Assembly: GCF_010550695.1 (NCBI RefSeq)
Contig: NZ_JAAGOB010000007.1
Span: 62,001-126,000 of the forward strand
Direction of reading: 5' to 3'
DNA length: 64,000 nt
Origin: Phytoactinopolyspora alkaliphila
GTDB lineage: Bacteria; Actinomycetota; Actinomycetes; Jiangellales; Jiangellaceae
In this document: positions 1-64,000 of the stretch, one piece after another
Numbering within the stretch: position 1 is the first letter of the stretch
Layout: the number at the start of each line of letters is the position of its first letter
The notes under the pieces: model-generated
What the model was told of the DNA's origin: nothing
Database searches by the model: none
What the model saw: the letters and a program-made list of their open reading frames with translations, nothing else
Position numbers and translations under genes: made by a program

Positions 1-215
1 TCGAGTTTCCGCTTCTGTCCGACTACTGGCCACATGGAGCGGTGGCTTCATCATACGGTGTACTTGATCAAGAACGCGGCTGTGCGCGTCGGGCAAGCTT
101 TCTTGTCGATGCCAAGGGGAAGGTGCAGTGGAGTGTGGTCAACGCCATACCGCAAGCGCGCGATATCGGGGATTATCGTCGTGCCCTTGCCGGGCTGACG
201 TCCGCGCCGAACTGA
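1..215 (+). CDS. Peroxiredoxin (AhpE-like), 3' end only
   Basis: The open frame entering at base 3 encodes the last 71 residues of a thioredoxin-fold peroxidase and stops at 215. The visible part has the family sequence FPLLSDYWPHG, then a strand reading RASFLVDAKG and the closing DIGDYRRAL helix. These match the C-terminal half of one-Cys/AhpE-type peroxiredoxins that reduce peroxides in the cytoplasm. The peroxidatic cysteine lies upstream of the window and cannot be checked. It is host chromosome: it sits outside the prophage and points toward the tRNA used for integration. Confidence 0.85.
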   Translation, partial: EFPLLSDYWPHGAVASSYGVLDQERGCARRASFLVDAKGKVQWSVVNAIPQARDIGDYRRALAGLTSAPN

Positions 216-230
216 CGGGAAGAGAGAGCT

Positions 231-755
231 ATGCCTTGCTACCGCTGTGGAGCGCGGGAGGCGGACCCGGGCCGGGGTTCGCGGCTGTGGGTCCGTGCCG
301 TTCGTGCCGATCTTCAGGTGCTGGTTTGCCCCGAGTGCCAGCAGGGCCACGGGTGGTCCTCCGACGTCGATCACTGTCCCACCTGTGACGGCACCAATTT
401 GGTGCGCCGGCTCGGCGAGACGGTCTGCCGGACCTGTGAGTCGTCGGCCACGGCGGAGTTTCTCGCTGTGGAGAGCACCATGGATCGGGGGCTGACGGCG
501 ATCGGCGCGGGCGGCCGGCATCGCAGGCCCGACGACGGACGTGACCTCGAGTCGGAAGTCGCCACTGCCATCGATCGGGTGCTGGGCAAACATGCCAAAC
601 GCCCGGCCAACGATCCACCGCGCTATCCGCCTGAGGACGACGAGCCGGCTGAGTCCGGTGATCGCGTCACCGACCCGGCCACGACGCGCGGCGTGCGGGC
701 CGGCGGGGAGACGAAAGGCGAGACGGACCGCTCCAAACGGAGCTGGTTCCGCTGA
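231..755 (+). CDS. Zinc-ribbon protein with four CxxC pairs
   Basis: This 174-residue protein starts 15 bases after the peroxiredoxin stop behind a GGAAGAGAGAG purine tract. CxxC pairs occur at residues 3/6, 33/36, 49/52 and 66/69, enough for two zinc ribbons in the first 70 residues. The rest is charged and probably disordered, ending in SKRSWFR. No enzyme motif is visible. Metal binding is inferred from cysteine spacing and the function is unknown. It is a host gene just upstream of the tRNA-Val attachment site, possibly cotranscribed with the peroxiredoxin. Confidence 0.8.
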   Translation: MPCYRCGAREADPGRGSRLWVRAVRADLQVLVCPECQQGHGWSSDVDHCPTCDGTNLVRRLGETVCRTCESSATAEFLAVESTMDRGLTAIGAGGRHRRPDDGRDLESEVATAIDRVLGKHAKRPANDPPRYPPEDDEPAESGDRVTDPATTRGVRAGGETKGETDRSKRSWFR

Positions 756-842
756 CCCGTGGTCGTGGTGCCCGATTCGGCATTCTTCCACCCCACTGGG
801 TAGGCTGTTCCGGCTGAGGCCGGTCCTCAAGGCCGGCCCACG

Positions 843-914
843 GGGCGCATAGCTCAGCGGTAGAGCACTGGTCTTACAAACCAGGGGTCGTTGGTTCGAA
901 CCCAACTGCGCCCA
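843..914 (+). tRNA. tRNA-Val (anticodon UAC), intact copy at attL
   Basis: A full cloverleaf can be folded. Acceptor GGGCGCA (843-849) pairs with TGCGCCC (907-913). Anticodon stem CTGGT/ACCAG (868-872 and 880-884) encloses loop CTTACAA, with anticodon TAC at 875-877. The T arm contains GGTTCGAACCC. The terminal CCA is not encoded. The 3' half from base 868 is repeated exactly at 44039, so the phage used this gene as its attachment site and its attP restored the tRNA. Confidence 0.97.
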
Positions 915-918
915 CCCC
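868..918 (+). other. attL: attL core (51-bp direct repeat)
   Basis: The 51 bases from the tRNA-Val anticodon stem to four bases past its discriminator are identical to 44039-44089. The flanking bases differ at both ends (A867 versus C44038, A919 versus C44090), which fixes the repeat length. The element between the copies is 43,171 bp including one core. Anticodon-stem to 3'-end identity is typical of tyrosine integrases. Confidence 0.96.
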
Positions 919-965
919 AGCTAACCTGCAATAACACCCGGATCAAAGGTCACTCAGGCGAACGT

Positions 966-986
966 GCTGTACCTGAGGCTGTACCT
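966..986 (+). repeat. Left integrase arm-type sites (two GCTGTACCT repeats)
   Basis: GCTGTACCT occurs at 966-974 and again at 978-986, a 12-bp period, 48 bp inside the left core. The same CTGTACCT word, also in two copies with a 12-bp period, lies at the other end of the prophage (43911-43934). Paired repeats flanking the core are expected for arm-type binding sites of a tyrosine integrase. Binding is inferred. Confidence 0.65.
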
Positions 987-1002
987 TACCCGGGAGGACC
1001 GC

Positions 1003-1257
1003 ATGACCCGCACAGCACGACTCCAGCCCCGACGCGTTATTCGTCGTGGCATTGCCATCATCCTTGCCGCCGTCGCCTTGACGGCCGGCGCAGCCGTCGC
1101 CGCATCGGCCGCCACGGCCCCGCCGAACTTCACCCCCGCACCGCCGTCGTTCCAGATCGGTGGCGGCGACGGCTGCGAGGTTCCGCCACACGTTGGCCAG
1201 CCGCGCACCGCGCCCCCCAACTTCTACTACACGCCGCCGGTCTTCCGGATCGGCTAG
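1003..1257 (+). CDS. Secreted mini-protein with a duplicated APPNF motif
   Basis: This is an 84-residue preprotein. I place the start at ATG 1003, behind GGGAGGACCGC, because the upstream in-frame codons are made by the att arm repeats. Residues about 6-36 form a signal peptide: basic RRVIRRG, a hydrophobic alanine-rich core, then a probable cleavage near ASA. The mature part (about 46 residues) contains two copies of a 15-residue unit, TAPPNFxxxPPxFxIG, around a segment with a single cysteine. It is the prophage gene nearest attL and points away from the lytic genes, which suggests expression in the lysogen. I do not recognise the family. Confidence 0.7.
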   Translation: MTRTARLQPRRVIRRGIAIILAAVALTAGAAVAASAATAPPNFTPAPPSFQIGGGDGCEVPPHVGQPRTAPPNFYYTPPVFRIG

Positions 1258-1268
1258 TCCCACCGACC

Positions 1269-1391
1269 GGCAGCGCCGGCCAACGCCCCGGGGTCTCCCT
1301 CCCGGGTGCCCCGGATGGGATGGCCGGCGCTGCCCTTCATCGGCGGCGTCGGGGTGCAGGGAGACGCCTTCCCGGGTGTACTCACCCCGAC
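1269..1391 (+). other. Structured intergenic region with two large inverted repeats
   Basis: Between the two exported-protein genes, GGCAGCGCCGGCCA (1269-1282) is perfectly inverted at 1321-1334. A second inverted repeat pairs GTCGGGGTG (1348-1356) with CACCCCGAC (1383-1391). The loop of the first contains a further CCCCGGGG/CCCGGG fold. It may be a terminator or attenuator for the upstream gene or a structured leader of the downstream one. No U-tract follows either stem. Confidence 0.5.
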
Positions 1392-1429
1392 GTCGCCCCA
1401 TCGTTTCGATCACAACCTGGGAGACCCAC

Positions 1430-1963
1430 ATGAGCACACCCGAACCACAAGCCCCGACTCGCAAGCCGCGCCGGTGGCCCTGGGTCCTCGCCGTCATCGT
1501 CGCGTTGTTCGTTGGCATCGGCATCGGGCAGGCCACCGGAGACAACGACAACGCCACAGCGGCCGAGACGGCTTCGCCATCGACCGGGTCGGAGCCGAAC
1601 CTCGAGCCCGTCGTCGAGGACGAGCCCGCACCTGAGCCGGAACCGGAGCCCGAGCCGGAACCAGATGCCTATGAGCCCACCGTCGACGACTTCGAACTCG
1701 ACGTCAAGACGCTGGAGAAGCAGTGCTTCGGTAGCGCCGGATGCAACGTGACGTTCCGGATCGAGGTCGCCTACGGCGGTGAACCGCTAGACCCTGACAC
1801 CACCTATGAGGTCATCTACGAGATCGAGGGCGGCGACGATCCGAAGATCAACACGCTGACCATCACCGGAGACAGCTACCGTGTCGACGAGACCGAACGG
1901 ATCGGGACACCGTCGAGCGATTCTGAGCTAGTAGCGATCGTGACGAGCGTTTCGGAGTACTGA
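1430..1963 (+). CDS. Membrane-anchored protein with PE-repeat linker
   Basis: The protein has 177 residues starting at ATG 1430; the longer open frame upstream crosses the stem-loops and is not credible. A basic N-terminus (TRKPRRWP) precedes one transmembrane segment (about 17-35), then an acidic linker with alternating PEPEPEPEPEP, then a roughly 90-residue globular part rich in beta-forming residues. Two close cysteines (QCFGSAGC) could form a disulfide outside the cell. It follows the secreted mini-protein on the plus strand. A surface or periplasmic-space role in the lysogen is inferred; the family is not recognised. Confidence 0.7.
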   Translation: MSTPEPQAPTRKPRRWPWVLAVIVALFVGIGIGQATGDNDNATAAETASPSTGSEPNLEPVVEDEPAPEPEPEPEPEPDAYEPTVDDFELDVKTLEKQCFGSAGCNVTFRIEVAYGGEPLDPDTTYEVIYEIEGGDDPKINTLTITGDSYRVDETERIGTPSSDSELVAIVTSVSEY

Positions 1964-2054
1964 GTCAACACGCCATCGCTGATGTGACAACTGCGGCCCC
2001 GGCCGGTGCTACCAACACCGAGCCGGGGCCTAGACCGCCTAGTAGGAGGCGACC

Positions 2055-2276
2055 ATGGCAAGCATTCTGCCACCGAAAGCGCACGCGGCCGCAGGGCAGT
2101 TGGAGGACGCGCTCACCACGTGGCGCAACGGCACCCGCCCCCACGCCCGCACCAGAGCCGCCGGCGAACGCGCCGTTGCGCTGTGCGGGGACATCATCGT
2201 CGAGTTTCAGAAGCTGCGGGACCAGCTCACGACCGAGCTCGGCCAGTACGATGACGCGCAGAGGAAGGGGACGTGA
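2055..2276 (+). CDS. Small helical protein upstream of the RyR-domain gene
   Basis: The gene encodes 73 residues starting at ATG 2055 behind a strong AGGAGGCGACC site. The composition predicts two amphipathic helices (AAGQLEDALTTW and IIVEFQKLRDQLTTEL) and no membrane segment. Its stop overlaps the next start as TGATG, so the two are translationally coupled and probably work together. A partner or regulator role for the next gene is only inferred from this coupling. I do not recognise the family. Confidence 0.65.
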   Translation: MASILPPKAHAAAGQLEDALTTWRNGTRPHARTRAAGERAVALCGDIIVEFQKLRDQLTTELGQYDDAQRKGT

Positions 2277-3169
2277 TGGAGCCGCAGGAGCTAGGCCCGG
2301 AAGCCGTGCAGAGTATTTACGCCAGGGAGTCGCAGGAACTAAACGCTGTCGGGTTCGCCCTTAGTCAGGTCGGTGAACTTCCCATGCATATCCTTCGCGC
2401 GGACGGTGGCGCGGTCAGGTCAGCTTGTATCGAGTCGTTCTTCTTGAATGTACGACTCCTTGCCGACTTCCTCGTGAAGAACCCCAGCGCCAAGGATTTC
2501 TCGTGCCGAGACTTCGGATGGACGCCGGAGGCGACGGAGGCTGAGGAAAGGCTGTATACGAAGGACGACCATACGACAATGTGGTACCTGGCGTCGCAGC
2601 ACCTCGCGCATTTCAGCAAAGAGCGAATCGTGGATCCGGCATCGTATGTGCCACCAACCGAGCTACCAATCTTGCTGAAAGCTGCTGGGTCCGCAGTCTT
2701 CGAGGTCATGGGACGGTTTGTGTCATTTCTTCGTGCGCGGAATCATCAGTACGTTGACCTGATCGACTACGAACGCAGCCGCGACCTCTTCGAGCGGGAG
2801 TGGGTCGCCACCGCGCGTTCGCCAGCATTGTCCGCCGAAGAGATCGCCCGCGTCTGCCACGAGGCCAACCGTGCCCTCCAGCTCGTCGACGGCGACCCGG
2901 CACCATCCCGGCCGTGGGATGACGCCCCGACATGGCAACGCGAGTCGGCCGTCGCGGGCGTTCGCAACGCGCTTGCAGAAACGCACGATCCCGCCGCACA
3001 CCACCAGGCGTGGGTTGACGCGAAGGCTGCCGACGGATGGACATACGGGACCACGAAGGACCCCGAGGCGCGCACCCACCCGTGCATGCTGCCCTACGAT
3101 GATTTGCCCGCGAATCAGCGTCGCAAGGATGTGCTGTTCCTCAGCATCGTCAATTCGCTCACGCAATGA
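2276..3169 (+). CDS. RyR-domain protein with unknown helical N-terminal domain
   Basis: The protein has 297 residues (ATG 2276; GTG 2273 is an alternative). The C-terminal 105 residues read like the RyR domain (PF02026) common in phages: IARVCHEANRALQ, then AWVDAKAADGWTYGTTKD, HPCMLPYDDLP and a closing KDVLFLSIV helix. RyR domains are proposed to bind nucleotide-like ligands. Phage copies are, as far as I know, usually stand-alone and about 100-130 residues. Here about 185 extra residues precede it, mainly helical, with an SACIESFFLNVRLLADF helix. A defence or superinfection role is plausible for a plus-strand cargo gene but is not shown by the sequence. Confidence 0.75.
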   Translation: MEPQELGPEAVQSIYARESQELNAVGFALSQVGELPMHILRADGGAVRSACIESFFLNVRLLADFLVKNPSAKDFSCRDFGWTPEATEAEERLYTKDDHTTMWYLASQHLAHFSKERIVDPASYVPPTELPILLKAAGSAVFEVMGRFVSFLRARNHQYVDLIDYERSRDLFEREWVATARSPALSAEEIARVCHEANRALQLVDGDPAPSRPWDDAPTWQRESAVAGVRNALAETHDPAAHHQAWVDAKAADGWTYGTTKDPEARTHPCMLPYDDLPANQRRKDVLFLSIVNSLTQ

Positions 3170-3170
3170 A

Positions 3171-3176
3171 TAACGT
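3171..3176 (+). promoter_or_regulatory. Possible leaderless -10 (TAACGT) for the gene at 3183
   Basis: TAACGT lies 6 nt before GTG 3183 and there is no purine-rich ribosome site. The spacing matches the leaderless signals at 4931, 30493, 33345, 33831, 40874 and 40942. No -35 is evident, so this is the weakest member of the set. Confidence 0.35.
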
Positions 3177-3182
3177 GTGCGC

Positions 3183-3353
3183 GTGATCACTGTCGAGGTC
3201 GGCTACACCACGGTCCGCCCCGTCATCCCTGATCAGCACACGTCGTGGGTGCTCGTCGGCGAGGATCGGCCGGTGGAGGCACAGTTGATCGCGGCCCAGA
3301 TAGTGGCGTCACACTGCGAGATGGTCACGTCGACGCGCCTGGTGCGAACGTAA
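3183..3353 (+). CDS. Small conserved-type actinobacterial protein, 56 residues
   Basis: A GTG-started frame of 56 residues begins MITVEVGYTTVRP and ends at TAA 3351. It resembles short phage and integrated-element proteins with a T(T/V)RPVxPDxHTxW start and a helix carrying AAQIVASHCEMVTSTR. It starts 13 bases after the RyR gene stop and has no ribosome binding site, so it may be leaderless or coupled. Function unknown. The frame is short, but the protein-like composition supports it. Confidence 0.55.
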   Translation: MITVEVGYTTVRPVIPDQHTSWVLVGEDRPVEAQLIAAQIVASHCEMVTSTRLVRT

Positions 3354-3586
3354 CGATCCCGACATCAGGTATGGATCATGCGCTTTCCGGCTGGCAGGAT
3401 GAGGAGCTCTTGGTGTACGAGCAGATCCGCACGCAGAGGGGTGGGCCTTGACCTGTCGAGGCAAAGGTAATGCACGCGGTGGTGGTGCGGCCGCCGCTGG
3501 CCACGGAAGCCGCTGGGTCGCGACACGAGCGACATGGCGTGCGACACTAGATATGTCGCCAGGCGCCACCGAAGGAGGTGACACTT

Positions 3587-4201
3587 ATGGCGTTCCCACA
3601 GAGGCTGGCCTCAGTTCTCACGGGCGCAACCTATGCGCAGTTGAACCGATGGCGAGATAAGGGCTTGGTGATTCCCGAGGTCAGGCCGTACCGGCCGCCA
3701 CTGTACTCGTTCCGCGACCTGATCTTACTTCGGTCACTGGTACGCCTCAGGGCGTCGACCTCGATGCAGAAAGTCAGCAAGGCGTTTCGGAACCTCGATC
3801 TGGTTGATCTTACCGAACATCCTTCCGAGTACAAGTTCGGAACTGATGGAAAGACCGTCTATGCAGGTCTGAACACGGGGGAGGCTATTGACCTTACAAA
3901 TAAGGTCGGGCAGATCGATTTTTTCACGTTTGAGCAGTTGATTGAGCGGTTCAAGAATTTTCGGGACGAGGAAGTGGTGAACTTCCGCCATCCATCGAAA
4001 CACGTGGAGGTCAAACTTCAGCGCATGGGCGGTTGGCCTACGATATCCGGGACACGAGTTCCCTATGACACGATCGCGGACCTGGTTGATTACCGCACCG
4101 TCTTTCCCAAGGACGTCCCTCATTTTTATCCAACCGTGTCGGCTGAGGCAGCGGAAGACGCCGTAAGATTCCAGCAACGAGTTGAGGCGGTGGCGGGTTG
4201 A
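3587..4201 (+). CDS. DUF433-family antitoxin with MerR-like HTH
   Basis: The protein has 204 residues. AAGGAGGTG at 3572-3580 is a near-perfect ribosome site and selects ATG 3587 over the GTG at 3578, which lies inside it. Residues about 5-70 resemble a MerR-type winged helix (LTGATYAQLNRWRDKG, then YSFRDLILLRSL). The last 60 carry the DUF433 pattern (GGWPTISGTRVPYDTIADLV), the fold seen in VapB-like antitoxins paired with DUF5615 toxins. The stop overlaps the next start, as expected for a toxin-antitoxin operon. It probably neutralises the toxin and represses its own promoter. Confidence 0.8.
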   Translation: MAFPQRLASVLTGATYAQLNRWRDKGLVIPEVRPYRPPLYSFRDLILLRSLVRLRASTSMQKVSKAFRNLDLVDLTEHPSEYKFGTDGKTVYAGLNTGEAIDLTNKVGQIDFFTFEQLIERFKNFRDEEVVNFRHPSKHVEVKLQRMGGWPTISGTRVPYDTIADLVDYRTVFPKDVPHFYPTVSAEAAEDAVRFQQRVEAVAG

Positions 4202-4611
4202 GGCGCCGCTTTTTCATTGACGAGAATCTTTCACCCGAACTTGAAAATCCGCTAGATCGAGTGTTCAGGCAACACAAGTTCACAAGTGCACGTAGAGCCG
4301 CTTTGCTCGGAACCGACGACCAAGACCTTTTCAGGGAGCTTTCCGCTCGACGTTACGGTGCGATAATTACTGAAGATCGCGAACAACTCGAAGCGCAATA
4401 CGAGCGGGCTGCATTGCGGGACGCAGGTCTCCATTGGCTAGGAGTCCCGAAGGTGCCAGCCAGAGGCATCGCTCAGATCGTTTACGCCACATCTGTGATT
4501 GTTCCTGCGGTGCTCTATGTCCTCGAAAATTGGCACGATATCCCGACGGCCTACTTCGCTCGTGAGCCCCGCATGGGCGACCACTCGGTTATCACTTGTG
4601 AAGCGCTCTGA
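4198..4611 (+). CDS. PIN-like DUF5615-family toxin
   Basis: The protein has 137 residues, starting with TTG 4198 inside the antitoxin stop (TTGA). The N-terminus RRFFIDENLSPEL has the FxxDxNL strand typical of the PIN-like DUF5615/Mut7-C fold. A second acidic cluster, ALLGTDDQDLF, and the strand GAIITEDREQ follow at about residues 40-63, so the usual acidic metal-binding positions are present. Adjacent DUF433 and DUF5615 genes are an established putative toxin-antitoxin arrangement. RNase activity is inferred. Its lower GC, with several AT-rich stretches, suggests separate acquisition. Confidence 0.78.
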   Translation: MRRRFFIDENLSPELENPLDRVFRQHKFTSARRAALLGTDDQDLFRELSARRYGAIITEDREQLEAQYERAALRDAGLHWLGVPKVPARGIAQIVYATSVIVPAVLYVLENWHDIPTAYFAREPRMGDHSVITCEAL

Positions 4612-4924
4612 TCTCGCAGGCCGAAGTTGAGTGCTTAACATCGGGTGACGATCGATACACGTCGCACGGCTTCAACCAGCACCCATTCGTGTTGAGCCGC
4701 CCTCCGGAGCGGAGGATCTCGACGTAGACGTGCTTGGCGTCCCAGCGGCGCGCGACGCCCTCGACGTACTCGACGCCGTCACGTTCCCAGATGACGCGGG
4801 CACGGACGGGGACGCCGGGGTGGTGGGTCCGGTAGCTGCGCGGGTTCGCCGGCCAGTGGGTGTTCAGGATGGCCTGCTCCCGCAGTAGGTGCGGCGGTCG
4901 CATCCTGTCCTTGCCGAGCCCCAT
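4592..4924 (-). CDS. Small prophage protein on its own leaderless promoter
   Basis: The protein has 110 residues, ATG at 4924. The centre contains a strand-rich segment, VPVRARVIWERDGVEYVEGVA, followed by WDAKHVYVEIL, which looks like a small beta-barrel of the kind found in short actinophage proteins. The C-terminus overlaps the toxin gene tail by 20 bp in convergent orientation. No ribosome site precedes the start, but a perfect TATACT lies 6 nt upstream. Function unknown. Confidence 0.6.
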   Translation of the reverse strand: MGLGKDRMRPPHLLREQAILNTHWPANPRSYRTHHPGVPVRARVIWERDGVEYVEGVARRWDAKHVYVEILRSGGRLNTNGCWLKPCDVYRSSPDVKHSTSACEIRALHK

Positions 4925-4930
4925 GGGACC

Positions 4931-4936
4931 AGTATA
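4931..4936 (-). promoter_or_regulatory. Leaderless -10 element (TATACT) for the gene ending at 4592
   Basis: Reading the minus strand, TATACT is followed by GGTCCC and then the ATG at 4924, so transcription would begin at the start codon. No convincing -35 hexamer is seen at 17-18 bp. Confidence 0.6.
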
Positions 4937-5170
4937 GAACGTGTGTTCGGATCAATGGCCTTCGAACGACAAGTGGGCCCCACTCGGCCAGAAAGGGCCG
5001 AGCAGGGCTCGCGTTCGTGGGGATCTCGCCGGACCATGCCTCCCCCGTGGTGGCATCTACGTGGCCGGTGACCGGCGCCCGACGAGACGCCCCGATTGGC
5101 CCGAGCGTACTTGGGACTTGGTGGCGTGACACGGGGGCGAATTCTGCCGGGCGTTTTCAGGTGTCTAATA

Positions 5171-5199
5171 TTGACAGGACGGCCTCATTCCTGTACTTT
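5171..5199 (+). promoter_or_regulatory. Sigma-70-type promoter TTGACA-N17-TACTTT
   Basis: A consensus -35 TTGACA (5171-5176) is separated by 17 bp from TACTTT (5194-5199). The expected start, near 5206, gives a leader of about 40 nt containing GAGAGGAGGTGAG before ATG 5249. The rest of 4937-5170 shows no gene. Confidence 0.75.
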
Positions 5200-5248
5200 T
5201 TGGGTATCGGCAAACGCCGGTATACAACTAAAGAGAGGAGGTGAGCCG

Positions 5249-5425
5249 ATGGCGAAACTCATTGAGGAGCTAGACCTCGACGAGGCCCGCGACGCTTACA
5301 GGCGGCACATGTGGGCCGGGCTGGAGCATGGCAACCGGGGCGATGTTGACCGGGCTACGCGGGCATGCGAGACGGCGATGTTGATCCTGATCCACATCAC
5401 CGACCTCGTCAACGACGAGGGCTAG
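5249..5425 (+). CDS. Small acidic helical protein, 58 residues
   Basis: The longer frame is cut back to ATG 5249, seven bases after a strong GGAGGTGAG site and downstream of the TTGACA promoter. It is predicted to be almost entirely helical (LIEELDLDEARDAYRRHM, then an ALxxGNRGDVDRAxRACE helix that recalls a single TPR-like hairpin). No membrane segment. A perfect 12-bp stem-loop follows the stop at six bases, so it forms its own transcription unit in the lysogeny-side cargo. Function unknown. Confidence 0.65.
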   Translation: MAKLIEELDLDEARDAYRRHMWAGLEHGNRGDVDRATRACETAMLILIHITDLVNDEG

Positions 5426-5430
5426 CGAAC

Positions 5431-5461
5431 GGACCCGGCCAAGAGCTAGTTGGCCGGGTCC
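5431..5461 (+). terminator. Stem-loop terminator, 12-bp perfect stem
   Basis: GGACCCGGCCAA (5431-5442) pairs perfectly with TTGGCCGGGTCC (5450-5461) around a 7-nt loop. No U-tract follows, which is common in actinobacterial terminators. It lies directly after the 58-residue gene. Confidence 0.7.
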
Positions 5462-5509
5462 ACCCCTCAATGTAGCGCCGCCATCGGAAGAACCACAAGC
5501 ACCACAACG

Positions 5510-5540
5510 GGGGTGGCCTGGCACCTCGCCAGGCCACCCC
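5510..5540 (+). terminator. Second stem-loop, 12-bp perfect stem
   Basis: GGGGTGGCCTGG (5510-5521) pairs perfectly with CCAGGCCACCCC (5529-5540), loop CACCTCG. It sits 34 bp before the ribbon-helix-helix gene. It may be a second terminator or an attenuator for that gene, which shows no clear promoter after the hairpin. Confidence 0.5.
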
Positions 5541-5574
5541 GGGCACCAGAATCGCACTACACGAGGACGACAAC

Positions 5575-5955
5575 ATGACTGAACACATCGCATACGCCGC
5601 GACCGGCGAACACCTACTGTTCCGCTCCCTGGACAAGCTGGCTCGCCGCCTCGGCGGCACCAGTTGGGAGCCCGGCGACCCCGCCGCGAAGGGACTGCAA
5701 ACCATCGTGATCTACCGCGGCCGCCGGCCGAACCGCACAGAGGTCACCACCGTGAAGGTGCCGGCCGAGGCGCTCGACGTCGCCGACCAGCCGCAGCGGC
5801 ACGGCCGCCCGAACACCGGAACCCTCATCAACGGCGTGCGGCTGCCCGACGAGCTGCTTGCTGAGGTGGACGCCTACGCCACTGCCGAGGGTCTCAGCCG
5901 CGCCGCGGCCGTGCGGGCGCTACTCACGCACGCGGTGAACGACCTCAAGCGTTGA
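5575..5955 (+). CDS. Ribbon-helix-helix DNA-binding protein
   Basis: The protein has 126 residues, ATG 5575 behind ACGAGGACGAC. Residues about 85-125 form a CopG/Arc-type ribbon-helix-helix: strand TLINGVRLPDELL, helix AEVDAYATAEG, turn, helix RAAAVRALLTHAV. The N-terminal 80 residues are mixed alpha/beta with a basic RGRRPNRTE stretch and are not recognised. It probably binds DNA as a dimer. The gene converges on the late operon across a bidirectional hairpin. It could be an orphan antitoxin, but no toxin follows. Confidence 0.7.
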   Translation: MTEHIAYAATGEHLLFRSLDKLARRLGGTSWEPGDPAAKGLQTIVIYRGRRPNRTEVTTVKVPAEALDVADQPQRHGRPNTGTLINGVRLPDELLAEVDAYATAEGLSRAAAVRALLTHAVNDLKR

Positions 5956-5976
5956 GCAACGGCACACGTGACAAAG

Positions 5977-6009
5977 CCGCCCCGCCGGCCGTGAAGGCCA
6001 GCGGGGCGG
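5977..6009. terminator. Bidirectional terminator at the end of the late operon
   Basis: CCGCCCCGC (5977-5985) pairs with GCGGGGCGG (6001-6009). The stem extends inward through GGCC/GGCC after one mismatch. It lies between convergent genes (stops at 5955 plus and 6073 minus), so it can end both the cargo and the long minus-strand structural transcript. Confidence 0.7.
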
Positions 6010-6072
6010 TGGGAGGGTTCCTCCGGGCGGAACCGGAGAAGCTGTCAGTGAAGGCGGGCGGCTGCCGATCGG

Positions 6073-6372
6073 CTACCGGTCGCGGATCATGAACTTCACG
6101 GTCGCGTCCTTCGTCCTGCCTTGGGCGGTGGTGATGCGGCATGTCACGTTGACGTCGGTGCCGCGGTTGCCGCCAGATATCCACGCGATCACCACCCCGT
6201 CGACGACGCTGCTGTCGTCGACCGTGAGGGTGTCGCTTTCGGGCACGATGAACTCGTGGCTGGTGATCGTGTCGCCGTCGGTGAGCCAATCGGCGGCAGT
6301 CCAGGCGTAGTCGAGCCGGTCGTCGGGGTCCTTCACGGTGACGTTCGGAGAGACAGCAGCGGCGAGGTTCAT
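6073..6372 (-). CDS. Fibre-tail adaptor-like protein
   Basis: The protein has 99 residues, ATG 6372, overlapping the fibre stop as ATGA. The sequence reads KDPDDRLDYAWTAADWL, TITSHEFIVPE, then VVIAWISGG and TCRITTAQGRTKD. This is the pattern of the short beta-sandwich proteins annotated as phage fibre-tail adaptors next to tail-fibre genes. The longer upstream frame overlaps the fibre and was not used. It is the last gene of the late operon, so its product probably acts at the tail tip. Confidence 0.7.
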   Translation of the reverse strand: MNLAAAVSPNVTVKDPDDRLDYAWTAADWLTDGDTITSHEFIVPESDTLTVDDSSVVDGVVIAWISGGNRGTDVNVTCRITTAQGRTKDATVKFMIRDR

Positions 6373-8111
6373 GGGTGGCTCCCGGTGATGGCGAAAACAC
6401 GCTCGTCGTGCCGGATGGCGAACGTGCGCCACGGCGGCGGCAGGCTGGCTTGGTGGCTGGTGGCGTCTGCGTTCGTGGCCGCGGAGCGGGCTGTGGTGGT
6501 GGCGTGTCGGATGCCGGCGCCGCTGCGTCCGGTGGTAGTGGCCGCGGTGGCCGCCGTTGTGGTGGCCGCTCGCTCGGCTCTGCCTGCGCCGCCGCCGGCT
6601 CGCGCGTGGGCGGGGCGCGCGGTGAAGGTGGCGTGTCGGCTGCCGGTCCCGTCCCGCTCGGGCCTGGTCGCGGTAGGGCCGGTGTGCGTGTGTGTGGTGC
6701 GCTCACCGGTGCCTGCGCGGTCGGCTGTGACGGTGGTGGCGCGGGCCCAGCTGGTGGTGTCGCGCTCGCTCGGTTCCTCGTCGGGGGCCAGCTCGTAGAG
6801 CTCGAGCTCGGCCACGTCCAAGTGACGCAGCCCGGATTGGGTGGCGCCGTCGTTGTGGGCATAGCCCAGCGCGACACCGTAGGGGCCGTCCTGGACCTGG
6901 TCCTGGGCGTCGATGCGCCACGTGTCCGGCTCCGGGTCACCGTGGAGCCAGTCCCGCATCCGGATCCGGCGGCCGTGCCGCTCGACCCGGACCCACCACC
7001 AGTCGCCGACCATGCTGGTGTCGGTCAGTGTGGCCAGCCACCCGTAGGGAGCCTCGAAACCGAGCTTTCCCACACTGGAGAGGTCGAGCTCGTCGACGCG
7101 GATGATCCGCCGTGAGGTGCCGCCGTGAGATTCGTGGATATAGCCCGGACCGCGGGAGTACTGATCGCCGGGGTTGCCGGTGTCGATGCCGAGCCCGACC
7201 ACCCCGAACGCCTGGGTGCCCGCGGCGGCGTGACGGATCCGGGCGAGCACGCCGCCCTCGGTGACGAGTGGCCCGGCCCATTCGATGCGGGCGCGGGACC
7301 CGTCGACGTCCATGTCCTGGGCGAACCGGGCCGTGCCGTCGACGCCGGCCTGTAGGACGATCGCGCCACCGTCGCCTGCGGAGTCGTCGATCATCTCCGC
7401 GGGCAGCTGCGCGCCGGTGCCGTCCCACGAGAACAGCGTCACCGGGTTGCGGGCGGGTAGCGGGTCGCGGGCATCAGTCGACCCGCGAGCGAGTAGGTCC
7501 ACGACCTTCTGGATACGCAGCGTTCCACCGGGGTTCGGGTTCGTCGACGTGAGGCCAATCTTGATGCGCGTCGGCGTGAACGCCTTCACGTGCTCGAACT
7601 GCTGTGCCCAGTTCACGCCGTCGGGTGAGGAGTGCCCGGTCCAGGTGCCGGTGCTGGGGTCGAAGGCGATCCGCATCCAGGGGTGGGCGTAGGTGTTGGC
7701 TCCGGGAAACCCTGCCGTGGACGCGGCGTCGCCGCTGCCGCCAGCGCGGAGGAACGCATACACCAGCGCCGCGAGATTGGTCGCGGAGTTCGATGCGTAG
7801 AACGAGCATCGGACGGCGTCGGCCTCGGTGTCGCTCTTGACCACGGCGGTGAAACCGAGCCCTCGCGTGTTGGAGATGTCGGTGTCGCACTGGATCGCGA
7901 GGTCGAGGCCTCCGCCGGGCAGCAGAGCGTGTTCGATGCCGGCGGAGTTGTCGTTGGGGCCGTTGGGGTGGATGCTGTCGTAGCTGGTGCCGGCCGGGAG
8001 CGTGATGTGGACGCGTGAGTCCGACACGGTGACGGTCTCCCCGCCGAGCGGGGATGACACCGTCCACTCGGCGGGGAGTTCGTCGCCGTCGAAGTCCTCG
8101 GTCAGCGCCAC
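6369..8111 (-). CDS. Tail fibre / receptor-binding protein with repetitive C-terminus
   Basis: The protein has about 580 residues. GTG 8111 lies just past the preceding stop (8116) and avoids a 50-bp overlap; ATG 8168 is the longer alternative. The first half contains a concanavalin/LamG-like beta-sandwich (FDGDELPAEWTV, then SSPDGVNWAQQFEHVK). A second starts near the middle (FSWDGTGAQLPAEM to HLDVAELELYEL). The last 130 residues are low-complexity, with about four 20-residue R-x-G-x-G-x-R-x-A-T repeats. Two carbohydrate-binding-type domains on a tail-tip protein suggest binding to host surface glycan. Confidence 0.75.
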   Translation of the reverse strand: MALTEDFDGDELPAEWTVSSPLGGETVTVSDSRVHITLPAGTSYDSIHPNGPNDNSAGIEHALLPGGGLDLAIQCDTDISNTRGLGFTAVVKSDTEADAVRCSFYASNSATNLAALVYAFLRAGGSGDAASTAGFPGANTYAHPWMRIAFDPSTGTWTGHSSPDGVNWAQQFEHVKAFTPTRIKIGLTSTNPNPGGTLRIQKVVDLLARGSTDARDPLPARNPVTLFSWDGTGAQLPAEMIDDSAGDGGAIVLQAGVDGTARFAQDMDVDGSRARIEWAGPLVTEGGVLARIRHAAAGTQAFGVVGLGIDTGNPGDQYSRGPGYIHESHGGTSRRIIRVDELDLSSVGKLGFEAPYGWLATLTDTSMVGDWWWVRVERHGRRIRMRDWLHGDPEPDTWRIDAQDQVQDGPYGVALGYAHNDGATQSGLRHLDVAELELYELAPDEEPSERDTTSWARATTVTADRAGTGERTTHTHTGPTATRPERDGTGSRHATFTARPAHARAGGGAGRAERAATTTAATAATTTGRSGAGIRHATTTARSAATNADATSHQASLPPPWRTFAIRHDERVFAITGSHP

Positions 8112-8115
8112 AGGT

Positions 8116-8472
8116 TCAGCCGTTCTGTTCCGGTACCTGCACGTGCAGCCGGAACGTGGCCTCATCATCCGGCGACCCGAACACGAACGGGGTGAACGCC
8201 TCGACCACGGTCAGGGGTTGCCCTCCGGAGTCGGCGGCATACGCCACCACACCCTCCACCGTGACCGGCAACGACGCCAGATCGGACCCGGCGACCTCGA
8301 CCGTCAGCGTCATCGTCTGCGAGCCTGTGTCGTCGTTCGCTACCGGTTCCAGCCGGGTCGCGGCATTGACGGCGACCGGGTCACCGGCTCCGTCGCGCAG
8401 CTCGACGAACCAGCCGGCCGGCGGCGGTCCGTTGCGTAGCGCCGTGTACCCGGCGGCGGTGATCTCAGCCAT
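8116..8472 (-). CDS. Small beta-rich tail-tip protein
   Basis: The protein has 118 residues, ATG 8472. The N-terminus MAEITAAGYTALRNG is followed by alternating strands (WFVELRDGAGDPV, QTMTLTVEVAG, ATFRLHVQVPE) typical of small phage structural or adaptor proteins. It directly precedes the fibre gene, and a tail-fibre accessory role is the most likely reading. No specific family is recognised. It has no cysteines or membrane segments. Confidence 0.6.
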   Translation of the reverse strand: MAEITAAGYTALRNGPPPAGWFVELRDGAGDPVAVNAATRLEPVANDDTGSQTMTLTVEVAGSDLASLPVTVEGVVAYAADSGGQPLTVVEAFTPFVFGSPDDEATFRLHVQVPEQNG

Positions 8473-8475
8473 GTG

Positions 8476-8559
8476 TCAGGTCTCCTCATCGTGATCGCAG
8501 CACTCAGCGGCTGCTAGGCGGGACGGCCACTCCTGGCCGCAGTAGTCGCAGGCGTGCAT
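8476..8559 (-). CDS. 27-residue cysteine-rich micro-protein
   Basis: The start ATG at 8559-8557 overlaps the holin stop as TGATG, and the stop is three bases before the next gene. The product has a CDYCGQEW pair and an ECCDHD motif, together a plausible single zinc site. Comparable CxxC/ECC micro-proteins occur beside lysis genes in actinophages. The overlap and motif are the evidence; the length alone would not be convincing. Confidence 0.5.
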   Translation of the reverse strand: MHACDYCGQEWPSRLAAAECCDHDEET

Positions 8560-8786
8560 CAGAGCTCGCGGTTGGCCGGAGCGATGTACGCCCCGAGCGC
8601 GGTGACGGCCACGGCGATCGCCCCGGCGTAGGGCTCCTGGATATCCCAGTCGAACCACTCGGCGGCCACCTGTGTGACCGTCACGCCGGTCACTCCGCCC
8701 AGTGCGGCGCCGATGGCCTTGGAGATGCGGCGGGGGTGGAGCTTTGTGCGCAGTCGAGCCGCGGCCCGGCTGAGGGCGTCCTTCAT
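8559..8786 (-). CDS. Holin candidate
   Basis: The protein has 75 residues, ATG 8786, overlapping the preceding stop. The basic N-terminus (RTKLHPRRISK) is followed by two hydrophobic segments (AIGAALGGVTGVTVTQVAA and AGAIAVAVTALGAYIAP) joined by a short acidic turn. This two-helix architecture and the place just downstream of the endolysin and a membrane protein fit a phage holin that forms the membrane lesion releasing the endolysin. Which of this and the next gene is holin or antiholin cannot be told. Confidence 0.65.
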   Translation of the reverse strand: MKDALSRAAARLRTKLHPRRISKAIGAALGGVTGVTVTQVAAEWFDWDIQEPYAGAIAVAVTALGAYIAPANREL

Positions 8787-9136
8787 GTGGGGTCTCCTCG
8801 TTGCAGATGGTCGGTGATGCGCTGATGTAGGTCGCGGTCGGCCTGGCGGAGCTCGGCATGCACACGGTCGCTGTTCTCCCGGTCTGCCCGGTTCTCCGCG
8901 CGGAGGCCGCCGATATCTCGTCGCAGCTCGGCGTTGCCGTTCTCGATCCGGTCCAGCGCCTGGCGCATGTGCTCGGCGAAGCCATTTCCGGTCGGCTCCG
9001 CGAACGCTCGCGCCTCGGCTGCCACCTTGCGGGTTGCTCGCACCTCACTGCGGGTGCGGCCGTTCATCCAGCCGAGCACTGCGGTGATGAGGACACCGAT
9101 GAGGCCGATGATCGCGACGGTGACCTCGTTGCTCAC
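8783..9136 (-). CDS. Membrane-anchored coiled-coil protein (DUF2746-like), lysis module
   Basis: The protein has 117 residues, ATG 9136. One N-terminal transmembrane segment (VTVAIIGLIGVLITAVLGW) is followed by a long charged coiled coil (RSEVRATRKVAAEARAF, then LDRIENGNAELRRDIGG to the end). The layout matches the DUF2746-type proteins of actinophage lysis cassettes. It sits between the endolysin and the holin candidate with 4-bp overlaps on both sides. It may be a second holin, antiholin or spanin-like factor. Confidence 0.65.
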   Translation of the reverse strand: MSNEVTVAIIGLIGVLITAVLGWMNGRTRSEVRATRKVAAEARAFAEPTGNGFAEHMRQALDRIENGNAELRRDIGGLRAENRADRENSDRVHAELRQADRDLHQRITDHLQRGDPT

Positions 9137-10317
9137 TGCTCGGCGTCCACCAGCTCGGCGTCGTCCTCGTCGCTTTCGTCGCCGATCGTGGCGCCGAGGA
9201 TCCCGTGCAGAGCACGCAGCGCGTCCATCGCGTCACGCTCCCCAGAGATCGCGTCATCCACGATGCCCAGCAGCCGCTCCTGACCGGCGATGAGCTCGTC
9301 GTTGCGAGCCACGATCACATCGAGAGCGGCCTCAGCGTCAGCGGCGGCCGCCATGGTCTCGGCGTGGTGAGCATCGATCCGGGCCAGGATCTGCCCCGAG
9401 TCCGCTCCGCCGACGGCGGCTAGAATCGCGGCCTGCTGCTCCAGGATCTTGTCGAGGTCCTTGAGGAACCCGACCCGGGCGCCCGGGGTCTGGCTGTGGT
9501 CCGGCCGCACGGCGTTGATGAGGTACCGCAGCATCGTCCCGTACACCAGGTCGAGGGTGGGGTTGGTCCGGTTCCAGACCTTTGAGTCGAGGTTGCGGGT
9601 CTGCAGGTCGGCCTGTCGAGCCCGAGCCCAGCCGCTCTCGACCCCATAGCGGACGCTGCCCTGGCCGTCGTTGTGCGGGTACTGCACCATCGCGGCGTTG
9701 CTGTTGCACAGCACTCGGTACAGGTCGCGGAGCATCTTGTCCTGCTCTGGTGTCATGTCGTCCTCCTGGCTCGGGGGGTCGGTGTCGCCGGCGCCGCCGG
9801 GGTGTGGTGCGCCGTCCTGGATCCAGGCGTAGATCGGGTCGCCTGGGCACGAGGTCGAGGACAGGTCGCGGTGCCCGGAGATCCCGGACCCGGCGCCGGC
9901 CTCGCTGCGGAGGAACGCCCGCGCCGCGAGGTAGGCGCGCAGCAGCGAGTCGGGTGGGTCGCCGTCGCCGGATCCCCAGATCGCGCAGATCGAGTACCTG
10001 TTGCCGTTGACGGTGGCGTTGCCGTTCGCGCCGCCCCGGACTCGTGGCCGGTCCCGGGTGGAGCGGCCCTCCAGGATGATGTCGTGGTGGCAGACGCCGA
10101 GGTTGTAGGCGATGTCGTTGTAGTTGTTCGCGTTGCCGGGGGCGAGGTGCCAATCCTGGTAGGCGCGCCACAGCGCGCGGCAGTCGGCGTGGTTGGTGCG
10201 GCGGTGGGTGCCGCCGCCGGCGTAGTGGAACGCCGTCCCGCTGGTGGCGCTGATGTTGGTGTTGATGCCCCGCGGTGCGCGCAGCCCGATCGTGGCGCGG
10301 CTGTCCCAGCCGGTCAC
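9133..10317 (-). CDS. Endolysin, N-acetylmuramoyl-L-alanine amidase
   Basis: The protein has 394 residues, with GTG 10317 overlapping the previous stop as GTGA. Residues about 1-165 form a PGRP/amidase_2 domain: FHYAGGG (H31), YNDIAYNLGVCHHD, SGHRD (H149) and STSCPGD (C157). H31, H149 and C157 are the expected zinc ligands for cleaving the glycan-peptide bond. The C-terminal 200 residues are helical and coiled-coil-like, ending in a highly acidic tail. They could bind cell wall or oligomerise. There is no signal peptide, so release depends on the holin. Confidence 0.88.
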   Translation of the reverse strand: MTGWDSRATIGLRAPRGINTNISATSGTAFHYAGGGTHRRTNHADCRALWRAYQDWHLAPGNANNYNDIAYNLGVCHHDIILEGRSTRDRPRVRGGANGNATVNGNRYSICAIWGSGDGDPPDSLLRAYLAARAFLRSEAGAGSGISGHRDLSSTSCPGDPIYAWIQDGAPHPGGAGDTDPPSQEDDMTPEQDKMLRDLYRVLCNSNAAMVQYPHNDGQGSVRYGVESGWARARQADLQTRNLDSKVWNRTNPTLDLVYGTMLRYLINAVRPDHSQTPGARVGFLKDLDKILEQQAAILAAVGGADSGQILARIDAHHAETMAAAADAEAALDVIVARNDELIAGQERLLGIVDDAISGERDAMDALRALHGILGATIGDESDEDDAELVDAEQ

Positions 10318-10439
10318 TGATCCGCCTCGTCTGTGGGTGTCGGGAGCAGCTCGGGCGGGAGATGCTCACCCTCCTCGCGGTCGACGTGGTCGGGGTCGAT
10401 GTCGACCTCCGGCACGTCGCCGTGGTGTGCGTAGCGCAT
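10314..10439 (-). CDS. 41-residue acidic micro-protein before the endolysin
   Basis: ATG 10439 follows a strong AGGAGGACACCC site, and the stop overlaps the endolysin GTG. The product is very acidic (many D/E, PEVDIDPDHVDREEGE) with no hydrophobic segment. Coding is supported by the ribosome site and coupling. Function unknown; it may mainly carry initiation to the endolysin. Confidence 0.55.
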   Translation of the reverse strand: MRYAHHGDVPEVDIDPDHVDREEGEHLPPELLPTPTDEADQ

Positions 10440-10463
10440 GGGTGTCCTCCTGGGCGTGCGGAA

Positions 10464-10489
10464 GCGCCCCACCGGCTCGGGCGGGGTGC
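10464..10489 (-). terminator. Imperfect stem-loop between tail and lysis modules
   Basis: GCGCCCCACC (10464-10473) can pair with GGCGGGGTGC (10480-10489) with one wobble and one mismatch around GGCTCG. It lies after the gene ending at 10504 and before the lysis cassette, so it may modulate read-through. Confidence 0.35.
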
Positions 10490-10503
10490 CGGGCGAGGGC
10501 TGG

Positions 10504-10842
10504 TTAGGTCAGGTTGGAGCCGGTGACGGCCGAGCAGAGGGTGGGGAATGCCTCAGCGACGGCGGCGAGCACGAGGGCGTCGTCGGGCTGGATCAGCTGC
10601 CCGTCGTCGTCGAGGTCGAGTGCGCCGGACAGAGCCGAGGAGGACACGACGGCCCGCACGAGGCCGGGGAGGCTCCACGTCGGGTCGGACATGAGGCGAC
10701 GCGCGACCCGCTGCTGCGCGGCGTCGGGCTGGTCGCTGGTGAGGACCTCGCGGACGTGGACGGACAGGGCAGCCTCGACCCGTTCGGCCACCGTTTGGTC
10801 GGTGCGCGCTTTCGCCATGGCGGACAGATGCACAGCAGTCAT
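10504..10842 (-). CDS. Hypothetical late protein, 112 residues
   Basis: The start is ATG 10842, overlapping the preceding tail gene stop as ATGA. The product is mostly helical (AERVEAALSVHVREVL, AAQQRVARRLMS, LVRAVVSSSALSG) with an acidic loop LDLDDDGQLIQPDD. It is cotranscribed with the minor tail genes. No family is recognised; a small tail or lysis accessory role is possible. Confidence 0.6.
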   Translation of the reverse strand: MTAVHLSAMAKARTDQTVAERVEAALSVHVREVLTSDQPDAAQQRVARRLMSDPTWSLPGLVRAVVSSSALSGALDLDDDGQLIQPDDALVLAAVAEAFPTLCSAVTGSNLT

Positions 10843-13118
10843 CACGGTTCCTCGATCAGTAGGGGCCGCACGGTCAGGTCCTGGGTCATGTGACCGTCGT
10901 CGCTCACCGACAGCCGGATCCCGACCACGAGGCACCGCGCCGACAGGCCGGTGACGTCGGGGTCGTTGACCTGGAGGTGGTCGCCGAGCTGGATGCGCGG
11001 GTCAGGCACGATGCTCAGGGTCTTGATGATCCGCCGCGCCGTGGCGGTCTGTGCGCCGAGCCACTCGGCGAGCTGCTCCGCGTCGGCCTGTTGCTGCCGC
11101 CAGACCGTGTCCGGCAGCGACAGGACGGTCCCATAGGACGAAGGCGTCCCGGGATGGTTGTTAACTACATGGCGTTCGGTCTCGCCATACACAAGGACCT
11201 GGCGAGCTTTCAGCACCGGGCCGGGTGGCCCTGTCCCACCTTTCCCGGCAAGGCTGATTGATTCGATCGACGTGGATGACCCGCTGCGCGTCAGCGTGAG
11301 TCTCACTCTTGCGGGTTCCACCTGCGAACACGTCGGCCCGTTAACGGTGGCAGCCGCACCACCGGGGTTGCGTTCGGGTCGCCCATCCACTCCCGGGTTT
11401 GCACACGTAGGCCAGGTCGATGGATCGTTGAGCGATGCGTCGCCGATGTACACGTATGAGCCGTACAGGTCTGGGGAACCGCACCCAAGGGCGGTGATCG
11501 TGGTGCTGAGGTCGATGGCGTCCCCGTCGAGTTGTACGAACCACGTGTCGCCTTCTGGGAGTTCCGCCAGCTCGGATAGCTTGTATCGGCGCCCGCTGTC
11601 CGGTGAGTGTGCCTCGACCCATTCGCCTGCGCCCGAGCCGGGGATGCGGCGGGCGTAGCGGTTCTCCACCGGCTGCCACGGTACGGACACGTACCGGTAG
11701 GTCCAATCCCGGGAGATCTCCCAGGTGAGATCTTCGATGGAGTCCCGCGACGTGACTGTGCCATCCACGGGGCGGGTCGTGTCGTTGAGCCACTCGCGGT
11801 TCTTGAAGACGAGTCGGCCGCGTTCGTCGCACCAGATGCCGCCTGCTTCGGCTTGCGCGAGTTCGGCGAGGGTGTCCCACCGGTCGACCTCGACCAGCCA
11901 CGGGATCGCGGTCAGCCAGTTCAGCGACGGGTCCGGAAGGAACGTCGGCTCCCAATCGCTCACGTGATCGGTGGGCGGGTTGATGCTGTTGACGAACTGA
12001 ATCGAGACACCGGCAAGGCGCCCCGTGGTCTGCACATAGTCGATGGTCCCCGTGCCTCGCAAGACGGACTGGGCGCCTTGTGCGGATCGCCCGTCCGGTG
12101 CCTGCAGGTAGGTCTCCAGCTGCGCGCCGCCGATACCGGAGTGTGCGAACACCACACGGCACGGGCCTGAAAACGGGCCGGGGATCGATGCCGCCACGGC
12201 GCCGTTCGCGACGGCTTCCAGATTGCCGGACTGCACGCGCAGCACGAGGGACCGCCCGTCCGGCCACTGCACCTGCACCGAACCGGGCGTGGCGCTGTCG
12301 AGGTGGGCCTGCACACACCATGAATTGCCGCCCGGTGACCACCCGACCGGGGACCGCGTGTGATACGTGCGGGTGTGTGTTCGGTCCGGCCACACCCCGT
12401 AACCCCACGGTGCCCGCTCGTACCGTACCGGCGGCGGCGGCGGTATCCCGATCTCGGACGGGCTCGTGCGCACCGTCCCCGACCCCGGCAGCGGCGCCAG
12501 ACCACCCTGCAACGGGACATGCAACGCGGCCCGCTGCGGGTGATAGGTGAGACCTAGGAACTGCTCCTGCGGGGGCGGGATGGTTGCCGAGAACTGCGAC
12601 ATGCGGGCGATCGCGTCCATGACCCAGAGCCCGGTGAGGCGGTTGACCCGGATCTGTGTCGCGCCGGTGATCACCGGTGGCTGCGTCGACCCCTGCGGTT
12701 CCAGAGTCGCCGGGTTACGTAGCCGAATGGCGGCGTCACTGCATTGCACCGTCGCCGTCGAGCTGCGGGCGCTGCCGCGGGCATCCCACGTCACCCCCGT
12801 GAACACCCTGACCATCGCGCCGCCGAACCCGACATCCGCCGTGACCGGCGTGTCCGGCCGCGGCAGCTCCGGCTCACCGCCGGCACCCCACGGCGACAAC
12901 GGGCGACGCGACACAGGCTCATCCCGGGCCACCGTGACATCGGCGGTCGCGATACCCGGGCCCGTGACACCGGCGATCTGATCCGGCCACTCCGTTGCGA
13001 TCGCCCGGTCAACGGCCATCGCAGATGTCACCGGCGGGTCGTCGAGGCCCCACACCACCTCGGCACGCGGCTCAGTCACCGTCATGTCGGCCGGCCACCC
13101 TGTCGGCGTCGGCTGCAT
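10842..13118 (-). CDS. Large minor tail protein (tail tip, lectin-like insert)
   Basis: The protein has 758 residues, with ATG 13118 three bases after the upstream stop. The N-terminal third (MVRVFTGVTWDARGSARS, then AIRLRNPATL) resembles phage minor tail/baseplate proteins that build the tail-tip hub. Residues about 230-385 look like a LamG/concanavalin insertion (SWCVQAHLDSATPG, QVQWPDGRSLVLRV). The C-terminal half has GGIWCDERGRLVFKNREW and ends in a beta-rich stretch. The position after the Dit-like gene and before the lysis genes supports a tail-tip hub or host-recognition protein. Confidence 0.75.
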   Translation of the reverse strand: MQPTPTGWPADMTVTEPRAEVVWGLDDPPVTSAMAVDRAIATEWPDQIAGVTGPGIATADVTVARDEPVSRRPLSPWGAGGEPELPRPDTPVTADVGFGGAMVRVFTGVTWDARGSARSSTATVQCSDAAIRLRNPATLEPQGSTQPPVITGATQIRVNRLTGLWVMDAIARMSQFSATIPPPQEQFLGLTYHPQRAALHVPLQGGLAPLPGSGTVRTSPSEIGIPPPPPVRYERAPWGYGVWPDRTHTRTYHTRSPVGWSPGGNSWCVQAHLDSATPGSVQVQWPDGRSLVLRVQSGNLEAVANGAVAASIPGPFSGPCRVVFAHSGIGGAQLETYLQAPDGRSAQGAQSVLRGTGTIDYVQTTGRLAGVSIQFVNSINPPTDHVSDWEPTFLPDPSLNWLTAIPWLVEVDRWDTLAELAQAEAGGIWCDERGRLVFKNREWLNDTTRPVDGTVTSRDSIEDLTWEISRDWTYRYVSVPWQPVENRYARRIPGSGAGEWVEAHSPDSGRRYKLSELAELPEGDTWFVQLDGDAIDLSTTITALGCGSPDLYGSYVYIGDASLNDPSTWPTCANPGVDGRPERNPGGAAATVNGPTCSQVEPARVRLTLTRSGSSTSIESISLAGKGGTGPPGPVLKARQVLVYGETERHVVNNHPGTPSSYGTVLSLPDTVWRQQQADAEQLAEWLGAQTATARRIIKTLSIVPDPRIQLGDHLQVNDPDVTGLSARCLVVGIRLSVSDDGHMTQDLTVRPLLIEEP

Positions 13119-13121
13119 CCC

Positions 13122-13916
13122 TCACCCCACCTCGATCAGCTGAGCGGACCAGTCCGAACGCGTCGGCAACCCCGCAACGGCCATCTGATAGATCTCCGAC
13201 ACCCCGGACACCACGACACGGGGGATCCCCATGCCTGGCAGCCAATCCACCGCACTGTCCGTCTCGGTCAGCTGAGGCCGCGATACCAGGCACGGTGCCG
13301 TCGGCGACAGCAACATCAGCTGCTGCGAGGCGCCATTCGTGCTCTCGGGAACGGTTACCGTCAACACGGCACGCTGCCCCGCAGATGCCGACGCCGGCCC
13401 ATCGACCTGGATCACATCACCGGCCGCGTCAAGCCGCGCCAGCATCAGGTCAACGCTTGCTGATGCGTCCACGTTCTCGACCGCAGCCGTGTATGTCCGC
13501 CCAGGCAGGAGCGGCACCAGAGACGACCATGCCGTCCCGTCAACCTCCAGCACCCCCGGCGCAGCGACCACGGCGGACGACGCCCCATCGATCGGGGACC
13601 ACCCCAGCTGTGGCTCCGTCCCGGGCATCGACGCCGCCGCCGAGAGCATGTTCGACTCCAGCGCCATCGGGTCGTACCAGTAGTACTCGCCACCGTGCAG
13701 ACCCGCCTCGAGCTCGGTCAGGTAGGCCAGCTCTTCCCGGGTGGCCCAGGACATCTCCCACGACCAGCGGCGAGGCGCGCCAGGCGGGATCTGAATGGTG
13801 TGTGTGCCGCTGAGGAGGCGAGAGACGTGGTGGTGTCGGCCATACGACACCTGCATCGGAGCGGGGGAACGCACCTCGCGCATCGCGCCGGCGGGACCGA
13901 TCCATACCGTTGTCAT
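13122..13916 (-). CDS. Dit-like minor tail protein
   Basis: The protein has 264 residues, with ATG 13916 overlapping the tape-measure stop. The N-terminus (MTTVWIGPAGAMREV, SYGRHHHVSRLLSG) and the motif YYWYDPMALESNMLS are typical of actinophage distal-tail-type proteins encoded after the tape measure. The middle has a beta-sandwich run (AVVAAPGVLEVDG to SVDLMLARLDAAG), possibly a carbohydrate-binding domain. It probably forms the ring joining tail tube and tip. Confidence 0.75.
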   Translation of the reverse strand: MTTVWIGPAGAMREVRSPAPMQVSYGRHHHVSRLLSGTHTIQIPPGAPRRWSWEMSWATREELAYLTELEAGLHGGEYYWYDPMALESNMLSAAASMPGTEPQLGWSPIDGASSAVVAAPGVLEVDGTAWSSLVPLLPGRTYTAAVENVDASASVDLMLARLDAAGDVIQVDGPASASAGQRAVLTVTVPESTNGASQQLMLLSPTAPCLVSRPQLTETDSAVDWLPGMGIPRVVVSGVSEIYQMAVAGLPTRSDWSAQLIEVG

Positions 13917-16876
13917 CCGCGCGCTCCAGCCCGGTTTCGTTCACGTTGGCCTTCGGCGATCCATTCAGCCAAGACTCTGCCGTCTGGGGTGACGAGTGTG
14001 GCGTACACCTTGACCGGCATGCCGGCCACCATCTGGGCGATGTCCCCGGCGCCAAGCTGCGGCCCGGTTCGGATTCCCAGTGTGCGCAGGGACTCGAACG
14101 CGGCGGCCTGTTCACGGTTCAGGACTCGTTCGCGGGTTTGCAGGATGGCCGGCACCTCGTCGTGTGCGAGACGACCGACTGACATGGGCACCACGGAGCC
14201 GCCGTCGTGGTAGCGCTTGATGTGCCCTCGCGAAAGGATCTCCCCGCCGGTGTGCACCGCGTAGGGGACACCAACGCCGCCGCCTCCACCGCTGAGCCGG
14301 GGCGTGATGGTCATGGTCCGGTTGCGGGCGGTGTGGTTCAGGTCCCGTTCCGCCTGAGACGTGCTCGCGCGTGCTGTCACCGTTGAGACGGCGTTGCGGT
14401 TTTCGAACTTCGTGAGTTCGTTCTGTGCGTCCTCGACGACCCGTGTGGCCTCATCGGTGGCCCCGAGGACGGTGTGGACGTCGTCGGGGATGAGACCGTA
14501 CTGGTCGGCCAGGTCGGAGGCCTGCTGTTCGGTGAGCCCGGCTTGGGTCGCGACGCGGATGAACTCAGCCCGAACACGCTCCGCGGAGGTGACCGTAGCA
14601 TCGTGGGCGCCTTTGAGGTCACCGTTCGCGATCGCCAGGTCGTAGGCAGCGGCTGCCTCGTCGATCATCGCCTCGGTAGCGCCAGTCACAGATTGGAACA
14701 GCCGCCATCCCGCCTCCGTCGTGGTGTCGATCTGGCCTTCGGCGTTGAACAGCTCCGAGGTGTTGCCCTTGGCGGCCTTTGTGGCGTCGTCGAGGGCGTC
14801 CTCAACGGCCCTGACGGCGGCGTTGGCGCGGCCCTGAGCTTCCTCCAGGGTGAGGGTGCCGTCGGAGAGCAGCCGCAGCGCGTCTTTCAGGGCGCGGGCT
14901 TTCTCGTCCGCGGTGGAGGTCTCATCGCCGAGGACCCGCATAGCCTCGGCGAGGTCGCGGACGTTGCGGTCCCCGCTTGTGGATTGCTCGGCGAGGCGTA
15001 CCAGTTCGTGGCCGTAGGCGGCTGTCTCCCGGGTCGCGCTCCCAGCTTGGGTGGTGTACTCGGCGATGGCCGCGGCAGCGTCCTCAGCGGCGGCAGAGAC
15101 GATGTTGCCGAACTCGTCGACCTCGCCGGCCGCGTCGGAGCTTTCCTTGCCGAGTCGGTGAACCTGGCGGCCAGCTCCACCGGTCATCTCCGCCAAATGT
15201 GCGGCCTTTTCGGCGCTCTCTTCGACCGCGCCCTGTAGCCGGATCAGTGTCTTCAGGAGGTGGCCGTTGCCCCGGTCCACCAAGAGCCCGGCTTCGCGAA
15301 GCTTGTTCCAAGCGTTCTCGTTACCCAGGGCGGCCTCGACTAGTACATCGAGTTCCACCCCTAACCGCCGAGCGGCATCGACGGCACCAGCATCAATCAG
15401 TTCCTCGGCGATGCGTTGCCGGCCAAGGTCAGACATCTCACCGGACAGGCCGTTGATCTCGTTCGCTAGTTCCGCGGTGAGCTGCTTCGATTTCTGTTGC
15501 TGCTGGAAGAAGATCCCAAGCCCAGTGATGGCCGCACCGATGGCCACCCCCCAGGAACCCAGCAGGAACCGACCCATGCCGGACATGAGCGTGCGCGTTG
15601 TGACGGCCTCGGCGCCGAGCTGGCGGATAGCCATTCGGGTGGCGTTGATCCGCGGCACGGCGAGCAGTGCCGCCCCGCCGAGGATCCCGACGGCGGCGCC
15701 GACCGCCACGATGACGGTGGCAGTTGTGCGTACCGGGCCGGGTAGGTCGGTGAACATCTGCAGAAGCTTGGTTCCGGTGTCGAGGACGAACGACAACGGC
15801 TTGCCGAGGTCCTCCATCGCGGCGATTCGCGCGGATTGGGCGGCCGAGGTGAACCGGGCGATGGCGGCTTCGCTGGTCTGCGACCAGGTCTCGAAGGCGG
15901 TGTCGAGTAGGCCCGTCGTGTCGGCCATGTTCCGGAAGATGTCGGCGTTGGCTTCTGCGGACGCGCCGGTGAGGTCGAGTACACCAGCGAACGCGCGAAC
16001 GTTCGGGAAGATCGCCGCTAGTGCTTCTTCGTTGTCGCCGACGGCGTTGCGGACCATCATCAGGCCCTCGAACAGGCCCTGGTCGCGGATCACGCCGCGC
16101 AGATGATCCGCCGACAGCCCAAACTGTGCCATGGCGTCACGTGCGCCCTCGCTCGGCTTGAGCAGGGACGTCATGATACTGCGAAGCTGGGTCGCGGCTT
16201 CCGACGCGCCGGTGCCGGTCCGCGTCATCGCGGCCATCGCCCCGCCGACTTGGTCGAACGTGATGCCCATCTCGGAGGCGATCGGGAGGACCTGGCCCAT
16301 GGACCCGGCAAGCTCGGACGCTTCTGCCTTGCCCTCCCTCACGGACCCGATGAGGATATCGGTGGCCTGCGCGGCGGTGAGGTTCTCCGACCCGTAGGCG
16401 TTGATCGCGCTCGTGGTCAGGTCGGCGATGGTGGCAGCGTCACCCAGTCCGATGGATGCGGCCTTGGCTGACGCTTCTACGACGTCCATGGCCTGCTGGC
16501 CACGCAGACCGGCCGACTGGACGAAGAACAAAGCGTCGGCCAGGTCGATCGGGCCTTGACCGGTGTGCGAGAGCCGCAACGCCGCGTTGCCCATCTCGGT
16601 CATCTCGTCCTTAGAGACACCGATCAGGGTGGTCGACTTGGTCAGCGCCGACTCGAACGCGATCGCCTCACCTGCGGCGCCTTTCAGGCCTCTCGCTACG
16701 AGCGCGCCGGCCGCACCCATCGCTAGTCCGAGCGTGGTGAACGCGGCAGAGTTCTTCTCTGCAACGTTGAAGATTTCCGCGCCGGCTAGTTTGGTGGTGT
16801 TTGCAGCCTGGCGGATGTTGTTCTGGAATCCAGAGACGACAGCTTCGAGGGTGACGGTTACGGTGCGGCCAGCCAC
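13913..16876 (-). CDS. Tape measure protein
   Basis: The protein has about 987 residues and is the longest gene of the window, as usual. GTG 16876 (MAGRTVTVTLEAVV) is chosen because the AGGGGG before it is correctly spaced; GTG 16885 is the alternative. The N-terminal 350 residues match the TP901-type tape-measure core (GFQNNIRQAANTTKLAG, SAGLRGQQAMDVVEASAKAA). Two or three hydrophobic segments follow near the middle (VIVAVGAAVGILGGAALL, LLGSWGVAIGAAITGLGIFF), then long coiled coils. It sets tail length and helps DNA entry. A glycine-rich segment and a final conserved helix end the protein. Confidence 0.92.
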   Translation of the reverse strand: MAGRTVTVTLEAVVSGFQNNIRQAANTTKLAGAEIFNVAEKNSAAFTTLGLAMGAAGALVARGLKGAAGEAIAFESALTKSTTLIGVSKDEMTEMGNAALRLSHTGQGPIDLADALFFVQSAGLRGQQAMDVVEASAKAASIGLGDAATIADLTTSAINAYGSENLTAAQATDILIGSVREGKAEASELAGSMGQVLPIASEMGITFDQVGGAMAAMTRTGTGASEAATQLRSIMTSLLKPSEGARDAMAQFGLSADHLRGVIRDQGLFEGLMMVRNAVGDNEEALAAIFPNVRAFAGVLDLTGASAEANADIFRNMADTTGLLDTAFETWSQTSEAAIARFTSAAQSARIAAMEDLGKPLSFVLDTGTKLLQMFTDLPGPVRTTATVIVAVGAAVGILGGAALLAVPRINATRMAIRQLGAEAVTTRTLMSGMGRFLLGSWGVAIGAAITGLGIFFQQQQKSKQLTAELANEINGLSGEMSDLGRQRIAEELIDAGAVDAARRLGVELDVLVEAALGNENAWNKLREAGLLVDRGNGHLLKTLIRLQGAVEESAEKAAHLAEMTGGAGRQVHRLGKESSDAAGEVDEFGNIVSAAAEDAAAAIAEYTTQAGSATRETAAYGHELVRLAEQSTSGDRNVRDLAEAMRVLGDETSTADEKARALKDALRLLSDGTLTLEEAQGRANAAVRAVEDALDDATKAAKGNTSELFNAEGQIDTTTEAGWRLFQSVTGATEAMIDEAAAAYDLAIANGDLKGAHDATVTSAERVRAEFIRVATQAGLTEQQASDLADQYGLIPDDVHTVLGATDEATRVVEDAQNELTKFENRNAVSTVTARASTSQAERDLNHTARNRTMTITPRLSGGGGGVGVPYAVHTGGEILSRGHIKRYHDGGSVVPMSVGRLAHDEVPAILQTRERVLNREQAAAFESLRTLGIRTGPQLGAGDIAQMVAGMPVKVYATLVTPDGRVLAEWIAEGQRERNRAGARG

Positions 16877-16896
16877 GCACACCACCCCCTATTGAG

Positions 16897-17801
16897 TTAT
16901 TCGATGTATTCGACAATCGGGTAGATACCGTATTTGTCGTACCGCTCGTTAGCGGTGTATTTGTCGACGGTCATTTCCCGAGCAGCACATGCGACACATT
17001 TACGCAAAGCCCCGTGGTAATGCGACTCTTGTTGTCGCTGTTGCTCAGGGTCGAACACCCATACTTCGTCGATGGGGTTTCGGCAGCCGGGGCATTTCCC
17101 GTCCTGTTCCAGCTTCCACGCCAGCGCGTGGTCGTGATCCAGCTCAGTCCACAGCGGTTCGCCGTCGGCGACTATGCGCCCTCGGAAGACGGAGAGAGGG
17201 ATTCCCCGTTCTCCGCAGTAATCGAGTTCAGCCCTAAAGCCATCTTCTCGACGATACCGCTTGCGTATTTTGGGATTCTGGAACCCTCAGTATTCACCGA
17301 GTGGCAGGCGTCCCAGATTTCGGTCCATTTCTCCGGGGGGACGTGGTTACGCAGCCACTGAACCTGATCAAGGTCCATTTCCGGCCAGATAGCGCACTTC
17401 GACACGGCAGCGATAGAGAACCGTTCCCAATCGGTGGTCGTGTCGAGGTACGCCTGCGGGTTGATCTCGCGTGCCTCTGCCAGCTGTTGGCGCAGCTTGG
17501 TCTGCATTTCCTCATCAGCGGGGTACGACTCTTGGAGCGCTTTCCACTCGTTGAGGGGCAGCTTCTTGAACTGGTAGACCTTGGTCTTTTCCCGCACCGC
17601 CTGGTCAAGCTCGACGACACGTTCAGCCAACGCCCGCACGGCCGCCGGCTCCCGCAGCATCCCGACCGTGGTTTTGCGCTGCGAGGCGAGCTCGTTGAAG
17701 GCTGCCTCGAACTCGCCGAGCAACGCGAGGTCGAGGCAGACCTCGACCTCGCGGTAGCCCGTGGTGGCGTCCGCTTTCAGGGCCTCGAAATCGTTGCTCA
17801 T
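16897..17801 (-). CDS. Tail assembly chaperone fusion product (-1 frameshift, 301 residues)
   Basis: The first 178 codons are those of the 209-residue chaperone. A -1 slip on CCCAAAA (17274-17268) then continues at ATA 17268 into an open frame that stops at TAA 16899-16897, adding 123 residues. The extension (GIPLSVFRGRIV, PLWTELDHDHALAW, CPGC and CVAC pairs) has no start codon of its own and resembles the downstream partner of actinophage chaperones. Two CxxC pairs suggest a zinc site. As in lambda G/GT, a minority fusion protein would load the tape measure during tail assembly. Confidence 0.75.
17172..17801 (-). CDS. Tail assembly chaperone (G-like)
   Basis: The protein has 209 residues. 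ATG 17801 overlaps the tail tube stop as ATGA. It is helical (YREVEVCLDLALLGEFEAAF, REPAAVRALAERVVELDQAV) with the KLPLNEWKALQESYP motif seen in actinophage chaperones encoded between tail tube and tape measure. Near its 3' end is a canonical slippery heptamer giving a longer fusion. The last 31 residues (after codon 178) are unique to the non-shifted form. Confidence 0.85.
   Translation of the reverse strand: MSNDFEALKADATTGYREVEVCLDLALLGEFEAAFNELASQRKTTVGMLREPAAVRALAERVVELDQAVREKTKVYQFKKLPLNEWKALQESYPADEEMQTKLRQQLAEAREINPQAYLDTTTDWERFSIAAVSKCAIWPEMDLDQVQWLRNHVPPEKWTEIWDACHSVNTEGSRIPKYASGIVEKMALGLNSITAENGESLSPSSEGA
17268..17274 (-). promoter_or_regulatory. Programmed -1 frameshift slippery site CCCAAAA
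   Basis: On the minus strand the heptamer reads C-CCA-AAA in the frame of the chaperone (17801 minus 17273 is 528, a multiple of 3). It satisfies X-XXY-YYZ, so both tRNAs can re-pair after slipping. The -1 frame is closed by TGA shortly upstream and is open for 123 codons downstream, so the slip has to happen close to this site. Confidence 0.75.
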
Positions 17802-18283
17802 TCGGTGACCAGCGTCGCCTTGTCGTTCCAGTCGTCGAGCGGGAACGGCACCTCGAACTGCTGGTAGGTGTCCTGCGCCGACGCGATCGGGGTGGGGTCG
17901 TGCGACGTGCCCCGGTACACCTCCAGCGGTGCACCCGTGGACGGCTCCAGCCCGAACCGGTGAACGATGATGTCACCCTCGAGCCCGTACTCGAACAGGT
18001 CCCACGCCTCGTCGCCGTCCCCGTCGGGGGTGTTGCGCGCGAACCGCAGGTTGATGTCCTTCTGCCGGGTGCCCGGCTTCTGGCCGATCTTCCCCGAACG
18101 CAGCATCGCGATCGACGCGTTGTTGTTCGTTGGGTTGATGCCGAGTCCGTCACTGGTGAGTTCGGTGAACTCCACAGCCGCGGACAGCTCGGCCTCGGTG
18201 ACCTCCGATAGATCGGAGCTGGCGACGCCTCCGGCCAGGAACCAGACGGCGACGTTGTTCTCGTGTACGGCGCGCTCACCCAT
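17798..18283 (-). CDS. Major tail (tube) protein
   Basis: The protein has 161 residues, ATG 18283. The sequence begins MGERAVHENNVAVWF and contains DLSEVTEAELSAAVEFTELTSDGLGI, split by the usual loop, then RFARNTPDGDGDEAWDLFEYG and a closing beta hairpin. This is the pattern of actinophage tail tube proteins. Its length and place (after the terminator and connector genes, before the chaperones) agree. It polymerises into hexameric rings around the tape measure. Confidence 0.85.
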   Translation of the reverse strand: MGERAVHENNVAVWFLAGGVASSDLSEVTEAELSAAVEFTELTSDGLGINPTNNNASIAMLRSGKIGQKPGTRQKDINLRFARNTPDGDGDEAWDLFEYGLEGDIIVHRFGLEPSTGAPLEVYRGTSHDPTPIASAQDTYQQFEVPFPLDDWNDKATLVTE

Positions 18284-18286
18284 GGG

Positions 18287-18436
18287 TCAGCTCTCCTTCC
18301 CGGCGGTTGGCTGGGCATCGACCCAGCCGTTCCTGCGCAGCACCCGGGCCGCGCTCTCGGACGGGACCTTCACGGTGCGAGGTGCACCCTTGGGGCCCTT
18401 CAGTTTGGGGTGACGCAGGGTCACGGGCTTACCCAT
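18287..18436 (-). CDS. 49-residue basic late protein
   Basis: ATG 18436 lies behind GAGAGAAGGAACAACGCC. The product is basic: MGKPVTLRHPKLKGPKGA, then a helix SAARVLRRNGWVDAQ. Short proteins of this type, ending in a xRVLxRxGW helix, are frequent between connector and tail tube genes in actinophages. It may be a minor head-tail completion factor. The role is unproven. Confidence 0.65.
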   Translation of the reverse strand: MGKPVTLRHPKLKGPKGAPRTVKVPSESAARVLRRNGWVDAQPTAGKES

Positions 18437-18477
18437 GGCGTTGTTCCTTCTCTCTCGGTGAAATGGGCGGGCGTCGG

Positions 18478-18930
18478 TCATGGCGGGGCGGGCAGTGACC
18501 AGATCCGGTACCGGTCGGCGGAGTAGTACAGCGGCGGCGTGGAGTCGGGGTCGCGCACGTCCGACGCGCCGGGCTCGTGGATGACGCGCTGAATCTTGCG
18601 GCCGGGCACGGCAAGCGAGCCGTTGAGCATCAGTGTTTTGACCTCGTCGAGTAGGTCGTTTGCCTGGTCGGGGTTGGCGCCCCAGCAGCTCGTTTGGATC
18701 GCGGGGCGGGCCTCGGTGTGGCGGACACGCAGACCGAACGGTGGCGCTTCGAGCGCGGAGATCCGCCACAGCACCACGTAGGCGACGAACGGCGACTGTC
18801 CCGGCGCGGCGGTCCAACCCGTGTCGGGCGGTTTGCGGCCGAGCGCGGCGGGAATGCCGTTCGCGGTCAGGTGGTCGCGGGTTGCGCGCAGATGCTCGGC
18901 GATGTCCAGGTCGACCTGGATGGCGGTCAT
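18478..18930 (-). CDS. Tail terminator / head-tail joining protein
   Basis: The protein has 150 residues. ATG 18930 overlaps the previous stop; the longer frame has no support. It contains VDLDIAEHLRATRDHL, FVAYVVLWRISAL, and DQANDLLDEVKTLMLNG, the alpha/beta pattern of gpU-like tail terminators. It is the last of four overlapping connector genes before the tail tube, consistent with capping the tube at the head side. Confidence 0.65.
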   Translation of the reverse strand: MTAIQVDLDIAEHLRATRDHLTANGIPAALGRKPPDTGWTAAPGQSPFVAYVVLWRISALEAPPFGLRVRHTEARPAIQTSCWGANPDQANDLLDEVKTLMLNGSLAVPGRKIQRVIHEPGASDVRDPDSTPPLYYSADRYRIWSLPAPP

Positions 18931-19289
18931 CGCAGCAGATCCCCGCCAGCGTCGAGGATCTGTTCGGCCCACGAGCCTGCGCCGGCGTCAACGGCTGGCC
19001 CGATGACCGGCTGCGGCGGGTGATGCGAGGTGCCGTACTCCTGCAGCAGCGCGGCGTCGTCGCCCATAACGTAGCCGGCGACTCGGGAGCGGTCCCGAGA
19101 CATGCGGCCCCGAATGGTTCCGGCGGCGCCGCGCATGCCTCGCCCGTACCTCGTCCAGCTTCCGAGCGCCGCCTGCTGGGCGTTGCTGGCGATCTGGTCG
19201 ATCGCTTTCGCGCCAGCGCCACGCGCCCGCAGCGGCAGGGTCGCCGCGGCGCGGGACAGGTCGTTGGAGAGTTGGTCGAACTCGCTCAC
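18927..19289 (-). CDS. HK97 gp10-like head-tail connector
   Basis: The protein has 120 residues, GTG 19289 behind GAGGGGAGGCC. The sequence has a helical N-terminus (FDQLSNDLSRAAATL), a glycine/arginine loop (GRGMRGAAGTIRG) and LLQEYGTSHHPPQP. The EYGTSxxPPxP signature is a hallmark of HK97 gp10-type proteins, with a final helix AEQILDAGGDLLR. It lies in the overlapping connector block. Confidence 0.75.
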   Translation of the reverse strand: MSEFDQLSNDLSRAAATLPLRARGAGAKAIDQIASNAQQAALGSWTRYGRGMRGAAGTIRGRMSRDRSRVAGYVMGDDAALLQEYGTSHHPPQPVIGPAVDAGAGSWAEQILDAGGDLLR

Positions 19290-19651
19290 CGTGGCCTCCC
19301 CTCGACGCATGTCACGTAGCGCACGGCGCCCCACTCGTCGGTGGTGTCCTCGACGATGGTGAGCCACCGGCCGATCATCTTCGGATCATCGGATCGGATG
19401 AGGTGGAAGACGTCGCCCTCACGGACGTCGCTGTCCCACGGCACCCGCACGTCGTAGAGGTATTGCCGCGACGTCTGCACCCCGGTCTGAATGTCACGGT
19501 TGGCCCGCCCTGAGGTCGGCCTTGGCGTGCATGGCAGACACTCGTGGATGGTTTCCACGTTCGGGTACTCGCCGCGGGTGTGTTTTGCCCGGGCGGTCAT
19601 CCTCGGCCGGGCTTCACGGCGCAGCATCCGGCGCATGTAATCGCGGCTCAT
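19286..19651 (-). CDS. Head-tail joining protein (DUF6093-like)
   Basis: The protein has 121 residues, with ATG 19651 overlapping the previous stop as ATGA. It has a basic N-terminal helix, an ECLPC pair, and the segment LYDVRVPWDSDVREGDVFHL followed by SDDPKMIGRWLTIVE, which matches the beta-barrel of DUF6093-type head-closure proteins. Placement in the connector block supports a stopper or closure role. Confidence 0.7.
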   Translation of the reverse strand: MSRDYMRRMLRREARPRMTARAKHTRGEYPNVETIHECLPCTPRPTSGRANRDIQTGVQTSRQYLYDVRVPWDSDVREGDVFHLIRSDDPKMIGRWLTIVEDTTDEWGAVRYVTCVEGRPR

Positions 19652-20049
19652 GTCGTGGTGGTCGCCGCTCGTGTGCCGAACGCGCCAGCCACGATCGCTT
19701 GCGCTTCGCGGCGGCCGGTCGCCGCGTCGGAGGAGTCCGCGAACGACACCGAGTTGTCGGCGCCCTCACGGCGCTGCATCACTCGTTCAGGGTTGCCGAA
19801 ACGGGCCTTGGCGTACTCCAGGACAGCCTCGTCGATGGCGGCCAGCTTCGCCTTTCCGCGGGCGGCGATCTCGGGAATGCTCGAAGACGCGTCGGCCTCG
19901 GCGCGGGCGAGACGGCCCGCGCCGACCATCCCGACCACCGTCACACGGCTCCGCCGCAGGATGGACCCGGCGCGGGACTCATCCGCCGCGGTCCACTCGT
20001 CCGCGGAGAACCCGAGCTCCACGCGGAGATCGTCAGCTGTCAGCGCCAC
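19648..20049 (-). CDS. Head-tail adaptor (gp6/gp15-type)
   Basis: The protein has 133 residues, ATG 20049, overlapping the upstream gene by 17 bp. It starts with MALTADDLRVELGFSADEW and is nearly all helical (IPEIAARGKAKLAAIDEAVLEYAKARF), with a C-terminal RREAQAIVAGAFG. This is the architecture of the helical adaptor ring attached below the portal. It is the first of the connector genes after the capsid. Confidence 0.7.
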   Translation of the reverse strand: MALTADDLRVELGFSADEWTAADESRAGSILRRSRVTVVGMVGAGRLARAEADASSSIPEIAARGKAKLAAIDEAVLEYAKARFGNPERVMQRREGADNSVSFADSSDAATGRREAQAIVAGAFGTRAATTTT

Positions 20050-20371
20050 TGGGGGTCGTGCCCTCGTCGGCGCTGCGTGCCTCGCTGGCCTTCTCGATCA
20101 CGGCGATCATCTCGGCCTTGGTTTTGGCGTCGCCGAGGTCGATGCCATGTTCCTTCGCGTACTCGTCAAGCTGGGCCACGGTCCTCTTGTCGAGCGGCTT
20201 GTCGGCGGCGTCGGCCAGACCGCCGCCCTCGACGGTGATGCCGAAACGCGGCGACAACCTGCGCAGCGCGGCGGCCTGTTTCGCGGTTACCTCGGCTTTG
20301 CCGCCCTTGAACGACACACCGAGGCGGACAAGCTTCAGGGTGGGGTATTTGGTGCTGCGTGCCTGTGGCAT
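20033..20371 (-). CDS. Capsid-adjacent protein with SAP/Rho-N-like motif
   Basis: The protein has 112 residues, ATG 20371. The N-terminal half has strands (TLKLVRLGVSFKGG) and AKQAAALRRLSPRFG. Residues 60-95 (LDKRTVAQLDEYAKEHGIDLGDAKTKAEMIAVIE) fit the LEM/SAP/Rho-N helix-extended-loop-helix fold that often binds nucleic acid or protein. Genes of this type follow the major capsid gene in many actinophages. It may decorate or complete the head. Confidence 0.6.
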   Translation of the reverse strand: MPQARSTKYPTLKLVRLGVSFKGGKAEVTAKQAAALRRLSPRFGITVEGGGLADAADKPLDKRTVAQLDEYAKEHGIDLGDAKTKAEMIAVIEKASEARSADEGTTPSGADS

Positions 20372-20404
20372 GGGCTGGGTCTCCTCACAAGTGGTGGTGG
20401 AAAG

Positions 20405-20433
20405 CGGCTGGGCGAGAACGTCCCGCCCAGCCG
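20405..20433 (-). terminator. Stem-loop after the major capsid gene
   Basis: CGGCTGGGCG (20405-20414) pairs perfectly with CGCCCAGCCG (20424-20433) around a 9-nt loop. It is 11 bp after the capsid stop. Partial termination here would raise capsid mRNA relative to connector and tail genes. Confidence 0.65.
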
Positions 20434-20443
20434 ATTCCCGGTG

Positions 20444-21433
20444 TCAGTCGCCGCCGTTGTCCGGCGCCTGCTCGACCCGGACGTGGAACGCGCCCACGCC
20501 GCGGGTCTTCTTCGCCGCGATGGCGACGGGCCCAAGTTCAGCCTCGCCGTGCTTCACCGCACCCTCCGTGGTGAAGTCCGGCAGCCATGTCCGCACGAGC
20601 TGGCCACCGACCACGGACACGCCGTGCACGGAGTCCAGACCGAACCGGACGGCGTACAGGTCGGTCTCGCCGTCCACGGTTGGGATGATCGGGTCGGTTG
20701 ATCCGTCTTTCTCCCGCAGGTTCGCGAACGGCACACCCCGGTATGTCTCGACCTCGCGGCCGAACTCGTCCCGGATGCGCTCGTAGTAGTTCGCCCGCCG
20801 AGCTAGCGAGCGCAGCCGTGCGATGCCCTTGTCGCCGGAGATGATTACGTCGGGCAGGCCGTCGAGAGTGTCCATCCACTCGTCCAGCTCATCGAGAGCG
20901 TCGTGCACGGCAGCCGACCCATCGACACCGAGGGAGGGCGAGTCCCACGACTGGGTGGCGGTGTAGTCGGTGACGGTGCCCTGTACAACTTCGGCGAGAC
21001 CATCGAAACCGGGGTCCTCCTGCGAGAAGTCCGCAGCGGTGCCGTTGATGAACTCGTCGTGGAACTTCGCCACCGCCGCCTTGATGAGCTGCCTCATCTG
21101 GTAGGTGACCTCGTTCGACGCCGCCGGGCCGAGGTTGGCCACGACACGGTCGACGGGGAACTTGCCACCCATCGGGACGAGATCGACGGTGTACCGCTGC
21201 CGGTGGGCCTCAGCCGGCGTGTACTCGGTGTTGATCTGCCGGGTGGCGGCCGCGCGCTCGGTGATGTGCCTGGTGTAGCCGTAGGTCAGCGTCGCGCCGT
21301 TCGTGCCCGGCGACACACAGTCGTCGAACGTGAGCGCGTTGAGCAGGAAGCTCGACTTCCGGAACTCGTCGATGACGGTGAAGTCAACGTCGTCCTGCGT
21401 GTTGACCTGGGCCATAGCGAGAGTGATCGCCAT
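20444..21433 (-). CDS. Major capsid protein (HK97 fold)
   Basis: The protein has 329 residues, ATG 21433. Features are an N-terminal arm (DDVDFTVIDEFRKSSFLLNAL), a long helix region (YQMRQLIKAAVAKFHDEFING), LDELDEWMDTLDGLPDVIISG and a C-terminal domain with VRFGLDSVHGVSVVGGQLVRTWLPDFTTEGAVKHGE. It follows a scaffold gene and precedes connectors, the usual order. The strong terminator directly after it fits a need for high copy number. No separate protease domain is present in the chain. Confidence 0.88.
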   Translation of the reverse strand: MAITLAMAQVNTQDDVDFTVIDEFRKSSFLLNALTFDDCVSPGTNGATLTYGYTRHITERAAATRQINTEYTPAEAHRQRYTVDLVPMGGKFPVDRVVANLGPAASNEVTYQMRQLIKAAVAKFHDEFINGTAADFSQEDPGFDGLAEVVQGTVTDYTATQSWDSPSLGVDGSAAVHDALDELDEWMDTLDGLPDVIISGDKGIARLRSLARRANYYERIRDEFGREVETYRGVPFANLREKDGSTDPIIPTVDGETDLYAVRFGLDSVHGVSVVGGQLVRTWLPDFTTEGAVKHGEAELGPVAIAAKKTRGVGAFHVRVEQAPDNGGD

Positions 21434-21448
21434 GATGTGGTCCTCCTG

Positions 21449-22246
21449 TTACTTGTAGCGGGCCGCGATCGCTTCGTTCATCGACTTCGGCCGCGATTCG
21501 GGGGTTTGGCGTGGGCCCTGGCCGGGTCCACGGCGCCCCCCGCCAGGGGGAGCCACGAGCAGCGGGTTGTTGTCCGCTGCGGTTTTGATCGCTGACTCCA
21601 GGTCAGCCTCGAACGTGTCGCTGGACGGGTCGAGCTTGCTCAGCGACTTGAGGAATGTGGCGCTGTCGAGCAGCGCGTCGGCATCGACGGCCGGACGGTC
21701 GCCCTTCGGTTTGGCCGCGGCCTTGTAGGCTGCCAGCTCGATTCGGGACTGCTTGGCCTCGCTCTTGGTATCGGTGAGGGCGGCCTGCAGCTGATCCGCA
21801 TCGGGTGGGTCGTCACCGTCAACACCGAGCGCTTTGAGCACGGCCGACAGTTGCGCCTCTGCGGCGTCGGCGCGTTGCTTTTCGGCGGTCTTGGCGGTGC
21901 GGTGGTTGCCGGCTTCCTTGCGGGCGTCACGGAACTCCTTCACTACCGCGTTCAGCGCGTCCGGGATCTGCGCCCCGGCCGCCTTCAGCGACGCGATGGC
22001 GTCGAGTGCTTGCTGTTCCAGCGGCGTCGGGTCTCCACCGTCGTCTCCTGCGCCGGATCCGCCGTCGTCGCCTGCGCCACCGTCACCGCCATCTCCTCCG
22101 GCTCCGGCATCTCCGGTTCCGCTGCCGCCAGCGATGGGCCAGATGGGCTGGGGTTCGGTCTCGCCGCGGGCGCGGCGAGGCTTGCGCCATCCGATGGCGA
22201 GCAGGCCACTGCGGGGGTGTGTGGGTAGAGCTGTTGTGCTGGTCAC
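21449..22246 (-). CDS. Scaffolding protein
   Basis: The protein has 265 residues. GTG 22246 is chosen because AGGAGGGACC precedes it. A glycine/aspartate-rich low-complexity stretch (about residues 38-65) is followed by a long coiled coil (KEFRDARKEAG to QADAAEAQLSAVLKAL, then AALTDTKSEAKQSRIELAAYKA) and a C-terminal motif MNEAIAARYK. This helical, acidic protein just upstream of the capsid gene is the classic arrangement for a phage scaffold that guides procapsid assembly. Confidence 0.85.
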   Translation of the reverse strand: MTSTTALPTHPRSGLLAIGWRKPRRARGETEPQPIWPIAGGSGTGDAGAGGDGGDGGAGDDGGSGAGDDGGDPTPLEQQALDAIASLKAAGAQIPDALNAVVKEFRDARKEAGNHRTAKTAEKQRADAAEAQLSAVLKALGVDGDDPPDADQLQAALTDTKSEAKQSRIELAAYKAAAKPKGDRPAVDADALLDSATFLKSLSKLDPSSDTFEADLESAIKTAADNNPLLVAPPGGGRRGPGQGPRQTPESRPKSMNEAIAARYK

Positions 22247-22365
22247 GGTCCCTCCTGGGGATCGGGTAGGGTGCGCCCGCCTGGGGCGTTGGATACGAAG
22301 GTGTGGGCTGCCGGACGTCCTCCTCCGGCTGAGATATGACGGTGGCCCACGCACCCGTCTGAGGG

Positions 22366-23163
22366 TCAGGCGGCGATATCGTCCAGGCTGGTGAAGTGTT
22401 CGCCGTGCCGCCACAGCACGGGTCCGAGTTCGCCGTGGTGCACGATGTCGACGATCGGCAGGTCTGTGATCTCGATACCGAGGCGTTCCACCGCGCGCCG
22501 TGTGACGTCGTCGCTGAACTCGTCATCGAAGTGGAACTCGCGTTGCGAGTCGATGACCTGGCCCGGGTCTCGGGTTCCGGTGATGGTCTCGACGGTGCAT
22601 CCACAGCCGGGATGGATCGGCATCAGCTCGCCGCGGTGGTACCGCTGGGTGGAGGCCACGATGCACAGGTCGCAGTTCTTGCCTGGCCCGAGGACCCTGC
22701 GATACCCCACCACGCCCGTGCGCCGGCTCATCGACTCGCGGCCCCCGAGTTGCAGCGCAAGCTGCACGTTGGTCGCGATGGTTTGCCGTGCCCGGTCTCG
22801 GCCTTGCCGTAGCGCCCCGGCCCACTCAGCTCCTCTGGACCGAGCGGTGCGGGCTTGCACGAACGACCGCATCCACACGTCGGTGTCGGGGACACCGCCA
22901 CGGATCACACCCGGGGTCAGTCCGAGGATCTCGACAGCTTCACGGGTTTGCAGGGTAACGAGCTGCGCCAGGTACGCGTCGAGCATCGACACGGCCTGCG
23001 CCCGGGCTGCAAGGTCAACGCCTACAGCGGCGCCGATGAACGACTGGGCGTCTTGGTCGGTTGGTCCGGCCAGTTCGTCCCACAGGATCCGAATCTGCCG
23101 GTCGGCTTCACGTCGTAGCTGACGCTGGCGAGTCTCGTGGCGGCGGGTGAGAGCATTGACCAT
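22366..23163 (-). CDS. MuF-like minor head protein
   Basis: The protein has 265 residues; ATG 23163 overlaps the portal stop. The N-terminal half is helical, with RRHETRQRQLRREADRQI. The C-terminal part contains RVLGPGKNCDLCIVAST, the HRGELMPIHPGCGCTVE motif and a CxxC pair, the typical phage minor head/VG15-type signature. It is probably injected or placed inside the capsid near the portal. About 120 bp without a gene separate it from the scaffold. Confidence 0.8.
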   Translation of the reverse strand: MVNALTRRHETRQRQLRREADRQIRILWDELAGPTDQDAQSFIGAAVGVDLAARAQAVSMLDAYLAQLVTLQTREAVEILGLTPGVIRGGVPDTDVWMRSFVQARTARSRGAEWAGALRQGRDRARQTIATNVQLALQLGGRESMSRRTGVVGYRRVLGPGKNCDLCIVASTQRYHRGELMPIHPGCGCTVETITGTRDPGQVIDSQREFHFDDEFSDDVTRRAVERLGIEITDLPIVDIVHHGELGPVLWRHGEHFTSLDDIAA

Positions 23164-24659
23164 CAGGCGGCCCGATCGAGCTGGGGCTCACCTTCGGGGT
23201 CCTCGTCCTCCACCGTCCGCAGCAGCGATTCGAGGTTGCGTTGCCCCTTCGCGCGGGCGGTCTGCTGCGGCGTGTATCCGAGCTTCTCCCGCGCTTCCTC
23301 CCACGTGATCAGCCCACCGTCGAACTCCTTGATGACGCCGTCGACGAGCTGCCCGTAGGTTTGGAACTCTGGATCTGCCCACACCATCTCGCTGTCGGCT
23401 GCGGCTTCGCCGTCTCCGGCCATGATCCGCGCGATCCGGTTGGTTTCCTCCAGCGGATCACCCAACGTGAGGTGTTTGCGTCGGACCACGGCGACCAGAC
23501 CTGTCTCAGCGGACTTGATCGCATCACCTGATGGCGACTGGCCCTCCTGGAACAGGTAGTGCCGCGGAATCCGCTTAATCGTGGACAGGTCCTGCAGGTC
23601 ACGCTCGCGGCTTTTCAGGTAACCGGTGAGGTCGGTTTCGCCGAACTCGCCGAACTTGACCTTGTCACTATCGACGGTCCACAGCCGGTCCAGCCACGCG
23701 TCGAACGGCTCCACCGGCCGCATCAGCGGCTTACCGTCCGATCCCATCATGATCTCGCCGTTGGCGTCTCTGACCGGTTCTTCCTCGACCACGAGGCCGG
23801 TGGCGTAGCGCTGCTTGAACGCTGCGAACCACTGCGCAATGACCTGATTGAGGATGGTCTCGTTGATCCGGTCCTGGATGCTGGTGACGTCGGCGAGGTC
23901 GGAGTCACCACCCCAAAGCAGGTATTTCCTGGTTTTCAGCTTCGCCCGCGTCAGCCGGGGACGGTTCTCCAACGGCACGATCGGGATGCCCTTGTACCCG
24001 CCGGGGTTGCGGATCGGATCACCGTCTCGCTGCCACTGAGAACTACCGGACGGGCGCTTGAACGGCAGCAGCCAGCCCGGCAGGAACAGGTCCCCACAGT
24101 CGTTGCCGGTCCACTCGTCGACGTACATCTTCAACGCCGCGGCGCGGCGGTGCCGCGATCCCGGCTCGTTCTCGACGATGCATTGGCCGGGATCCTCGGC
24201 GGCGATGGTTGGATACTTGTCACCTTCGTGCCGCCAGATCGACATGAACGCTCGGCCCTTCGCGAACGCTGTCTCGATCGCCAGCGGCGCGTCGGCGTCC
24301 ATGTTGGACGATTGCCAGATCTTCCACGAGTCCAGGTCGGCTTTGAAGTCACTGTCCGCGCCAAGCCGGAACCCGATTGGGCGGCACCGCTCGGCGACGG
24401 CGTCGATGACGGAACCCATAAAGTTCGCGTTGGACCGCTCGAGGACGGCCTTGTACGAGTTCCACACCCGTTGGCGGATCTTCTCCGGCATCCCCGGGAA
24501 TGGGTGGTCACCGACAAAGTACCGCCACCACAGGTCCATGGTGGGGATGTCGTCCTCGATCTGGCTTTCAAGGCGGGAGATCCACCACTCCGGGGTCAGG
24601 ACCTCCGCATCGTTGGGGAGATCAGCCGCCCCACTGGGGCCACGGTTGAGGTCGTCCAC
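23163..24659 (-). CDS. Portal protein
   Basis: The protein has 498 residues, ATG 24659. It matches the SPP1 gp6-type portal: WWISRLESQIEDDIPTMDLWW, RYFVGDHPFPGM, a strand KMYVDEWTG, the crown and stem region SDLADVTSIQDRINETIL, then SPSGDAIKSAETGLVAVV. The dodecameric portal is the DNA gate at the capsid vertex. A 77-bp stretch (23824-23900) recurs, diverged, at the 3' end of the HNH gene at 29226. Confidence 0.92.
   Translation of the reverse strand: MDDLNRGPSGAADLPNDAEVLTPEWWISRLESQIEDDIPTMDLWWRYFVGDHPFPGMPEKIRQRVWNSYKAVLERSNANFMGSVIDAVAERCRPIGFRLGADSDFKADLDSWKIWQSSNMDADAPLAIETAFAKGRAFMSIWRHEGDKYPTIAAEDPGQCIVENEPGSRHRRAAALKMYVDEWTGNDCGDLFLPGWLLPFKRPSGSSQWQRDGDPIRNPGGYKGIPIVPLENRPRLTRAKLKTRKYLLWGGDSDLADVTSIQDRINETILNQVIAQWFAAFKQRYATGLVVEEEPVRDANGEIMMGSDGKPLMRPVEPFDAWLDRLWTVDSDKVKFGEFGETDLTGYLKSRERDLQDLSTIKRIPRHYLFQEGQSPSGDAIKSAETGLVAVVRRKHLTLGDPLEETNRIARIMAGDGEAAADSEMVWADPEFQTYGQLVDGVIKEFDGGLITWEEAREKLGYTPQQTARAKGQRNLESLLRTVEDEDPEGEPQLDRAA
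23824..23900 (-). repeat. Portal segment duplicated at 29230-29306 (parent copy)
   Basis: These 77 bp align without gaps to 29230-29306 with 64 identities by hand count, including 29 identical bases at 23857-23885. Both are read in the same frame. Here they encode the conserved portal segment containing TSIQDRINET. Confidence 0.85.
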
Positions 24660-24671
24660 GGTTGACCTCCC

Positions 24672-26405
24672 TCAGAAGCCGTAGGCCTTCGTCACGCGCC
24701 GCACCTTGTGTGCGCCGGCCGCTATACCGTCCAGGCGTGCCCACCAGGCCAACGCGTCTCCCACAACACCGTCGATCTTCTTAGCTGACCGGGGAGCTTC
24801 CTTACGGACGAGGACGAGCTCTTTCTGTCCTTCGGGGTCGTCGTCGAGCACTCGCGCCTTCTTCACCCGTTTGCGGGCGTTGCGGTAGTGCGCCTCGATG
24901 CGCTCGTCGCCGTCGTGGCTGTAGTCACCGGCGGGAGTGTGGATGGCCTGATGAAGCGACTGCAGCGCCGCGGCCATCTGCCGGTCGCGGTTGGTCTCCC
25001 ACTCGTGGACCCGGTCGTCGCCGTGGCGCGCCATCCATCCTCGGAGCCAGTCACGCCAGTACGCCGGGTCGTTGTAGCTGCGCCACACGTCAAACTCGGC
25101 GAACGCGGCGTCGACGGCGGCGTCGACCTCTTCCCACGGTGGTTCCCAATCGGGGTCGCCGTCGGCCTCCCAGATGCCAAGCGTGAAACAGAACCCGGAC
25201 CAGGGACCCTCTTCAAGGACGCAGCCACGCAGCACGGTCGAGTCCGGGATCCGGTGGTCCGAGGTGCCGTGGGAGCCGTCGAACCCGATCGTGATCCGTG
25301 TGCCCGCCGGCGGGCGTGGCAGGTGCCCATCCTCGGCGCGCCGTGAGCGTTCCCGCCATGTCTCGATCTCGGCCCAGTCGTCCGCGTGCTGCGACGGGCG
25401 GTTCCCGGCGTAGCGGTCTGGTTCCTCGTAGCGGCCGGCGATGATCGCCTCGGCCTCGTTCTCGAGGTCGAGGAACTGCGCCGCACCACCGGACGCCTCG
25501 GCGAGCAGCTGGATGACCTCGTCGACGTCCTTGGACGATTCCAGCGACTTCGACGACTGCCGATGGTTCACCCGCAGGCCTGGGGCGCCCTTTTCGGCCG
25601 ACTCGAACGTGGTCTCAGCGACCGAGTTCTGCCCGAGCCGGTACATCGTGGTGGTTTGGTGAATCCACGGCTCGGCGTCCTGACGTTTGAACGCGTTGCG
25701 GTGGACCGTCTTGTACATGCCGATCAGCTCGGGGAGCACGTACAGGTGCGTCTCGTCGGCGATGACGTGAGTTTCTTTGCCGCCGTCCTTCGAAGCGCTC
25801 GACGCGGTCGAGTAGCGGATCTCGCCGCCATCAGGCAGGTACACCCTCGTCGCGGTCTGCCAGTCTCGCCCGGCGTCGATATTCGGGAATGCGCGCCGGA
25901 GCACCGCGGTGCTGGTTTCCGGGTGCAGGGCGTAGGCCATGCCCCGGAATGTCTGCCCAGCCTGGTTCTCCTCGGTGGCAAGACACCGGATGAACGGGTA
26001 CCGGATCGGCCGAGCAGCGGGGCTGCCGTCGGCGCGCCACCCGTCGAAGCGAACCTCGCCGAGGGCTTCGGCTGTCCCTACCTGACCGGCGAGGCCGGAT
26101 TTCGACCAGCCTTTGCGCCGTGACAGCAGATACTCGTTGTAGGCGCGTCGGACCCGCAGGAACGCCCGGCATTTCCAGCACCGCCACGGTGCCGCTTCAT
26201 CATCGAGCTGTTCGGCCGGCTGGACCGTGTGGCAGTCCACGCACCGGGGACGCGGTCGCAGCCGGTACATGTCCAGGACGACCGCGGCGCGCTCGGTGTC
26301 GACCCAGATGTCGATCGGCTGGCCTTGGACATCGCCCGGCCCATGCACAAGGTAGTGCTCGATCCAGTCGATAACACCGACGCCGAGGGAGACGATCGGC
26401 GCCAT
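24672..26405 (-). CDS. terL: Terminase large subunit with zinc knuckle
   Basis: The protein has 577 residues. ATG 26405 overlaps the small-subunit stop. The ATPase domain has a Walker-A-like RRKGWSKSG (96-104) and Walker B VIADET (214-219). The nuclease domain opens with TIGFDGSHGTSD (D376). Unusually, residues 55-79 carry two CxxC pairs (CVDC and CWKC) before the Walker A loop. The packaging motor docks on the portal and cuts the concatemer. Confidence 0.9.
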   Translation of the reverse strand: MAPIVSLGVGVIDWIEHYLVHGPGDVQGQPIDIWVDTERAAVVLDMYRLRPRPRCVDCHTVQPAEQLDDEAAPWRCWKCRAFLRVRRAYNEYLLSRRKGWSKSGLAGQVGTAEALGEVRFDGWRADGSPAARPIRYPFIRCLATEENQAGQTFRGMAYALHPETSTAVLRRAFPNIDAGRDWQTATRVYLPDGGEIRYSTASSASKDGGKETHVIADETHLYVLPELIGMYKTVHRNAFKRQDAEPWIHQTTTMYRLGQNSVAETTFESAEKGAPGLRVNHRQSSKSLESSKDVDEVIQLLAEASGGAAQFLDLENEAEAIIAGRYEEPDRYAGNRPSQHADDWAEIETWRERSRRAEDGHLPRPPAGTRITIGFDGSHGTSDHRIPDSTVLRGCVLEEGPWSGFCFTLGIWEADGDPDWEPPWEEVDAAVDAAFAEFDVWRSYNDPAYWRDWLRGWMARHGDDRVHEWETNRDRQMAAALQSLHQAIHTPAGDYSHDGDERIEAHYRNARKRVKKARVLDDDPEGQKELVLVRKEAPRSAKKIDGVVGDALAWWARLDGIAAGAHKVRRVTKAYGF

Positions 26406-26878
26406 CAGTCACCAGATGCGGCAGCGAAAGCCGCTCGCCGACGTGCGGCGACCTCGTCCGGCACCTCCTCCGGTTGCGCCTGGGTGGACGACTCGGCCTC
26501 GTTCGGTTCGTCCCCGGGCACACCGATCACCCACTTCAGCTCGGCCATGCCTTTGGCTGTCAGACCGAACTGGCCGGCGAGCTGGCGCATCTCGACCTGA
26601 TCACGAACTGACAGACGGCCGCGGAAGTAGTCGTCGTACATCGCCGCGAGCCGCGACAGCTCCCACACGGCAGTGTCTTCGTGCCACTGTGTGGCCTGGG
26701 GGGATCGCCACCAGGATTTCCACAGGTCGCGGGTAATGCCGAGCGGTCGCCGTTTCGGGCCCATGCGCAGCGGCGGAACGGGTCCGTCTCGGCCGTCCTC
26801 GGGCAGGTGGGTCCGCTCGGCAATCTTGACCGGCACGTTCCTTCGGCGCCGGTTCGCGGAATACTCGGGTCCAGGCAT
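26405..26878 (-). CDS. terS: Terminase small subunit
   Basis: The protein has 157 residues, ATG 26878. It has a basic N-terminus (ANRRRRNVPVK), a helical core (WKSWWRSPQATQW, AVWELSRLAAMYDDYF) and RQLAGQFGLTAKGMAELKW, which is the sequence style of actinophage small terminases. Directly upstream of, and overlapping, the large subunit, it would recognise the packaging site and regulate the motor. Confidence 0.82.
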   Translation of the reverse strand: MPGPEYSANRRRRNVPVKIAERTHLPEDGRDGPVPPLRMGPKRRPLGITRDLWKSWWRSPQATQWHEDTAVWELSRLAAMYDDYFRGRLSVRDQVEMRQLAGQFGLTAKGMAELKWVIGVPGDEPNEAESSTQAQPEEVPDEVAARRRAAFAAASGD

Positions 26879-27088
26879 CGCTACCCTCCAGGGGCAGTCA
26901 GCGGGGAGGGCCAGCCGCCAGGGCCAGCCATGATCATTTGGGGAAATCGGAACCCGTACACCGGCAGAAGCCCTGCCCGCTACGGTCTCTGGGCGTTCGC
27001 TTCAGGGGTGGTACCCCACCCCTCTGACCTGCGGAAACGTGTCGGCTTCGGTGAGCTTCAAGCGTCTCGAGGTTCACGTTTGCTCTGG
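26879..27088. other. Intergenic region before the terminase, candidate packaging region
   Basis: These 210 bp between HNH and terS contain no credible gene. The only open frame (26934-27188 minus) overlaps the HNH gene and has no ribosome site. A cos or pac site is often near terS, but I cannot identify one here. Confidence 0.35.
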
Positions 27089-27502
27089 TCAGAGCGTTGG
27101 ACCACTGCGCCATTTCGGCAGTATGCGTCCGTTGCTGTCGCGTTGAACGTCGTTCTTGAGCGTCTTTCGCGAATGATGTTTCTGACAAAGGAACTGAATG
27201 TTCGACGGGTGGTTGTTGGTGGCATCACCGTCGATGTGCTCACGGTGCAGACCTGTGGTCACAACGCATCCCGGCTCAGCACATGTGCGACCGTCAGCGA
27301 GATCACGGTCCCGGGCCTCCCGGTGGGCGGTGCCATACCCCCGCCTGGCGGGGCTAGGTCGCGCGCCGTCGACCCGTTTACGTTGGGCTGCCAGGTGACG
27401 GCTGCACAGCCCGGAACGGTCCGAGGTGAGTTCCGGGCACCGGTCAGGGTCCCCATGGTCCCCGGGTAGGTGGGCGCATGGGCGGGGGCGTCGGGCGGGC
27501 AT
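27089..27502 (-). CDS. HNH endonuclease next to terminase
   Basis: The protein has 137 residues, ATG 27502. Cysteines CAHL and CSRHL at the N-terminus are followed by the HNH core: CAEPGCVVTTGLHREHIDGD, then NNHPSNIQFLCQKHHSRKT. The histidine, asparagine and CxxxH residues of the beta-beta-alpha metal fold are all present. HNH proteins beside terminase genes are known in HK97-like and actinophages to stimulate terminase cleavage. That role is likely here. Confidence 0.82.
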   Translation of the reverse strand: MPARRPRPCAHLPGDHGDPDRCPELTSDRSGLCSRHLAAQRKRVDGARPSPARRGYGTAHREARDRDLADGRTCAEPGCVVTTGLHREHIDGDATNNHPSNIQFLCQKHHSRKTLKNDVQRDSNGRILPKWRSGPTL

Positions 27503-27520
27503 GGGTGGGCCGGTATGTGC

Positions 27521-27838
27521 CTACGGGTGGGCGGTCACTAGCCACGCCCCATCAGCGCGGCGGGTGAGGTAGGCCAGCCACCCGTCAGGCATCCCCGCCT
27601 GGAGTGCGGCGGTGATCTGCCGGCCACGCCTGCGGGTGAACACCACCACCTGGGCGACATCACCGTGGTTGACCATGCAGATCTCGTCGCTTTCCAGAGG
27701 GATCCCGAGCGCCTTGCGTAACGCGAGGTTTCGTTCCCCGCCCCACGGCATCGTCAGGGCGTCCGCGATGCGGATGTCTGCGGGGACGGCGTTGTACGCG
27801 TCGATGACGGCCTGCTGGGTGGCGTCAGTCAGATCCAC
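27521..27838 (-). CDS. Hypothetical protein before the packaging module, 105 residues
   Basis: GTG 27838 follows GAGGTGGTGATCCC. The sequence (LTDATQQAVIDAYNAV, RIADALTMPWGGERNLALRKALGI, then VVVFTRRRGRQITAALQAG) is mixed alpha/beta and soluble. It is separated from the upstream gene by a strong terminator, so the late transcript may start just before it, although I see no clear promoter. Function unknown. Confidence 0.55.
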   Translation of the reverse strand: MDLTDATQQAVIDAYNAVPADIRIADALTMPWGGERNLALRKALGIPLESDEICMVNHGDVAQVVVFTRRRGRQITAALQAGMPDGWLAYLTRRADGAWLVTAHP

Positions 27839-27862
27839 GGGATCACCACCTCGGACATGCGT

Positions 27863-27887
27863 AAGCCCCGCTGCGTTGGCGGGGCTT
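27863..27887 (-). terminator. Terminator between early and late regions
   Basis: AAGCCCCGC (27863-27871) pairs perfectly with GCGGGGCTT (27879-27887), loop TGCGTTG. It lies after the gene ending at 27966 and before the gene starting at 27838, and so divides early from late transcription. Confidence 0.75.
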
Positions 27888-27965
27888 CATGCCACCTCTT
27901 GCGAGGATGACAGTTCACAGTGTGACAGCCCAGCCCATGGGGGTGCAACTCGACACGCGACCAGG

Positions 27966-28766
27966 TCATGACGCCTTCGCCTTGTTGCGTCGCTGCTCCT
28001 CAGCCGCGGCCAGGTCGAGGACGTCACCCAACCTGTAGGTGGGTCGGCCTTGCTCGTCGGAGCCGCGGCGGATGAGCCGGCCACGAGACGCCCACTGTCG
28101 TACCCGGTCGGCTCGGACCTGGGTATCCAGCCACGTCACGGCGCGGGCGATCTCGGCGGCTGTCATGAGGGTGTTCTCGGCGTGCTGGCGCAGTATCTCG
28201 CGTCGCCACGCTACGTCGTAGTGGGCGCCGCACACACGGCACGTGACGATGGACTTGCCGGGCAGTGCGTAGAGCCACTCTGGGCACTCTCCTTTCGGGG
28301 TTCGTGCCGAGCAGATCCCTGCAAACAAGCCCTCTGCTGGTCGGTCGATGACTTTCAGCGCACGGCGCGTGTGGCGATGCAGTGTGTTCGCGAACTCGCC
28401 AACGTCGGGGTGGTCCAGGAGCCGGTTGATGCGGGCATGCATCCACCGTCCGATGCCGGGAAGACCGCCCGTGGGGAGCGGCTCGACGTGGTCCCAGATC
28501 GCCATCGTCCAGGTCCACATCGCCCCAACGAACGCGGCCTGTACTCGGGCTACACGGTCGTCCCACGGCACGGGTGTCTCGCTGCTTCGACCGCCGGATC
28601 CCAAGACGGCCTGCCGAGTCCTGGCCAGGTCGAGGTCGTCCCCGATCGAGGGAAGCTCAGCGACCTCACGGACCATGCGCTCCTCACAGCTGCGCTCCTT
28701 CGTGTGGCACAGCGCCGAACCGCTCGTTGGCCGGCCACACCCCGCCGCGCACATCTGCTGATTCAC
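27966..28766 (-). CDS. Zinc-finger / HTH DNA-binding protein
   Basis: The protein has 266 residues. GTG 28766 overlaps the previous stop as GTGA; the longer frame is a shadow. An N-terminal cysteine cluster (CAAGC, LCHTKERSC) is followed by a helical domain, a CRVCG motif, and a C-terminal MerR-like HTH (MTAAEIARAVTWLDTQVRADRVRQWASRG, split by a turn, then RPTYRLGDVLDLA). It probably binds DNA. It is the last gene of the early operon and could control the late genes after the terminator; this is inference. Confidence 0.65.
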   Translation of the reverse strand: MNQQMCAAGCGRPTSGSALCHTKERSCEERMVREVAELPSIGDDLDLARTRQAVLGSGGRSSETPVPWDDRVARVQAAFVGAMWTWTMAIWDHVEPLPTGGLPGIGRWMHARINRLLDHPDVGEFANTLHRHTRRALKVIDRPAEGLFAGICSARTPKGECPEWLYALPGKSIVTCRVCGAHYDVAWRREILRQHAENTLMTAAEIARAVTWLDTQVRADRVRQWASRGRLIRRGSDEQGRPTYRLGDVLDLAAAEEQRRNKAKAS

Positions 28767-29002
28767 TCGTCCTCCTGGTTGTCGCATCGGTTGAACCACC
28801 GCTGTGCCATGGCGAGTAGCCCCATGGATGCGTGCACAGGCTGCATCTCGGGCGTGATGTAGCTGTAGCTGGTGGCGTCGCCGTCCTCCGGCATCGCGGC
28901 GGCAGCAATGATGATCCATCCCGTAACGAAGCTCCCGTCATCCTCGTCAGCGACGTGAGCGCGCAGAGCTTCCTCAAGCGCTCGGGCGGTCTCTGCACTC
29001 AT
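28763..29002 (-). CDS. DUF7213-like small protein
   Basis: The protein has 79 residues, ATG 29002. It has an N-terminal acidic helix (ETARALEEALRAHVADEDDG), a hydrophobic strand GWIIIAAAAMPEDG, then SYSYITPEMQPVHASMGLL and a final AQRWFNRC. This pattern resembles short actinophage proteins in DUF7213. It overlaps genes on both sides by 4 bp. Function unknown. Confidence 0.6.
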   Translation of the reverse strand: MSAETARALEEALRAHVADEDDGSFVTGWIIIAAAAMPEDGDATSYSYITPEMQPVHASMGLLAMAQRWFNRCDNQEDE

Positions 29003-29229
29003 CGGTGGGTGTCCTCTGCTCGGCGGTTGGTGATGGTGTCACGGGTGGCGCTGCCTCTGCGTACAGCTCGTGGGAGATGGCCGAGGTGCCAGAACTGCCC
29101 GCACCGGTACGCGTTGAGCCGGCCAGCCCACGGTTGTTGCTTCGCGGCCTGTCGGGCGTCGCGCCGAGATCCATAGCGGACCTTGCCGCAGTCGGGGCAG
29201 GTGGACAGGCGAAGATCCGACGCGCTCAT
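28999..29229 (-). CDS. 76-residue zinc-binding protein
   Basis: ATG 29229 overlaps the HNH stop as ATGA. The protein begins with CPDCGKVRYGSRRDARQAAK, then LNAYRCGQFWHLGHL. The CxxC, later C and H fit a single zinc site seen in small actinophage proteins of this form. The ATGA overlaps at both ends support expression. Function unknown. Confidence 0.6.
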   Translation of the reverse strand: MSASDLRLSTCPDCGKVRYGSRRDARQAAKQQPWAGRLNAYRCGQFWHLGHLPRAVRRGSATRDTITNRRAEDTHR

Positions 29230-29783
29230 CCGAACCACCGTGCGATGGCCTCGTTCAGGAGCGTCTCGTTGATCCGGTCCTGGATGCTGGTCAGGTCTGC
29301 GAGGTCCTCGGTCGGTGAGGCGTCGAGGTATGCCAGTGCCTGCTCGATTCGGCCGTCGTCGCAGAGGACGACCCAGCCGTAAAACGTCGCGATGGGCACG
29401 CTGGCGGGGTTGACGTTGCGGCCTCGGATCTTCCACCCCGCCCGGTACGCCCATTCTGGGTGTTCCTCGACGTGACGGTGGCAGGCTTCGCAGAGCGTGA
29501 CGAGATTCGCTGGGCGGTTCAAGCTGGCGTCGGAGGAGCCGCCCATGCCGCGTGCGATGCGGTGATGGACCTGCAGCGCGTCGATGCTGTGGCAGCGTAG
29601 GCAGCCGCCGTCACGCTCGAGGACCTGGTCCCGGGTGCTCTGGGTTGGGCCCGTGTAGCGGGGCCGGGGCTTCCGGATCGGTACCTGGCGGATCGGCAGC
29701 CCGCTGGTGAGTTCCCCGGAACGCGACATCGGTGTCGACCGCTTCAGCGGGGTTTGGCGTTGCAGCGGCTTGCGGCGTTTCAC
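29226..29783 (-). CDS. HNH endonuclease with portal-derived C-terminal tail
   Basis: The protein has 185 residues, ATG 29783. A basic N-terminus (KRRKPLQRQTPLKR) precedes an HNH core: DGGCLRCHSIDALQVHHRIAR, then NLVTLCEACHRHVEEHPE. All zinc and metal ligands are present. The last 25 residues, containing TSIQDRINET, are not part of the family: 19 of 25 match the phage's own portal. The gene therefore seems to be fused in frame to a fragment of another portal gene. It lies in the early operon with 4-bp overlaps. Confidence 0.8.
   Translation of the reverse strand: MKRRKPLQRQTPLKRSTPMSRSGELTSGLPIRQVPIRKPRPRYTGPTQSTRDQVLERDGGCLRCHSIDALQVHHRIARGMGGSSDASLNRPANLVTLCEACHRHVEEHPEWAYRAGWKIRGRNVNPASVPIATFYGWVVLCDDGRIEQALAYLDASPTEDLADLTSIQDRINETLLNEAIARWFG
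29230..29306 (-). repeat. Portal-derived segment fused to the HNH gene
   Basis: This is an ungapped 77-bp match to portal bases 23824-23900 (64 identities, hand count), ending at the HNH stop codon. The frame is preserved. It is diverged by about 17 percent, so the source was a related phage or an old duplication. Confidence 0.85.
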
Positions 29784-30478
29784 GCGGTCCTCCGGGCGGC
29801 TCGGATCTTCTGGCGGGCAGCGGCGAGAGCGGCCTCGACGTCGGGAGGTCGGTCCTCCGTGGCGACCGCGCGGTCACGGCCGCGGCGGAACTCGTCGAGG
29901 GCAGCGCGGTCACGTGCACGGCGGGCCGCAGCTCGGCGGAGTCGCTCACGTTCTGCGGCTTGGCGGGTCGTTGTGCCGCAGCCGCGGCAGTTCGGCGCTG
30001 AGGTGAAGCCGTGGCGGGGGCAGTCGCCCACCGCGTCAGCGGGGGGTTGGGGGGGGAAAGCTTTTGGAGTTAGGGAAGGGGTCCGCTGGGCCGGACCCTT
30101 ACCGGACCCTTTCTCGGGTATTGGGTCCGGTGTGCCGGACGCTTTCTCGCCACCGATTGGGTCCAGTGGGGCGGACCCTTCCTCGTGGCTGTCGAGCGGG
30201 CCGTGCTCGGCGCAGCACCCGCCCGGCATCACAACGTACTCAGCGCGCCGGCCGCGATAGCCCGCAGACACCTTCACCAACAAGCCCGCGTCGACCAGCC
30301 CGGCGACGATCTCCAACGTTCTGGACTTCCCGACACCGGCCCACCGTTGAACGTTCTCCAGGCCCGGCATCGCCACACGCGTGTGCTTGTCCGCTGAGTC
30401 AGCGAACGCCATCAGGACCAACTTGGTCGACGGCGGCAAGTCGATCAGCGCGGCACGCTCAATCAAATGAATGCTCAT
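29780..30478 (-). CDS. Winged-helix protein, replication-initiator candidate
   Basis: The protein has 232 residues, ATG 30478. Residues 1-90 form a winged helix: LIERAALIDLPPSTKLVLMAF split by a turn, GLENVQRWAGVGKSRTLEIVAGL, then GLLVKVSAGYRGR. The middle is a low-complexity linker encoded by an array of GGGTCC palindromes (30079-30181). A CPRHGF/CRGCG zinc-like pair and an arginine-rich coiled coil follow. An N-terminal DNA-binding domain with repeats inside the gene recalls lambda O and its internal origin, so a role in replication is inferred. No helicase or polymerase is encoded. Confidence 0.6.
   Translation of the reverse strand: MSIHLIERAALIDLPPSTKLVLMAFADSADKHTRVAMPGLENVQRWAGVGKSRTLEIVAGLVDAGLLVKVSAGYRGRRAEYVVMPGGCCAEHGPLDSHEEGSAPLDPIGGEKASGTPDPIPEKGSGKGPAQRTPSLTPKAFPPQPPADAVGDCPRHGFTSAPNCRGCGTTTRQAAERERLRRAAARRARDRAALDEFRRGRDRAVATEDRPPDVEAALAAARQKIRAARRTA
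30079..30181 (-). repeat. Three imperfect GGGTCCG..CGGACCC palindromes (iteron-like)
   Basis: GGGTCCGCTGGGCCGGACCC starts at 30079, a GGGTCCGGTGTGCCGGACGC copy at 30123 and a GGGTCCAGTGGGGCGGACCC copy at 30159. CCGGACCC (30102-30109) and GGGTCCGG (30123-30130) make a further inverted pair. The spacing is 44 and 36 bp. They lie inside the winged-helix gene and may be an origin or operators. Confidence 0.6.
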
Positions 30479-30492
30479 GCGCACCCTGCCTG

Positions 30493-30498
30493 TACAGT
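30493..30498 (+). promoter_or_regulatory. Leaderless -10 (TACAGT) for the membrane gene at 30506
   Basis: TACAGT is followed by 7 nt and the ATG, with no ribosome site. The whole promoter lies within 27 bp between divergent start codons (30478 minus, 30506 plus). Confidence 0.55.
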
Positions 30499-30505
30499 TC
30501 CCGTC

Positions 30506-31036
30506 ATGCGGATGCAACAGGTTGAGATTCTCGTCGAGAATGACTGGACGGCGATCCTTCTAAGCGGGGGGCTGGGCGCACTAATCGGCGGACTCGCGAC
30601 GCTCGTTGGCGTCTGGTTTGCTGCGAGGAAAGAACGTGAAACTCGCAACAGCGAGCTGCTCGACGACGCAATGGGCAAGCTTATTGAGGTGTCTATTACC
30701 CTCACCCCTCGGTTGTGGTCGAAGAATGAGGGCGGCGCAGAGATCCCCGAAGAGGAAATCTCGGCTCTAGTCTGGGATATGACACACGCCATAATTACTT
30801 GCCGAGCGCGTTGCAAACGTGTCGCGCCAAAGCTCGACGTGCTCTTGATGGAGCTGTTCGACATGTGGTCGAATGACACGTCCGATGCTTCTGCGGTGGC
30901 CGCATACGGAGAGCTCGGCTTTCTCTGGTTCGCCGATTCTAAGGCGTTAAGAAACGGTCGAATGACGACGCAAGAGATAATCGCCATCGCGCAAGATGGA
31001 AGCAATGAGGCACCTTCTTTCCACAACCGCTCGTGA
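30506..31036 (+). CDS. Plus-strand membrane-anchored moron
   Basis: The protein has 176 residues. ATG 30506 is chosen over 30467 because the leaderless -10 lies between them. One transmembrane helix (about 15-37, LLSGGLGALIGGLATLVGVW) is followed by RKERETRNSELLDDAM and a helical cytoplasmic domain with KVxP-like and MELFDMW segments. It interrupts the minus-strand early operon, has lower GC, and has the same architecture as the gene at 33843. A superinfection-exclusion or defence role is inferred only. No family is recognised. Confidence 0.7.
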   Translation: MRMQQVEILVENDWTAILLSGGLGALIGGLATLVGVWFAARKERETRNSELLDDAMGKLIEVSITLTPRLWSKNEGGAEIPEEEISALVWDMTHAIITCRARCKRVAPKLDVLLMELFDMWSNDTSDASAVAAYGELGFLWFADSKALRNGRMTTQEIIAIAQDGSNEAPSFHNRS

Positions 31037-31070
31037 TTCAGGCACGCATGTCCGGCCCTGTTGCCACACG

Positions 31071-31505
31071 TCATCGGGGCCTCCGTTTGGGAAGGCGGGG
31101 GATGCGGTTCATGGCTGCCCAACCGGCGCACAACATGGCCGGGGTGCCATCGACCTGGAACGGGCGAGAACCGCGAAGCACGGGGCTGTACGCGCCCGGA
31201 GGTGCGTCACGGGATGCGCCAGACGGGTGCGCCCAACGCACCACCGCCGGCATGCCGTCGTGGCAGTAGAACGGCTCATCGGCAGAGAATTCCGGCGGCT
31301 CACACGCGGCACGCTCCGGAGAGTCGGCCCGGTACGCGCAGTCATGACACGACTCAGCACGCACCGCCGACGGGCCCTCCCTGGCTGGCTCCGGCTCACT
31401 GTTGAGGACCTCAACCCAGCACGTACACGCACCCGTGACCGCCGCGCCAATGCAACAACCCGAATCCTCGTCCGGAGGAGGCATCACGTCGCTGTTCAGG
31501 CTCAC
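31071..31505 (-). CDS. DUF6283-like cysteine-rich protein
   Basis: The protein has 144 residues. GTG 31505 overlaps the methyltransferase stop as GTGA. The N-terminus has cysteines (GCCIG, ACTCW). The core reads SCHDCAYRADSPERA, PFYCHDGMPAVVRW, then MLCAGWAAMNR. This CxxCxxR, CH, CAGW order matches DUF6283 proteins of actinophages, presumably zinc- or iron-binding. The surrounding open frame is much longer, but only this part is credible. Confidence 0.65.
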   Translation of the reverse strand: MSLNSDVMPPPDEDSGCCIGAAVTGACTCWVEVLNSEPEPAREGPSAVRAESCHDCAYRADSPERAACEPPEFSADEPFYCHDGMPAVVRWAHPSGASRDAPPGAYSPVLRGSRPFQVDGTPAMLCAGWAAMNRIPRLPKRRPR

Positions 31506-33091
31506 GCGGCGTCTCCGTCCTGGTCGGTGATGAGGCCGAGTAGGCCCATGTCTTCGCCGGCGAGTTCGAGCGCGCGGCGGGGGTCGCGGCGTCGGGCGAT
31601 GCGGGCTTCGATGAGCGGCAGGTACTTGGTTTCGCGTTCGATGGCGATGCAGTGGAAGCCTTCGAGGAGGGCGGCTTCGACGGTGGTTCCGGAGCCGGCG
31701 AACGGCTCGAGGACCGTGCCGCCGGGTGGTGTGACGAGGCGGACGAGCCACCGCATCAGGTCGAGCGGTTTGACCGTCGGGTGCGCTACGCCGTTGACGC
31801 GGGGCCGTTCGCCGGCGTCGGCCTTGGCCTCGTACCGGAACACGGGGAAGAAACGGGATGCCCCGCCGCTGCCGGCGCCACGGGCGGGCGTGCATTCCTC
31901 CTGGCCCTTGAAGTCCCCGTAGGCGTCGCGGAACTTGTCGGACCCGCGACGGGTGGGGTTGGCGCCGCTCGTGAGTTCGCCGGTTTGCTCGTCGAGTTCA
32001 GCCGCCAGGCCCTCCTCGAGGACTACGTTCGTCGGCCAGCGGCCGGAATCCGACCCCGTGACGTAGTCATCAGAAATGTTCCCGCCGTGATAGCCCAACT
32101 CGGCGGTGTTCCTGCGCCTCGTGGATGCATCACCAATCCGGCAGGCGTCGATGTTCAGCGCGCCGGTGCCGTGCTCGAGGACGTTCGCTGCGACGGTGCC
32201 GGCGAGAGGCTTGCGTCCGACGACGATCGGCTCGAATCCAGGCTTGAGCGCGGTGCCCCATCCCTGCCACTTGCGGGCGGCGTCGGTGGAGTGCTTCGTA
32301 ATCTCCAGGTCAACGGCCCTCCGGTCTGCACCCTGGCCCGGTGCGACAGCCAGACGACCCGCAGTCCGGGTGCCGACCTTCTCGCGCTCGGCCTCAGCGA
32401 TGACCGATCCCCACTTCTCGTCGTCCATGTCGAGCAGGTCGCGCAATGCCGGCCACCACTTCGCCTCGGGGAACTGGTGATGCTCCCAGTTCCAGCAGGC
32501 GCCTGTCCGGGCACCGACGACCCGCTCTGACACGTCGGCTCGCGATAGGCCCGCGGCCGCCCTCCGCTCTGCAAGGTGCGCAGCGAACTCCGCATGCCGT
32601 ATGACACCTGGCCGCTTGTCGATCGCCTTGCTGACGTTCAGCGACTTGGGGAACCCGCTGCCGTACAGCCACGCGACAGAGTCGCGGATCTCGAAGCCGG
32701 CGTCCTCAACCGCGGCGGCGAGCCGGTGCCAGGTGCGGGAGCCGCCGAACGAGACCAGGTGACCGCCGGGCTTGAGTATGCGGAGGCACTCGAGCGCCCA
32801 CGCGTGGCACCACTGCTGGAAGCGTTGATTCGCCAACGATGACCGGTCGTAGCGGCCGGCTTCCATCGCTGGGTGTGGCGCACCGCCGTATGACACGTTG
32901 CTGCCCCCGTGTGCAGCGCTGAGCGGTCCGAAGTCGCCGGGTTGGTCCCACTGGTGGCCCATGAATCCGATGCCATAGGGCGGGTCGGTGACGACGGCGT
33001 CAGCGCTGGCGTCGGGCAGCTCGGCAAGCACCTCGAGGACGTCCCCGTGGTGCAGGGTCACGCGGTCGTCGGTGTAGTAGGGGTCGGTCAT
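31502..33091 (-). CDS. Site-specific DNA methyltransferase (beta class) with embedded HTH
   Basis: The protein has 529 residues. ATG 33091 overlaps the previous stop. The catalytic motif DPPYGIGF is at 36-43 and the AdoMet motif FAGSGTT near 464, the order of beta-class N4-cytosine/N6-adenine enzymes. HPTVKPLDLM precedes motif I. About residues 150-230 form an inserted XRE-like helix-turn-helix (FAAHLAERRAAAGLSRADVSE) with conserved tryptophans. No restriction endonuclease is next to it, so it is probably an orphan enzyme protecting phage DNA. The target site is unknown. Confidence 0.88.
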   Translation of the reverse strand: MTDPYYTDDRVTLHHGDVLEVLAELPDASADAVVTDPPYGIGFMGHQWDQPGDFGPLSAAHGGSNVSYGGAPHPAMEAGRYDRSSLANQRFQQWCHAWALECLRILKPGGHLVSFGGSRTWHRLAAAVEDAGFEIRDSVAWLYGSGFPKSLNVSKAIDKRPGVIRHAEFAAHLAERRAAAGLSRADVSERVVGARTGACWNWEHHQFPEAKWWPALRDLLDMDDEKWGSVIAEAEREKVGTRTAGRLAVAPGQGADRRAVDLEITKHSTDAARKWQGWGTALKPGFEPIVVGRKPLAGTVAANVLEHGTGALNIDACRIGDASTRRRNTAELGYHGGNISDDYVTGSDSGRWPTNVVLEEGLAAELDEQTGELTSGANPTRRGSDKFRDAYGDFKGQEECTPARGAGSGGASRFFPVFRYEAKADAGERPRVNGVAHPTVKPLDLMRWLVRLVTPPGGTVLEPFAGSGTTVEAALLEGFHCIAIERETKYLPLIEARIARRRDPRRALELAGEDMGLLGLITDQDGDAA

Positions 33092-33312
33092 GGCAGGCAC
33101 TCCTGACAGACGTAGTCCCCCTTGTCGTCACGCCCGGCACGCTCGTCCGCGTGGATAGCGCCCTCGCACCAGCCACACCGGCCTTCGAACCGCGCCACGA
33201 ACACCGCAACCACGCGGGCATCGTCGTTCGTAGACGCCTCCCCGGTTCGGCCGGTGCAGTGGGCGCATGAGGCGGTGGGGAGGTCGGAGAAGTCGCACCG
33301 GGGGTCAGGCAT
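33088..33312 (-). CDS. 74-residue zinc-binding protein
   Basis: ATG 33312 is used; the longer start would run into the divergent promoter. Cysteine pairs CAHC, CGWC and CQEC, with intervening FVARFEGR and GDYV, suggest one or two zinc ribbons as in small actinophage proteins. The stop overlaps the methyltransferase ATG. Function unknown; coupling suggests the two are made together. Confidence 0.6.
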   Translation of the reverse strand: MPDPRCDFSDLPTASCAHCTGRTGEASTNDDARVVAVFVARFEGRCGWCEGAIHADERAGRDDKGDYVCQECLP

Positions 33313-33344
33313 CGTCGACTCTTCCCTGCGCACGATGGCGGCGG

Positions 33345-33350
33345 TAGCGT
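33345..33350 (+). promoter_or_regulatory. Leaderless -10 (TAGCGT) for the gene at 33357
   Basis: GGCGGTAGCGT is followed by CCAGTC and ATG 33357, with no ribosome site. It closely resembles the signal before 33843 (GGCGGTAGCCT, 6 nt, ATG). Confidence 0.5.
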
Positions 33351-33356
33351 CCAGTC

Positions 33357-33644
33357 ATGGATCCCGAGACCCCAGCACACGAGCCGAGCGAGCGGCAGAG
33401 GCAACTGCTCCGCGTCATCAAGGCACTGTTTGACGAGCAGGACGAGGCAAGGTCGTCGCGCCAGGGCGTCAACCAGGACCAGATCTTGGAACGCCTTGCC
33501 GACTGGACCCGAAGCGAAGTGGTCGTGACCGGCACGCAACTAGCCGACCTATACCTGGACACCAAGTCACCACCCGATGGCCTATACGTCTTGGACTTCA
33601 CGCCGGATGGCCTGTACTGGGCGAAGCGGCCGCCGTGGACATAG
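33357..33644 (+). CDS. Plus-strand moron, 95-residue winged-helix-like protein
   Basis: ATG 33357. It is soluble: an N-terminal helix RQRQLLRVIKALFDEQDEA, a helix DQILERLADWTRSEV, then TGTQLADLYLD and a wing-like DGLYVLDFTPDGLYW. The pattern suggests a winged helix, though no family is recognised. It is inserted in the early operon against the direction of its neighbours and carries its own leaderless promoter, so it is probably expressed in the lysogen. Confidence 0.65.
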   Translation: MDPETPAHEPSERQRQLLRVIKALFDEQDEARSSRQGVNQDQILERLADWTRSEVVVTGTQLADLYLDTKSPPDGLYVLDFTPDGLYWAKRPPWT

Positions 33645-33668
33645 CCGTTGTATCCGGTGGTTGAGCCA

Positions 33669-33785
33669 TCACTCACCACCCCCGTCGAGGGCGTGGATGG
33701 TGAAGCACCGACGGCCTCGCACGATGAAGTCGGCGAGGCCGTCCTCGTCGGCGCACCAGTGATCAACAGTGTGCCCCGCCGGCAT
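33669..33785 (-). CDS. 38-residue early micro-protein
   Basis: ATG 33785 lies behind TGGAGGTGGCG. The product (HTVDHWCADEDGLADFIVRG, then RCFTIHAL) has two cysteines and a strand-turn-strand look seen in small actinophage proteins. It lies between two plus-strand morons and keeps the minus-strand direction of the early operon. Short, so moderate confidence. Confidence 0.45.
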   Translation of the reverse strand: MPAGHTVDHWCADEDGLADFIVRGRRCFTIHALDGGGE

Positions 33786-33830
33786 CACACGCCACCTCCA
33801 TCGCCGTAGACACCCCGGATGCGGTGGCGG

Positions 33831-33836
33831 TAGCCT
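33831..33836 (+). promoter_or_regulatory. Leaderless -10 (TAGCCT) for the membrane gene at 33843
   Basis: GTGGCGGTAGCCT, six bases, then ATG 33843, with no ribosome site. The flanking GGCGG is shared with the promoter at 33345. Confidence 0.5.
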
Positions 33837-33842
33837 CCGGGA

Positions 33843-34355
33843 ATGTTCTTGGGGGTTGAGGTGGGAGAAATCACATGGGCCGTTCTCTTAAACGGAGCCG
33901 TGGGCGTGGTGGGAGCGGCCGGTGCTGTTTGTCTCGGGTTTTGGCTGAGTCGTGCCGCCAAGCGGCGTGACGACCTCGCGCTCGCTGTCGAGGAGCTTCG
34001 ATCAATGACGACGCTTCTGATCGTGATCTGGCGGACGAAGAACGACAAGGGTGAAAGTAAGGGGTATAGCTCCGAGGAGCTCCTGAGATTCCACGAACTC
34101 GCCCGACTGAGCGGCCGGGTGATGGCGTGTACAAGCTGGTGGGACCATCGCCTGCGAGCTGAGATCCGAATGCGGATGTTGCCGATAGCGGAGGCGGTTT
34201 GGGACCGAAACGTTGAGCCGCCAAGTAACCTCGCGGTGCTCCTAACGACGTGGCTTAACAAGCGGTGGCGTTTCAGGCTCCGGCTGGCGACCGTTCCACA
34301 GCCGCCGAGCGGCTTGACGCCCAAGGCGAAGGACACTAGGGCCCAAGTGGGGTAA
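33843..34355 (+). CDS. Second plus-strand membrane-anchored moron
   Basis: The protein has 170 residues. A transmembrane helix (about 12-35, VLLNGAVGVVGAAGAVCLGFW) leads into LSRAAKRRDDLALAVEELRS, a helical domain (LLRFHELARLSGRVMAC) and a basic C-terminus (WLNKRWRFRLRL). The single N-terminal membrane helix followed by a basic helix and a helical cytosolic domain matches the 30506 product, though direct identity is low. Both sit in the minus-strand early operon with leaderless starts. Function unknown. Confidence 0.7.
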   Translation: MFLGVEVGEITWAVLLNGAVGVVGAAGAVCLGFWLSRAAKRRDDLALAVEELRSMTTLLIVIWRTKNDKGESKGYSSEELLRFHELARLSGRVMACTSWWDHRLRAEIRMRMLPIAEAVWDRNVEPPSNLAVLLTTWLNKRWRFRLRLATVPQPPSGLTPKAKDTRAQVG

Positions 34356-34389
34356 TTCAGGTTCGCCCGGTCGAGGGGCTGTCGCTCGG

Positions 34390-34554
34390 TCATGCTGTCG
34401 GCTCCTGTGTGTGGTGGATGACGTAGGCCGCGGCCACGCGTGCGCGGGCCAGGTCGAGTGCTTCGGACACGGTTGTGCCGGGGTGGAGCGCGACTGTGAC
34501 AGTCATGCCGCCCGCGGGGTGCTCGACGGTGACGGTGACGTGGGCCGCGGTCAC
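34390..34554 (-). CDS. 54-residue early protein
   Basis: GTG 34554 overlaps the previous stop as GTGA. The protein is a predicted beta-beta-alpha unit: AHVTVTVEHPAGGMTVTVAL, then PGTTVSEALDLARARVAAAY. Similar short proteins with a TVSEAL helix occur in phage early regions. No role can be assigned. Confidence 0.5.
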   Translation of the reverse strand: MTAAHVTVTVEHPAGGMTVTVALHPGTTVSEALDLARARVAAAYVIHHTQEPTA

Positions 34555-34754
34555 GGTGTCCTCCGGTTGTTGCGTGTGGTCAGGTAGGTGGGTCCGCCCG
34601 GTGCGGTGCGGCGGTGCAGATGTGGGCGGCACCGCGGGCACGGGGCCGGTCGGCCGTCGTGGTCCTCACCGAGCCAGCCGTCCTTGCACACGTGGTCGTC
34701 GGTGTCCGGGTAAAGGTCGCCGTCACGGTCGCGGGTCATGTTGTCGTCGGCCAT
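34551..34754 (-). CDS. 67-residue zinc-binding early protein
   Basis: ATG 34754 overlaps the previous stop (TGATG). The sequence DRDGDLYPDTDDHVCKDGWLG, broken here by a turn, then PAPCPRCRPHLHRR, has three cysteines and histidines in the order of single-zinc small actinophage proteins (DxxxHxCxxGWLGxD..CPxCRP). Function unknown. Confidence 0.6.
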   Translation of the reverse strand: MADDNMTRDRDGDLYPDTDDHVCKDGWLGEDHDGRPAPCPRCRPHLHRRTAPGGPTYLTTRNNRRTP

Positions 34755-35050
34755 CACGCCGCCCGGGCAGGTGTGAGTGGCAGCATCCGCGGGTCGACAA
34801 GGGTCCACGTCAGCAGCTCGTCAGCGCTGCGGTCTGGGTTGACCATCGCGGCGAGGACCACCATGGCGGCGATCGCTGTCTGAACCTCGTCACCCATGGC
34901 GGGTGACAGGCCGAGATGGCGGTAGATGACCGCCTCGATCTCGGCGCGGCCGTAGTCGTGGACGCAGCCCACCAGCTCGGCCGCGAACGGGACCAGCGCC
35001 TCGGCCATGTCGCGTAGCTGTTCTTCTTGTTCCGGTGTTAGGGCGGTCAC
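34754..35050 (-). CDS. 98-residue helical early protein
   Basis: GTG 35050 overlaps the preceding micro-gene stop. It is all helical: LTPEQEEQLRDMAEALVPFA, LVGCVHDYGRAEIEAVIYRH, then VQTAIAAMVVLAAMVNPDRS. It is soluble or weakly amphipathic. No family is recognised. Its place in an unbroken chain of overlaps after the ParB-like gene supports it. Confidence 0.55.
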   Translation of the reverse strand: MTALTPEQEEQLRDMAEALVPFAAELVGCVHDYGRAEIEAVIYRHLGLSPAMGDEVQTAIAAMVVLAAMVNPDRSADELLTWTLVDPRMLPLTPARAA

Positions 35051-35214
35051 GGGGTGCCGTCCTGGCCGGTGAGGAGGCGGCGTTCGACTTCGACGGGTTC
35101 GTAACCGAGTTCGGTGAGGCCGTCGATCACGGTGTGGGCGTTGCGCCACTGCCACGGCTCGGTCAGGGTGCGCGGATCGTCGCGGCGGTGGTCGAGCAGC
35201 AGAACCGTGTAAAT
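35047..35214 (-). CDS. Probable small gene with non-standard start
   Basis: A good coding frame (IYTVLLLDHRRDDPRTL, EPWQWRNAHTVIDGLTELGY, VEVERRLLTGQ) fills the gap between the ParB stop (35218) and the next GTG, but it contains no ATG, GTG or TTG near its beginning. The first usable codon after the ParB TAA is ATT at 35214. ATT initiation by translational coupling is the simplest reading. Two strands and a helix are predicted. It may have been missed for its start. Confidence 0.4.
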   Translation of the reverse strand: MYTVLLLDHRRDDPRTLTEPWQWRNAHTVIDGLTELGYEPVEVERRLLTGQDGTP

Positions 35215-35217
35215 GGC

Positions 35218-36381
35218 TTACGCGAGGCGGGGAGTTCTCCACTCCAGCACTTCCGAGGCGATCCACAGCGCCACGTCAGGGGATTCAAGGTCAACGTCGA
35301 GGCCCAGAAGGTCACACCAGTCGGTGACGTCGAAGAGGTCCGCCTCGAGGAGGTGTAGAACGAACTGGCGCAGCATCGCCTCGGTTCCGGCGGGCTTCGG
35401 TGCGTGGCGAGCTGACAGGGTGCCGCGGATCCACTTGATGCGGTGCTCGCGGGCACCGGCCAGGTCGTCGGCGAGGCGCTGTTCCTCCGCGGCGCGGGCC
35501 GCGACTTTCTCGTCGGTGACCGTGGGGGCGGGTTGTGGAGCGGGTTCGGTGGTTACGCCGTGCACTGTGGGGTCGAGGCAGTATTCCTGCACGTAGTGAG
35601 GCCAAACGACAATTGCGTGCCCCGTCGGGTGGTGTTTGCGGTGCTGGGCCGGGGTCATGCTGAGGGTCCACTCGTCGACACGGCGGGCACCGGCTGGGAT
35701 ATCCGTGGCGCCGTCGTGGTGGTAGACCTTCCCGCCGGCTGACTCCACCTCGGTCACGAGTTCGGTGTTTCGGCGTTGCCGGTCACGTTGATGCCGCAGC
35801 GCGTAAATGGTGGCGTCCATGTCGGCGGCTGAGGTCGCAGCGAGACGGTCCAGCATGTCGGGGTCGTCGGTGAACTCGGCGATCGCGTCAGCTTGACCGA
35901 GGGTGAGCTGACCGTCGTGGACCAGCTCGCGGGTGGTTTCAGGTAGGCGCATCAGGTCAAGGCGGCGCCGGACGGTGGACTCGGCGCGGCCGGTTCGGCG
36001 GGCGATCTCGGCTGGGGACACGTCGAACAGTGCGAGCCGCTGATACGCGGTGGCCTCCTCCACGGGGGTTAGGTCCGAGCGTTGGAGGTTTTCCACCAGC
36101 ATCGCCTCGATGATGTCGGCCTCGCTGGTGAGGTCGTGGCGGATCACACAGTCGACGCGGTTGAGGCCGACCAGGGTGGCGGCGGCGTGGCGGCGGTGCC
36201 CGGCGATGATGACCCACATGCCGGGGATTTCCGGGTCGGGTGCGACGAGGATGGGCTGCAGGAGACCTTTGGCGTCGATGGAGTCGGCGAGTTCGGTGAG
36301 GTCGCCGACGTCGAGACGCACGTTCGCCGGGTGCGGGCGGACCTTCTCCAGTGCGAGCCGTTCAATGGTGGTGGCATTCAT
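35218..36381 (-). CDS. ParB-like nuclease-fold protein
   Basis: The protein has 387 residues, ATG 36381. The ParB N-terminal fold has RPHPANVRLD, GLLQPILV and the CTP-binding-type motif GHRRHAA (61-67), then VENLQRSDLTPVEEA. The HTH is EIARRTGRAESTVRRRLDLM. A 190-residue C-terminal extension is less conserved. No ParA is encoded and the phage is integrated, so plasmid-like partition is unlikely. It more likely acts as a DNA-binding regulator or ParB-type nuclease. Confidence 0.82.
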   Translation of the reverse strand: MNATTIERLALEKVRPHPANVRLDVGDLTELADSIDAKGLLQPILVAPDPEIPGMWVIIAGHRRHAAATLVGLNRVDCVIRHDLTSEADIIEAMLVENLQRSDLTPVEEATAYQRLALFDVSPAEIARRTGRAESTVRRRLDLMRLPETTRELVHDGQLTLGQADAIAEFTDDPDMLDRLAATSAADMDATIYALRHQRDRQRRNTELVTEVESAGGKVYHHDGATDIPAGARRVDEWTLSMTPAQHRKHHPTGHAIVVWPHYVQEYCLDPTVHGVTTEPAPQPAPTVTDEKVAARAAEEQRLADDLAGAREHRIKWIRGTLSARHAPKPAGTEAMLRQFVLHLLEADLFDVTDWCDLLGLDVDLESPDVALWIASEVLEWRTPRLA

Positions 36382-36420
36382 CGGGTGTCCTCACATGGTC
36401 AGGCGAGACAGGTGTGGTGC

Positions 36421-36463
36421 GTGAGGGATGCCGGGCGTCCCCGGTGCGCCCGGCACCCCTCAC
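36421..36463 (-). terminator. Long stem-loop between DUF2303 and ParB-like genes
   Basis: GTGAGGGATGCCGGGCG (36421-36437) pairs with CGCCCGGCACCCCTCAC (36447-36463), 17 bp with one A-C mismatch and a 9-nt loop. It lies just after the DUF2303 stop, so it can reduce transcription into the ParB-like gene. Confidence 0.7.
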
Positions 36464-36473
36464 GGGCTGGTGG

Positions 36474-37316
36474 TTACGCGAGCGCTGCGGGCGCGACTCC
36501 GGCGTACACGTTGTGGCCTTCGCAGGTGATCTGGTCGGTGATCATGGCGAACGCGGTTTCGATGACGCGGTCGAGCTCGAGCAGCTTGTAGCCGATCAGC
36601 AGGCCGCCGTCGATGCGGTAGCGCAGTTCAGCGAACACGGGGGAGGGGTCGAGCCCGTGCCACGGCACGAGGGAGAGTGTGAAGTTGCGTGGCACCTCTA
36701 GCTCTCCGGCGTGGCCGGCGCGGGCCTGGTGGGTTTCGGCGTAAGTGAATGTGATCTCACCGGAGTGCAGCCGCTGCGCGGACTTGAACTCGCCGGACTT
36801 GGAGACCTCCAGCGATTCGGCTACGTCGTACATGGCGGCGCCGGACGGTTCGATGAGGTCGGCGAGGGAGTCCTTGATGTGTTCAGCGAAAGCGACCTGC
36901 GGCATCAGCTTGCCGGAGTTGCTGGTCCACCGTTTCCACGGTTCGGTTTCGCGGAGCCGTAGCTCGGCGCGGTAATCCCGCCACGATGGGGTCCCGGCGG
37001 TGTCGTCACCGATGACCGCGACGATTTTTTGAGTCTGCGAGTCGGCGTAGACCCGGATCACGTCGTCGATGTCGCTTCCGGCCATCTCGTCGAGGTAGCG
37101 GGTGAAGCTGGCCACGTCGTGGAGTACGACGGTGCCGCGGGAACGGCGGGGCACGGTGCCGTGTTTCTCGGCGTCGACGAGGTGGAACTGGTTGTCGCTG
37201 CCGAATGCGACCCGGACCTCGCCGGGGTCGATCTCGTCGCCGTGGGCGACCTGGCGGGCCAGGCCTGCGACGGCGTCGGCCTCGGTGCGGGCGTCGAGAG
37301 TGTGTGGGTATGTCAC
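36474..37316 (-). CDS. DUF2303 family protein
   Basis: The protein has 280 residues, ATG 37316. Matching family features are VVLHDVASFTRYLDEM, VIRVYADSQTQKIVAVIGD, WRDYRAELRLRETEPWKRW, and KSGEFKSAQRLHSGEITFTY. This family (E. coli YfdQ type) is common in phage early regions beside recombination or replication genes, and its biochemical role is unknown. It overlaps the upstream gene by 4 bp. Confidence 0.85.
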   Translation of the reverse strand: MTYPHTLDARTEADAVAGLARQVAHGDEIDPGEVRVAFGSDNQFHLVDAEKHGTVPRRSRGTVVLHDVASFTRYLDEMAGSDIDDVIRVYADSQTQKIVAVIGDDTAGTPSWRDYRAELRLRETEPWKRWTSNSGKLMPQVAFAEHIKDSLADLIEPSGAAMYDVAESLEVSKSGEFKSAQRLHSGEITFTYAETHQARAGHAGELEVPRNFTLSLVPWHGLDPSPVFAELRYRIDGGLLIGYKLLELDRVIETAFAMITDQITCEGHNVYAGVAPAALA

Positions 37317-37681
37317 TGTGCGATGCCTTCCTGGTTGGTGACGGTGTCGGTGGTGGGGACGGCGCGCATGGCGATGCGTTGCTGTCCTGGGTGCTCGCGG
37401 GTGAGGACGTCGTCTTCGCCGAGGAAGAACGTGGCCGCCTTGAGGGGAATCTGTGGGATCTTCCGGGACACCTCAGCGCCGAGCTTGATCCCGGACTCGC
37501 GGGCCTCTTCACCGATTGGCTCGACGGTGAGCTTCAACGTGACGGTGCCTTTCCGTCCGGTGTCAGCTACCGCGGTGACGAGTTCAGCGATCGCGTCGGA
37601 CAGCTCCGTGTGGGTGCGGCCAAGCTCGACGAGGATGTCCGCAGCGGGACGGACCCGCCGGTCGGGGTTGGTTGGTGGCAC
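37313..37681 (-). CDS. Hypothetical partner of DUF2303, 122 residues
   Basis: GTG 37681 follows GAGGAGACAAGCC; the longer frame is a shadow. The sequence ILVELGRTHTELSDAIAELV, then a strand TVTLKLTVEP and the end FLGEDDVLTREHPGQQR, matches a small protein often encoded just upstream of DUF2303 in actinophages, with DV/L ending strands. Cotranscription and ATGA overlap suggest joint action. Function unknown. Confidence 0.65.
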   Translation of the reverse strand: MPPTNPDRRVRPAADILVELGRTHTELSDAIAELVTAVADTGRKGTVTLKLTVEPIGEEARESGIKLGAEVSRKIPQIPLKAATFFLGEDDVLTREHPGQQRIAMRAVPTTDTVTNQEGIAQ

Positions 37682-37692
37682 GGCTTGTCTCC

Positions 37693-37833
37693 TCAGGCGT
37701 TCTCGGCGATGGCCTGCTGCATCCGCAGCAGACCGTTGATAGGTGCGTCGGTGGCGGCCGGGCGCGTCGACAACGTCTCCACGACGCGGTCCATCACTTC
37801 CGGGGCCCACGGGATGCGGCCGGCATTGGTCAC
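37693..37833 (-). CDS. 46-residue early protein
   Basis: GTG 37833 overlaps the previous stop (GTGA). The product (NAGRIPWAPEVMDRVVETL, then APINGLLRMQQAIAENA) is helical and soluble. It ends 11 bases before the next GTG. Overlap and codon use support it. No known family. Confidence 0.5.
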   Translation of the reverse strand: MTNAGRIPWAPEVMDRVVETLSTRPAATDAPINGLLRMQQAIAENA

Positions 37834-38159
37834 CTGGACACGCCCCGGTAGACGTTGATCGGTTTGCGGTGTGTGGCTGCATGGGCCGATGGCCGGTAGC
37901 CGATGTGTTCGATCCAGCCGCGTTTGATGGCTCGTTGGATCAGGCCACCGCGTGCCCGGTTCGGGATCTGCGCGAGGTCGAGCTGCTCGCGCAGGTCGTC
38001 GAGGCTGAACGGTTCACCGGTTTTGATGGCGTCGGCCACGATCTCGTCGAAGCGGGCTTTCGAGTTGTCGCTGAGCACCGCGACCGAGTTGGCCTGGCCT
38101 TCGGCTTTGCGGCGGCGGGCCTCGGCGATCGCGTCGGCCATGGACATGCGGGCCGTCAT
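37830..38159 (-). CDS. 109-residue winged-helix-like protein
   Basis: ATG 38159 overlaps the previous stop as ATGA. After a basic helix (SMADAIAEARRRKAEGQ), residues 30-90 suggest a winged helix: DNSKARFDEIVADAI, FSLDDLREQL, RGGLIQRAIKRGWIEHIGY. The GWIxxIGY end is a common wing strand in phage regulators such as RinA-adjacent or RusA-adjacent proteins. DNA binding is probable but unproven. Confidence 0.6.
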   Translation of the reverse strand: MTARMSMADAIAEARRRKAEGQANSVAVLSDNSKARFDEIVADAIKTGEPFSLDDLREQLDLAQIPNRARGGLIQRAIKRGWIEHIGYRPSAHAATHRKPINVYRGVSR

Positions 38160-38554
38160 AGGTGGTCCTCCGTCCACTGCTCAAGCTCGTCGGTGATCTC
38201 TCCGGCGAGTCGTTTCGAGTCGGTGATGTCGGTCAGGTTGATGCGGCGCAGGGTCGCGGACTCGCGCATCAGCTCGGCGAAGCGGTCACGTAGGGCGTCG
38301 ATGTCGATCAGGTCGCCGATGTGGGGGACGAGCAGATCGGCGGCGTCGTCCGCGGTGCGGCGGGCGAATGCCTGCGTGACCTCGCTGCCGGTGAGCCCGG
38401 CCGACACTCGGCGGTGTGCGCGGTCGGCGAGTCGCACCGCCGCGGCCTTCACGTTCTTCGGATCTGGTAGCTCGCCGCTGCGGGTCAGGGGGATCTCGAG
38501 GAAGTACCGCAAGATCAGGATGATGTCGTTGGCGTCGCCGATCGTCATGCTCAT
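38156..38554 (-). CDS. Hypothetical helical early protein, 132 residues
   Basis: ATG 38554 overlaps the small membrane gene stop. The N-terminus DANDIILILRYFLEIPL is followed by AAAVRLADRAHRRVSAG, AFARRTADDAADLLVPHIGD and a charged C-terminus ending DELEQWTEDHL. The protein is soluble and all alpha. It resembles no family I can name. The overlap chain supports it. Confidence 0.55.
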   Translation of the reverse strand: MSMTIGDANDIILILRYFLEIPLTRSGELPDPKNVKAAAVRLADRAHRRVSAGLTGSEVTQAFARRTADDAADLLVPHIGDLIDIDALRDRFAELMRESATLRRINLTDITDSKRLAGEITDELEQWTEDHL

Positions 38555-38727
38555 CGCGAACCACCCCCGCGCCTGCGGAACTGGCCGCGGGCACCACGCC
38601 GGCGGGCGTCGCGCTGCTCGACAGCGATCAGCACGACGCTCAGCATGAGGACGAACAGACCGACGATGATCCAGCCCGGATCGAACAGGACGTCGGCGTC
38701 GACAGTGAGACGGCGTGCGCGGATCAC
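38551..38727 (-). CDS. 58-residue membrane protein
   Basis: GTG 38727 overlaps the BldC-like stop. One clear transmembrane helix (GWIIVGLFVLMLSVVLIAVE) is flanked by DADVLFDP and a strongly basic tail (RDARRRGARGQFRRRGGG), giving an N-out, C-in topology. Part of the overlapping early chain. Function unknown. Confidence 0.6.
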   Translation of the reverse strand: MIRARRLTVDADVLFDPGWIIVGLFVLMLSVVLIAVEQRDARRRGARGQFRRRGGGSR

Positions 38728-38915
38728 GACTGGCCACCGCCGTTCAGGTGTGCCCGGACCTCGGCTTCGCGGTATCGCCGGTGACCACCGAGAGTCTTGA
38801 TCGCGGTGAGCCGGCCAGCCTTGGCCCACCGGGTGACGGTCTTCGGGTCGACACGGAACATGGCGGCGACCTCGGAGGGGGTGAGCAGCTTCTCCGGCTG
38901 CGGTGCGCCGCTCAC
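38724..38915 (-). CDS. BldC-like / excisionase-type HTH protein
   Basis: The protein has 63 residues, ATG 38915. LLTPSEVAAMFRVDPKTVTR, WAKAGRLTAIKTLGGHRRY and EVRAHL form the winged MerR-like fold of BldC and of actinophage excisionases. The GGHRRY wing is characteristic. In this early position it may be the recombination directionality factor (Xis) or an early regulator. Confidence 0.8.
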   Translation of the reverse strand: MSGAPQPEKLLTPSEVAAMFRVDPKTVTRWAKAGRLTAIKTLGGHRRYREAEVRAHLNGGGQS

Positions 38916-39142
38916 TCTTCGAGCCCGATCGTGAGCTGGTCGACTCGAACGCCGAGGAACTGTGCAACCGCGGCGACCTCACCAGCGGTGAACGGCACCG
39001 ACCCGTTGAGGCAGCGACGTACAGCATCGACACTCATGCCGAGGTGGTCGCCGAGTTCCTGATGGCTGCGGGCCTGTACGGCGAGCTGATGCCGTACCCG
39101 GTCGCCGAGACGTTCCGACGGTGTGGAGATCCGTGCCGTCAT
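38912..39142 (-). CDS. XRE-family HTH protein, 76 residues
   Basis: ATG 39142 overlaps the previous stop as ATGA. RHQLAVQARSHQELGDHLG, MSVDAVRRCLNGSVP, FTAGEVAAVAQFLGVRV define a five-helix XRE domain. It is the second XRE protein of the early operon after the Cro-like product, so it may be an additional early repressor or antirepressor. Confidence 0.72.
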   Translation of the reverse strand: MTARISTPSERLGDRVRHQLAVQARSHQELGDHLGMSVDAVRRCLNGSVPFTAGEVAAVAQFLGVRVDQLTIGLEE

Positions 39143-39465
39143 CGGGTCACCGCCACACGTGCCGCAGGGGTCCAGCCACCGATGGCCGGCATTTCTGTGG
39201 TGTCTGCGAGGTAGACGGGGATGGTATCGGCGAGCGCGTCCAGGCGCCGCTGCAGGTCGTCGAGTTCGGTGACGATGCGGCGGCACTCCTGCACCGCGCC
39301 GACCCAGCCGCGTGCCGACAGCTCGGCGCGAACCATCGCCGTGTCCGACTCGCGTAGCTGCGTGATCCGGCGGGTGAGGATCTGACGCTCTAAGCGGCGA
39401 CGCTCCGCGAACATGTGTTCCGTGGCTGGAGAGTGCGCTGTTCTCTGAACTGTTGGTGCGGACAT
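39139..39465 (-). CDS. Coiled-coil early protein, 108 residues
   Basis: ATG 39465. A long coiled coil (FAERRRLERQILTRRITQL, AVQECRRIVTELDDLQRRLD) is followed by a strand-rich end (IPVYLADTTEMPAIGGWTP). It overlaps the XRE gene by 4 bp. About 70 bp upstream without a gene separate it from the previous chain. No known family. Confidence 0.55.
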   Translation of the reverse strand: MSAPTVQRTAHSPATEHMFAERRRLERQILTRRITQLRESDTAMVRAELSARGWVGAVQECRRIVTELDDLQRRLDALADTIPVYLADTTEMPAIGGWTPAARVAVTR

Positions 39466-39537
39466 GTAGACTCCTTCACTGGTTGGGAGGGCTCCGGTCG
39501 CGCTGTCAGGCGGGACGGCCGGGGTCCTTCTTCTTTG

Positions 39538-39702
39538 TCAGCCGCGGCGGCGGTTGATCTTCCGTGACCGGCGTGCGGCCTTGTTCCTTGTGCGGCGGCG
39601 TTGGACCTCGGCGTGGGGGACGGTGCCCGCGTAGACGTGCTTGCCGCTGCCGTCCTGCATGCCGCCGAGGATCGCGAGGCTGTACGGGGTGGGGCCTTTC
39701 AT
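39538..39702 (-). CDS. 54-residue basic early protein
   Basis: ATG 39702 overlaps the previous stop as ATGA. The N-terminus MKGPTPYSLAILGGM and the C-terminal basic stretch RRRTRNKAARRSRKINRRRG suggest nucleic-acid binding. The GKHVYAGTVPHAEV segment is of the type seen in other small phage early proteins. Function unknown. Confidence 0.55.
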   Translation of the reverse strand: MKGPTPYSLAILGGMQDGSGKHVYAGTVPHAEVQRRRTRNKAARRSRKINRRRG

Positions 39703-40067
39703 GACGTGCCCTTCTGGTCGGCGGTGGTGAGGGCGTTCTCGAGCGCCCAGCACAGCTGCGGGAACGTGCGCGGCGCTAGGCCGGTGTGATGCAGCGGCGG
39801 GGTCACCGGGAACAAGTCGCTGATGTCGTCGACAGCCCAGCCCGCGCCCTGGGTGGCCATCCACACCAGCGATGTCCGCGACAGCTCGTGAGTCGTGGCC
39901 GCGGCGAACGCGGACGCGACGATCTCTTGCCGGGTGAATCCCTGGGCGGTCGCCCAAGCGCGGAACTCCGGACCGTTGAGACCGGACGACGTGCGGGGAC
40001 GGTCGAGGGGGGAACCTCCGCCGCACGTCATCCGGTGGCTCGTAGTGGAGTCGGCCGTGTCAATCAC
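39699..40067 (-). CDS. Hypothetical early protein, 122 residues
   Basis: GTG 40067 overlaps the small membrane gene stop (GTGA) and has GGAGGTCATCAC upstream. Segments are FRAWATAQGFTRQEIVASAF, TSLVWMATQGAGWAVDDISD and TFPQLCWALENALTTAD, all helical. Upstream start codons are shadows of the membrane gene. No family. Confidence 0.55.
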   Translation of the reverse strand: MIDTADSTTSHRMTCGGGSPLDRPRTSSGLNGPEFRAWATAQGFTRQEIVASAFAAATTHELSRTSLVWMATQGAGWAVDDISDLFPVTPPLHHTGLAPRTFPQLCWALENALTTADQKGTS

Positions 40068-40189
40068 GTGATGACCTCCACGAGCGCCCACAACAGTGCG
40101 GCAGCGCCAGCGATGAGGGTCATGCCCCCAACGGCTAAGCCAAGCCAGACGAGCAGGCCAACGGCGGGGTTCCCGGGTGCGCGGCTCAT
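40064..40189 (-). CDS. 41-residue membrane protein
   Basis: ATG 40189 overlaps the HTH gene stop as ATGA. Residues 9-37 are hydrophobic and can make one long or two short membrane helices (AVGLLVWLGLAVGGMTLIAG, AAALLWALVEVI). Too small for a known family. Overlaps at both ends argue that it is translated. Confidence 0.55.
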   Translation of the reverse strand: MSRAPGNPAVGLLVWLGLAVGGMTLIAGAAALLWALVEVIT

Positions 40190-40440
40190 CGTGGCTTCCT
40201 TGGCGCCGGCCGGTCGATGGGCAAGTTGTCGGCGTATGCCAGGAGCGACGCAACGACGACCTTGCGGTCCCGGTGGCTGGAGTACTGCGAGCGGATCGCC
40301 TGGGAATTGAGAAGCTGGTCGAAGGTCGACCGGCTCTTGATGTCGAGGTACTGCATGGCCTCAGCTACGGAGCAGTACCGTCGTCCCTCGAACTCCCGTA
40401 GTGCCCGGACGTGCATCTCCGACATGCTCAGTGTGGCCAT
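40186..40440 (-). CDS. 84-residue helix-turn-helix early protein
   Basis: ATG 40440 overlaps the 26-residue micro-gene stop. Residues 15-75 (RALREFEGRRYCSVAEAMQY, LDIKSRSTFDQLLNSQ, DRKVVVASLLAYAD) look like an HTH of the excisionase/MerR type. It might be an alternative Xis candidate. The longer frame upstream overlaps coupled micro-genes and was rejected. Confidence 0.6.
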   Translation of the reverse strand: MATLSMSEMHVRALREFEGRRYCSVAEAMQYLDIKSRSTFDQLLNSQAIRSQYSSHRDRKVVVASLLAYADNLPIDRPAPRKPR

Positions 40441-40520
40441 CACGCACCGAGACCGATCACAGTGCCAACGTCGGCTACGACGAACCAGTCGGCGTAGGTG
40501 AAGAGCTGGAGGTCGGTCAT
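40440..40520 (-). CDS. 26-residue micro-protein
   Basis: ATG 40520 overlaps the previous stop as ATGA and its own stop overlaps the next ATG as TGATG. GGTGGTGGGCG, partly purine-rich, precedes it. The product (TDLQLFTYADWFVVADVGTV) is largely hydrophobic. Only the double overlap supports it. Confidence 0.4.
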   Translation of the reverse strand: MTDLQLFTYADWFVVADVGTVIGLGA

Positions 40521-40606
40521 CGCCCACCACCGGTGCTCGGGCTCTGTTGCGGTCGAGCCGGCGGACGGTTGTCTGGTGGCGCGGTGGGGCGCGGCGAAGT
40601 GCTCAT
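40517..40606 (-). CDS. 29-residue proline-rich micro-protein
   Basis: ATG 40606 overlaps the Cro-like stop as ATGA and is preceded by AAGGAGGACGCGCG. The product is disordered (SPRPTAPPDNRPPARPQQSP). The strong ribosome site and overlaps at both ends support translation. It may mainly relay ribosomes. Confidence 0.4.
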   Translation of the reverse strand: MSTSPRPTAPPDNRPPARPQQSPSTGGGR

Positions 40607-40866
40607 CGCGCGTCCTCCTTTATGCGCTCAAACAGCGCCGTGAGTCGTACATCGAGCACGCCTGCTAGCCGCATCGCTGAGGTGATGCTCACTGCCTCAC
40701 CACGCCGGATTCGGTAGAGGGTTCGCTCAGGTATGCCGGTCAATTTGGCCTGCTCAGCGACGGTTGTGGCCCCCCGTTCCGCGACGAGCGCGTCGTACAC
40801 GTCGCGGCGGAGGCGGATGGGACTGTCAACCATGGCGGCGGGGATGGTGGTTGTAGTGCCATGCAT
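40603..40866 (-). CDS. Cro-like XRE regulator, first gene of the early operon
   Basis: The protein has 87 residues. ATG 40866 is chosen because a TTGACT-N18-TAGCGT promoter ends 7 nt before it; the upstream ATG 40893 lies inside the promoter. RRDVYDALVAERGATTVAEQ, AKLTGIPERTLYRIRRGEA and SITSAMRLAGVL form the XRE domain. Operators O1 and O2 overlap its start and promoter. It is transcribed away from the repressor gene, as Cro is, and leads the minus-strand lytic genes. Confidence 0.78.
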   Translation of the reverse strand: MHGTTTTIPAAMVDSPIRLRRDVYDALVAERGATTVAEQAKLTGIPERTLYRIRRGEAVSITSAMRLAGVLDVRLTALFERIKEDAR

Positions 40867-40897
40867 GGCGGTGACGCTAGCACCGCCATGCATGGCA
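40857..40897. promoter_or_regulatory. Operators O1/O2: 41-bp perfect inverted repeat
   Basis: Seventeen bases (40857-40873) are exactly inverted at 40881-40897 around ACGCTAG. Each arm contains the 12-bp palindrome GCCATGCATGGC (O1 40858-40869, O2 40885-40896). O1 covers the start of the Cro-like gene and O2 lies between its -35 and -10. Repressor binding here would shut off the lytic operon. Confidence 0.8.
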
Positions 40898-40903
40898 AGT
40901 CAA
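40874..40903 (-). promoter_or_regulatory. Early lytic promoter (TTGACT-N18-TAGCGT), leaderless
   Basis: On the minus strand, TTGACT (40903-40898), 18 bp, TAGCGT (40879-40874), then CACCGCC and ATG 40866. Operator O2 fills the spacer. Confidence 0.75.
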
Positions 40904-40918
40904 CGACCCGTATGGGGC

Positions 40919-40947
40919 TTGTTACACCCACTTTTGCAGCGTAGACT
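40919..40947 (+). promoter_or_regulatory. Repressor maintenance promoter (TTGTTA-N17-TAGACT), leaderless
   Basis: TTGTTA (40919-40924), 17 bp, TAGACT (40942-40947), then GCCACGT and ATG 40955. Operator O3 overlaps the -10 edge and the start codon. Confidence 0.75.
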
Positions 40948-40961
40948 GCCACGTATGGCAG
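40946..40961. promoter_or_regulatory. Operator O3 (CTGCCA-CGTA-TGGCAG) over the repressor start
   Basis: The 16-bp near-palindrome differs from O1/O2 only at the centre. It spans the transcription and translation start of the repressor, so occupancy would limit repressor synthesis, or Cro binding would switch it off. Confidence 0.7.
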
Positions 40962-41572
40962 ACAAGAGTCGTCCTCGCGATACTCGGCCCGCTGGTCGCG
41001 CACGCATCCGTGCGTGGAAATCACTGCCGAGAGTGGCAGAGGACGTGGCGCCGCAGATGGCATATCGTGCTGGCATGGCGCGCGAAGAAGTGTCGCGATC
41101 CGCGTTTTCGAGGGCGGTCCAGCGAGCCCGCGGCCTACATGGTTGGTCGCAGCAGCAACTCGCCGAGCGTAGTGGCATCGGTGAGCGCACCATTGCGCGC
41201 TGGGAGAAGGAGGGCGGCGACCCGTATATCGGCCAGGTTCGTAAACTCGTCGCTGCCACCGGCATCCCGGCCGAGGACGTACTGCGCGCGGTTGGACTCC
41301 TGCCGGAGCACGCTGAGGTGCGCGACGACCTGACGGCCGACGAGCAAGAGCTTTGGGCTCTCGGTCACCGGCGCGGATGGTCGGAGGAGTTGCGCTGGGA
41401 TCTGATTGACTTCCTTCGTGTGCGCAAAGCGCGAGCCAGACGCACCGCCGAGGATGACCCCAACGCGATCGCGGCAGAGATGAACGCAGTGTTGAAGCGG
41501 GACTTTTCAGACACCGAGGTCGCTGACGAGGGCGACGCGCTCGGCGAGGCGACGCGCCGTTACGGAACGTAG
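40955..41572 (+). CDS. Immunity repressor (XRE family)
   Basis: The protein has 205 residues, ATG 40955, leaderless. A basic N-terminal extension (1-45) precedes an XRE domain at about 50-110: FSRAVQRARGLHGWSQQQLA, ERSGIGERTIARWEKEGGDP. The C-terminal part is helical and acidic. There is no LexA/S24 peptidase domain, so induction by RecA-stimulated self-cleavage is not expected. Its divergence from the Cro-like gene across TGCCATGCATGGCA operators identifies it as the lysogenic repressor. Confidence 0.82.
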   Translation: MADKSRPRDTRPAGRARIRAWKSLPRVAEDVAPQMAYRAGMAREEVSRSAFSRAVQRARGLHGWSQQQLAERSGIGERTIARWEKEGGDPYIGQVRKLVAATGIPAEDVLRAVGLLPEHAEVRDDLTADEQELWALGHRRGWSEELRWDLIDFLRVRKARARRTAEDDPNAIAAEMNAVLKRDFSDTEVADEGDALGEATRRYGT

Positions 41573-41667
41573 ATCATTCTCACTCGCTGTCACTGTGTGT
41601 AACGATCACTAACCATCCGTTACCACCCTCTGGAAATCGCCCATTGTGACAGTCAGAATTCCGGATC

Positions 41668-42531
41668 ATGACATCCCCGGACGAAGAGCTCGATCCCGAC
41701 GTTCTACGGGTCGAACTCGAATATCATCACGCAGCAGCCCGTCGACACGCCGCATACGCCAGAAGGTCCCGCGATCGACTACTCCAGGCACTCGCCGAAC
41801 GGATGACGCCGGAGCAGCGGCGAGCGTGGATACGACAGTCCACGAGGGCCATCAAGGCCGTCCTCATCGGCGCCTGCGGCTGGTTCATCGAGCAGGCCCG
41901 CGATCACACCGCACGCTCCGCTGTCGTGAGCGCGACCGCGCTCGTCGCCACCGGCTCCACGCAGGTAATCCCCACCGTGATCGAACGGCCGCCGCTCGTC
42001 ATCGCAATGGAGCAGCCAGCGCCGGAGGTGGTGACGCCGGAGCCACCGCCGTCTACGCCGGAACCGCCAGCGCCGACAGTGACCACCACGACCACAGCCA
42101 CGGCGACGGCTACCGCAACCGAGACCGTAACGGCCACGCCTCACCCACTGGACATCTCAACCCCCGAGCCGACACCCACGGCAACCGTTCCCCAACCCAC
42201 ACGCACGCCCAAAGCTGTGGCCGCGACGACGCCCCCCGACACCGAGCCCATGAACGAGCCGACGTTCTTCGTGCCCGAGAACCGCGTAACCATGCCGCCA
42301 ACTGTGCCAACGTCCACGCCAACGGCCACGCCGACACCTACGCGCTCTCCGGACGCCCCGCCGGCCGCGACGGAGTGTGTCGAGCTGCCGGAGAGGACGG
42401 GCGTCTCGGGAACCGTGTGCGAGCCGCCGCCGGAGCGTGACCCGGACGGGGAGTGGCTGGACTGCCTACAGCTGGAGAGGCTCACAGAGATCATGCGGTG
42501 CGTGCGGAACCCTGACAAGTGGTTCACCTAG
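41668..42531 (+). CDS. Thr/Pro-rich surface-type protein, lysogen side
   Basis: The protein has 287 residues, ATG 41668; no ribosome site precedes it, and CAGAAT lies 8 nt upstream. A helical N-terminus (HHAAARRHAAYARRSRDRLL) leads to a hydrophobic stretch (about 65-105) that may cross the membrane. About 120 residues of Thr/Pro/Ala low complexity follow (TVTTTTTATATATATETVTA). The C-terminus has four cysteines (ECVELPE, GTVCEPPPE, WLDCLQLE, MRCVRN). It follows the repressor on the plus strand and overlaps the integrase stop by 4 bp. It is probably exposed outside the membrane in lysogens. Confidence 0.65.
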   Translation: MTSPDEELDPDVLRVELEYHHAAARRHAAYARRSRDRLLQALAERMTPEQRRAWIRQSTRAIKAVLIGACGWFIEQARDHTARSAVVSATALVATGSTQVIPTVIERPPLVIAMEQPAPEVVTPEPPPSTPEPPAPTVTTTTTATATATATETVTATPHPLDISTPEPTPTATVPQPTRTPKAVAATTPPDTEPMNEPTFFVPENRVTMPPTVPTSTPTATPTPTRSPDAPPAATECVELPERTGVSGTVCEPPPERDPDGEWLDCLQLERLTEIMRCVRNPDKWFT

Positions 42532-43895
42532 CCGAGTTCCTGGAGGTACAGGGTGCCGGCCACTTCGCCGAGCGCTTCCGCGATGTGGCGAACATCTGCG
42601 TGCTTGTAGGCGTCCTGGACGGCGAGTGAGGCGTGCCCGGCGATCGCTTGAATGATCTTCGGGTCGACTCGGGCCTCCATCAGCAGCGTGACGGTGGTGT
42701 GTCGGGATTCGTGCGGCACGATGTCCGGCAGCCCCGCGGCCCGCAGGTGAGCGTCGAGGATCTTCGCGTCCTCCTGCCGGGAGATGGGGGAGCCGTCCTC
42801 ACGATGCCACACGAGGTTGTGGGGATTCGGTGTGGCGTCGGCCTTTCGGTGAGCCTTGATCGCTGCGTACAGGGGAGTGGGGATCGGGAGTATGCGGGTG
42901 GACCTCTCGCTCTTTGGGCGGATCAGACACATGCCGCCGGCGAGCTGGCGATACTCGAACTTGTCCGGCAGCCGGAGGACCTTGTCGGGGCAGTTTCCGC
43001 CCCGCTTGCGCCCGCACGGCCAGGTGCCGTCCTGGTCCTCCTCGGCACAACCATGGATGAAGGTCAACCGTTGCAGCTGCCAGGAGATGTCCATGATGCG
43101 AGCGTCGAGGTCCACACGGTCCCACGTGAGACCGAGGCATTCGCCTTGCCGGACTCCTGTCAGTAGCGCCATGGCCCACCGCGACGAGTTCCGATCGATC
43201 GGAGTGCCCTGATCGGTGGTGCTGCTGACGTAACGCAGGAGCGCCCGGCCCTGATCGGGTGTCAGCGCCGAACGGTCGGAGTCCCCACCGGCCGGTGCGT
43301 CCATCAGCTTGGCGACGTTCTGCATCACGAGGCCCTCGCGGATGGCATCGTTGAGGGCCTTGCGGATGGCGATGTGTGCGTGTGGCCGAGATCCCGCCTT
43401 GCCCCGCTTCTTCATGTCGGCATACAGGGCGCGCAGGTGTTCCGGGCGTAGTCGGTCGATGCGGTGCCGGCCGACGCCGGGGATGAGGTCGTTGGTGACC
43501 GAGTAGCGGTACCGGTCGTATGTGCTGGGTGCCTTGTGGGGGAGGACGAACTCGTCGAGCCATCGGGTCAGCCACGCGGCGACGGTGGGCCGCTGGAGGG
43601 GCACGTCGCCGTGCCGGGCGTGCTCCTTCTTCATGTCGTCCAGGGCGGCGTATGCGCCGTTCTCGGTTGCCGAGGTGCGTTGGGGCCGGCGCGGCTTCCC
43701 ATCCGGGCCTGGGCCGAGGTCGAGGCGCGCGACCCACATGCCTCGGCACTTATGCTTCGGCCGGACGAGTTTGACCGATCCATCGTCCTGCGTGACCTCT
43801 TTGCGTGGCGGGCATCCTCGGTCGAGATCGCATCGTTGGAATACGGCCCCCTCGCCGCGGCGGCGCTTCTTCTTCGCCGGTTGAGATGGACTCAT
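42528..43895 (-). CDS. int: Tyrosine integrase
   Basis: The protein has 455 residues, ATG 43895 behind AAGGGGG. The catalytic residues are all visible: R249 (LTGVRQGE), K328 (RPKSERSTR), H395 and R398 (HESRHTT), H421 (GHAS) and the nucleophile Y430 (DAYKHAD). Residues about 103-195 form the SAM-like core-binding domain, and the basic N-terminal part with three cysteines may bind the arm sites. An insertion with C283, C294 and C302 lies between the R and K motifs. It catalyses integration at tRNA-Val. Confidence 0.95.
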   Translation of the reverse strand: MSPSQPAKKKRRRGEGAVFQRCDLDRGCPPRKEVTQDDGSVKLVRPKHKCRGMWVARLDLGPGPDGKPRRPQRTSATENGAYAALDDMKKEHARHGDVPLQRPTVAAWLTRWLDEFVLPHKAPSTYDRYRYSVTNDLIPGVGRHRIDRLRPEHLRALYADMKKRGKAGSRPHAHIAIRKALNDAIREGLVMQNVAKLMDAPAGGDSDRSALTPDQGRALLRYVSSTTDQGTPIDRNSSRWAMALLTGVRQGECLGLTWDRVDLDARIMDISWQLQRLTFIHGCAEEDQDGTWPCGRKRGGNCPDKVLRLPDKFEYRQLAGGMCLIRPKSERSTRILPIPTPLYAAIKAHRKADATPNPHNLVWHREDGSPISRQEDAKILDAHLRAAGLPDIVPHESRHTTVTLLMEARVDPKIIQAIAGHASLAVQDAYKHADVRHIAEALGEVAGTLYLQELG

Positions 43896-43910
43896 CTGAC
43901 CCCCTTGACA

Positions 43911-43934
43911 TCACTGTACCTTTCACTGTACCTT
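43911..43934 (+). repeat. Right integrase arm-type sites (two TCACTGTACCTT repeats)
   Basis: TCACTGTACCTT is present twice in perfect tandem (43911-43922 and 43923-43934), just upstream of the integrase start and 105 bp from attR. The CTGTACCT word and 12-bp period match the left pair at 966-986. Occupancy would also cover the integrase promoter region. Confidence 0.7.
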
Positions 43935-43941
43935 ATTATTC

Positions 43942-43957
43942 GATACCAAACGGTATC
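43942..43957. promoter_or_regulatory. Palindrome GATACC-AAAC-GGTATC near the integrase start
   Basis: A perfect 6+4+6 inverted repeat lies beside AT-rich sequence (TATTATTCG), between the arm repeats and attR. It is a candidate Xis or regulator site, or part of the integrase promoter. The remaining 43958-44038 shows nothing coding. Confidence 0.4.
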
Positions 43958-44038
43958 ACTCAGTGCAGCGAATCGCCTCTGACCTGGCAGTATGTCGGTT
44001 CAGGTGATGTTTGCAGACGCTGGGATGATGGCGTAACC

Positions 44039-44089
44039 CTGGTCTTACAAACCAGGGGTCGTTGGTTCGAACCCAACTGCGCCCACCCC
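44039..44089 (+). other. attR: attR core (3' half of tRNA-Val)
   Basis: The core is identical over 51 bases to 868-918. It lacks the tRNA 5' half, so it is not a functional tRNA gene. It marks the right end of the prophage. From here to 44212 I see no gene. Confidence 0.96.
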
Positions 44090-44212
44090 CACTTGCGGTG
44101 ACATCTGCAGTGCGCAGCAAGATCGTTACATGGGTGCTCTGAACAACTCCATCTCACACCGCGTTCGGTCCAAGGGTGAGCTGACCGCGCGACGATCCGT
44201 TCGCCCGACTCC

Positions 44213-44244
44213 GAGGGTGGCCCATACTGAGCGGGGCCACCCTC
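44213..44244 (-). terminator. Terminator of the sialidase-like gene
   Basis: GAGGGTGGCCC (44213-44223) pairs perfectly with GGGCCACCCTC (44234-44244), loop ATACTGAGCG. It is 25 bp after the stop at 44270 (minus strand). Confidence 0.7.
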
Positions 44245-44269
44245 CGTGTCTGACCGACTAGGGATCGTC

Positions 44270-45334
44270 TCAGCGAGTCAGCCAGTCGAGGTCGAAGCGA
44301 ACGACGTGCAGCGGGGCGGCGTTGGCCACGACTCGGTGGTTGCTCATGTAGGCGACGACGATGGTTCCGTCGTCGGTCACCGCGATGTCGGAGTATCTGG
44401 CGCTTGGAGCGCTCGAGGTGATGAGCTTCTCGTTGGCCCAAGTTCGGCCCTCGTCGACGCTGCGCCGGATGTAGAGCTGGCTATCGCGGGAGACGGTCAT
44501 GAGCAGCGTCCGATCGTCGTACCGGACGAACCCGATGTTGTTCTCGCCGCCGAAGTCGTGGGTCACGGTTCCGCGGTACTTGTACTGGTTTGTGACGCGC
44601 ACCCGCCCCATGCGTCCGACGCGGTCCCGGGTACGCCAGGGCACGAGAGTTGTCATTCCCTCTCTACGGGCGGGCTGTGCTTTCGTTTCGACAGTCTCGG
44701 CGAACTCTGGAGTGGCCGTCCACGTTCGCCCGTCGTCGTCGCTGTAGAGGAGGCACGCCCGTCCGGGCACCACGACCCGGCCGGTGGGGAGGGTGAAGCC
44801 TTTCCCGCCGTTGGTCGGGAGGCCGTTGACGTGGTCGCTTGTGACGGCGGGGAAAGACACGTCTCCCCAGGTTTGACCGCCGTCATCACTTGCCCGCTGG
44901 TGCAGGACCAGGTCCGAAGGTTCCCAGTTCTGGGGTCCGGCGGTGTAGAGCGCGACGAGGGTGCCGCCGATCATTGTCACGACGGTCGCATAGCCGCACT
45001 CTCCGGCTTGACCGCCGGCGTCGTGGACGTTTCCACCTGACGACCACGTCCGACCGCCGTCGACACTCCTGAACGTCACGATGTCCGCGGCGCCCTTGTC
45101 CACGTTGACGTCCGGCGACGTGACGGGGTATCGGCTCTGCGCCACGATCGTGAGCGCCTCGCCTCCGGTTGCGATGACCGTGGGGAGCTGATGGTTGCCC
45201 GCCGAAATCTGCCCGATGTCCTCGAACATCCCGTTGGCCGGCGCAGAGGTCGCCCGTACGGGACCCGAAACGTCGGGAAGGAGAGCCGCGCCCAGACCGG
45301 CTGCCGCTCCGGTGAGGAAGCTTCGTCTTTTCAT
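44270..45334 (-). CDS. Tat-exported sialidase-like BNR/Asp-box protein
   Basis: The protein has 354 residues. ATG 45334 (MKRRSFLTGAAAGLGAALL) gives a twin-arginine signal peptide. At least four Asp-box repeats are visible (SVDGGRTWS, SDDGGQTWG, SDDDGRTWT, SVDEGRTWA), the hallmark of six-bladed sialidase propellers. An arginine-rich LVPWRTRDRVGRMGRV segment and a YDDRTLLMTVSRDSQLY strand follow. The catalytic tyrosine and arginine triad cannot be assigned by eye. It diverges from a GntR regulator next to a sugar importer and a lyase-family gene, consistent with release of a sialic-acid-like sugar. Confidence 0.75.
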   Translation of the reverse strand: MKRRSFLTGAAAGLGAALLPDVSGPVRATSAPANGMFEDIGQISAGNHQLPTVIATGGEALTIVAQSRYPVTSPDVNVDKGAADIVTFRSVDGGRTWSSGGNVHDAGGQAGECGYATVVTMIGGTLVALYTAGPQNWEPSDLVLHQRASDDGGQTWGDVSFPAVTSDHVNGLPTNGGKGFTLPTGRVVVPGRACLLYSDDDGRTWTATPEFAETVETKAQPARREGMTTLVPWRTRDRVGRMGRVRVTNQYKYRGTVTHDFGGENNIGFVRYDDRTLLMTVSRDSQLYIRRSVDEGRTWANEKLITSSAPSARYSDIAVTDDGTIVVAYMSNHRVVANAAPLHVVRFDLDWLTR

Positions 45335-45534
45335 GGGAATCCCTTCTGGGCCCCGCTGCACGTCGGCGATGGTTCACCGCGTCACAGAGCCGGCGTTCGT
45401 TGGATCGAGCGGTCACATCGAAGTCATCATATGAAAGATGGGATCGTCTGATCAATAGCCAAATAGAGGTTGATTCATCAGAGGTCTTCGTCTAGTCTTC
45501 AGTTGTTGTCCAGTCACGAGATCGAAGGCACGAC
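45335..45534. promoter_or_regulatory. Divergent control region with TGATCA/TGAT-TC-ATCA sites
   Basis: Two palindromic sites lie near the middle: TCTGATCAA (45447-45455) and TTGATTCATCAGA (45470-45482). Their outer halves are mutually inverted. The region is AT-rich compared with its neighbours. These are candidate operators for the adjacent FadR-type regulator. Promoter hexamers are not clear. Confidence 0.4.
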
Positions 45535-46194
45535 ATGTCCACACTGCCCAAGTACCGCGAAACGCAGCTCAAGCTGCGTTCCTACATCGCCGAGCACGGG
45601 CTGCGTGCAGGTGATCAGCTGCCGCCGGAGGCGGAGCTGGCCGAAGCGTTCGGTATTGGTCGCCTGTCATTGCGGGAGGCCGTCAAGGGTCTCGAGACCG
45701 TCGGTGTCTTGCGAACGCGCCATGGCGGTGGGACCTATGTCGAGCCGTTCTCGTTCGCGCCGATCCTGGAGAACCTGCCGTACGCCTTTCAGTTGGAGGG
45801 GCGTGATCTTCTGAATCTTCTCGAACTCCGCGCCGCTCTCGAGGAAGGGCTGATCGGGCGGGCGTCGGAGTGGATTCGCCGTCGCGATCTCGAAGAGCTG
45901 CGGGGCATCGCGACGGCCATGGCCGTCGAGGGCTGTACCCCGGACGAGCATGCGGCCCTGGACCGGCAGTTCCATCGCCGCCTGTACGAGCCCTTGGACA
46001 ATCCGCTGGTCAGCCAAATGATCGATCTGTTCTGGGAGATGTTCCACCGCTTACATCGCGCGACGGTCGCCCAGCCATCCTCACCTGCGGAACTCGCTCA
46101 GATGCATTTGGACATTGTTGATGCTGTGACCTCGCAAAACGGTGAGGTCGAGGCGATGCACCGCCATTTCGAGAACATCCGCACGCGGCTTTAG
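45535..46194 (+). CDS. GntR-family regulator (FadR/FCD type)
   Basis: The protein has 219 residues, ATG 45535. The N-terminal winged helix has LPPEAELAEAFGIGRLSLRE, AVKGLETVGVLRTRHGGGTY. The C-terminal FCD helical domain has LLELRAALEEGLIGRA, LDRQFHRRLYEPLDNPL and MHRHFENIRTRL, with the D/H/H residues used for metal or acid-ligand binding. It probably senses a sugar acid and controls the divergent sialidase and downstream importer. Confidence 0.88.
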   Translation: MSTLPKYRETQLKLRSYIAEHGLRAGDQLPPEAELAEAFGIGRLSLREAVKGLETVGVLRTRHGGGTYVEPFSFAPILENLPYAFQLEGRDLLNLLELRAALEEGLIGRASEWIRRRDLEELRGIATAMAVEGCTPDEHAALDRQFHRRLYEPLDNPLVSQMIDLFWEMFHRLHRATVAQPSSPAELAQMHLDIVDAVTSQNGEVEAMHRHFENIRTRL

Positions 46195-46239
46195 CTCATC
46201 GATCGTATCCGTCCTTATCCCCCAGCTTTAGGAGGAGCA

Positions 46240-47508
46240 ATGAACCGCGCCTGGAAACGTAAGGGCGTCGTATCTGGCGTCGCGGCGGTCGCCGCTGCGC
46301 TGACCGCGTGCGGCTCCGGAAACCCCGGTCAGGCAGCGGAGGAGGGGGCGGTCGTCGATGACCTCGAGATCTGGGTCTTTTCCAGTTCGGCTCCGCCGGT
46401 GATCAAAGAGGGGTTCGCCACAGCGTTTCCCGATTACGACGTTGACGTCGTCGAGATCCCGATTGCGGATCTCAGCCAACGTCTCGTGGTCGCGATGCAG
46501 GGCGGGGACAACCTCCCGGATGTGGTCCAGCTCCCGCTCCGGGAGTCCGGCGGCCTTTTCGCGACCGGGCAGTTCCTCGATCTGACCGAGGAGCTCGGCC
46601 CGATGGAAGACGACTTCGCCGACGGCATCCTGGTCGGTGGGAACGGGGAGATCAACGCCTTCACCATGGGCCCGGGCAACATGGGCCTCTGGGTAAACCA
46701 CGCCGCGCTGGCAGAGCACGACATCGAGATACCAGCCGACCCGACCTGGAACGACATCGTCGCCGTCGCCGAGGATCTCAAGGCAGCGTCGGGCGGCACC
46801 CAGTACATGTTCGTCCAACCCCCGGGGGCGAACGGCGCCAACATGTACAACGCGTTCTTCAGCTCGCGTGGGGGAAGCTGGTGGAACCAGGACGGTGAGC
46901 TTGCCGTCGACGAGGACCTCGCCGCCGACACGCTGCAGTTCATGATCGACCTGGACCGAGAGGGCCTCGTCTACCACGGGGTCTGGACCGACGCGACGTA
47001 CTGGGACGCGATTCGCAACCAGGAGATCGTCGGCTGGACGATGAACTTCGGCGTCGGCAGTACCAGCTTGCAGCACAACGTGCCGGAGCAGTCCGGCCAG
47101 TGGCGGTTGGTGACCTGGCCGAAATGGTCCGAAGGCGACGACCAACGTACGGGTGTCTTCGGTGGCAGTCTCTATGCCGGGCTCGACGGCGCCGACAACC
47201 CGGCCGGCGCGCGTGACTTCATCATGTGGTGGCTCAGCCCCGAGGGCCTGCAAGCTCAGGCTGACACACTCGGCCTCGTCTCCTACAGTCCGGCGGCAGA
47301 GATCATCGAACTCGACACTGAGGATCCGTACTTCGGTGGACAGCAGGTCGTGCAGGAGCTTTCGAGCGTGCCGTATCCGGAGTTCCATTTCTTTCACTGG
47401 CCCGAGACAGAGGCCGCCATCACGGCTGCCGTCGATCAGGCGTACGCCGGCGACATCACGCCCGAGGAGGCTGTGGCGCAGATCGTCGAGGAGCTCGGCG
47501 CGCTGTGA
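46240..47508 (+). CDS. Sugar ABC transporter substrate-binding lipoprotein
   Basis: The protein has 422 residues, ATG 46240 behind TTAGGAGGAGCA. The signal peptide ends with a lipobox (ALTACGS, Cys at about 25). SBP family 1 features are LEIWVFSSSAPPVI, DLSQRLVVAMQGGDNLPDVV, a PTWNDIVAVAEDLKAASGG helix and AGLDGADNPAGARDFIMW. It captures a carbohydrate outside the membrane for the two permeases that follow. No ATPase is encoded in the cluster, so a shared MsiK-type ATPase may be used. Confidence 0.88.
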   Translation: MNRAWKRKGVVSGVAAVAAALTACGSGNPGQAAEEGAVVDDLEIWVFSSSAPPVIKEGFATAFPDYDVDVVEIPIADLSQRLVVAMQGGDNLPDVVQLPLRESGGLFATGQFLDLTEELGPMEDDFADGILVGGNGEINAFTMGPGNMGLWVNHAALAEHDIEIPADPTWNDIVAVAEDLKAASGGTQYMFVQPPGANGANMYNAFFSSRGGSWWNQDGELAVDEDLAADTLQFMIDLDREGLVYHGVWTDATYWDAIRNQEIVGWTMNFGVGSTSLQHNVPEQSGQWRLVTWPKWSEGDDQRTGVFGGSLYAGLDGADNPAGARDFIMWWLSPEGLQAQADTLGLVSYSPAAEIIELDTEDPYFGGQQVVQELSSVPYPEFHFFHWPETEAAITAAVDQAYAGDITPEEAVAQIVEELGAL

Positions 47509-48398
47509 GCGCGAGCGGTCGCCGCCGAAGCCAGAAGTATCACCAGTCGACGCCGTACCTGTTCATCGCGCCGTTCTTTCTGCTGTTCATCCCGTTCGGC
47601 GCGGGCTCGGTACTGCTGGCACTTGGGATGTCCTTCGTCGACTGGCCCCTGGGCCAATCGCCCGAGCTCGTGGGCCTCGACAAGTTCGCGACGGTGCTGG
47701 AGGATCCGCTCTTCGGCCGAGCCATGCGAAACACCCTCTACATGCTGGTCGGGTTCCTCCTGGCGTTGCTCCCCTTGTGCCTGTTGGTCGCGGTGCTTCT
47801 CAAGCAGCTTCGGCGTCGGACCGCCAACGTGGTACAGGTCGTGATCTTCGCGCCGATCACCATGTCCCTGATCGCGGTCGCGCTTGTCTTTGACCTGCTC
47901 TACAACGAACGGGTCGGCTTCGTGAACGGCATTCTCGACATGATCGGCGTCGGTCCGGTTCCATTCCTCAGCGATTCCGACCTGGCGCCTTGGTCGATCA
48001 TCGCCTTGAGGATCTGGCGAGTGCTGGGCTATTACGCAATTATCCTCTTTGCTGGACTCCAGGCCATTCCGGACGAGTTCTACGAAGCTGCGGAACTCGA
48101 CGGTGCCGGAGCCTGGCAACGATTCCGCCATGTGACGTTCCCCCTGCTTAAACCCGTGACAATGTTCGTGCTCGTCGCGTCGAGCATCGCCGCTTGGGAA
48201 CTTTTCGCCGAGGTCGACGTGCTGACGGACGGCGGTCCGGCTCGGTCCACGTTGACAGCCGTGATGTACATCTTCGGGGCATCGTTCGAGCAGTTCGACC
48301 TCGGCAAGGGCGCCGCCGCCTCCGTTGTGCTGGCATTCGCGATCATCGTCAGCACCGTCGTCGCACATCGCCTGCTGAGGAGTGATGACCGTGCCTAA
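47505..48398 (+). CDS. Sugar ABC transporter permease 1 (MalF/UgpA type)
   Basis: The protein has 297 residues; GTG 47505 overlaps the previous stop (GTGA). Six transmembrane segments can be seen, beginning YLFIAPFFLLFIPFGAGSVL. The cytoplasmic EAA loop reads EAAELDGAGAWQRFRHVTFP, which contacts the ATPase. It pairs with the next permease to form the importer channel. Confidence 0.88.
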   Translation: MSASGRRRSQKYHQSTPYLFIAPFFLLFIPFGAGSVLLALGMSFVDWPLGQSPELVGLDKFATVLEDPLFGRAMRNTLYMLVGFLLALLPLCLLVAVLLKQLRRRTANVVQVVIFAPITMSLIAVALVFDLLYNERVGFVNGILDMIGVGPVPFLSDSDLAPWSIIALRIWRVLGYYAIILFAGLQAIPDEFYEAAELDGAGAWQRFRHVTFPLLKPVTMFVLVASSIAAWELFAEVDVLTDGGPARSTLTAVMYIFGASFEQFDLGKGAAASVVLAFAIIVSTVVAHRLLRSDDRA

Positions 48399-49227
48399 GG
48401 GATCGTTCGCCGGACGCATGGGGCGAGGGACCGTCATCGGGCTCATCGTCATCGTGACAGCGTTCCCGCTCTACTGGCTACTCATATCCTCACTCAAGCC
48501 GAGCACGCGTCTGGGTGAGGTCTCGCTGATCCCGTCGAGCGTGACCCTCGGGAACTACGTCGCCGCGTTCGACACGCAGATCCCACGGTGGATGCTCAAC
48601 ACGTTCGGCATCGCACTTCTCACGACACTGCTCGGGGTTGTCGTCGCGGCCCTCGCGGGGTTCGGATTCGCCCGATACCGATTCCGAGGCCGCTCTCTGC
48701 TGTTCGGAGTCGTTCTCGCGAGCTTGGCTATACCCGAGTACGCGTTGGTGCTGCCGCAATTCACGATCATGCGGCAGTTCGGCCTGCTCAACACGTGGGC
48801 TGCGGTCATCCTCCCGCTCGCCGCGAACGCTCTGGTCCTCTTCCTCCTTCGGCAGTACTTTTCACAATTGCCCGAGGAGTTGTTCGATGCGGCACGGCTG
48901 GACGGGAGCGGCGAGTTCCGGCTGTTCTGGACGATCGCGGTGCCGCTCGTCCGTCCCGGTCTCGGCGCGGCCGGGCTGCTGTTGTTCCTCAACGCGTGGA
49001 ACGCGTACCTGCTCCCGCTGGTCATGCTCACGAACTCGGAGCAGTTCACCATGCCGATCGGGTTGGCGTTCCTCCACTCACAGCTCAACTTCGGGATCGT
49101 CGAGAAATCCCCGTGGGGAGCGATCACCGCCGGCACGGTCATCTCGATCGTGCCGCTCATCCTCTGCCTGCTCGTCATGCAGCGCCAGTTCATCGGAAGC
49201 CTCACCGCCGGCGCGGTGAAGGCGTGA
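48385..49227 (+). CDS. Sugar ABC transporter permease 2 (MalG/UgpE type)
   Basis: The protein has about 280 residues. CTGAGGAGTG lies just before; ATG 48385 is chosen, but GTG 48382 or GTG 48391 are possible. It overlaps the first permease by 14 bp. Six membrane helices are seen, with the N-terminal MALG signature AFPLYWLLISSLKPS and EAA loop DAARLDGSGEFRLFWTIAVP. It is the second half of the import channel. Confidence 0.86.
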   Translation: MTVPKGSFAGRMGRGTVIGLIVIVTAFPLYWLLISSLKPSTRLGEVSLIPSSVTLGNYVAAFDTQIPRWMLNTFGIALLTTLLGVVVAALAGFGFARYRFRGRSLLFGVVLASLAIPEYALVLPQFTIMRQFGLLNTWAAVILPLAANALVLFLLRQYFSQLPEELFDAARLDGSGEFRLFWTIAVPLVRPGLGAAGLLLFLNAWNAYLLPLVMLTNSEQFTMPIGLAFLHSQLNFGIVEKSPWGAITAGTVISIVPLILCLLVMQRQFIGSLTAGAVKA

Positions 49228-49250
49228 TCACATCGAAGGCGGAAGACACC

Positions 49251-50153
49251 ATGAAAGATCACCTGTCCGGGATGATTCCCCCGGTCATCTCGCCTCTGAC
49301 CGCCGAACACCGGCCCGATACCGGCGCCGTGGAACGCCTCACCGCGCATGTGATCGACGGCGGCGCTACTGGCGTCTTCGTCCTCGGATCCTGCGGTGAG
49401 GGCCCGACCCTGGAGCCAGACGTCGCGCGGACGATCACACGGGCTTACGTCCACGCCGTCGCCGGCTCCGTTCCGGTGCTCGCCGGCATTGGTGAGGCGA
49501 GCACCGAGCGAGCTATCCGGGCAGCGATGGAATACGAGCAGGTCGGTGTCGACGCGCTCGTGGTGATGGCGCCCATGTACTTCAATACAGAGACCGACGA
49601 CGCGGTGGTGCGCCACGTCACAGCGATCGCGGAGGCGACCACCCTTCCGCTTGTCGTGTACAACATCCCGCACCTGACGCATCACCCGATCACACCCCGG
49701 GCGGTGCGCGCCATCGCCGCGATCGACTCCGTCGTGGCGCTCAAGGAGTCGTCCGGGGACTGGACCACCTACTCCGCACTCGCAGAAGCGGCCCGTGCCG
49801 CCGGGCTTCGGGTGTTCCAGGGTGCTGAGGCGCTGATCGCCCGCAGCCTTGCCTCCGGGGCGGACGGCGCGGTACCCGGGATCGCCAACGTGGTTCCCGA
49901 TCTAGCCGCAAGGCTCGTTCGGGCGGGTCTCGTCGGCGACACTGTGCTGGCAGAAGACCTGCAGAGGCAGCTTAACGACGTGTGTGCGCTGTATCAGTCC
50001 GGATTCTGGCTCACCTCCCTCAAGTCGGCTCTGGCAGAGCTCGGTCTCACGGGCTCCACCGCTGGCCGGGCGCTGTCGCCGCTCGACGCCGACGGGTTGA
50101 GCGAGGTCCGCAGTGTGCTGAGGGTTGTTGGCGTGATCGGGGCATCGGCATGA
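49251..50153 (+). CDS. DHDPS / N-acetylneuraminate lyase family enzyme
   Basis: The protein has 300 residues, ATG 49251 after AAGGCGGAAGACACC. It is a TIM-barrel class I aldolase with GVFVLGSCGEGPTLE (the GxxGE substrate-carboxylate loop, here GSCGE), VVYNIPHLTHHPI (catalytic Tyr of YNxP) and VVALKESSGDW (Schiff-base Lys). The residues support 2-keto acid chemistry. Beside a sialidase and sugar importer, N-acetylneuraminate lyase is one option, but no ManNAc kinase or epimerase follows, so another keto-deoxy sugar acid is possible. Confidence 0.82.
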   Translation: MKDHLSGMIPPVISPLTAEHRPDTGAVERLTAHVIDGGATGVFVLGSCGEGPTLEPDVARTITRAYVHAVAGSVPVLAGIGEASTERAIRAAMEYEQVGVDALVVMAPMYFNTETDDAVVRHVTAIAEATTLPLVVYNIPHLTHHPITPRAVRAIAAIDSVVALKESSGDWTTYSALAEAARAAGLRVFQGAEALIARSLASGADGAVPGIANVVPDLAARLVRAGLVGDTVLAEDLQRQLNDVCALYQSGFWLTSLKSALAELGLTGSTAGRALSPLDADGLSEVRSVLRVVGVIGASA

Positions 50154-51787
50154 CACGTCCCGACGCCGACGTCCTGGTCGTGGGTGGTGGAGTCGGAGGC
50201 GTCGCCGCAGCTCTCGCGGCCGCTGACGCCGGTGCGACGGTCATCCTCACCGAGACGACGCGGTGGATCGGCGGCCAGTTCACCGCACAGGCGGTGCCGC
50301 CGGACGAGCATCCGTGGATCGAGCAGTTCGGCGGGACTGCGAGCTATCGGCGATTCCGCGATGCCGTCCGGAAGCACTACCGCACGTGGTATCCGCTCGC
50401 CGAGAAGGCTCGCTCGGCGCTCTATCTCAATCCTGGGAATGGTGCGGTGAGCGCGCTGTGTCACGAGCCCCGGGTAGCACTCGCCGTGCTCCAGAGCATG
50501 CTCGCGCCACATCAGCGGGCGGGCCGACTGGTCATCTATACGGAACTTACTCCACACGACGTCCGCCGCGACGGGAGCACGATCACTTCCGTCGGCTTCC
50601 GCTACGCAGACGGATCCGATTGGTGGCTCAGCGGGCACTTCGTCCTTGACGCGACCGAGACCGGTGAACTCCTTCCCCTCGCGGGGATCCCGTATGTCAC
50701 GGGCACCGAGTCCGCCGCCGACACGGGAGAGCCCGACGCGCCGGAGATCGGCGACCCGCAGATGATGCAGGGGTTCACGGTCTGCTTTGCCATGGATCAC
50801 ATCGCGGGCGAGAACCACGTGATCGACAGGCCCGAGCAGTACGACCGGTGGACCGCTGCCGGCGCACCCGTTCGGGCGGCTCCTCAGATCGGCTGGCCGA
50901 AGCCGTCCGCAGATCCGGCCGAGCGTACCCGCCGGGTGCTTCGCCCGAATCCCGACCCGGCGACGGACTCCAAGGTCATTGTCTCGGCCAGCCACCAGGG
51001 TAGGTTCGGCGACAACGGTGACTACAGCCCGATCGAGGACATCTGGCGATTTCGGAGACTCGTGGCCCGCGGAAACTTTGAGCCCGCTCCACCCAGCGAC
51101 ATCACCTTGATCAACTGTTCGGCGAACGACTACATCGCCGGCTCGATCGTCGATGTCGAACCCGAGGTCGCCGCCGCGAACCTACAGGGAGCACGGCAGC
51201 TCAGCCTCAGCTTCTTCTACTGGCTGCAGACCGAAGCTCCCCGAGCGGACGGTGGAACGGGATTCCCGGGACTGCGCCTCCGCGGCGACGTCACTGGCAC
51301 GTCGGACGGCTTGGCCATGGCCCCGTATATCAGGGAAGGCCGGCGCCTACGGGCACTCGAGACGATCACGCAGAACGACATCGCGGCCTCGGTGCGCGGT
51401 GTCGCGGGAGCCCGGGAGTACCACGACAGTGTCGGCATCGGAAGCTACAAGATCGATCTGCATCCGTCGACTCGCGGTGGTGAGCGCAAGTACGACCCCG
51501 CCTGGCCGTTTCAGATTCCGCTCGGGGCTCTCCTGTCGTCTGAGGTCGGCAATCTCGTTGCTGCTGCGAAGAACATCGGCACGACACACATCACGAACGG
51601 GTGCTATCGCGTGCACCCGGTCGAGTGGAACGTCGGGGAGGCCGCGGGCGCTCTCGCCGCGTTCTGCGTCGCCACGGGTACTGACCCTGTCGGGGTTCGA
51701 GAGTCACCAGCACGTCTCACCGAGTTTCGCAGAACACTCATCGCACGCGGAGTCGAACTTGCCTGGCCACGCGTGGCCGCATACTGA
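50150..51787 (+). CDS. FAD-dependent oxidoreductase (FAD_oxidored family) 1
   Basis: The protein has 545 residues; ATG 50150 overlaps the aldolase stop as ATGA. The N-terminal Rossmann motif is DVLVVGGGVGGVAAALAAAD, then ETTRWIGGQFTAQ. The mid-chain motif is LINCSANDY and the C-terminal FAD segment KNIGTTHITNGCYRVHPVEW followed by GEAAGALAAF. These match PF12831-type flavoproteins found in polysaccharide and sugar catabolic loci. The substrate is unknown, perhaps a sugar or sugar acid hydroxyl. Confidence 0.8.
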   Translation: MTRPDADVLVVGGGVGGVAAALAAADAGATVILTETTRWIGGQFTAQAVPPDEHPWIEQFGGTASYRRFRDAVRKHYRTWYPLAEKARSALYLNPGNGAVSALCHEPRVALAVLQSMLAPHQRAGRLVIYTELTPHDVRRDGSTITSVGFRYADGSDWWLSGHFVLDATETGELLPLAGIPYVTGTESAADTGEPDAPEIGDPQMMQGFTVCFAMDHIAGENHVIDRPEQYDRWTAAGAPVRAAPQIGWPKPSADPAERTRRVLRPNPDPATDSKVIVSASHQGRFGDNGDYSPIEDIWRFRRLVARGNFEPAPPSDITLINCSANDYIAGSIVDVEPEVAAANLQGARQLSLSFFYWLQTEAPRADGGTGFPGLRLRGDVTGTSDGLAMAPYIREGRRLRALETITQNDIAASVRGVAGAREYHDSVGIGSYKIDLHPSTRGGERKYDPAWPFQIPLGALLSSEVGNLVAAAKNIGTTHITNGCYRVHPVEWNVGEAAGALAAFCVATGTDPVGVRESPARLTEFRRTLIARGVELAWPRVAAY

Positions 51788-51801
51788 CACGAGGTTGGTT
51801 G

Positions 51802-53274
51802 ATGCACAGCAGTGAATGGGACGTCGTGGTCGTCGGTGGCGGAGCGGCGGGGATCGCTGCCGCGCTGGCTTCAGGCCGGTCGGGGGCGCGGACCCTTCTC
51901 ATCGAGCGCTCCGGATTTGTCGGCGGGGTGTCAGCGACTCTTCCCTGGCTCGGGTTCCATGACCAGCGTTATCAGCGGGTGGTCCGAGGTCTGGCCGACG
52001 AGTTCGTCGGGGCGCTCGGGCGTGCCGGGCATGCCTCCGCGATCACTCTCGACCCGAAGTGTGGCTCGCTGGCCGCCGTGCATTCTCACTACTGGAAGGT
52101 CTTGGCACTTCGGCTGCTCCGCGAGGCAGGCGTCATGGTCCTCATGCATGCCGTGTTCGTCGACACGGTCAGGCGCGGAGACCGGATCACCGGTGTGGTT
52201 GTGGAGTCGAAGTCGGGCCGAGAGATCGTCAGCGGACGCGTAGTGATCGACTGCTCCGGTGACGGCGATGTAGCCGCGCGTGGTGGCGTTGCGTGGGAGA
52301 AGGGGCGGACCGAGGACGGGCTCGTCCAGTCGCCGACGCTCGTCTTCCGGCTCGGGGGGATCGACGACGATGCGTTCCGCCGGGCCTGTCAGAATCCGGC
52401 GTTCAACTATCGGGAGTGGCTCGCTCCGTACCCGCATCTGTTCACCCAGATGGCCGAGAAGCTCGAGACGGTGGACACATACGTCCTCGGTGGCTTCGCC
52501 GGCCTGGTGGAGCAGGCACGCGATGCCGGCGACTTGCATGTCCCTCAGACCCGGATCGTCGGCGTCAAGCTCCACACACGTGAAACGCCGCATGAGCTGA
52601 GCGTCGTCATGACGCGCGTTCTGGGCCTCGATCCGACCGATGTCGATTCGCTCAGCGAAGCGTACGCGCGAGTCTATGAACAGGTTCCGGAGCTCATCCG
52701 CTTCTTCCGTGCCTATGTTCCGGGGTGCGAGGGGACACATCTTGTCGAGATCGCGCCGATGCTGGGGGTTCGTGAGTCACGCCGGATCATGGGCGACTAT
52801 GTGCTCACCGCAGAGGACCTGGTCGCCGGTACACGTCACGAGGACGACGTTGCCATGGGCGGATACCACATCGACATCCATCGGCCGAGCGGAAGTTGGG
52901 TCAGCTCGAGGAACGTCCAAGCCTATGGTATCCCGTTGCGGGCGCTCATCGCTCGTGACGTGGACGGCCTCATGATGGCCGGCAAATGCATTTCCGCTAC
53001 GCACGAGGCCATCGCATCGACGCGAGTTATTCCGATCTGCATCGCGGAAGGACAAGCGGCGGGCACGGCCGCCGCGCTCGCGGCACTGTCCGGTCGCGAC
53101 GTTCGCTCCGTCCCCGTCGCCGGTATCCAAGGTGCCCTGGTCGCGGCAGGCGCCGAAATAGGATTGCACGGCCTCGAGCGACACCCTGACGCCGACTCGT
53201 GGCCCGAACTGCCTCTCGAGGAGACCGACGCGGCTCCCGATGCCGTGATAGCAGACTCAGCGTGGCTCACGTGA
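51802..53274 (+). CDS. FAD-dependent oxidoreductase (FAD_oxidored family) 2
   Basis: The protein has 490 residues; ATG 51802 is preferred to TTG 51799. Motifs are WDVVVVGGGAAGIAAALASG, ERSGFVGGVSATLPWLGF, VIDCSGDGDVAARGG, and the C-terminal AGKCISATHEAIASTRVIP with GQAAGTAAALAAL. It is the same broad family as the preceding gene but only distantly similar, and is spaced 14 bp after it. The pair may oxidise successive positions or form a complex. The cluster ends here. The 117 bp to the next gene hold nothing obvious. Confidence 0.8.
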   Translation: MHSSEWDVVVVGGGAAGIAAALASGRSGARTLLIERSGFVGGVSATLPWLGFHDQRYQRVVRGLADEFVGALGRAGHASAITLDPKCGSLAAVHSHYWKVLALRLLREAGVMVLMHAVFVDTVRRGDRITGVVVESKSGREIVSGRVVIDCSGDGDVAARGGVAWEKGRTEDGLVQSPTLVFRLGGIDDDAFRRACQNPAFNYREWLAPYPHLFTQMAEKLETVDTYVLGGFAGLVEQARDAGDLHVPQTRIVGVKLHTRETPHELSVVMTRVLGLDPTDVDSLSEAYARVYEQVPELIRFFRAYVPGCEGTHLVEIAPMLGVRESRRIMGDYVLTAEDLVAGTRHEDDVAMGGYHIDIHRPSGSWVSSRNVQAYGIPLRALIARDVDGLMMAGKCISATHEAIASTRVIPICIAEGQAAGTAAALAALSGRDVRSVPVAGIQGALVAAGAEIGLHGLERHPDADSWPELPLEETDAAPDAVIADSAWLT

Positions 53275-53391
53275 GCGACAAGGCCTCTGCCCACGCGTCA
53301 CACCTGGAGGACCGGTCAAGGTCGCGCTTCTGTCGGGACCCGGCTTTCATGGTGAGCTGAGCGAAGGCACCTCGCTTGTTCCTACGATGTG

Positions 53392-54606
53392 TCAACTGTC
53401 GCCATGCCGTTGCAGGACTCGCGCGGCCAACGACTCGCCGATGGCCATCGATGCGGTCGCGGCCGGCGACGGGGCACTGAGCACGTGGGTGACAGGGCCG
53501 TCGTCGCGGATGAGGAAGTCGTCGATCAACCGGCCGTCACGCAGCATGGCCTGAGCACGGATCCCAGCAGGTCCGCGCTCCAAATGCTTGGCCTGGACAC
53601 CGGGCAGGTAGCGGCCGACCTCACGGGCATAGCGCGTCCGGGACAGCTCATGGCCGAGTTCCACCCGGGCCGCTCCGATGTTTCGCATGGCGAATCGCCA
53701 CAGGCCTGGAAAGGTGAGCGCGTCGCGGGTGTCGCGGGCGTTGGCCGAGAACCGACGCCGGCCCTCTCGGGCCAAGGTCAGTAGTGCGTTCGGCCCGGCC
53801 CAGACTTGGCCGTCGATCCGCCGCGTCACGTGCACGCCGAGAAACGGGAAGCGGGGATCCGGCACGGGATAGATGTTCCCGCGTATGGCATCGGCCTGAG
53901 GCCCGGTGAGCCTGTACCACGTGCCGCGAAACGGTACGACTCGCACCTCATGGCGGACGACGGGGCCGGTCAAGCGGTCTGCCTGCACTCCGGCGCAGCA
54001 CACCGCAGTCGTAGCCCGGATGACCCCTCGGTCACCTTGAACAACGACGCCGGTCGCGCCGGCCTGGGTCACGGACGACACCGGCCACCGCGTGTGGACT
54101 AGGCCACCTGACGCCGCGATGTCCGTTGCCATGGCGCGGGCGACCGCGGCGAAGTCGACTACTCCGGTAGACGGCGACAGCAGAGCCGCGACGCCCACCG
54201 CAGCCGGTTCGTGCTCCGGAATCTCGGCGGCGTCAATCATCCGAAGTTCGGGGACCGCGTTGAGTCTGGCCCGTTCGGCAAGCGACTTCAGCCGGCCAAG
54301 CTCGGCGGCCGAGGAAGCGATCACGAGCTTGCCGTTGGTGAGCACCGGAATGCCCCGGTCAATGGCGTATTCATGCAGCATACGCGCGCCGCGCCGGCAA
54401 AGCTTCGCCTTGAGCGAGCCGGGCGGGTAGTAAATGCCGGCGTGCAAGACGCCGGAGTTGTGACTGCTCTGGTGAGCCGCCACCGCGGCCTCCTTCTCGA
54501 CCACCACGACTTTGAGGCCAGGCCGCTGCCTGAGCAGGGTCAGGCTGAGTGCCAACCCGATGATCCCGGCTCCTACTACCACGACGTCCGCACGTTCATC
54601 GTCCAT
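53392..54606 (-). CDS. lhgO: L-2-hydroxyglutarate oxidase-like flavoprotein
   Basis: The protein has 404 residues; ATG 54606 lies behind GAAAGAGGGTTGTTCT. The Rossmann motif is DVVVVGAGIIGLALSLTLL, followed by the family hallmark HQSSHNSGVLHAGIYYPPGS and LCRRGARMLHEYAIDRGIP. The C-terminal part has PNALLTLAREGRRRFS and VLSAPSPAATASMAIGE. This is the LhgO/YgaF pattern: FAD-dependent oxidation of L-2-hydroxyglutarate, feeding electrons to the membrane. It diverges from the GntR regulator of the peptide operon, so a related 2-hydroxy acid could be the true substrate. Confidence 0.85.
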   Translation of the reverse strand: MDDERADVVVVGAGIIGLALSLTLLRQRPGLKVVVVEKEAAVAAHQSSHNSGVLHAGIYYPPGSLKAKLCRRGARMLHEYAIDRGIPVLTNGKLVIASSAAELGRLKSLAERARLNAVPELRMIDAAEIPEHEPAAVGVAALLSPSTGVVDFAAVARAMATDIAASGGLVHTRWPVSSVTQAGATGVVVQGDRGVIRATTAVCCAGVQADRLTGPVVRHEVRVVPFRGTWYRLTGPQADAIRGNIYPVPDPRFPFLGVHVTRRIDGQVWAGPNALLTLAREGRRRFSANARDTRDALTFPGLWRFAMRNIGAARVELGHELSRTRYAREVGRYLPGVQAKHLERGPAGIRAQAMLRDGRLIDDFLIRDDGPVTHVLSAPSPAATASMAIGESLAARVLQRHGDS

Positions 54607-54626
54607 AGAACAACCCTCTTTCGGCA

Positions 54627-54656
54627 TTGACACGGCCAGTATCACGCCTCTAGCAT
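54627..54656 (+). promoter_or_regulatory. Promoter TTGACA-N18-TAGCAT for the GntR/peptide operon
   Basis: Consensus -35 TTGACA (54627-54632), 18 bp, TAGCAT (54651-54656), then 8 nt to ATG 54665, so the mRNA is probably leaderless. CACTTG-A-CAAGTG (54671-54683), a perfect inverted repeat, lies just inside the gene and may be an autoregulatory operator. Confidence 0.7.
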
Positions 54657-54664
54657 CTCGTGGC

Positions 54665-55702
54665 ATGGGCCACTTGACAAGTGAACTAGTACACCTCCTG
54701 TCCGGGTTGAACATCGTCCGGAAGGCCGGTGCGCCCATCCATGAGCAGTTGCGCCACCATCTCCAGTACCTGATCACGACGGCGGCGCTGGGTCCGGGGG
54801 CGCCTTTACCCTCCGTCCGTCAATTGGCCGAGGAACTGCACGTCGCCCGGGCCACGGTTCAGCGGGCCTATACCGAGCTACAAACCCTCGGTCTGATCGA
54901 GGCCCGACACGGCGCCGGCACCTTTGTCGTCGACTTCCGGCGAGCCGTCGGCTCGATCGAAGGCAGCAAAGAACTGTCCGCCATTGTCGAGACCGCTATC
55001 AGTGATGCCCGTCGGCTAGGCCTCGATCTGCGGGACCTCGAACGACTCCTGCACGTCCAGGTCCGAGCCGAGCTGCGCTCGGAGGGGGAGTTCCTGATCT
55101 GCTACGTCGACGAGTTCGACTTTTCCGTCGGTCACACGGCGGTTCTGATCGAAAGCTTGACCGACTTGCCGGTTCGTATCGTGCGGGTGGATTGGCGTCG
55201 TTGCCGCAACGGTGACCGTGAACCGCTCGCAGCGCTGGAGGCCGCCGACCTCATCGTCTGCGCGCCCTATGTGTTCGGTCCGGTCAATAGGATGCTCGAG
55301 CTGCACTCGGCTGACGTCGAAGGCATCACCTTCGTCCTCCACGACGAGGTTGCTGCCGCTTTGTCACAGCTGGATCCGGCCAGCCGGGTGGGTATCGTCG
55401 CCACCCGTCCCGAGTACATGTCGTGGACATCTGCTGTGGTCACCTCGAGGGTTGTGACGGCAGAAGAGATCCGGCAGGCGGCGCTCACCGACGTGGCCGG
55501 CACTGAGGCCATGCTGCGCGAAGTTGACGTCGTCGTCTACGGCTCTGGAAGCCGCCCGGAAATCGAGAAGCTGCTGCCGGCCGGCGTACGTTCGGTCGAA
55601 CTTCGACATGTGCCAGACCCCAACTCACTGATACGGCTCCGGGACCTGGTCACCCGGCGGATCGACGGTCAGGCCCTTTCCCACGGCGGAGCAGTCCGGT
55701 GA
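54665..55702 (+). CDS. GntR-family regulator with unusual C-terminal domain
   Basis: The protein has 345 residues. ATG 54665 is placed by the promoter. The winged helix is APIHEQLRHHLQYLITTAAL, LPSVRQLAEELHVARATVQR, then GLIEARHGAGTFVVD. The C-terminal 220 residues are neither FCD nor UTRA: alternating strands and helices (FLICYVDEFDFSVGHTAVLI, DLIVCAPYVFGPVNRML, VGIVATRPEYMSW) resemble a periplasmic-binding-protein-like fold. Its stop overlaps the first permease start, so it is cotranscribed with the operon it probably controls. Confidence 0.82.
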   Translation: MGHLTSELVHLLSGLNIVRKAGAPIHEQLRHHLQYLITTAALGPGAPLPSVRQLAEELHVARATVQRAYTELQTLGLIEARHGAGTFVVDFRRAVGSIEGSKELSAIVETAISDARRLGLDLRDLERLLHVQVRAELRSEGEFLICYVDEFDFSVGHTAVLIESLTDLPVRIVRVDWRRCRNGDREPLAALEAADLIVCAPYVFGPVNRMLELHSADVEGITFVLHDEVAAALSQLDPASRVGIVATRPEYMSWTSAVVTSRVVTAEEIRQAALTDVAGTEAMLREVDVVVYGSGSRPEIEKLLPAGVRSVELRHVPDPNSLIRLRDLVTRRIDGQALSHGGAVR

Positions 55703-56661
55703 CCCGCTACCTCATCCGCCGACTGCTCCAGCTGATCCCGGTCGTGGCCGTGGTGATCACGCTGAGCTTCTTCCTGGTGCGCTTGGCGCCCGGAGACGTG
55801 GCGACCATGATGGCCGGGGAACGTGCCGACCCTGCGTTCATCGAGTCGGTCAGACAGCGTTACGGTCTCGACCTGCCGATGCACGAGCAGTTCATTCGGT
55901 ACGTGGGCAATATCCTGCAGGGCGACCTCGGCATGAGCTACCGCGAGGGCCGGCCGGTACTCGACGTCATCCTGGACCGGCTCCCGGCAACCCTGCTCCT
56001 GATCGGTGTCGCGCTAGTCGTGGCGGCCGTCGGGGGAACGCTCGTCGGGACCTTGCTCGGCCGGCATGCCGGCACCCGATTCGACGCCGCCGCCTCGGTA
56101 GTCGCCGTCGGCGCCTACAGCATCCCGGTGTTCTGGCTGGGCCTCATGATGATCCTGGTCTTCTCGGTGACCCTCGGCTGGTTCCCCTCGTCCGGCATGA
56201 CCAGCCCCGTCCCGCCAGAAGGGTGGATCGCACAGGCCGCCGACGTGGCGCACCATCTCGTGCTGCCGGCCGGCGCGCTGGCCACCGTGTGGTTCGGGGA
56301 GTACGTCCGGTTGTCCCGGGCCAGCGTCTCCAATGTGCTGGCCGAGGACTACATCACCGCAGCCCGCGGTACCGGCTATTCCGAACGGAACATCCTGGTC
56401 AAGCATGCGCTGCGCAATGCCATGCTGCCGATCACCACGGTGTTCGGGCTCCAGTTGGCCGCACTGCTCGCCGGCGCAGTCCTCACCGAGACCGTCTTCG
56501 CCTGGCCGGGACTCGGCCGCCTGCTCTTCGATGCCGTACTTGCTCGCGACATGCCGGTGATTATGGGCGCCTACATTGCCATGAGCGTGACCGTGGTCAT
56601 CGCCACCTTGCTGACCGACATCGCCTACGCCCGCCTCGATCCGAGAGTGGTTTACCGATGA
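55699..56661 (+). CDS. dppB: Peptide ABC transporter permease (DppB type)
   Basis: The protein has 320 residues; GTG 55699 overlaps the regulator stop. It begins RYLIRRLLQLIPVVAVVITL with the family stretch FFLVRLAPGD. Further motifs are GLDLPMHEQFIRYVGNILQG and GLMMILVFSVTLGWFPSSGM. The EAA loop reads DYITAARGTGYSERNILVKH. Six membrane helices. It forms the channel with the next gene. Confidence 0.9.
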   Translation: MTRYLIRRLLQLIPVVAVVITLSFFLVRLAPGDVATMMAGERADPAFIESVRQRYGLDLPMHEQFIRYVGNILQGDLGMSYREGRPVLDVILDRLPATLLLIGVALVVAAVGGTLVGTLLGRHAGTRFDAAASVVAVGAYSIPVFWLGLMMILVFSVTLGWFPSSGMTSPVPPEGWIAQAADVAHHLVLPAGALATVWFGEYVRLSRASVSNVLAEDYITAARGTGYSERNILVKHALRNAMLPITTVFGLQLAALLAGAVLTETVFAWPGLGRLLFDAVLARDMPVIMGAYIAMSVTVVIATLLTDIAYARLDPRVVYR

Positions 56662-57566
56662 CCGCCATCACGCCGCAGCCGCCGACCCCACCCGTTGTTC
56701 CGCCGAAGGCATCTCGGCGGGGGCAGTCGCAGCGGATGTTCTGGCGCGAGTTCGCGCGGCACACCGCCGCCCGCTGGTCGCTGGCGATCATCGCGCTTTT
56801 CGTCTTCGCAGCGCTGGCCGCAGACGTGCTCCCGTTGCAGGATCCGACCGCGATCAGCAGTGAAGCGTACACAGGACCGTCGGGTGAACACTGGTTCGGC
56901 ACGGATCACCTCGGCCGCGACATGTTCAGCCGCACCGTGCACGGAGCCCGAGTCGCGATCATCGTGGCGCTGGGGTCCGCGGGCCTCGCCACTGCCATCG
57001 GCATCGTCGTAGGCGCAATAGCAGGATATACCGGCGGCCGGCTGGACGACCTGCTCTCGAGGACTGCCGACGTCTTCCTGCTGATTCCGGTCTTCTTTCT
57101 GGTCGTGTTGATCGTCGCCCTGTTCGGTCAGGGGCTGTTCTTCGTCGTGCTGATCATCGGCTTGACCACATGGCCGCAATCGGCTCGGTTGATGCGGGCC
57201 GAGGCCATGGTGCTTCGGGAGCGGGTCTTCGTGGTGGCCGCTCGAGCTTCCGGTGGCCGGGGCATGCAAGTGCTGTTCCGGCACGTTATCCCCAACGGTC
57301 TCTCACCGGTGATCACCAACGCGACCATCCTGATGGGACAGGCGATCCTGGTCGAGGCCGGGCTGTCGTTCCTGGGGCTCGGCGATCCCCAAGTCATGTC
57401 CTGGGGGCGAATGATCTTCGACGGTCGCGGCTATCTGGACCTCTCGCCGTGGATGAGCTTCTTTCCCGGCCTCGCCATGTTCCTGCTCGTGCTGTCGCTG
57501 AACCTCGTGGGCGACGGCCTGACCCAGGCGTTCAATCCGAAACTGCGACGACGGGGACGAGCATGA
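56658..57566 (+). CDS. dppC: Peptide ABC transporter permease (DppC type)
   Basis: The protein has 302 residues; ATG 56658 overlaps the previous stop as ATGA. It has HWFGTDHLGRDMFSRTVHGA, the DppC signature, and an EAA loop FVVAARASGGRGMQVLFRH. The C-terminus has VEAGLSFLGLGDPQVMSWGR. A cytoplasmic proline-rich start (PQPPTPPVVPPKAS) precedes the first helix. Confidence 0.9.
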   Translation: MTAITPQPPTPPVVPPKASRRGQSQRMFWREFARHTAARWSLAIIALFVFAALAADVLPLQDPTAISSEAYTGPSGEHWFGTDHLGRDMFSRTVHGARVAIIVALGSAGLATAIGIVVGAIAGYTGGRLDDLLSRTADVFLLIPVFFLVVLIVALFGQGLFFVVLIIGLTTWPQSARLMRAEAMVLRERVFVVAARASGGRGMQVLFRHVIPNGLSPVITNATILMGQAILVEAGLSFLGLGDPQVMSWGRMIFDGRGYLDLSPWMSFFPGLAMFLLVLSLNLVGDGLTQAFNPKLRRRGRA

Positions 57567-58567
57567 CGGGCGGGAGTTTTGTCGAGGTGCGGGGCCTACG
57601 CGTCGGCTATAAGGTGCCGCACGGCGTGGTACAGGCGATCGACGGCGTGGACCTGACGATCGACCGTGGCGAGGCCCTCGGCATCGTGGGTGAATCCGGC
57701 TGCGGCAAGTCCACGCTCGGCCTCGGGCTTCTCCGCCTGTTGCCATCGAACGCGACCACCTCCGTGGATACCTTCCGTGTCGGCGACACCGACGTCGCAG
57801 GGCTGAGCCAGGCCGCGTTCCGTCGCGAGGTTCGCTGGAAGCGGGTTTCGATGGTCTTCCAGTCGGCGATGAACTCGCTGAACCCGGTTCGCCGCGTCGG
57901 CGAGCAGGTGGCAGACGCCTACCGCCTCCATCACCCCCAGGCGAGCAAACGCGAAGTGCAAGCCCGGGTGGACCGGCTGTTCGAGCTCGTGGACATCCCA
58001 CGCGCCCGGCAGCGCAACTACGCGCATGAATACTCGGGCGGAATGCGGCAGCGCGCGGTGATTGCACTCAGCCTGGTGTGCGACCCCGACGTTGTGATCG
58101 CCGACGAGGCGACGACGGCGCTGGACGTCGTGGTGCAGAACCAGATCCTCGACGCGCTGGCCGACCTGCGCACCGAGCTCGGAATCGCATTGATCGTCAT
58201 CTCCCACGACATAGGAGTCATCTCGCATACCTGCGACCGGGTGGCGGTCATGTACGCGGGTCAAGTCGTCGAATCCGGCGCGGTGGCCGATGTACTTGCT
58301 TCTCCGCGGCATCCATACACGGCTTCCTTGATGGCAGCGTTACCCCGGTTGACCGGACCTCGGTTCCGGCCGGTATCCCTGCCCGGATCACCTCCAGACC
58401 TCGCCGACCCACCGACCGCGTGCCGATTCGCTCCCCGGTGCCCGATAGCCGCCGACATCTGCACCGATGTGCCCCCGGCCTTCGATCCCGACCACAGGTG
58501 GCCGGCTCGTTGTCACTTCGCGGGTGACGAGCGACTACGCCAGCTCGGAACGGAGCGGACATCATGA
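57563..58567 (+). CDS. dppD: Peptide ABC transporter ATPase (DppD type)
   Basis: The protein has 334 residues; ATG 57563 overlaps the previous stop. Walker A GESGCGKST, signature YSGGMRQR, Walker B VVIADEATTALD and switch His SHDIG are all intact. The C-terminal oligopeptide-transporter extension has ACRFAPRCPIAADICTDVPP, its cysteines as expected for this subfamily. It powers import with the next ATPase. Confidence 0.92.
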   Translation: MTGGSFVEVRGLRVGYKVPHGVVQAIDGVDLTIDRGEALGIVGESGCGKSTLGLGLLRLLPSNATTSVDTFRVGDTDVAGLSQAAFRREVRWKRVSMVFQSAMNSLNPVRRVGEQVADAYRLHHPQASKREVQARVDRLFELVDIPRARQRNYAHEYSGGMRQRAVIALSLVCDPDVVIADEATTALDVVVQNQILDALADLRTELGIALIVISHDIGVISHTCDRVAVMYAGQVVESGAVADVLASPRHPYTASLMAALPRLTGPRFRPVSLPGSPPDLADPPTACRFAPRCPIAADICTDVPPAFDPDHRWPARCHFAGDERLRQLGTERTS

Positions 58568-59391
58568 CCCCTAACCTGATCCAGACCCGGAGCCTGAGTA
58601 AGACGTACCACCTGCGAACGGGCCTGATCGCCGGGATTATGGGTCGTCGGGACGACGTCCACGCGGTGCAGGACGTCGACCTCGTCGTCAAGGAGGGCGA
58701 GGTCGTGGCGCTCGTCGGCCAGTCCGGCTCCGGTAAGTCGACCCTGGGCAGGCTGCTGGTCCGCCTGGAGGATCCGTCCAGTGGCCAGGTGTTGAGCGAA
58801 GGCAGGAACGTCACGGCCATCACAGGAGCTGAGCTGCGCAAGTACCGCCGGAGGGCGCAGATCATCTTCCAGAATCCGTATGAGTCGCTGGATCCCAGGT
58901 ACACGGTCGCCATGTCGGTGGGGGAGCCGCTGGCGTTGTTCGGCATCGGCACCCGGCGGGAGCGCGCCGAACGGATTCGTCAAGCCCTGTCCGATGTCGG
59001 CCTCACCCCAGTCGACCGCTATCTAGGGTCACACCCGCACGAGCTTTCCGGCGGGCAGCGTCAGCGGGTGTCAATTGCCCGTGCACTGGTGGTCGAGCCG
59101 GCACTGATCGTTGCCGACGAGCCGGTCAGCATGCTGGACGCATCGGTGCGCTCCGGCGTGATGAACCTGTTGTTGGATATCCAGCAGGCGAATGGCATCA
59201 GCTGTGTTTTCATCACTCACGACCTCGCAGCGGCGCGGCATATGAGTCAGCGGGTCGCCGTGATGCACGCGGGCCGGATTGTCGAGCAGGGGCCGACCGA
59301 CGATCTTATCGCCAATCCCCAACACGAATACACCCAGAAATTGATCGACGCCGCGTTGGTCAACGAAATTGGGCATCAGCCCTCCGCTTAA
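58564..59391 (+). CDS. dppF: Peptide ABC transporter ATPase (DppF type)
   Basis: The protein has 275 residues; ATG 58564 overlaps the previous stop. Motifs: Walker A GQSGSGKST, Q-loop IIFQNPYESLDPR, signature LSGGQRQR, Walker B LIVADEPVSMLDASVR and THDLAAAR. The usual C-terminal cysteine extension is absent, so it is shorter than typical DppF. It pairs with the preceding ATPase. Confidence 0.9.
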   Translation: MTPNLIQTRSLSKTYHLRTGLIAGIMGRRDDVHAVQDVDLVVKEGEVVALVGQSGSGKSTLGRLLVRLEDPSSGQVLSEGRNVTAITGAELRKYRRRAQIIFQNPYESLDPRYTVAMSVGEPLALFGIGTRRERAERIRQALSDVGLTPVDRYLGSHPHELSGGQRQRVSIARALVVEPALIVADEPVSMLDASVRSGVMNLLLDIQQANGISCVFITHDLAAARHMSQRVAVMHAGRIVEQGPTDDLIANPQHEYTQKLIDAALVNEIGHQPSA

Positions 59392-59409
59392 GTCGAAAGG
59401 ACACATCAC

Positions 59410-61077
59410 ATGGCGTCCGCGTCATACGACCTCATTGTGCACGGCGGCCAAGTGGTCGACGGCACCGGCAACCCATGGGTACGCCTCGACATCGGAGTCC
59501 GGGACGGCCGCATCGCCGCACTTGGCAACCTTGCCGATGAGCCCGCCGAGCGGCGCATCGACGCCTCCGGTCGGTGGGTGACGCCTGGTTTCGTCGACGT
59601 GCATGCCCACTCCGACTTCGGCATCATCGCCAACCGTGAAGCCCAGTCACAGGTCCGCCAGGGCATCACCACGGAAGTCGTCGGCAACTGTGGTTTCGGG
59701 GCGTTCCCTCGACGCAAAGAGACTCTGAACCTGCTCTTCGACCCTCCCGGGGTTGACGGCGAATGGAGCAGCGCCGACGAGTACTTCCAGGTCCTGGGCA
59801 GTGAACCGACTGGCGACAACATCGCGCCGCTGCTCGGCCTCGGTACCGTCCGCAAGCTGGTCATGGGCGACGACTCCGGTCGTGCCAGCCCAGAACAGAT
59901 TGAGCTGATGCGCGCCGAGGTGGACGCCGCGATGCGAGCCGGAGCGTTCGGAGTTTCGACCGGGCTCGACTACGCGCCGTCGTCGTACGCTGACCTCGAC
60001 GAGCTGGTGTCCATGTGCGAAGTGGTCGCTGAGTACGGCGGCGTGTATGCCTCACACCTTCGTGGATACACCGACACCGCGGTTGAGTCCGTGCAGGAAG
60101 CCATCACGATCGGCGAGCGTTCCGGCGCTTCCGTGCAGTTGTCGCATATGAATGTATTCGGCCGCCGGAGCTGGGGAAAGATCGACGAGATCATCGCGTT
60201 GATCAATGACGCCCGGGCTCGCGGTGTCGACGTGACCGCTGACATGATGGCCTACCCCACCGCCGGCGCGTGGTGGGCGCCTCGTGCCATCCTGCCCGCT
60301 TCCCACTACGAGTGGTCCGCTGACCAGACGGAGCAGCTGGCCCGGGTCCGGGCATACCTGCGAGATCCAGCCGAGCGGGCTGTCATCCGGAAAGCCGTCG
60401 AAGAACGTCGGACGATGTCCAAGGCCGGCTTCCACGAGGAACTGCTGATCTTCTCGGACTGGCGAGACGTGTATCTGGCCGGAACGGCGAAGGGCAGCGT
60501 GAGCGCCGATCGGGTGGGCGAGTCGTTCGCGGCGATCGCTGAGTCGACCGGAGCCGAGCCTGTCGACGTATTCCTCGATGCGATCAGAGACGAGGGCGAC
60601 GATTTCTCCGCCGTGCACATCGGCATCTCGCAAGACGAGGCTGACGCGCTGATGGTGCAGCCGTGGATGATGTTCGGCACCGACTCCATCGCCACCTCGA
60701 TCGACCGGTGGACCGAACCGTACAACACGATCCAGTCGCATCCACGACACTACGCCAGCTACGTTCGACTGCTGGCGACCTTCGTCCGGGACCGTGGCCT
60801 TCTCACCATCGAAGACGCGGTACGAAAAATGACCTCCCTCGGTGCTCGCCGGTTCCGGTTGGCCGGGCGCGGAATCATCGACGTCGGCGCCTGGGCCGAC
60901 CTGGTGGTGTTCGACCTGGACTCACTAGACGAGGTGGCCAGCTGGCGGCAGCCCCGCCGCTATCCCGCCGGCATCGACACCGTGGTCGTCAACGGCGTGC
61001 CCGCCGTATCCGACGGCGACTTCACCCACGAGCTCGGCGGCCGAGCCCTACGACTCACGCCTGAGAGGACGGCATGA
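59410..61077 (+). CDS. N-acyl-D-amino-acid deacylase (D-aminoacylase)
   Basis: The protein has 555 residues, ATG 59410 after GAAAGGACACATC. It is an amidohydrolase-fold enzyme with DLIVHGGQVVDGTGNPW, the metal motif FVDVHAHSDFG, TEVVGNCGFGAFP (the conserved Cys ligand of D-aminoacylases), SGASVQLSHMNVFG and GTDSIATS. The length fits the family. It hydrolyses N-acyl-D-amino acids or D-residue dipeptides to free D-amino acids. Located right after the importer, it probably acts on transported compounds in the cytoplasm. Confidence 0.9.
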   Translation: MASASYDLIVHGGQVVDGTGNPWVRLDIGVRDGRIAALGNLADEPAERRIDASGRWVTPGFVDVHAHSDFGIIANREAQSQVRQGITTEVVGNCGFGAFPRRKETLNLLFDPPGVDGEWSSADEYFQVLGSEPTGDNIAPLLGLGTVRKLVMGDDSGRASPEQIELMRAEVDAAMRAGAFGVSTGLDYAPSSYADLDELVSMCEVVAEYGGVYASHLRGYTDTAVESVQEAITIGERSGASVQLSHMNVFGRRSWGKIDEIIALINDARARGVDVTADMMAYPTAGAWWAPRAILPASHYEWSADQTEQLARVRAYLRDPAERAVIRKAVEERRTMSKAGFHEELLIFSDWRDVYLAGTAKGSVSADRVGESFAAIAESTGAEPVDVFLDAIRDEGDDFSAVHIGISQDEADALMVQPWMMFGTDSIATSIDRWTEPYNTIQSHPRHYASYVRLLATFVRDRGLLTIEDAVRKMTSLGARRFRLAGRGIIDVGAWADLVVFDLDSLDEVASWRQPRRYPAGIDTVVVNGVPAVSDGDFTHELGGRALRLTPERTA

Positions 61078-62108
61078 CAACGACAGACGAAACCACCGCC
61101 CTGGTCCTGGATGCCGACGCCGAAGCCAGGGCACAGCGCCTGCACCGCGAGTCCCTCGTCATCGATGCGAGCGGGGTCGTCGCTTGTGAGCCCGAGCACT
61201 TCGAACGGACCGCCGCCGGGGGCGTCGACGTGGTGAACCACACGGTGGCGCGTCCTGGTCAGGGACTGGCGGACTCGCTCGCCGCGATCAATGCCTGCCG
61301 GCGTTGGATCGACGCGAATTCCGGCAAGGTCCGGCTCGGTCTCACCGCGCAGGGCATCCTGGACGCCCGGAGCGAGGGCAAAGAGAGCATCGTTCTCGGC
61401 CCGCAGCATTCGGAGTTCCTCGGCACCGACCTGTCCCGGGTCGGTACGTTCGCAGATCTCGGAGTGCGAGTAATCCAGCTCACCTACCAGACCCGCAACT
61501 GGATCGGGGATGGATGCGGCGAGCCCAACCCAGGTGGGCTCAGCCGATTCGGCCGCGACGTGGTGGCGGAGATGGACCGGGTCGGTGTGGTCGTCGACCT
61601 GTCACACGTCAGCCACCCTACGTCGTTCGACGCCATCGAGGCCGCAGCCGGGCCAGTGATCTTGAGTCATGCCCATCCAGCGGCAGTCACCCCGCATGTA
61701 AGGGCCAAGAGCGATGACCTGATCAAGGCGCTCGCCGACAAGGGCGGCGTAATCGGGCTGACTGCCTTGTCGCCGTTCAACGCCTTGGTGCCGGGTCGCT
61801 GGCCAGGGCTGAATGAGTTGCGAGTTCACTTCGAGCACCTCCTTGAGCTGGTTGGCCCCGATCACGTCGGCATCGGGTTCGACTTCGACGAGACCATCTC
61901 GTACGACTCGTGGTTGCGCTCGAAGAAGGCGAACCCGGAACTGGCCACCGAGTACTCGTTCGAACAGCGGCGGATCCGGGATCTTCAAGACTCCTCCGAC
62001 GCTCTGAACGTCACACGGGTTTTGGTGTCGATCGGTCTCGACGACGAGACGATCGCCAAGATCCTCGGACTCAACTTCCTCCGGGTGTTCGCCGCAGTGT
62101 GGCAATGA
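61074..62108 (+). CDS. Membrane dipeptidase (renal dipeptidase family)
   Basis: The protein has 344 residues; ATG 61074 overlaps the deacylase stop as ATGA. Family M19 features are the N-terminal LVIDASGVVACEPEHFE (the usual HxD metal motif appears altered to DAS), LGVRVIQLTYQTRN, VVVDLSHVSHPTSF, VILSHAHPAAV, and HVGIGFDFDE. The two histidines of LSH and SHA are kept, so at least part of the dinuclear zinc site remains. It is predicted to hydrolyse dipeptides, including those with a C-terminal D-residue. Confidence 0.85.
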   Translation: MTTTDETTALVLDADAEARAQRLHRESLVIDASGVVACEPEHFERTAAGGVDVVNHTVARPGQGLADSLAAINACRRWIDANSGKVRLGLTAQGILDARSEGKESIVLGPQHSEFLGTDLSRVGTFADLGVRVIQLTYQTRNWIGDGCGEPNPGGLSRFGRDVVAEMDRVGVVVDLSHVSHPTSFDAIEAAAGPVILSHAHPAAVTPHVRAKSDDLIKALADKGGVIGLTALSPFNALVPGRWPGLNELRVHFEHLLELVGPDHVGIGFDFDETISYDSWLRSKKANPELATEYSFEQRRIRDLQDSSDALNVTRVLVSIGLDDETIAKILGLNFLRVFAAVWQ

Positions 62109-62160
62109 GCCCCCGAACCGAGCAAGAACTCCACTTGGCCGAGGCCGAGAAGGGATTGTC

Positions 62161-63774
62161 ATGCGACGAATAACAGCGCTCTGCCTGGCTACGGTAGTGG
62201 CCGTCTCGGTCGCCGCGTGCGGCGGCGATGACGACCGCTCTGCTGGTCAGAACAACGATAGCAACGGCGGTGACGAGCAAGTGCTGGTCGTGCCCGTGCA
62301 GTCCGCGCCGCAGAGTTTGAACCCCAACTGGCAGGATGACGTGGGCTCGTACTACGTCTCTGGCAACATCTTCTCCACACTCGTCATCCTCGACTGGGGG
62401 GTCGCGGAGGGCACCACCGCGTACGGTGACCTCGCCGAGTCGTGGGAGGCCTCGGAGGACGGGACCACCTACACCTTCACTCTCCGCGATGGTGTGACCT
62501 GGCACGACGGCGAGGCGTTCTCATCGGCCGACGTGCTGTACACCTACCAGACGGTGATGGACAACGACTATCCCGGAGCCGAGGTGTTCGCCGGTGCGAC
62601 GTTGAGTGCGCCGGATGAGAGCACGTTTGTGGTGAGCTTCCCAGAGCCCAACGTCAGTTTCATCCCTCTGCTGGCCCAGGTATCCAACTGGTACCTGAAG
62701 GTCTTGCCCCAGCACATCTACGACGGCGAGGACTGGGCCACCAGCGCCGCGAACGAGAACCCGGTCGGCACGGGCCCGTTCGTCTTCGACTCCAGCGGCG
62801 CCCAACAGGCAACCCTGACGGCCAATCCTGATCATTACCTCGGTGAACCCGAGGTGGACCGATTGGTGTTGCGGGTGGTGCCCGACGCCTCGGTCGCCAA
62901 TGAGGCGTTCAACGCGGGCGAGTACCCGTACTTGCCGAGCCAATACGTTACGTCCTACGAGGACATCCGCCGCCGGCTGGACACCGAGAGCGGCACACGG
63001 GTCATCGAGACACCGTCCACGTACGGCCGCGACGTGATCTTCAACATGACCGTCGAACCTTTCGACGATGTCGACGTCCGGCGGGCCATCGCTTACGCCA
63101 TCGACCGTGCGCAGATCTCCGAATTGGCCTTCCGCAACCTGTGGGAGCCCGCGTACACGGCAGGCAGCCCATATGTGCCGACCTACCTCAACGAGGACGC
63201 GACCTTCCCGGAGTACGACCCGGGGGAGGCGGAACGGCTGCTCGATGAGGCCGGATATCCACGCGGAGACAACGGCACCCGATTCACCATGAGATTCACC
63301 AACGCGACTCAGGAAGACTCTCGGCTGATCGCCGAGGTTCTGGTCGAGCAGCTCAAGGCGGTCGGGATCGATGTGCAATGGGAAACCTACGACCAGGCCA
63401 CCTGGAGTGAGCGAGTCAAGGCTGGTGGCGATTGGGTGACCTCGACCTACTTCACCCGGTATGGTCCCGACCCCGAGGCGTACTGCGAGCACTTCCAGAC
63501 CGACGCCAACCGCAACTTCGGCGGGTACTCCAACCGCCAGGTCGATCAGGCATGTGACGACGCCCGGCAGACCACGGACGAAACCATCCGCACCGCCGCG
63601 TACGACCTTATCCAAGAGCAGGTCGTCACTGATCTTCCCTACATCAATCTGTTCGGCCAGCTGCGGTTCTCGCTGGCCGACGATGCCTGGCAATGCCTAC
63701 CCGTCGACGAATGCGGATTCGACCAGTCCCTCGGCTGGTTCGGCTTCCGTTCGGTTATCCCACCTGGAGAATGA
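62161..63774 (+). CDS. Peptide ABC transporter substrate-binding lipoprotein
   Basis: The protein has 537 residues, ATG 62161 after GAAGGGATTGTC. The signal ends VSVAACGG, a lipobox with the acylated Cys at about residue 20. SBP family 5 motifs are LAESWEASEDGTTYTFTLRD, GVTWHDGEAF, NPVGTGPF, and VDVRRAIAYAIDRAQI. It delivers peptides to the Dpp-type channel encoded upstream. It is the last transporter component, unusually placed after the hydrolases. Confidence 0.92.
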   Translation: MRRITALCLATVVAVSVAACGGDDDRSAGQNNDSNGGDEQVLVVPVQSAPQSLNPNWQDDVGSYYVSGNIFSTLVILDWGVAEGTTAYGDLAESWEASEDGTTYTFTLRDGVTWHDGEAFSSADVLYTYQTVMDNDYPGAEVFAGATLSAPDESTFVVSFPEPNVSFIPLLAQVSNWYLKVLPQHIYDGEDWATSAANENPVGTGPFVFDSSGAQQATLTANPDHYLGEPEVDRLVLRVVPDASVANEAFNAGEYPYLPSQYVTSYEDIRRRLDTESGTRVIETPSTYGRDVIFNMTVEPFDDVDVRRAIAYAIDRAQISELAFRNLWEPAYTAGSPYVPTYLNEDATFPEYDPGEAERLLDEAGYPRGDNGTRFTMRFTNATQEDSRLIAEVLVEQLKAVGIDVQWETYDQATWSERVKAGGDWVTSTYFTRYGPDPEAYCEHFQTDANRNFGGYSNRQVDQACDDARQTTDETIRTAAYDLIQEQVVTDLPYINLFGQLRFSLADDAWQCLPVDECGFDQSLGWFGFRSVIPPGE

Positions 63775-63776
63775 AC

Positions 63777-64000
63777 ATGAACACCGATTCCAGCATGGAC
63801 ATCGTCATCGACACCCACTGCCATATCGGCCGGTCGGAGAACTCACCGGAGAACAGCATCACAGGAGAATCGCTGATCGCCGGCATGGACAAGTTCGGTA
63901 TCACTCACGCCATCGTGTTGCCACTGCCCAGCGTGCACGACTTCCGTGGCGAACATGACTCCATCGCCGAACTGGCCGAGCAGCATCCCGGGCGCATCTT
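63777..64000 (+). CDS. Amidohydrolase family protein, 5' end only
   Basis: ATG 63777 lies two bases after the SBP stop with GGAGAATGAAC upstream; 74 codons are visible before the window ends. The start VIDTHCHIGRSENS has the HxH metal pair of amidohydrolase_2 enzymes, then SLIAGMDKFGITHAIVLPLP, where the family has its second strand. It would be a TIM-barrel hydrolase or decarboxylase acting last in the peptide operon. The substrate cannot be told. Confidence 0.75.
   Translation, partial: MNTDSSMDIVIDTHCHIGRSENSPENSITGESLIAGMDKFGITHAIVLPLPSVHDFRGEHDSIAELAEQHPGRI

What the first reader, a model, noticed from the sequence alone, without database searches (positions are those of the whole stretch)
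2055..3353. RyR domain fused to an unknown helical domain and coupled to a small helical protein
The C-terminal 105 residues of the 2276 gene are RyR-like, a domain proposed to sense nucleotide-type ligands in conflict systems. Phage versions known to me are short and stand alone, while this one carries about 185 extra N-terminal residues. The gene overlaps a 73-residue helical protein (2055) as TGATG and is followed closely by a 56-residue gene. Placement beside exported proteins and a toxin-antitoxin pair near attL marks it as cargo. A sensor-effector arrangement is a reasonable hypothesis.
Basis: partly seen in the sequence, partly recalled or inferred. Interest (0 to 1): 0.62.

Follow-up and report, generated by a model that had tools for sequence, protein, structure and literature searches.

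The report
RyDEP-like RyR domain in prophage fusion
A gene carried by an integrated phage joins a domain that other phages use to soak up or destroy the bacterial Thoeris alarm signal to a second, so far undescribed helical domain, so it is most likely an anti-defence protein with an unexplained extra part.

Summary
The gene is real. Window 2276-3169 (+) encodes 297 aa. Residues about 185-297 are an RyR domain (PF02026, above the curated cut-off). The gene sits 1.3 kb inside attL of a siphoviral prophage (868-44089) in an actinobacterium. RyR domains of this type are very common in phages: 291 records, at least 588 viral contigs. In May 2026 they were shown (RyDEP, PMC13232231, PDB 35TM) to cleave or sequester 2'/3'cADPR and so defeat Thoeris defence. 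All four ligand or catalytic residues of RyDEP are present here (H243, W246, H268, D285). The sequence is nearer to typical family members, including Pectobacterium phage CB4 (47%), than to the cleaving RyDEP (29%), so a signal sponge is the leading reading. The N-terminal about 180 aa match no Pfam, NCBIfam or PADLOC model but have stand-alone relatives in other actinobacterial genomes. No other RyR protein surveyed carries this domain, so the fusion is new. The sensor-effector idea is not excluded, but no TIR family was found in the host genome to make the signal, and the HEPN motif is absent. The 73-aa neighbour is not an RyR-specific partner: its relatives lie away from RyR genes.

The parts
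2276..3169 (+). 297-aa fusion protein: N-terminal helical domain + C-terminal RyR (RyDEP-type) domain
2276..2815 (+). N-terminal domain (residues 1-180), unnamed family with stand-alone relatives; invariant E53-S-F, R60, H112-x-S-x-x-R117
   Evidence: no Pfam/NCBIfam/PADLOC match
2828..3166 (+). RyR domain; ligand/catalytic residues H243, W246, H268, D285 (= RyDEP H75, W78, H100, D117)
2055..2276 (+). 73-aa helical protein, translationally coupled (TGATG); not RyR-specific
3177..3353 (+). 58-aa ORF (56 aa from GTG 3183) without ribosome-binding site or family match; doubtful gene
1990..2034 (+). strong G+C-rich hairpin without T run between the upstream gene and the 2055 gene
   Evidence: z = -4.55
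868..918 (.). attL core within tRNA-Val (843-916)
44039..44089 (.). attR core at tRNA-Val (44015-44087)
42528..43895 (-). tyrosine integrase of the prophage
   Evidence: PF00589, 7.5e-19

Best explanation
The protein is a prophage-carried anti-defence protein of the RyDEP family. Its C-terminal RyR domain folds as a helical pocket that, by homology with RyDEP, dimerises and binds ADP-ribose-type immune signals (2'cADPR and/or 3'cADPR). It thereby keeps these from activating a Thoeris effector, most likely as a sponge and less likely as a glycosidase. The N-terminal helical domain is a separate module, also found alone in other actinobacteria, that has been joined to it. It may add oligomerisation, localisation or a second activity. 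Shown here: domain identity, conserved residues, prophage location, novelty of the fusion. Inferred: ligand, sponge mode, role of the N-domain.
For: RyR above the curated cut-off. 291 phage records and 588 or more viral contigs encode the same domain, with 47-59% identity to members such as Pectobacterium phage CB4 and a Streptomyces plasmid. All four RyDEP ligand/catalytic residues are kept here and in all 98 sequences aligned. Position Q54 of RyDEP is A here, as in most of the family. Published biochemistry: RyDEP cleaves 2'/3'cADPR; six of eight tested homologues bind but none of the eight cleaves; two of the binders, from Ruegeria and Pectobacterium phages, defeat Thoeris in vivo (PMC13232231). 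The AF2 model of the C-part is confident (pLDDT about 87-96) and its best PDB matches are RyR domains. It is the only RyR gene in the genome, inside a prophage.
Against: No binding or phage assay. Two of eight tested homologues did not form a stable complex with the signals (PMC13232231), so family membership does not guarantee the ligand. The N-domain is unexplained and sits in a cargo region beside a toxin-antitoxin pair, where defence genes are also found. No TIR family was detected in the host genome, so the prophage meets no such Thoeris in this host, at least by these models.
Confidence: 0.55

Rival explanations
1. Signal-gated defence effector: the RyR domain senses a cADPR-type signal and switches on the N-terminal domain (for example a HEPN-like RNase), giving the lysogen protection against other phages.
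For: Cargo position between attL and the late genes, beside exported proteins and a PIN toxin pair. Weak structural resemblance of the low-confidence N-domain model to HEPN toxins: 5yep Z 7.7, 6m6u 7.5, 7bxo 7.3, 7ae6 7.2. One stand-alone relative lies between an HNH nuclease and a DNA methyltransferase.
Against: No TIR signal maker in the genome by PF13676 or PF01582. The HEPN Rx4-6H motif is not conserved; the family keeps H112-x4-R117 instead. Foldseek gives no significant match. Z under 13 is not meaningful for helical bundles (note). hhalign with AbiU2 gives probability 0.7%.
Confidence: 0.2
2. RyR domain binds another adenine-type ligand (ADPR, NAD derivative or other nucleotide signal) and the protein regulates phage or host metabolism rather than Thoeris.
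For: Two of eight tested homologues did not bind cADPR signals stably, and animal RyR domains bind ATP/ADP analogues in the same pocket (PMC13232231). Large chromosomal RyR proteins of 600-900 aa are common in Actinomycetes; the one read has a TrkA/RCK-like look.
Against: The sequence belongs to the phage-type clade, not to the long chromosomal proteins.
Confidence: 0.17
3. A recent, perhaps non-functional gene fusion: an ordinary phage RyR gene accidentally joined to a neighbouring host gene.
For: The architecture was seen nowhere else. The N-part is lower in G+C (58.3%) than the C-part (66.4%) and the element (66.6%); only 3.5% of windows in the element are as low.
Against: The frame is open with coding-type G+C by codon position in both parts, all pocket residues are intact, and the start has a good ribosome-binding site.
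Confidence: 0.08

Closest known systems
RyDEP (gp78) of mycobacteriophage DyoEdafos, PDB 35TM (PMC13232231)
   Same: RyR fold, ligand/catalytic residues H75, W78, H100, D117 conserved; viral gene
   Different: 29% identity over the domain; RyDEP is 138 aa, lies in a NARP1 operon of a phage genome and cleaves the signals; here a prophage-cargo fusion, Q54 is A, and no NARP1 gene was seen among the neighbours scanned
Non-cleaving (sponge-type) RyDEP homologues from Pectobacterium and Ruegeria phages (PMC13232231)
   Same: Overall sequence type: CB4 47%, V14 33% identity; all pocket residues. Whether CB4 and V14 are the exact proteins tested is not known to me
   Different: 122-183 aa and without this N-domain
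Phage_gp49_66 + RyR fusions (Salmonella phage Marshall gp85, Vibrio phage FGH)
   Same: N-terminal domain fused to C-terminal RyR in one phage protein
   Different: The N-domain is of the N4 Gp49/Sf6 gene 66 family, unrelated to the one here
RyR protein of Streptomyces atratus plasmid (WP_331723363.1)
   Same: 59% identity in the RyR domain; small gene just upstream
   Different: 118 aa, RyR only
HEPN toxins (MntA-HepT, SO_3166, AbiU2)
   Same: Helical bundle; weak structural similarity of a low-confidence model
   Different: No conserved Rx4-6H motif, no significant profile match

Membership tests
RyDEP / viral RyR (PF02026) family | PF02026 match above the gathering score | tested here: met
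   39.9 bits against 27.4
RyDEP / viral RyR (PF02026) family | Ligand-binding and catalytic residues H75, W78, H100, D117 | tested here: met
   H243, W246, H268, D285; invariant in all 98 aligned sequences
RyDEP / viral RyR (PF02026) family | RyR fold | tested here: met
   C-part pLDDT about 87-96; best PDB matches are RyR domains with probability 1.00, though the best E-value is only 2.8e-3; PDB sequence matches incl. 35TM at 2.4e-11
RyDEP / viral RyR (PF02026) family | Encoded by a virus | tested here: met
   Inside a prophage with att repeats, integrase, portal and tail genes
RyDEP / viral RyR (PF02026) family | Binds or degrades 2'/3'cADPR and rescues phage from Thoeris | not testable with these tools
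   needs biochemistry
RyDEP glycosidase subtype | Active glycosidase; sequence close to DyoEdafos gp78 | tested here: inconclusive
   Catalytic dyad present but 29% identity and Q54 to A; the dyad is invariant in the whole aligned family, most tested members of which, as published, do not cleave
HEPN superfamily (for residues 1-180) | Rx4-6H motif | tested here: not met
   Not conserved in four relatives
HEPN superfamily (for residues 1-180) | HEPN fold | tested here: inconclusive
   pLDDT 56 model, Z 7-8 with several HEPN chains among unrelated bundles
Two-gene sensor-effector module with the 2055 product | Small gene co-occurs with RyR genes | tested here: not met
   Relatives of P0001 lie away from RyR genes; no phage match

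The most novel reading that the evidence does not exclude
A one-protein signal-gated effector: a prophage has turned a RyDEP-type pocket into the sensor of a new toxic helical domain, so that cADPR made by any TIR in the cell triggers abortive infection (a third use of phage RyR domains besides cleavage and sequestration).
Probability: 0.12. Interest if true: 0.8.

Novelty: new variant of a known kind. Interest (0 to 1): 0.4.

Why it matters
Phage RyR domains have only just been shown to cleave or soak up Thoeris signals. A fusion that adds an unknown, independently occurring domain offers a direct test of whether such pockets are ever used as sensors rather than sponges, and of what the orphan domain family does.

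Tried and rejected
HMM searches of residues 1-180 and of the relatives in Pfam (E up to 10), NCBIfam and PADLOC gave nothing. tblastn of residues 1-180 in phages and plasmids gave only chance matches. Scans for the N-domain in viral contigs found no relative, and a scan of genome contigs gave one. Weak hits L005, L012 and L013 were not accepted as relatives: L012 and L013 cross a stop, L005 has E 0.01. AF2 on residues 1-180 with two sequences gave pLDDT 56; Foldseek found nothing significant, and the HEPN chains in the second look are not above the level expected for helical bundles. hhalign with two AbiU2 proteins gave probability 0.7%. STALD (PF18185) was searched in the own genome without a match, but the control rang nowhere, so this says nothing. 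An internal start giving an RyR-only product was sought; ATG 2708 and TTG 2828 have no well-placed ribosome-binding site. One alignment script took a wrong record for the window row; it was redone correctly.

Full report
What is there. Window 2276-3169 (+) encodes a 297-aa protein. Pfam gives RyR (PF02026) at E 5e-10, over its cut-off. tblastn shows that the homologous part is residues about 185-296, found in 287-291 phage records and 9 plasmids. The 73-aa ORF 2055-2276 overlaps it as TGATG and both have good ribosome-binding sites. The 56/58-aa ORF downstream has none and matches nothing.

Setting. 51-bp identical repeats at the 3' end of two tRNA-Val copies (868-918, 44039-44089), a tyrosine integrase (42528-43895), portal, minor tail protein, ParB and a DNA methylase mark a siphoviral prophage of about 43 kb. 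The gene lies 1.3 kb inside attL in a + strand cargo stretch, with a membrane-anchored protein upstream (phrog_6812) and a MerR/DUF433 + PIN pair downstream. It is the only RyR gene in the genome.

The RyR part is a known phage anti-defence domain. A 2026 preprint (PMC13232231; [quoted passage not shown] Six of eight other phage RyR domains tested bind these signals and none of the eight cleaves them; the two characterised further are nanomolar sponges that defeat Thoeris. I took DyoEdafos gp78 and twelve other RyR proteins and aligned them with the window protein. H243, W246, H268 and D285 correspond to the four residues; Q54 corresponds to A225. Identity is 29% to RyDEP, 47% to Pectobacterium phage CB4 and 59% to a Streptomyces plasmid protein. 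In 98 sequences the four residues never vary. A tree puts the window sequence in a clade of 18 that includes actinophage and actinobacterial plasmid proteins (support 0.89), far from RyDEP. Hence the ligand class is likely, and the sponge mode is more likely than cleavage, but neither is shown.

Is the fusion unusual? Phage RyR proteins are mostly 110-140 aa, but extended forms are not rare. The particular N-domain here, however, is in none of 84 viral RyR ORFs, no phage or plasmid record, and no tblastn match to the window protein in 29 RyR loci from Actinomycetes genomes reaches into it. As far as surveyed, this architecture is unique.

The N-domain. Stand-alone relatives of 165-194 aa exist in three other actinobacterial genomes: 44% identity over 94 residues in L003, 28% in L004, more distant in L011/L014 (the same Solirubrobacteraceae contig). 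Shared residues are E53-S-F, R60, L62, F65-L66, H112-x-S-x-x-R117. One relative sits between an HNH nuclease and a cytosine DNA methyltransferase; another lies in a 1-kb stretch bounded by a tRNA-His end repeat. The domain is rare and scattered, as cargo is: 4 of 394 genomes of the class, one of them the window's own and one at E 0.01. Its DNA is lower in G+C than the RyR part (58.3 against 66.4%), which suggests a separate origin. AF2 predicts helices at about 8-32, 45-68, 98-113, 130-154 and 165-179, with low confidence. Several HEPN toxins appear among structural near-matches (Z 7-8), but that is within noise for helical bundles, the Rx4-6H motif is missing, and profiles do not match. So a HEPN-like effector is a lead only.

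The small partner. The 73-aa protein has a 63% paralogue elsewhere in the same genome beside sugar-metabolism genes, and a 39% relative in another genome beside unrelated genes, with no RyR nearby. It has no phage match. The translational coupling is therefore real, but a dedicated sensor-effector pair is not supported.

Mechanism. The best reading is an anti-Thoeris protein carried as prophage cargo. The sensor-effector reading needs a signal maker; neither PF13676 nor PF01582 finds a TIR in this genome, with working controls. That weakens but does not exclude it, since the prophage may move between hosts and TIR families can be divergent.

Verdict. A new variant of a recently described family: interesting as a test of whether phage RyR pockets can be sensors, but the core function is by now largely explained by published work.

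Noticed in passing
window 3587-4611: MerR-HTH + DUF433 gene followed by a PIN_10/DUF5615 gene overlapping by 4 bases: a VapBC-like pair of low G+C (54-55%); phrog_31673 matches the first gene at 2.6e-64.
   Followed up: partly
window 1964-2060: Strong hairpin without a T run (z -4.55) between the 1430-1963 gene and the 2055 gene; the ribosome-binding site of 2055 falls in a second, smaller hairpin.
   Followed up: partly
L018 1758-2426, L024 949-1821, L008 4415-5339: Phage_gp49_66 domain is fused to RyR in two phages, and in L008 a gene that looks like it by eye stands just upstream of the RyR gene: a recurrent partnership not mentioned in the parts of the RyDEP paper that I read.
   Followed up: partly
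L035 6211-7272: A stand-alone N-domain gene occupies about 1 kb between a tRNA-His and a 32-bp copy of its end: a possible minimal integrated cargo unit.
   Followed up: partly
window 31502-33100: N6_N4 DNA methylase (PF01555) encoded by the prophage, with conserved parts at both ends of a 532-aa ORF.
   Followed up: no

What the first reader, a model, noticed from the sequence alone, without database searches (positions are those of the whole stretch)
30506..34355. Three plus-strand morons inserted into the minus-strand early operon, two with the same membrane-anchor architecture
Genes at 30506, 33357 and 33843 run against the early operon, each with its own leaderless signal. The 30506 and 33843 products (176 and 170 residues) both have a single N-terminal membrane helix, a basic juxtamembrane helix and a helical cytosolic domain, but little direct identity. 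Membrane-anchored proteins made in lysogens often exclude other phages. This pair, with the small winged-helix-like product of 33357, could be an undescribed exclusion or abortive-infection set.
Basis: partly seen in the sequence, partly recalled or inferred. Interest (0 to 1): 0.62.

Follow-up and report, generated by a model that had tools for sequence, protein, structure and literature searches.

The report
Prophage cargo: two related membrane proteins
A dormant virus in an actinobacterium carries three extra genes facing against its own growth genes; two of them are distant cousins of a membrane protein that related bacteria keep on their chromosomes, and they may change or protect the host cell, though what they do is untested.

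Summary
Inside a 43-kb Jiangellaceae prophage, three plus-strand genes (30506-31036, 33357-33644, 33843-34355) run against the minus-strand early operon. Each start has a leaderless -10 signal, and all three have lower G+C than their neighbours. The 176- and 170-residue products have one N-terminal membrane helix and a helical cytosolic part. They are not merely similar in architecture: a profile made only from other bacteria's proteins finds the 30506 product (22.9 bits; best of 2000 shuffles 14.3). Both belong to one undescribed family with 13 members in the 22 Jiangellaceae genomes held: these two, a conserved chromosomal gene in 10 of 12 Jiangella-group genomes, and one copy beside conjugation genes. 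All 13 carry the same leaderless signal. No Pfam, NCBIfam, PHROGs or PADLOC model and no solved fold identifies the two. The predicted fold is a membrane-tethered four-helix bundle with no recognisable enzyme. The two prophage copies have opposite cytosolic charge (-6 and +8). Best reading: autonomously expressed lysogenic cargo acting through protein contacts at the membrane, possibly superinfection exclusion. The exclusion role is plausible but untested, and the conserved chromosomal copies argue that the family is not a dedicated phage weapon.

The parts
868..918 (.). attL core: 51-bp direct repeat, 3' end of tRNA-Val(TAC)
   Evidence: identical 51-nt repeat reaching into tRNA-Val 843-916
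44039..44089 (.). attR core, same 51 bp, 3' end of tRNA-Val 44015-44087
30506..31036 (+). Cargo gene 1 (P0001), 176 aa: acidic short N-terminus, one membrane helix, acidic helical cytosolic domain (net -6, pI 4.9)
30493..30498 (+). -10-like TANNNT (TACAGT), 7 nt before the ATG at 30506
33357..33644 (+). Cargo gene 2 (P0002), 95 aa, orphan; possible small DNA-binding fold not confirmed
33345..33350 (+). -10-like TAGCGT, 6 nt before the ATG at 33357
33843..34355 (+). Cargo gene 3 (P0003), 170 aa: one membrane helix, basic helical cytosolic domain (net +8, pI 10.5)
33831..33836 (+). -10-like TAGCCT, 6 nt before the ATG at 33843
29780..30478 (-). Early-operon gene, replication-initiator-like (PHROG 391), starts divergently from cargo gene 1
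   Evidence: (PHROG 391 E 4e-6)
31071..31481 (-). Early-operon gene, cysteine-rich product; ends facing cargo gene 1 (reading by eye, no family match)
31502..33100 (-). Early-operon DNA methyltransferase (N6_N4_Mtase) between cargo genes 1 and 2
   Evidence: (E 2.5e-28)
33088..33312 (-). Early-operon small cysteine-rich gene, starts divergently from cargo gene 2
33664..33785 (-). Possible small early-operon gene (38 aa) between cargo genes 2 and 3 (reading by eye)
34390..34641 (-). Early-operon small gene, ends facing cargo gene 3
35218..36381 (-). Early-operon ParB-like gene
40603..40893 (-). Cro/C1-type helix-turn-helix gene at the head of the early operon (alternative start 40866 also leaderless)
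41075..41572 (+). Likely immunity repressor (HTH_3), divergent from the early operon
42528..43895 (-). Tyrosine integrase

Best explanation
The three genes are lysogenic cargo (morons) set between genes of the early operon, each read from its own leaderless -10 promoter in the direction of the repressor and against the early operon. Genes 1 and 3 encode diverged members of one undescribed Jiangellaceae family of single-pass membrane proteins. Each has a short acidic segment outside, one signal-anchor helix running straight into a long cytosolic helix, and three more helices that fold back to a four-helix bundle. With no enzyme fold and no catalytic motif, they most likely work as membrane-tethered binding modules in the lysogen, holding or blocking a partner at the inner face of the membrane. 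The most likely benefit is exclusion of competing mobile elements or phages. Shown: location, orientation, coding bias, signal, homology, family distribution. Predicted only: topology and fold. Inferred: expression in the lysogen, binding role, exclusion. My separate estimates: cargo genes 0.85; genes 1 and 3 homologous 0.9; membrane-tethered binding module 0.6; exclusion as the benefit 0.35.
For: Coding bias on the plus strand. 3 of the 6 leaderless-type ATGs among 514 on the prophage plus strand are these starts; a TANNNT signal close to the start is the published actinobacterial and mycobacterial pattern (PMC3160421 and PMC3898074, passages). G+C 0.559, 0.628, 0.612 against 0.672-0.71 for seven neighbouring genes. 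Constance: 30 of 30 genes 41-70 on one strand, the last cut by the stretch; prophiGD43A-5: 39 of 39 CDSs shown on one strand. Homology: the profile of 10 family rows without gene 3 scores gene 1 at 22.9 bits, best of 2000 shuffles that keep its N-terminus 14.3; hhalign 37.8, 0 of 600 shuffles above 29.7, 0 of 33 chromosomal N-terminal-helix proteins above 21.5. Family: gene 3 matches 11 of 22 Jiangellaceae genomes, own included; the combined profile recovers 13 members; 13 of 13 leaderless. Models: helices 12-68, 77-96, 99-120, 128-149 for gene 3 (pLDDT 71.5) and 13-72, 82-102, 107-124, 128-143 for gene 1 (pLDDT 61). A copy near TraG/TraD-type, TrbL and integrase genes in G015.
Against: No expression data. 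No plus-strand terminator-like or -35 site was found in 30300-34800. No PADLOC match. In 10 of 12 Jiangella-group genomes the family is a fixed chromosomal gene downstream of a YgjP-like peptidase gene, which suggests a host function. Homology of gene 1 is weaker when its cytosolic part is tested alone: hhalign 23.6, and 1 of 200 shuffles reached 24.0. The gene 1 model used an alignment that already contained the family, so its matching helix layout is not independent. No insertion scar or empty site could be read, because no syntenic relative was found.
Confidence: 0.4

Rival explanations
1. Host-function mimics: the prophage carries altered copies of a Jiangellaceae housekeeping membrane adaptor and uses them to tune host physiology (envelope, division or stress), with no direct role in excluding phages.
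For: The family is a conserved chromosomal gene in 10 of 12 Jiangella-group genomes, the others 74-92% identical to the G012 copy over the matched stretches and all beside the same YgjP-like gene; every member keeps the same leaderless start.
Against: The prophage host has no chromosomal copy, nor do the four other genomes of its genus. Both prophage copies are very diverged, unlike recently captured host genes.
Confidence: 0.3
2. Transcriptional interference: what matters is the antisense transcription from these plus-strand promoters, which damps leaky early-operon transcription in the lysogen; the proteins are secondary.
For: All three promoters point against the early operon, and the three ATGs lie 28, 45 and 58 bp from divergent minus-strand starts (from; the third minus-strand gene is read by eye); no plus-strand terminator was seen.
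Against: The reading frames show coding bias and homology across genera, so proteins are selected. Chromosomal relatives carry the same promoter type beside a gene on their own strand.
Confidence: 0.1
3. Lytic-cycle proteins: the genes are ordinary early phage genes (for example membrane-active takeover or lysis-timing proteins) that merely face the other way.
For: They sit in the early region and the larger two are membrane proteins; weak sub-threshold matches of gene 1 to a holin and a LapA model.
Against: No match to holin, lysis or structural families above cut-off; relatives exist on chromosomes beside non-phage genes; two related phages have no such reversed genes.
Confidence: 0.1
4. Chance: the similarity of genes 1 and 3 is only shared composition of small membrane proteins.
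For: Direct BLASTP E 4.3; the cytosolic part alone is not clearly beyond shuffles (1 of 200 higher).
Against: 0 of 600 hhalign shuffles, 0 of 2000 HMMER shuffles, 0 of 33 and 0 of 23 other N-terminal-helix ORFs reach the observed score.
Confidence: 0.08

Closest known systems
Undescribed Jiangellaceae family (chromosomal gene downstream of a YgjP-like peptidase gene in Jiangella)
   Same: Full-length homology, N-terminal F.G...ITW..LL.GA membrane segment, helical cytosolic part, leaderless start
   Different: Prophage copies are 28-34% (gene 3) and 22-24% (gene 1) identical to the others; gene 1 has an acidic instead of a basic cytosolic part
Sbash gp30/gp31 and lambda RexAB (PMC6426596, passages read)
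   Same: Prophage-borne pair with a membrane protein, expressed in lysogens in the published cases; works-like comparison only
   Different: RexB and gp31 have four membrane segments and the partner is a DUF4747 protein; here both members are single-pass and homologous to each other
P22 SieA, T4 Imm and other membrane superinfection-exclusion proteins (PMC11436027, passages; PMC10883804, listing and start of abstract only)
   Same: Proteins made by a resident phage that block DNA entry at the membrane; works-like comparison only
   Different: No family match to any library model, and no evidence of function here
Prophage morons
   Same: Low-G+C genes between operon genes, opposite strand, private promoter-like signal
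   Different: No plus-strand terminator-like site found by a simple scan

Membership tests
Jiangellaceae single-pass membrane family (defined here) | Profile match along most of the protein | tested here: met
   Gene 3: 28-34% to relatives over about residues 2-155. Gene 1: 22.9 bits against a profile without gene 3, 22-24% to Jiangella rows
Jiangellaceae single-pass membrane family (defined here) | One N-terminal membrane helix followed by a helical bundle | tested here: met
   Models (moderate confidence; the gene 1 model is not independent of the family alignment)
Jiangellaceae single-pass membrane family (defined here) | Leaderless TANNNT start | tested here: met
   13 of 13 members, gap 6 nt in 12 and 7 nt in gene 1; background 27 of 274 called genes in 20 stretches of G015, with any start in the first 50 codons allowed
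Prophage moron | Inside a prophage, out of step with the operon around it | tested here: met
   att repeats and phage genes; opposite strand; two related phages without reversed early genes
Prophage moron | Own promoter | tested here: inconclusive
   -10-like signal present in all three; no -35 match; transcription unmeasured
Prophage moron | Own terminator | tested here: inconclusive
   0 plus-strand T-tract hairpins in 30300-34800; the scan covers only that terminator type
Prophage moron | Different base composition from neighbours | tested here: met
   0.559, 0.628, 0.612 against 0.672-0.71
Prophage moron | Expressed in the lysogen | not testable with these tools
   no transcript data
Superinfection exclusion or abortive infection | Match to a described defence family | tested here: not met
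   PADLOC: 0 families for all three at E up to 1; the library cannot hold undescribed systems
Superinfection exclusion or abortive infection | Reduces infection by other phages | not testable with these tools
   needs infection assays
RexB-type depolariser | Four membrane segments | tested here: not met
   models show a single N-terminal membrane-length helix
Holin or lysis protein | Family match above cut-off | tested here: not met
   best 12.7 bits against a cut-off of 26 for Phage_holin_2_1, gene 1
Winged-helix DNA-binding protein (gene 2) | Profile or structural match to a winged helix | tested here: inconclusive

The most novel reading that the evidence does not exclude
Genes 1 and 3 are the two halves of one charge-complementary membrane complex. 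The cytosolic bundles are homologous but opposite in charge (net -6 and +8), so they could pair side by side under the membrane and keep each other inactive until a superinfecting phage or conjugating element disturbs the pair. This would be a two-component exclusion device built by co-opting a Jiangellaceae membrane protein family that also lies beside at least one other mobile element. The small gene 2 would be a regulator or third part.
Probability: 0.12. Interest if true: 0.7.

Novelty: new member of a known kind. Interest (0 to 1): 0.4.

Why it matters
It links a chromosomal gene of unknown role, kept in most Jiangella-group genomes at one place, to copies on a prophage and near conjugation genes. 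That makes a concrete question testable: do resident mobile elements borrow a host membrane protein to exclude competitors, or to steer the host? It also gives an undescribed protein family with a recognisable signature (ITW..LL.G, a single helix and an R/C/D-rich cytosolic bundle) and a start type shared by all 13 members.

Tried and rejected
Phage and plasmid records: no match for gene 1 or gene 3 in phages at E 0.1, nor for gene 2; gene 1 none in plasmids, gene 3 only E 0.2-0.7 DinG helicase stretches in Vibrio plasmids, rejected; two relatives searched in phages, none. Viral contigs: scans with each of the three genes and with two family alignments found no relative.

Wider genomes: single-sequence searches of 396 phylum genomes found only the own genome. 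Profile searches of 393 class and 346 phylum genomes added, outside the family, six weak partial matches at E 8.8e-5 to 9e-3: two and four. Three of them are read through stops (one, two); I did not count any of the six as members. A weak match of the combined profile to an ABC-permease-like frame and one of gene 2 to an unrelated frame were rejected by eye.

Structure: Foldseek gave nothing at E <= 0.001 for gene 3 in PDB or BFVD, or for gene 1 in BFVD. The VIA second look gave best Z 12.2 (rmsd 13.8, 133 aligned) for gene 3 and 7.7 (rmsd 4.4, 116 aligned) for gene 1, which the tool itself rates as possibly only common helical arrangements. PDB sequence matches of the family profile to an entry named RPB_PLP3_R6 (E 0.0022) and to TRPC6 channels (E 0.3-0.4) were rejected.

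Empty site: I hoped that relatives of the methyltransferase would show the locus without the insertions; in 80 viral loci only the methyltransferase and distant HNH or ParB pieces matched, not in synteny. A screen of those 80 loci for leaderless N-terminal-helix genes gave 4 candidates, one convincing to the eye (L100), none homologous. Ends of the G015 conjugative element: no direct repeat of 18 bp or more between the two stretches, no tRNA. The tree could not place genes 1 and 3; branches too long. A first control set of 23 N-terminal-helix ORFs was poor, as many are probably not genes, so a second of 33 was made.

Papers: 'Jiangella' with 'prophage' gave no paper; searches for exclusion with leaderless, single transmembrane or entry exclusion, and for prophage-mediated defence or morons, listed nothing on this family. 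That is a search of open PMC papers only.
Full report
What is there. A 51-bp direct repeat, the 3' end of tRNA-Val, at 868-918 and 44039-44089 bounds a 43-kb prophage with integrase, portal, capsid, terminase and tape-measure genes. Most of its genes run on the minus strand. A Cro/C1-type gene (40603-40893) heads the early operon and a likely repressor (41075-41572) faces away from it.

The three genes. Plus-strand ORFs at 30506-31036, 33357-33644 and 33843-34355 interrupt the early operon on both sides of a methyltransferase gene. Codon scores favour them over the opposite-strand ORFs. Their G+C (0.559, 0.628, 0.612) is below that of seven neighbouring genes (0.672-0.71). Each start has TANNNT 6-7 nt upstream and no Shine-Dalgarno-like motif. 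Among 514 plus-strand ATGs of the prophage only six have such a signal, and three of the six are these. In M. tuberculosis a TANNNT motif precedes 73% of primary start sites, and about a quarter of genes are leaderless (PMC3898074, passages). In high-GC bacteria TAnnnT about 12 bp before the start codon marks leaderless genes (PMC3160421, passages). No plus-strand terminator-like site was found. In two related phages the early genes shown run on one strand without a reversed gene: 30 of 30 from gene 41 to gene 70 in Arthrobacter phage Constance (gene 70 is cut by the stretch) and 39 of 39 CDSs in prophiGD43A-5.

They are one family. Direct comparison of genes 1 and 3 shows nothing (BLASTP E 4.3). 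Gene 3, however, has full-length relatives in 10 other Jiangellaceae genomes of 22 searched. A profile of ten of those relatives, with gene 3 left out, scores gene 1 at 22.9 bits; the best of 2000 shuffles that keep gene 1's real N-terminus is 14.3. Profile-profile comparison gives a score of 37.8, above all 600 shuffles of three kinds (best 29.7), all 33 N-terminal-helix proteins called in stretches of G015 (best 21.5) and all 23 of a poorer set (best 19.0). Against this, the cytosolic part of gene 1 alone scores 23.6, and one of 200 shuffles scored 24.0, so the evidence needs both halves of the protein. The combined profile finds 13 members in the 22 genomes: genes 1 and 3, ten chromosomal copies and one further copy in G015. 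An earlier profile search of 393 class genomes missed gene 1 although its genome was included, because few candidates per genome were scored; the wide searches may therefore miss other diverged members.

Distribution. The ten chromosomal copies are in 10 of the 12 genomes of the Jiangella group (g5); G008 and G011 have none. In all ten the copy lies just downstream of a gene that in the one copy scanned is a YgjP-like metallopeptidase (16 loci were read, of which five repeat genomes under names and one, without the neighbour, is the G015 extra copy). That extra copy (L004, L015) lies about 8 kb from a TrbL-like gene, with a TraG/TraD-type gene and a phage-type integrase further off, at the edge of what looks like a conjugative element whose ends I could not map. 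All 13 members have the leaderless signal, 12 with a gap of 6 nt and gene 1 with 7. In 20 stretches of G015, 27 of 274 called genes have such a signal, allowing any start in the first 50 codons. The ten chromosomal copies are orthologues, so they count as one case.

Fold and likely mechanism. Models give one long helix from the membrane segment into the cytosol and three or more further helices, for gene 3 with pLDDT 71.5 and pTM 0.60 and for gene 1 with 61.0 and 0.44. The gene 1 model used the family alignment, so its layout is not independent. Fold searches return only general helical bundles. Acidic residues before and basic residues after the membrane helix suggest N-out, C-in topology (from the sequence; the positive-inside rule is recalled). 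The cytosolic part is acidic in gene 1 (net -6) and basic in gene 3 (+8) and in all ten other rows examined (+6 to +9). With no enzyme fold in sight, a membrane-tethered binding role is the most economical reading.

Exclusion or not. Membrane proteins that block entry or abort infection are well known from prophages (PMC6426596 and PMC11436027, passages). Carriage on a prophage and near conjugation genes would suit such a role. The conserved chromosomal copies suit a host function equally well. No tool result separates the two. Gene 2 has no relative anywhere searched except an unconvincing E 0.009 stretch and I cannot say what it is.

Verdict. The exclusion reading is possible, not shown.

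Noticed in passing
window 3578-4611 (+): A DUF433 gene (3578-4201) overlapping a PIN_10-domain gene (4198-4611): an antitoxin-toxin-like pair near attL.
   Followed up: partly
window 2273-3169 (+): A gene with a C-terminal RyR domain (E 5e-10) near attL, part of a second plus-strand cargo cluster at about 1-6 kb with lower G+C.
   Followed up: no
window 4592-4924 (-): 110-residue orphan whose ATG at 4924 also has a leaderless TANNNT signal.
   Followed up: no
window 23825-23900 and 29231-29306: A 76-nt repeat at 84% identity shared by the portal gene and the end of the HNH endonuclease gene: the HNH protein seems to carry a tail related to part of the portal protein.
   Followed up: no
window 41668-42531 (+): 287-residue protein between repressor and integrase with a Thr/Pro-rich stretch and no Pfam match; plus strand, possibly also a lysogenic gene.
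   Followed up: no
L100:744-1256 (+): Viral contig with a leaderless, single N-terminal-helix gene near a relative of the methyltransferase; similar architecture, no detectable homology to genes 1 or 3.
   Followed up: partly
L015 and L125 (G015:C1 about 4.142-4.168 Mb): A conjugative-element-like region (integrase, TraG/TraD-type, TrbL, GntR and HTH genes) with a family member at its edge.
   Followed up: partly
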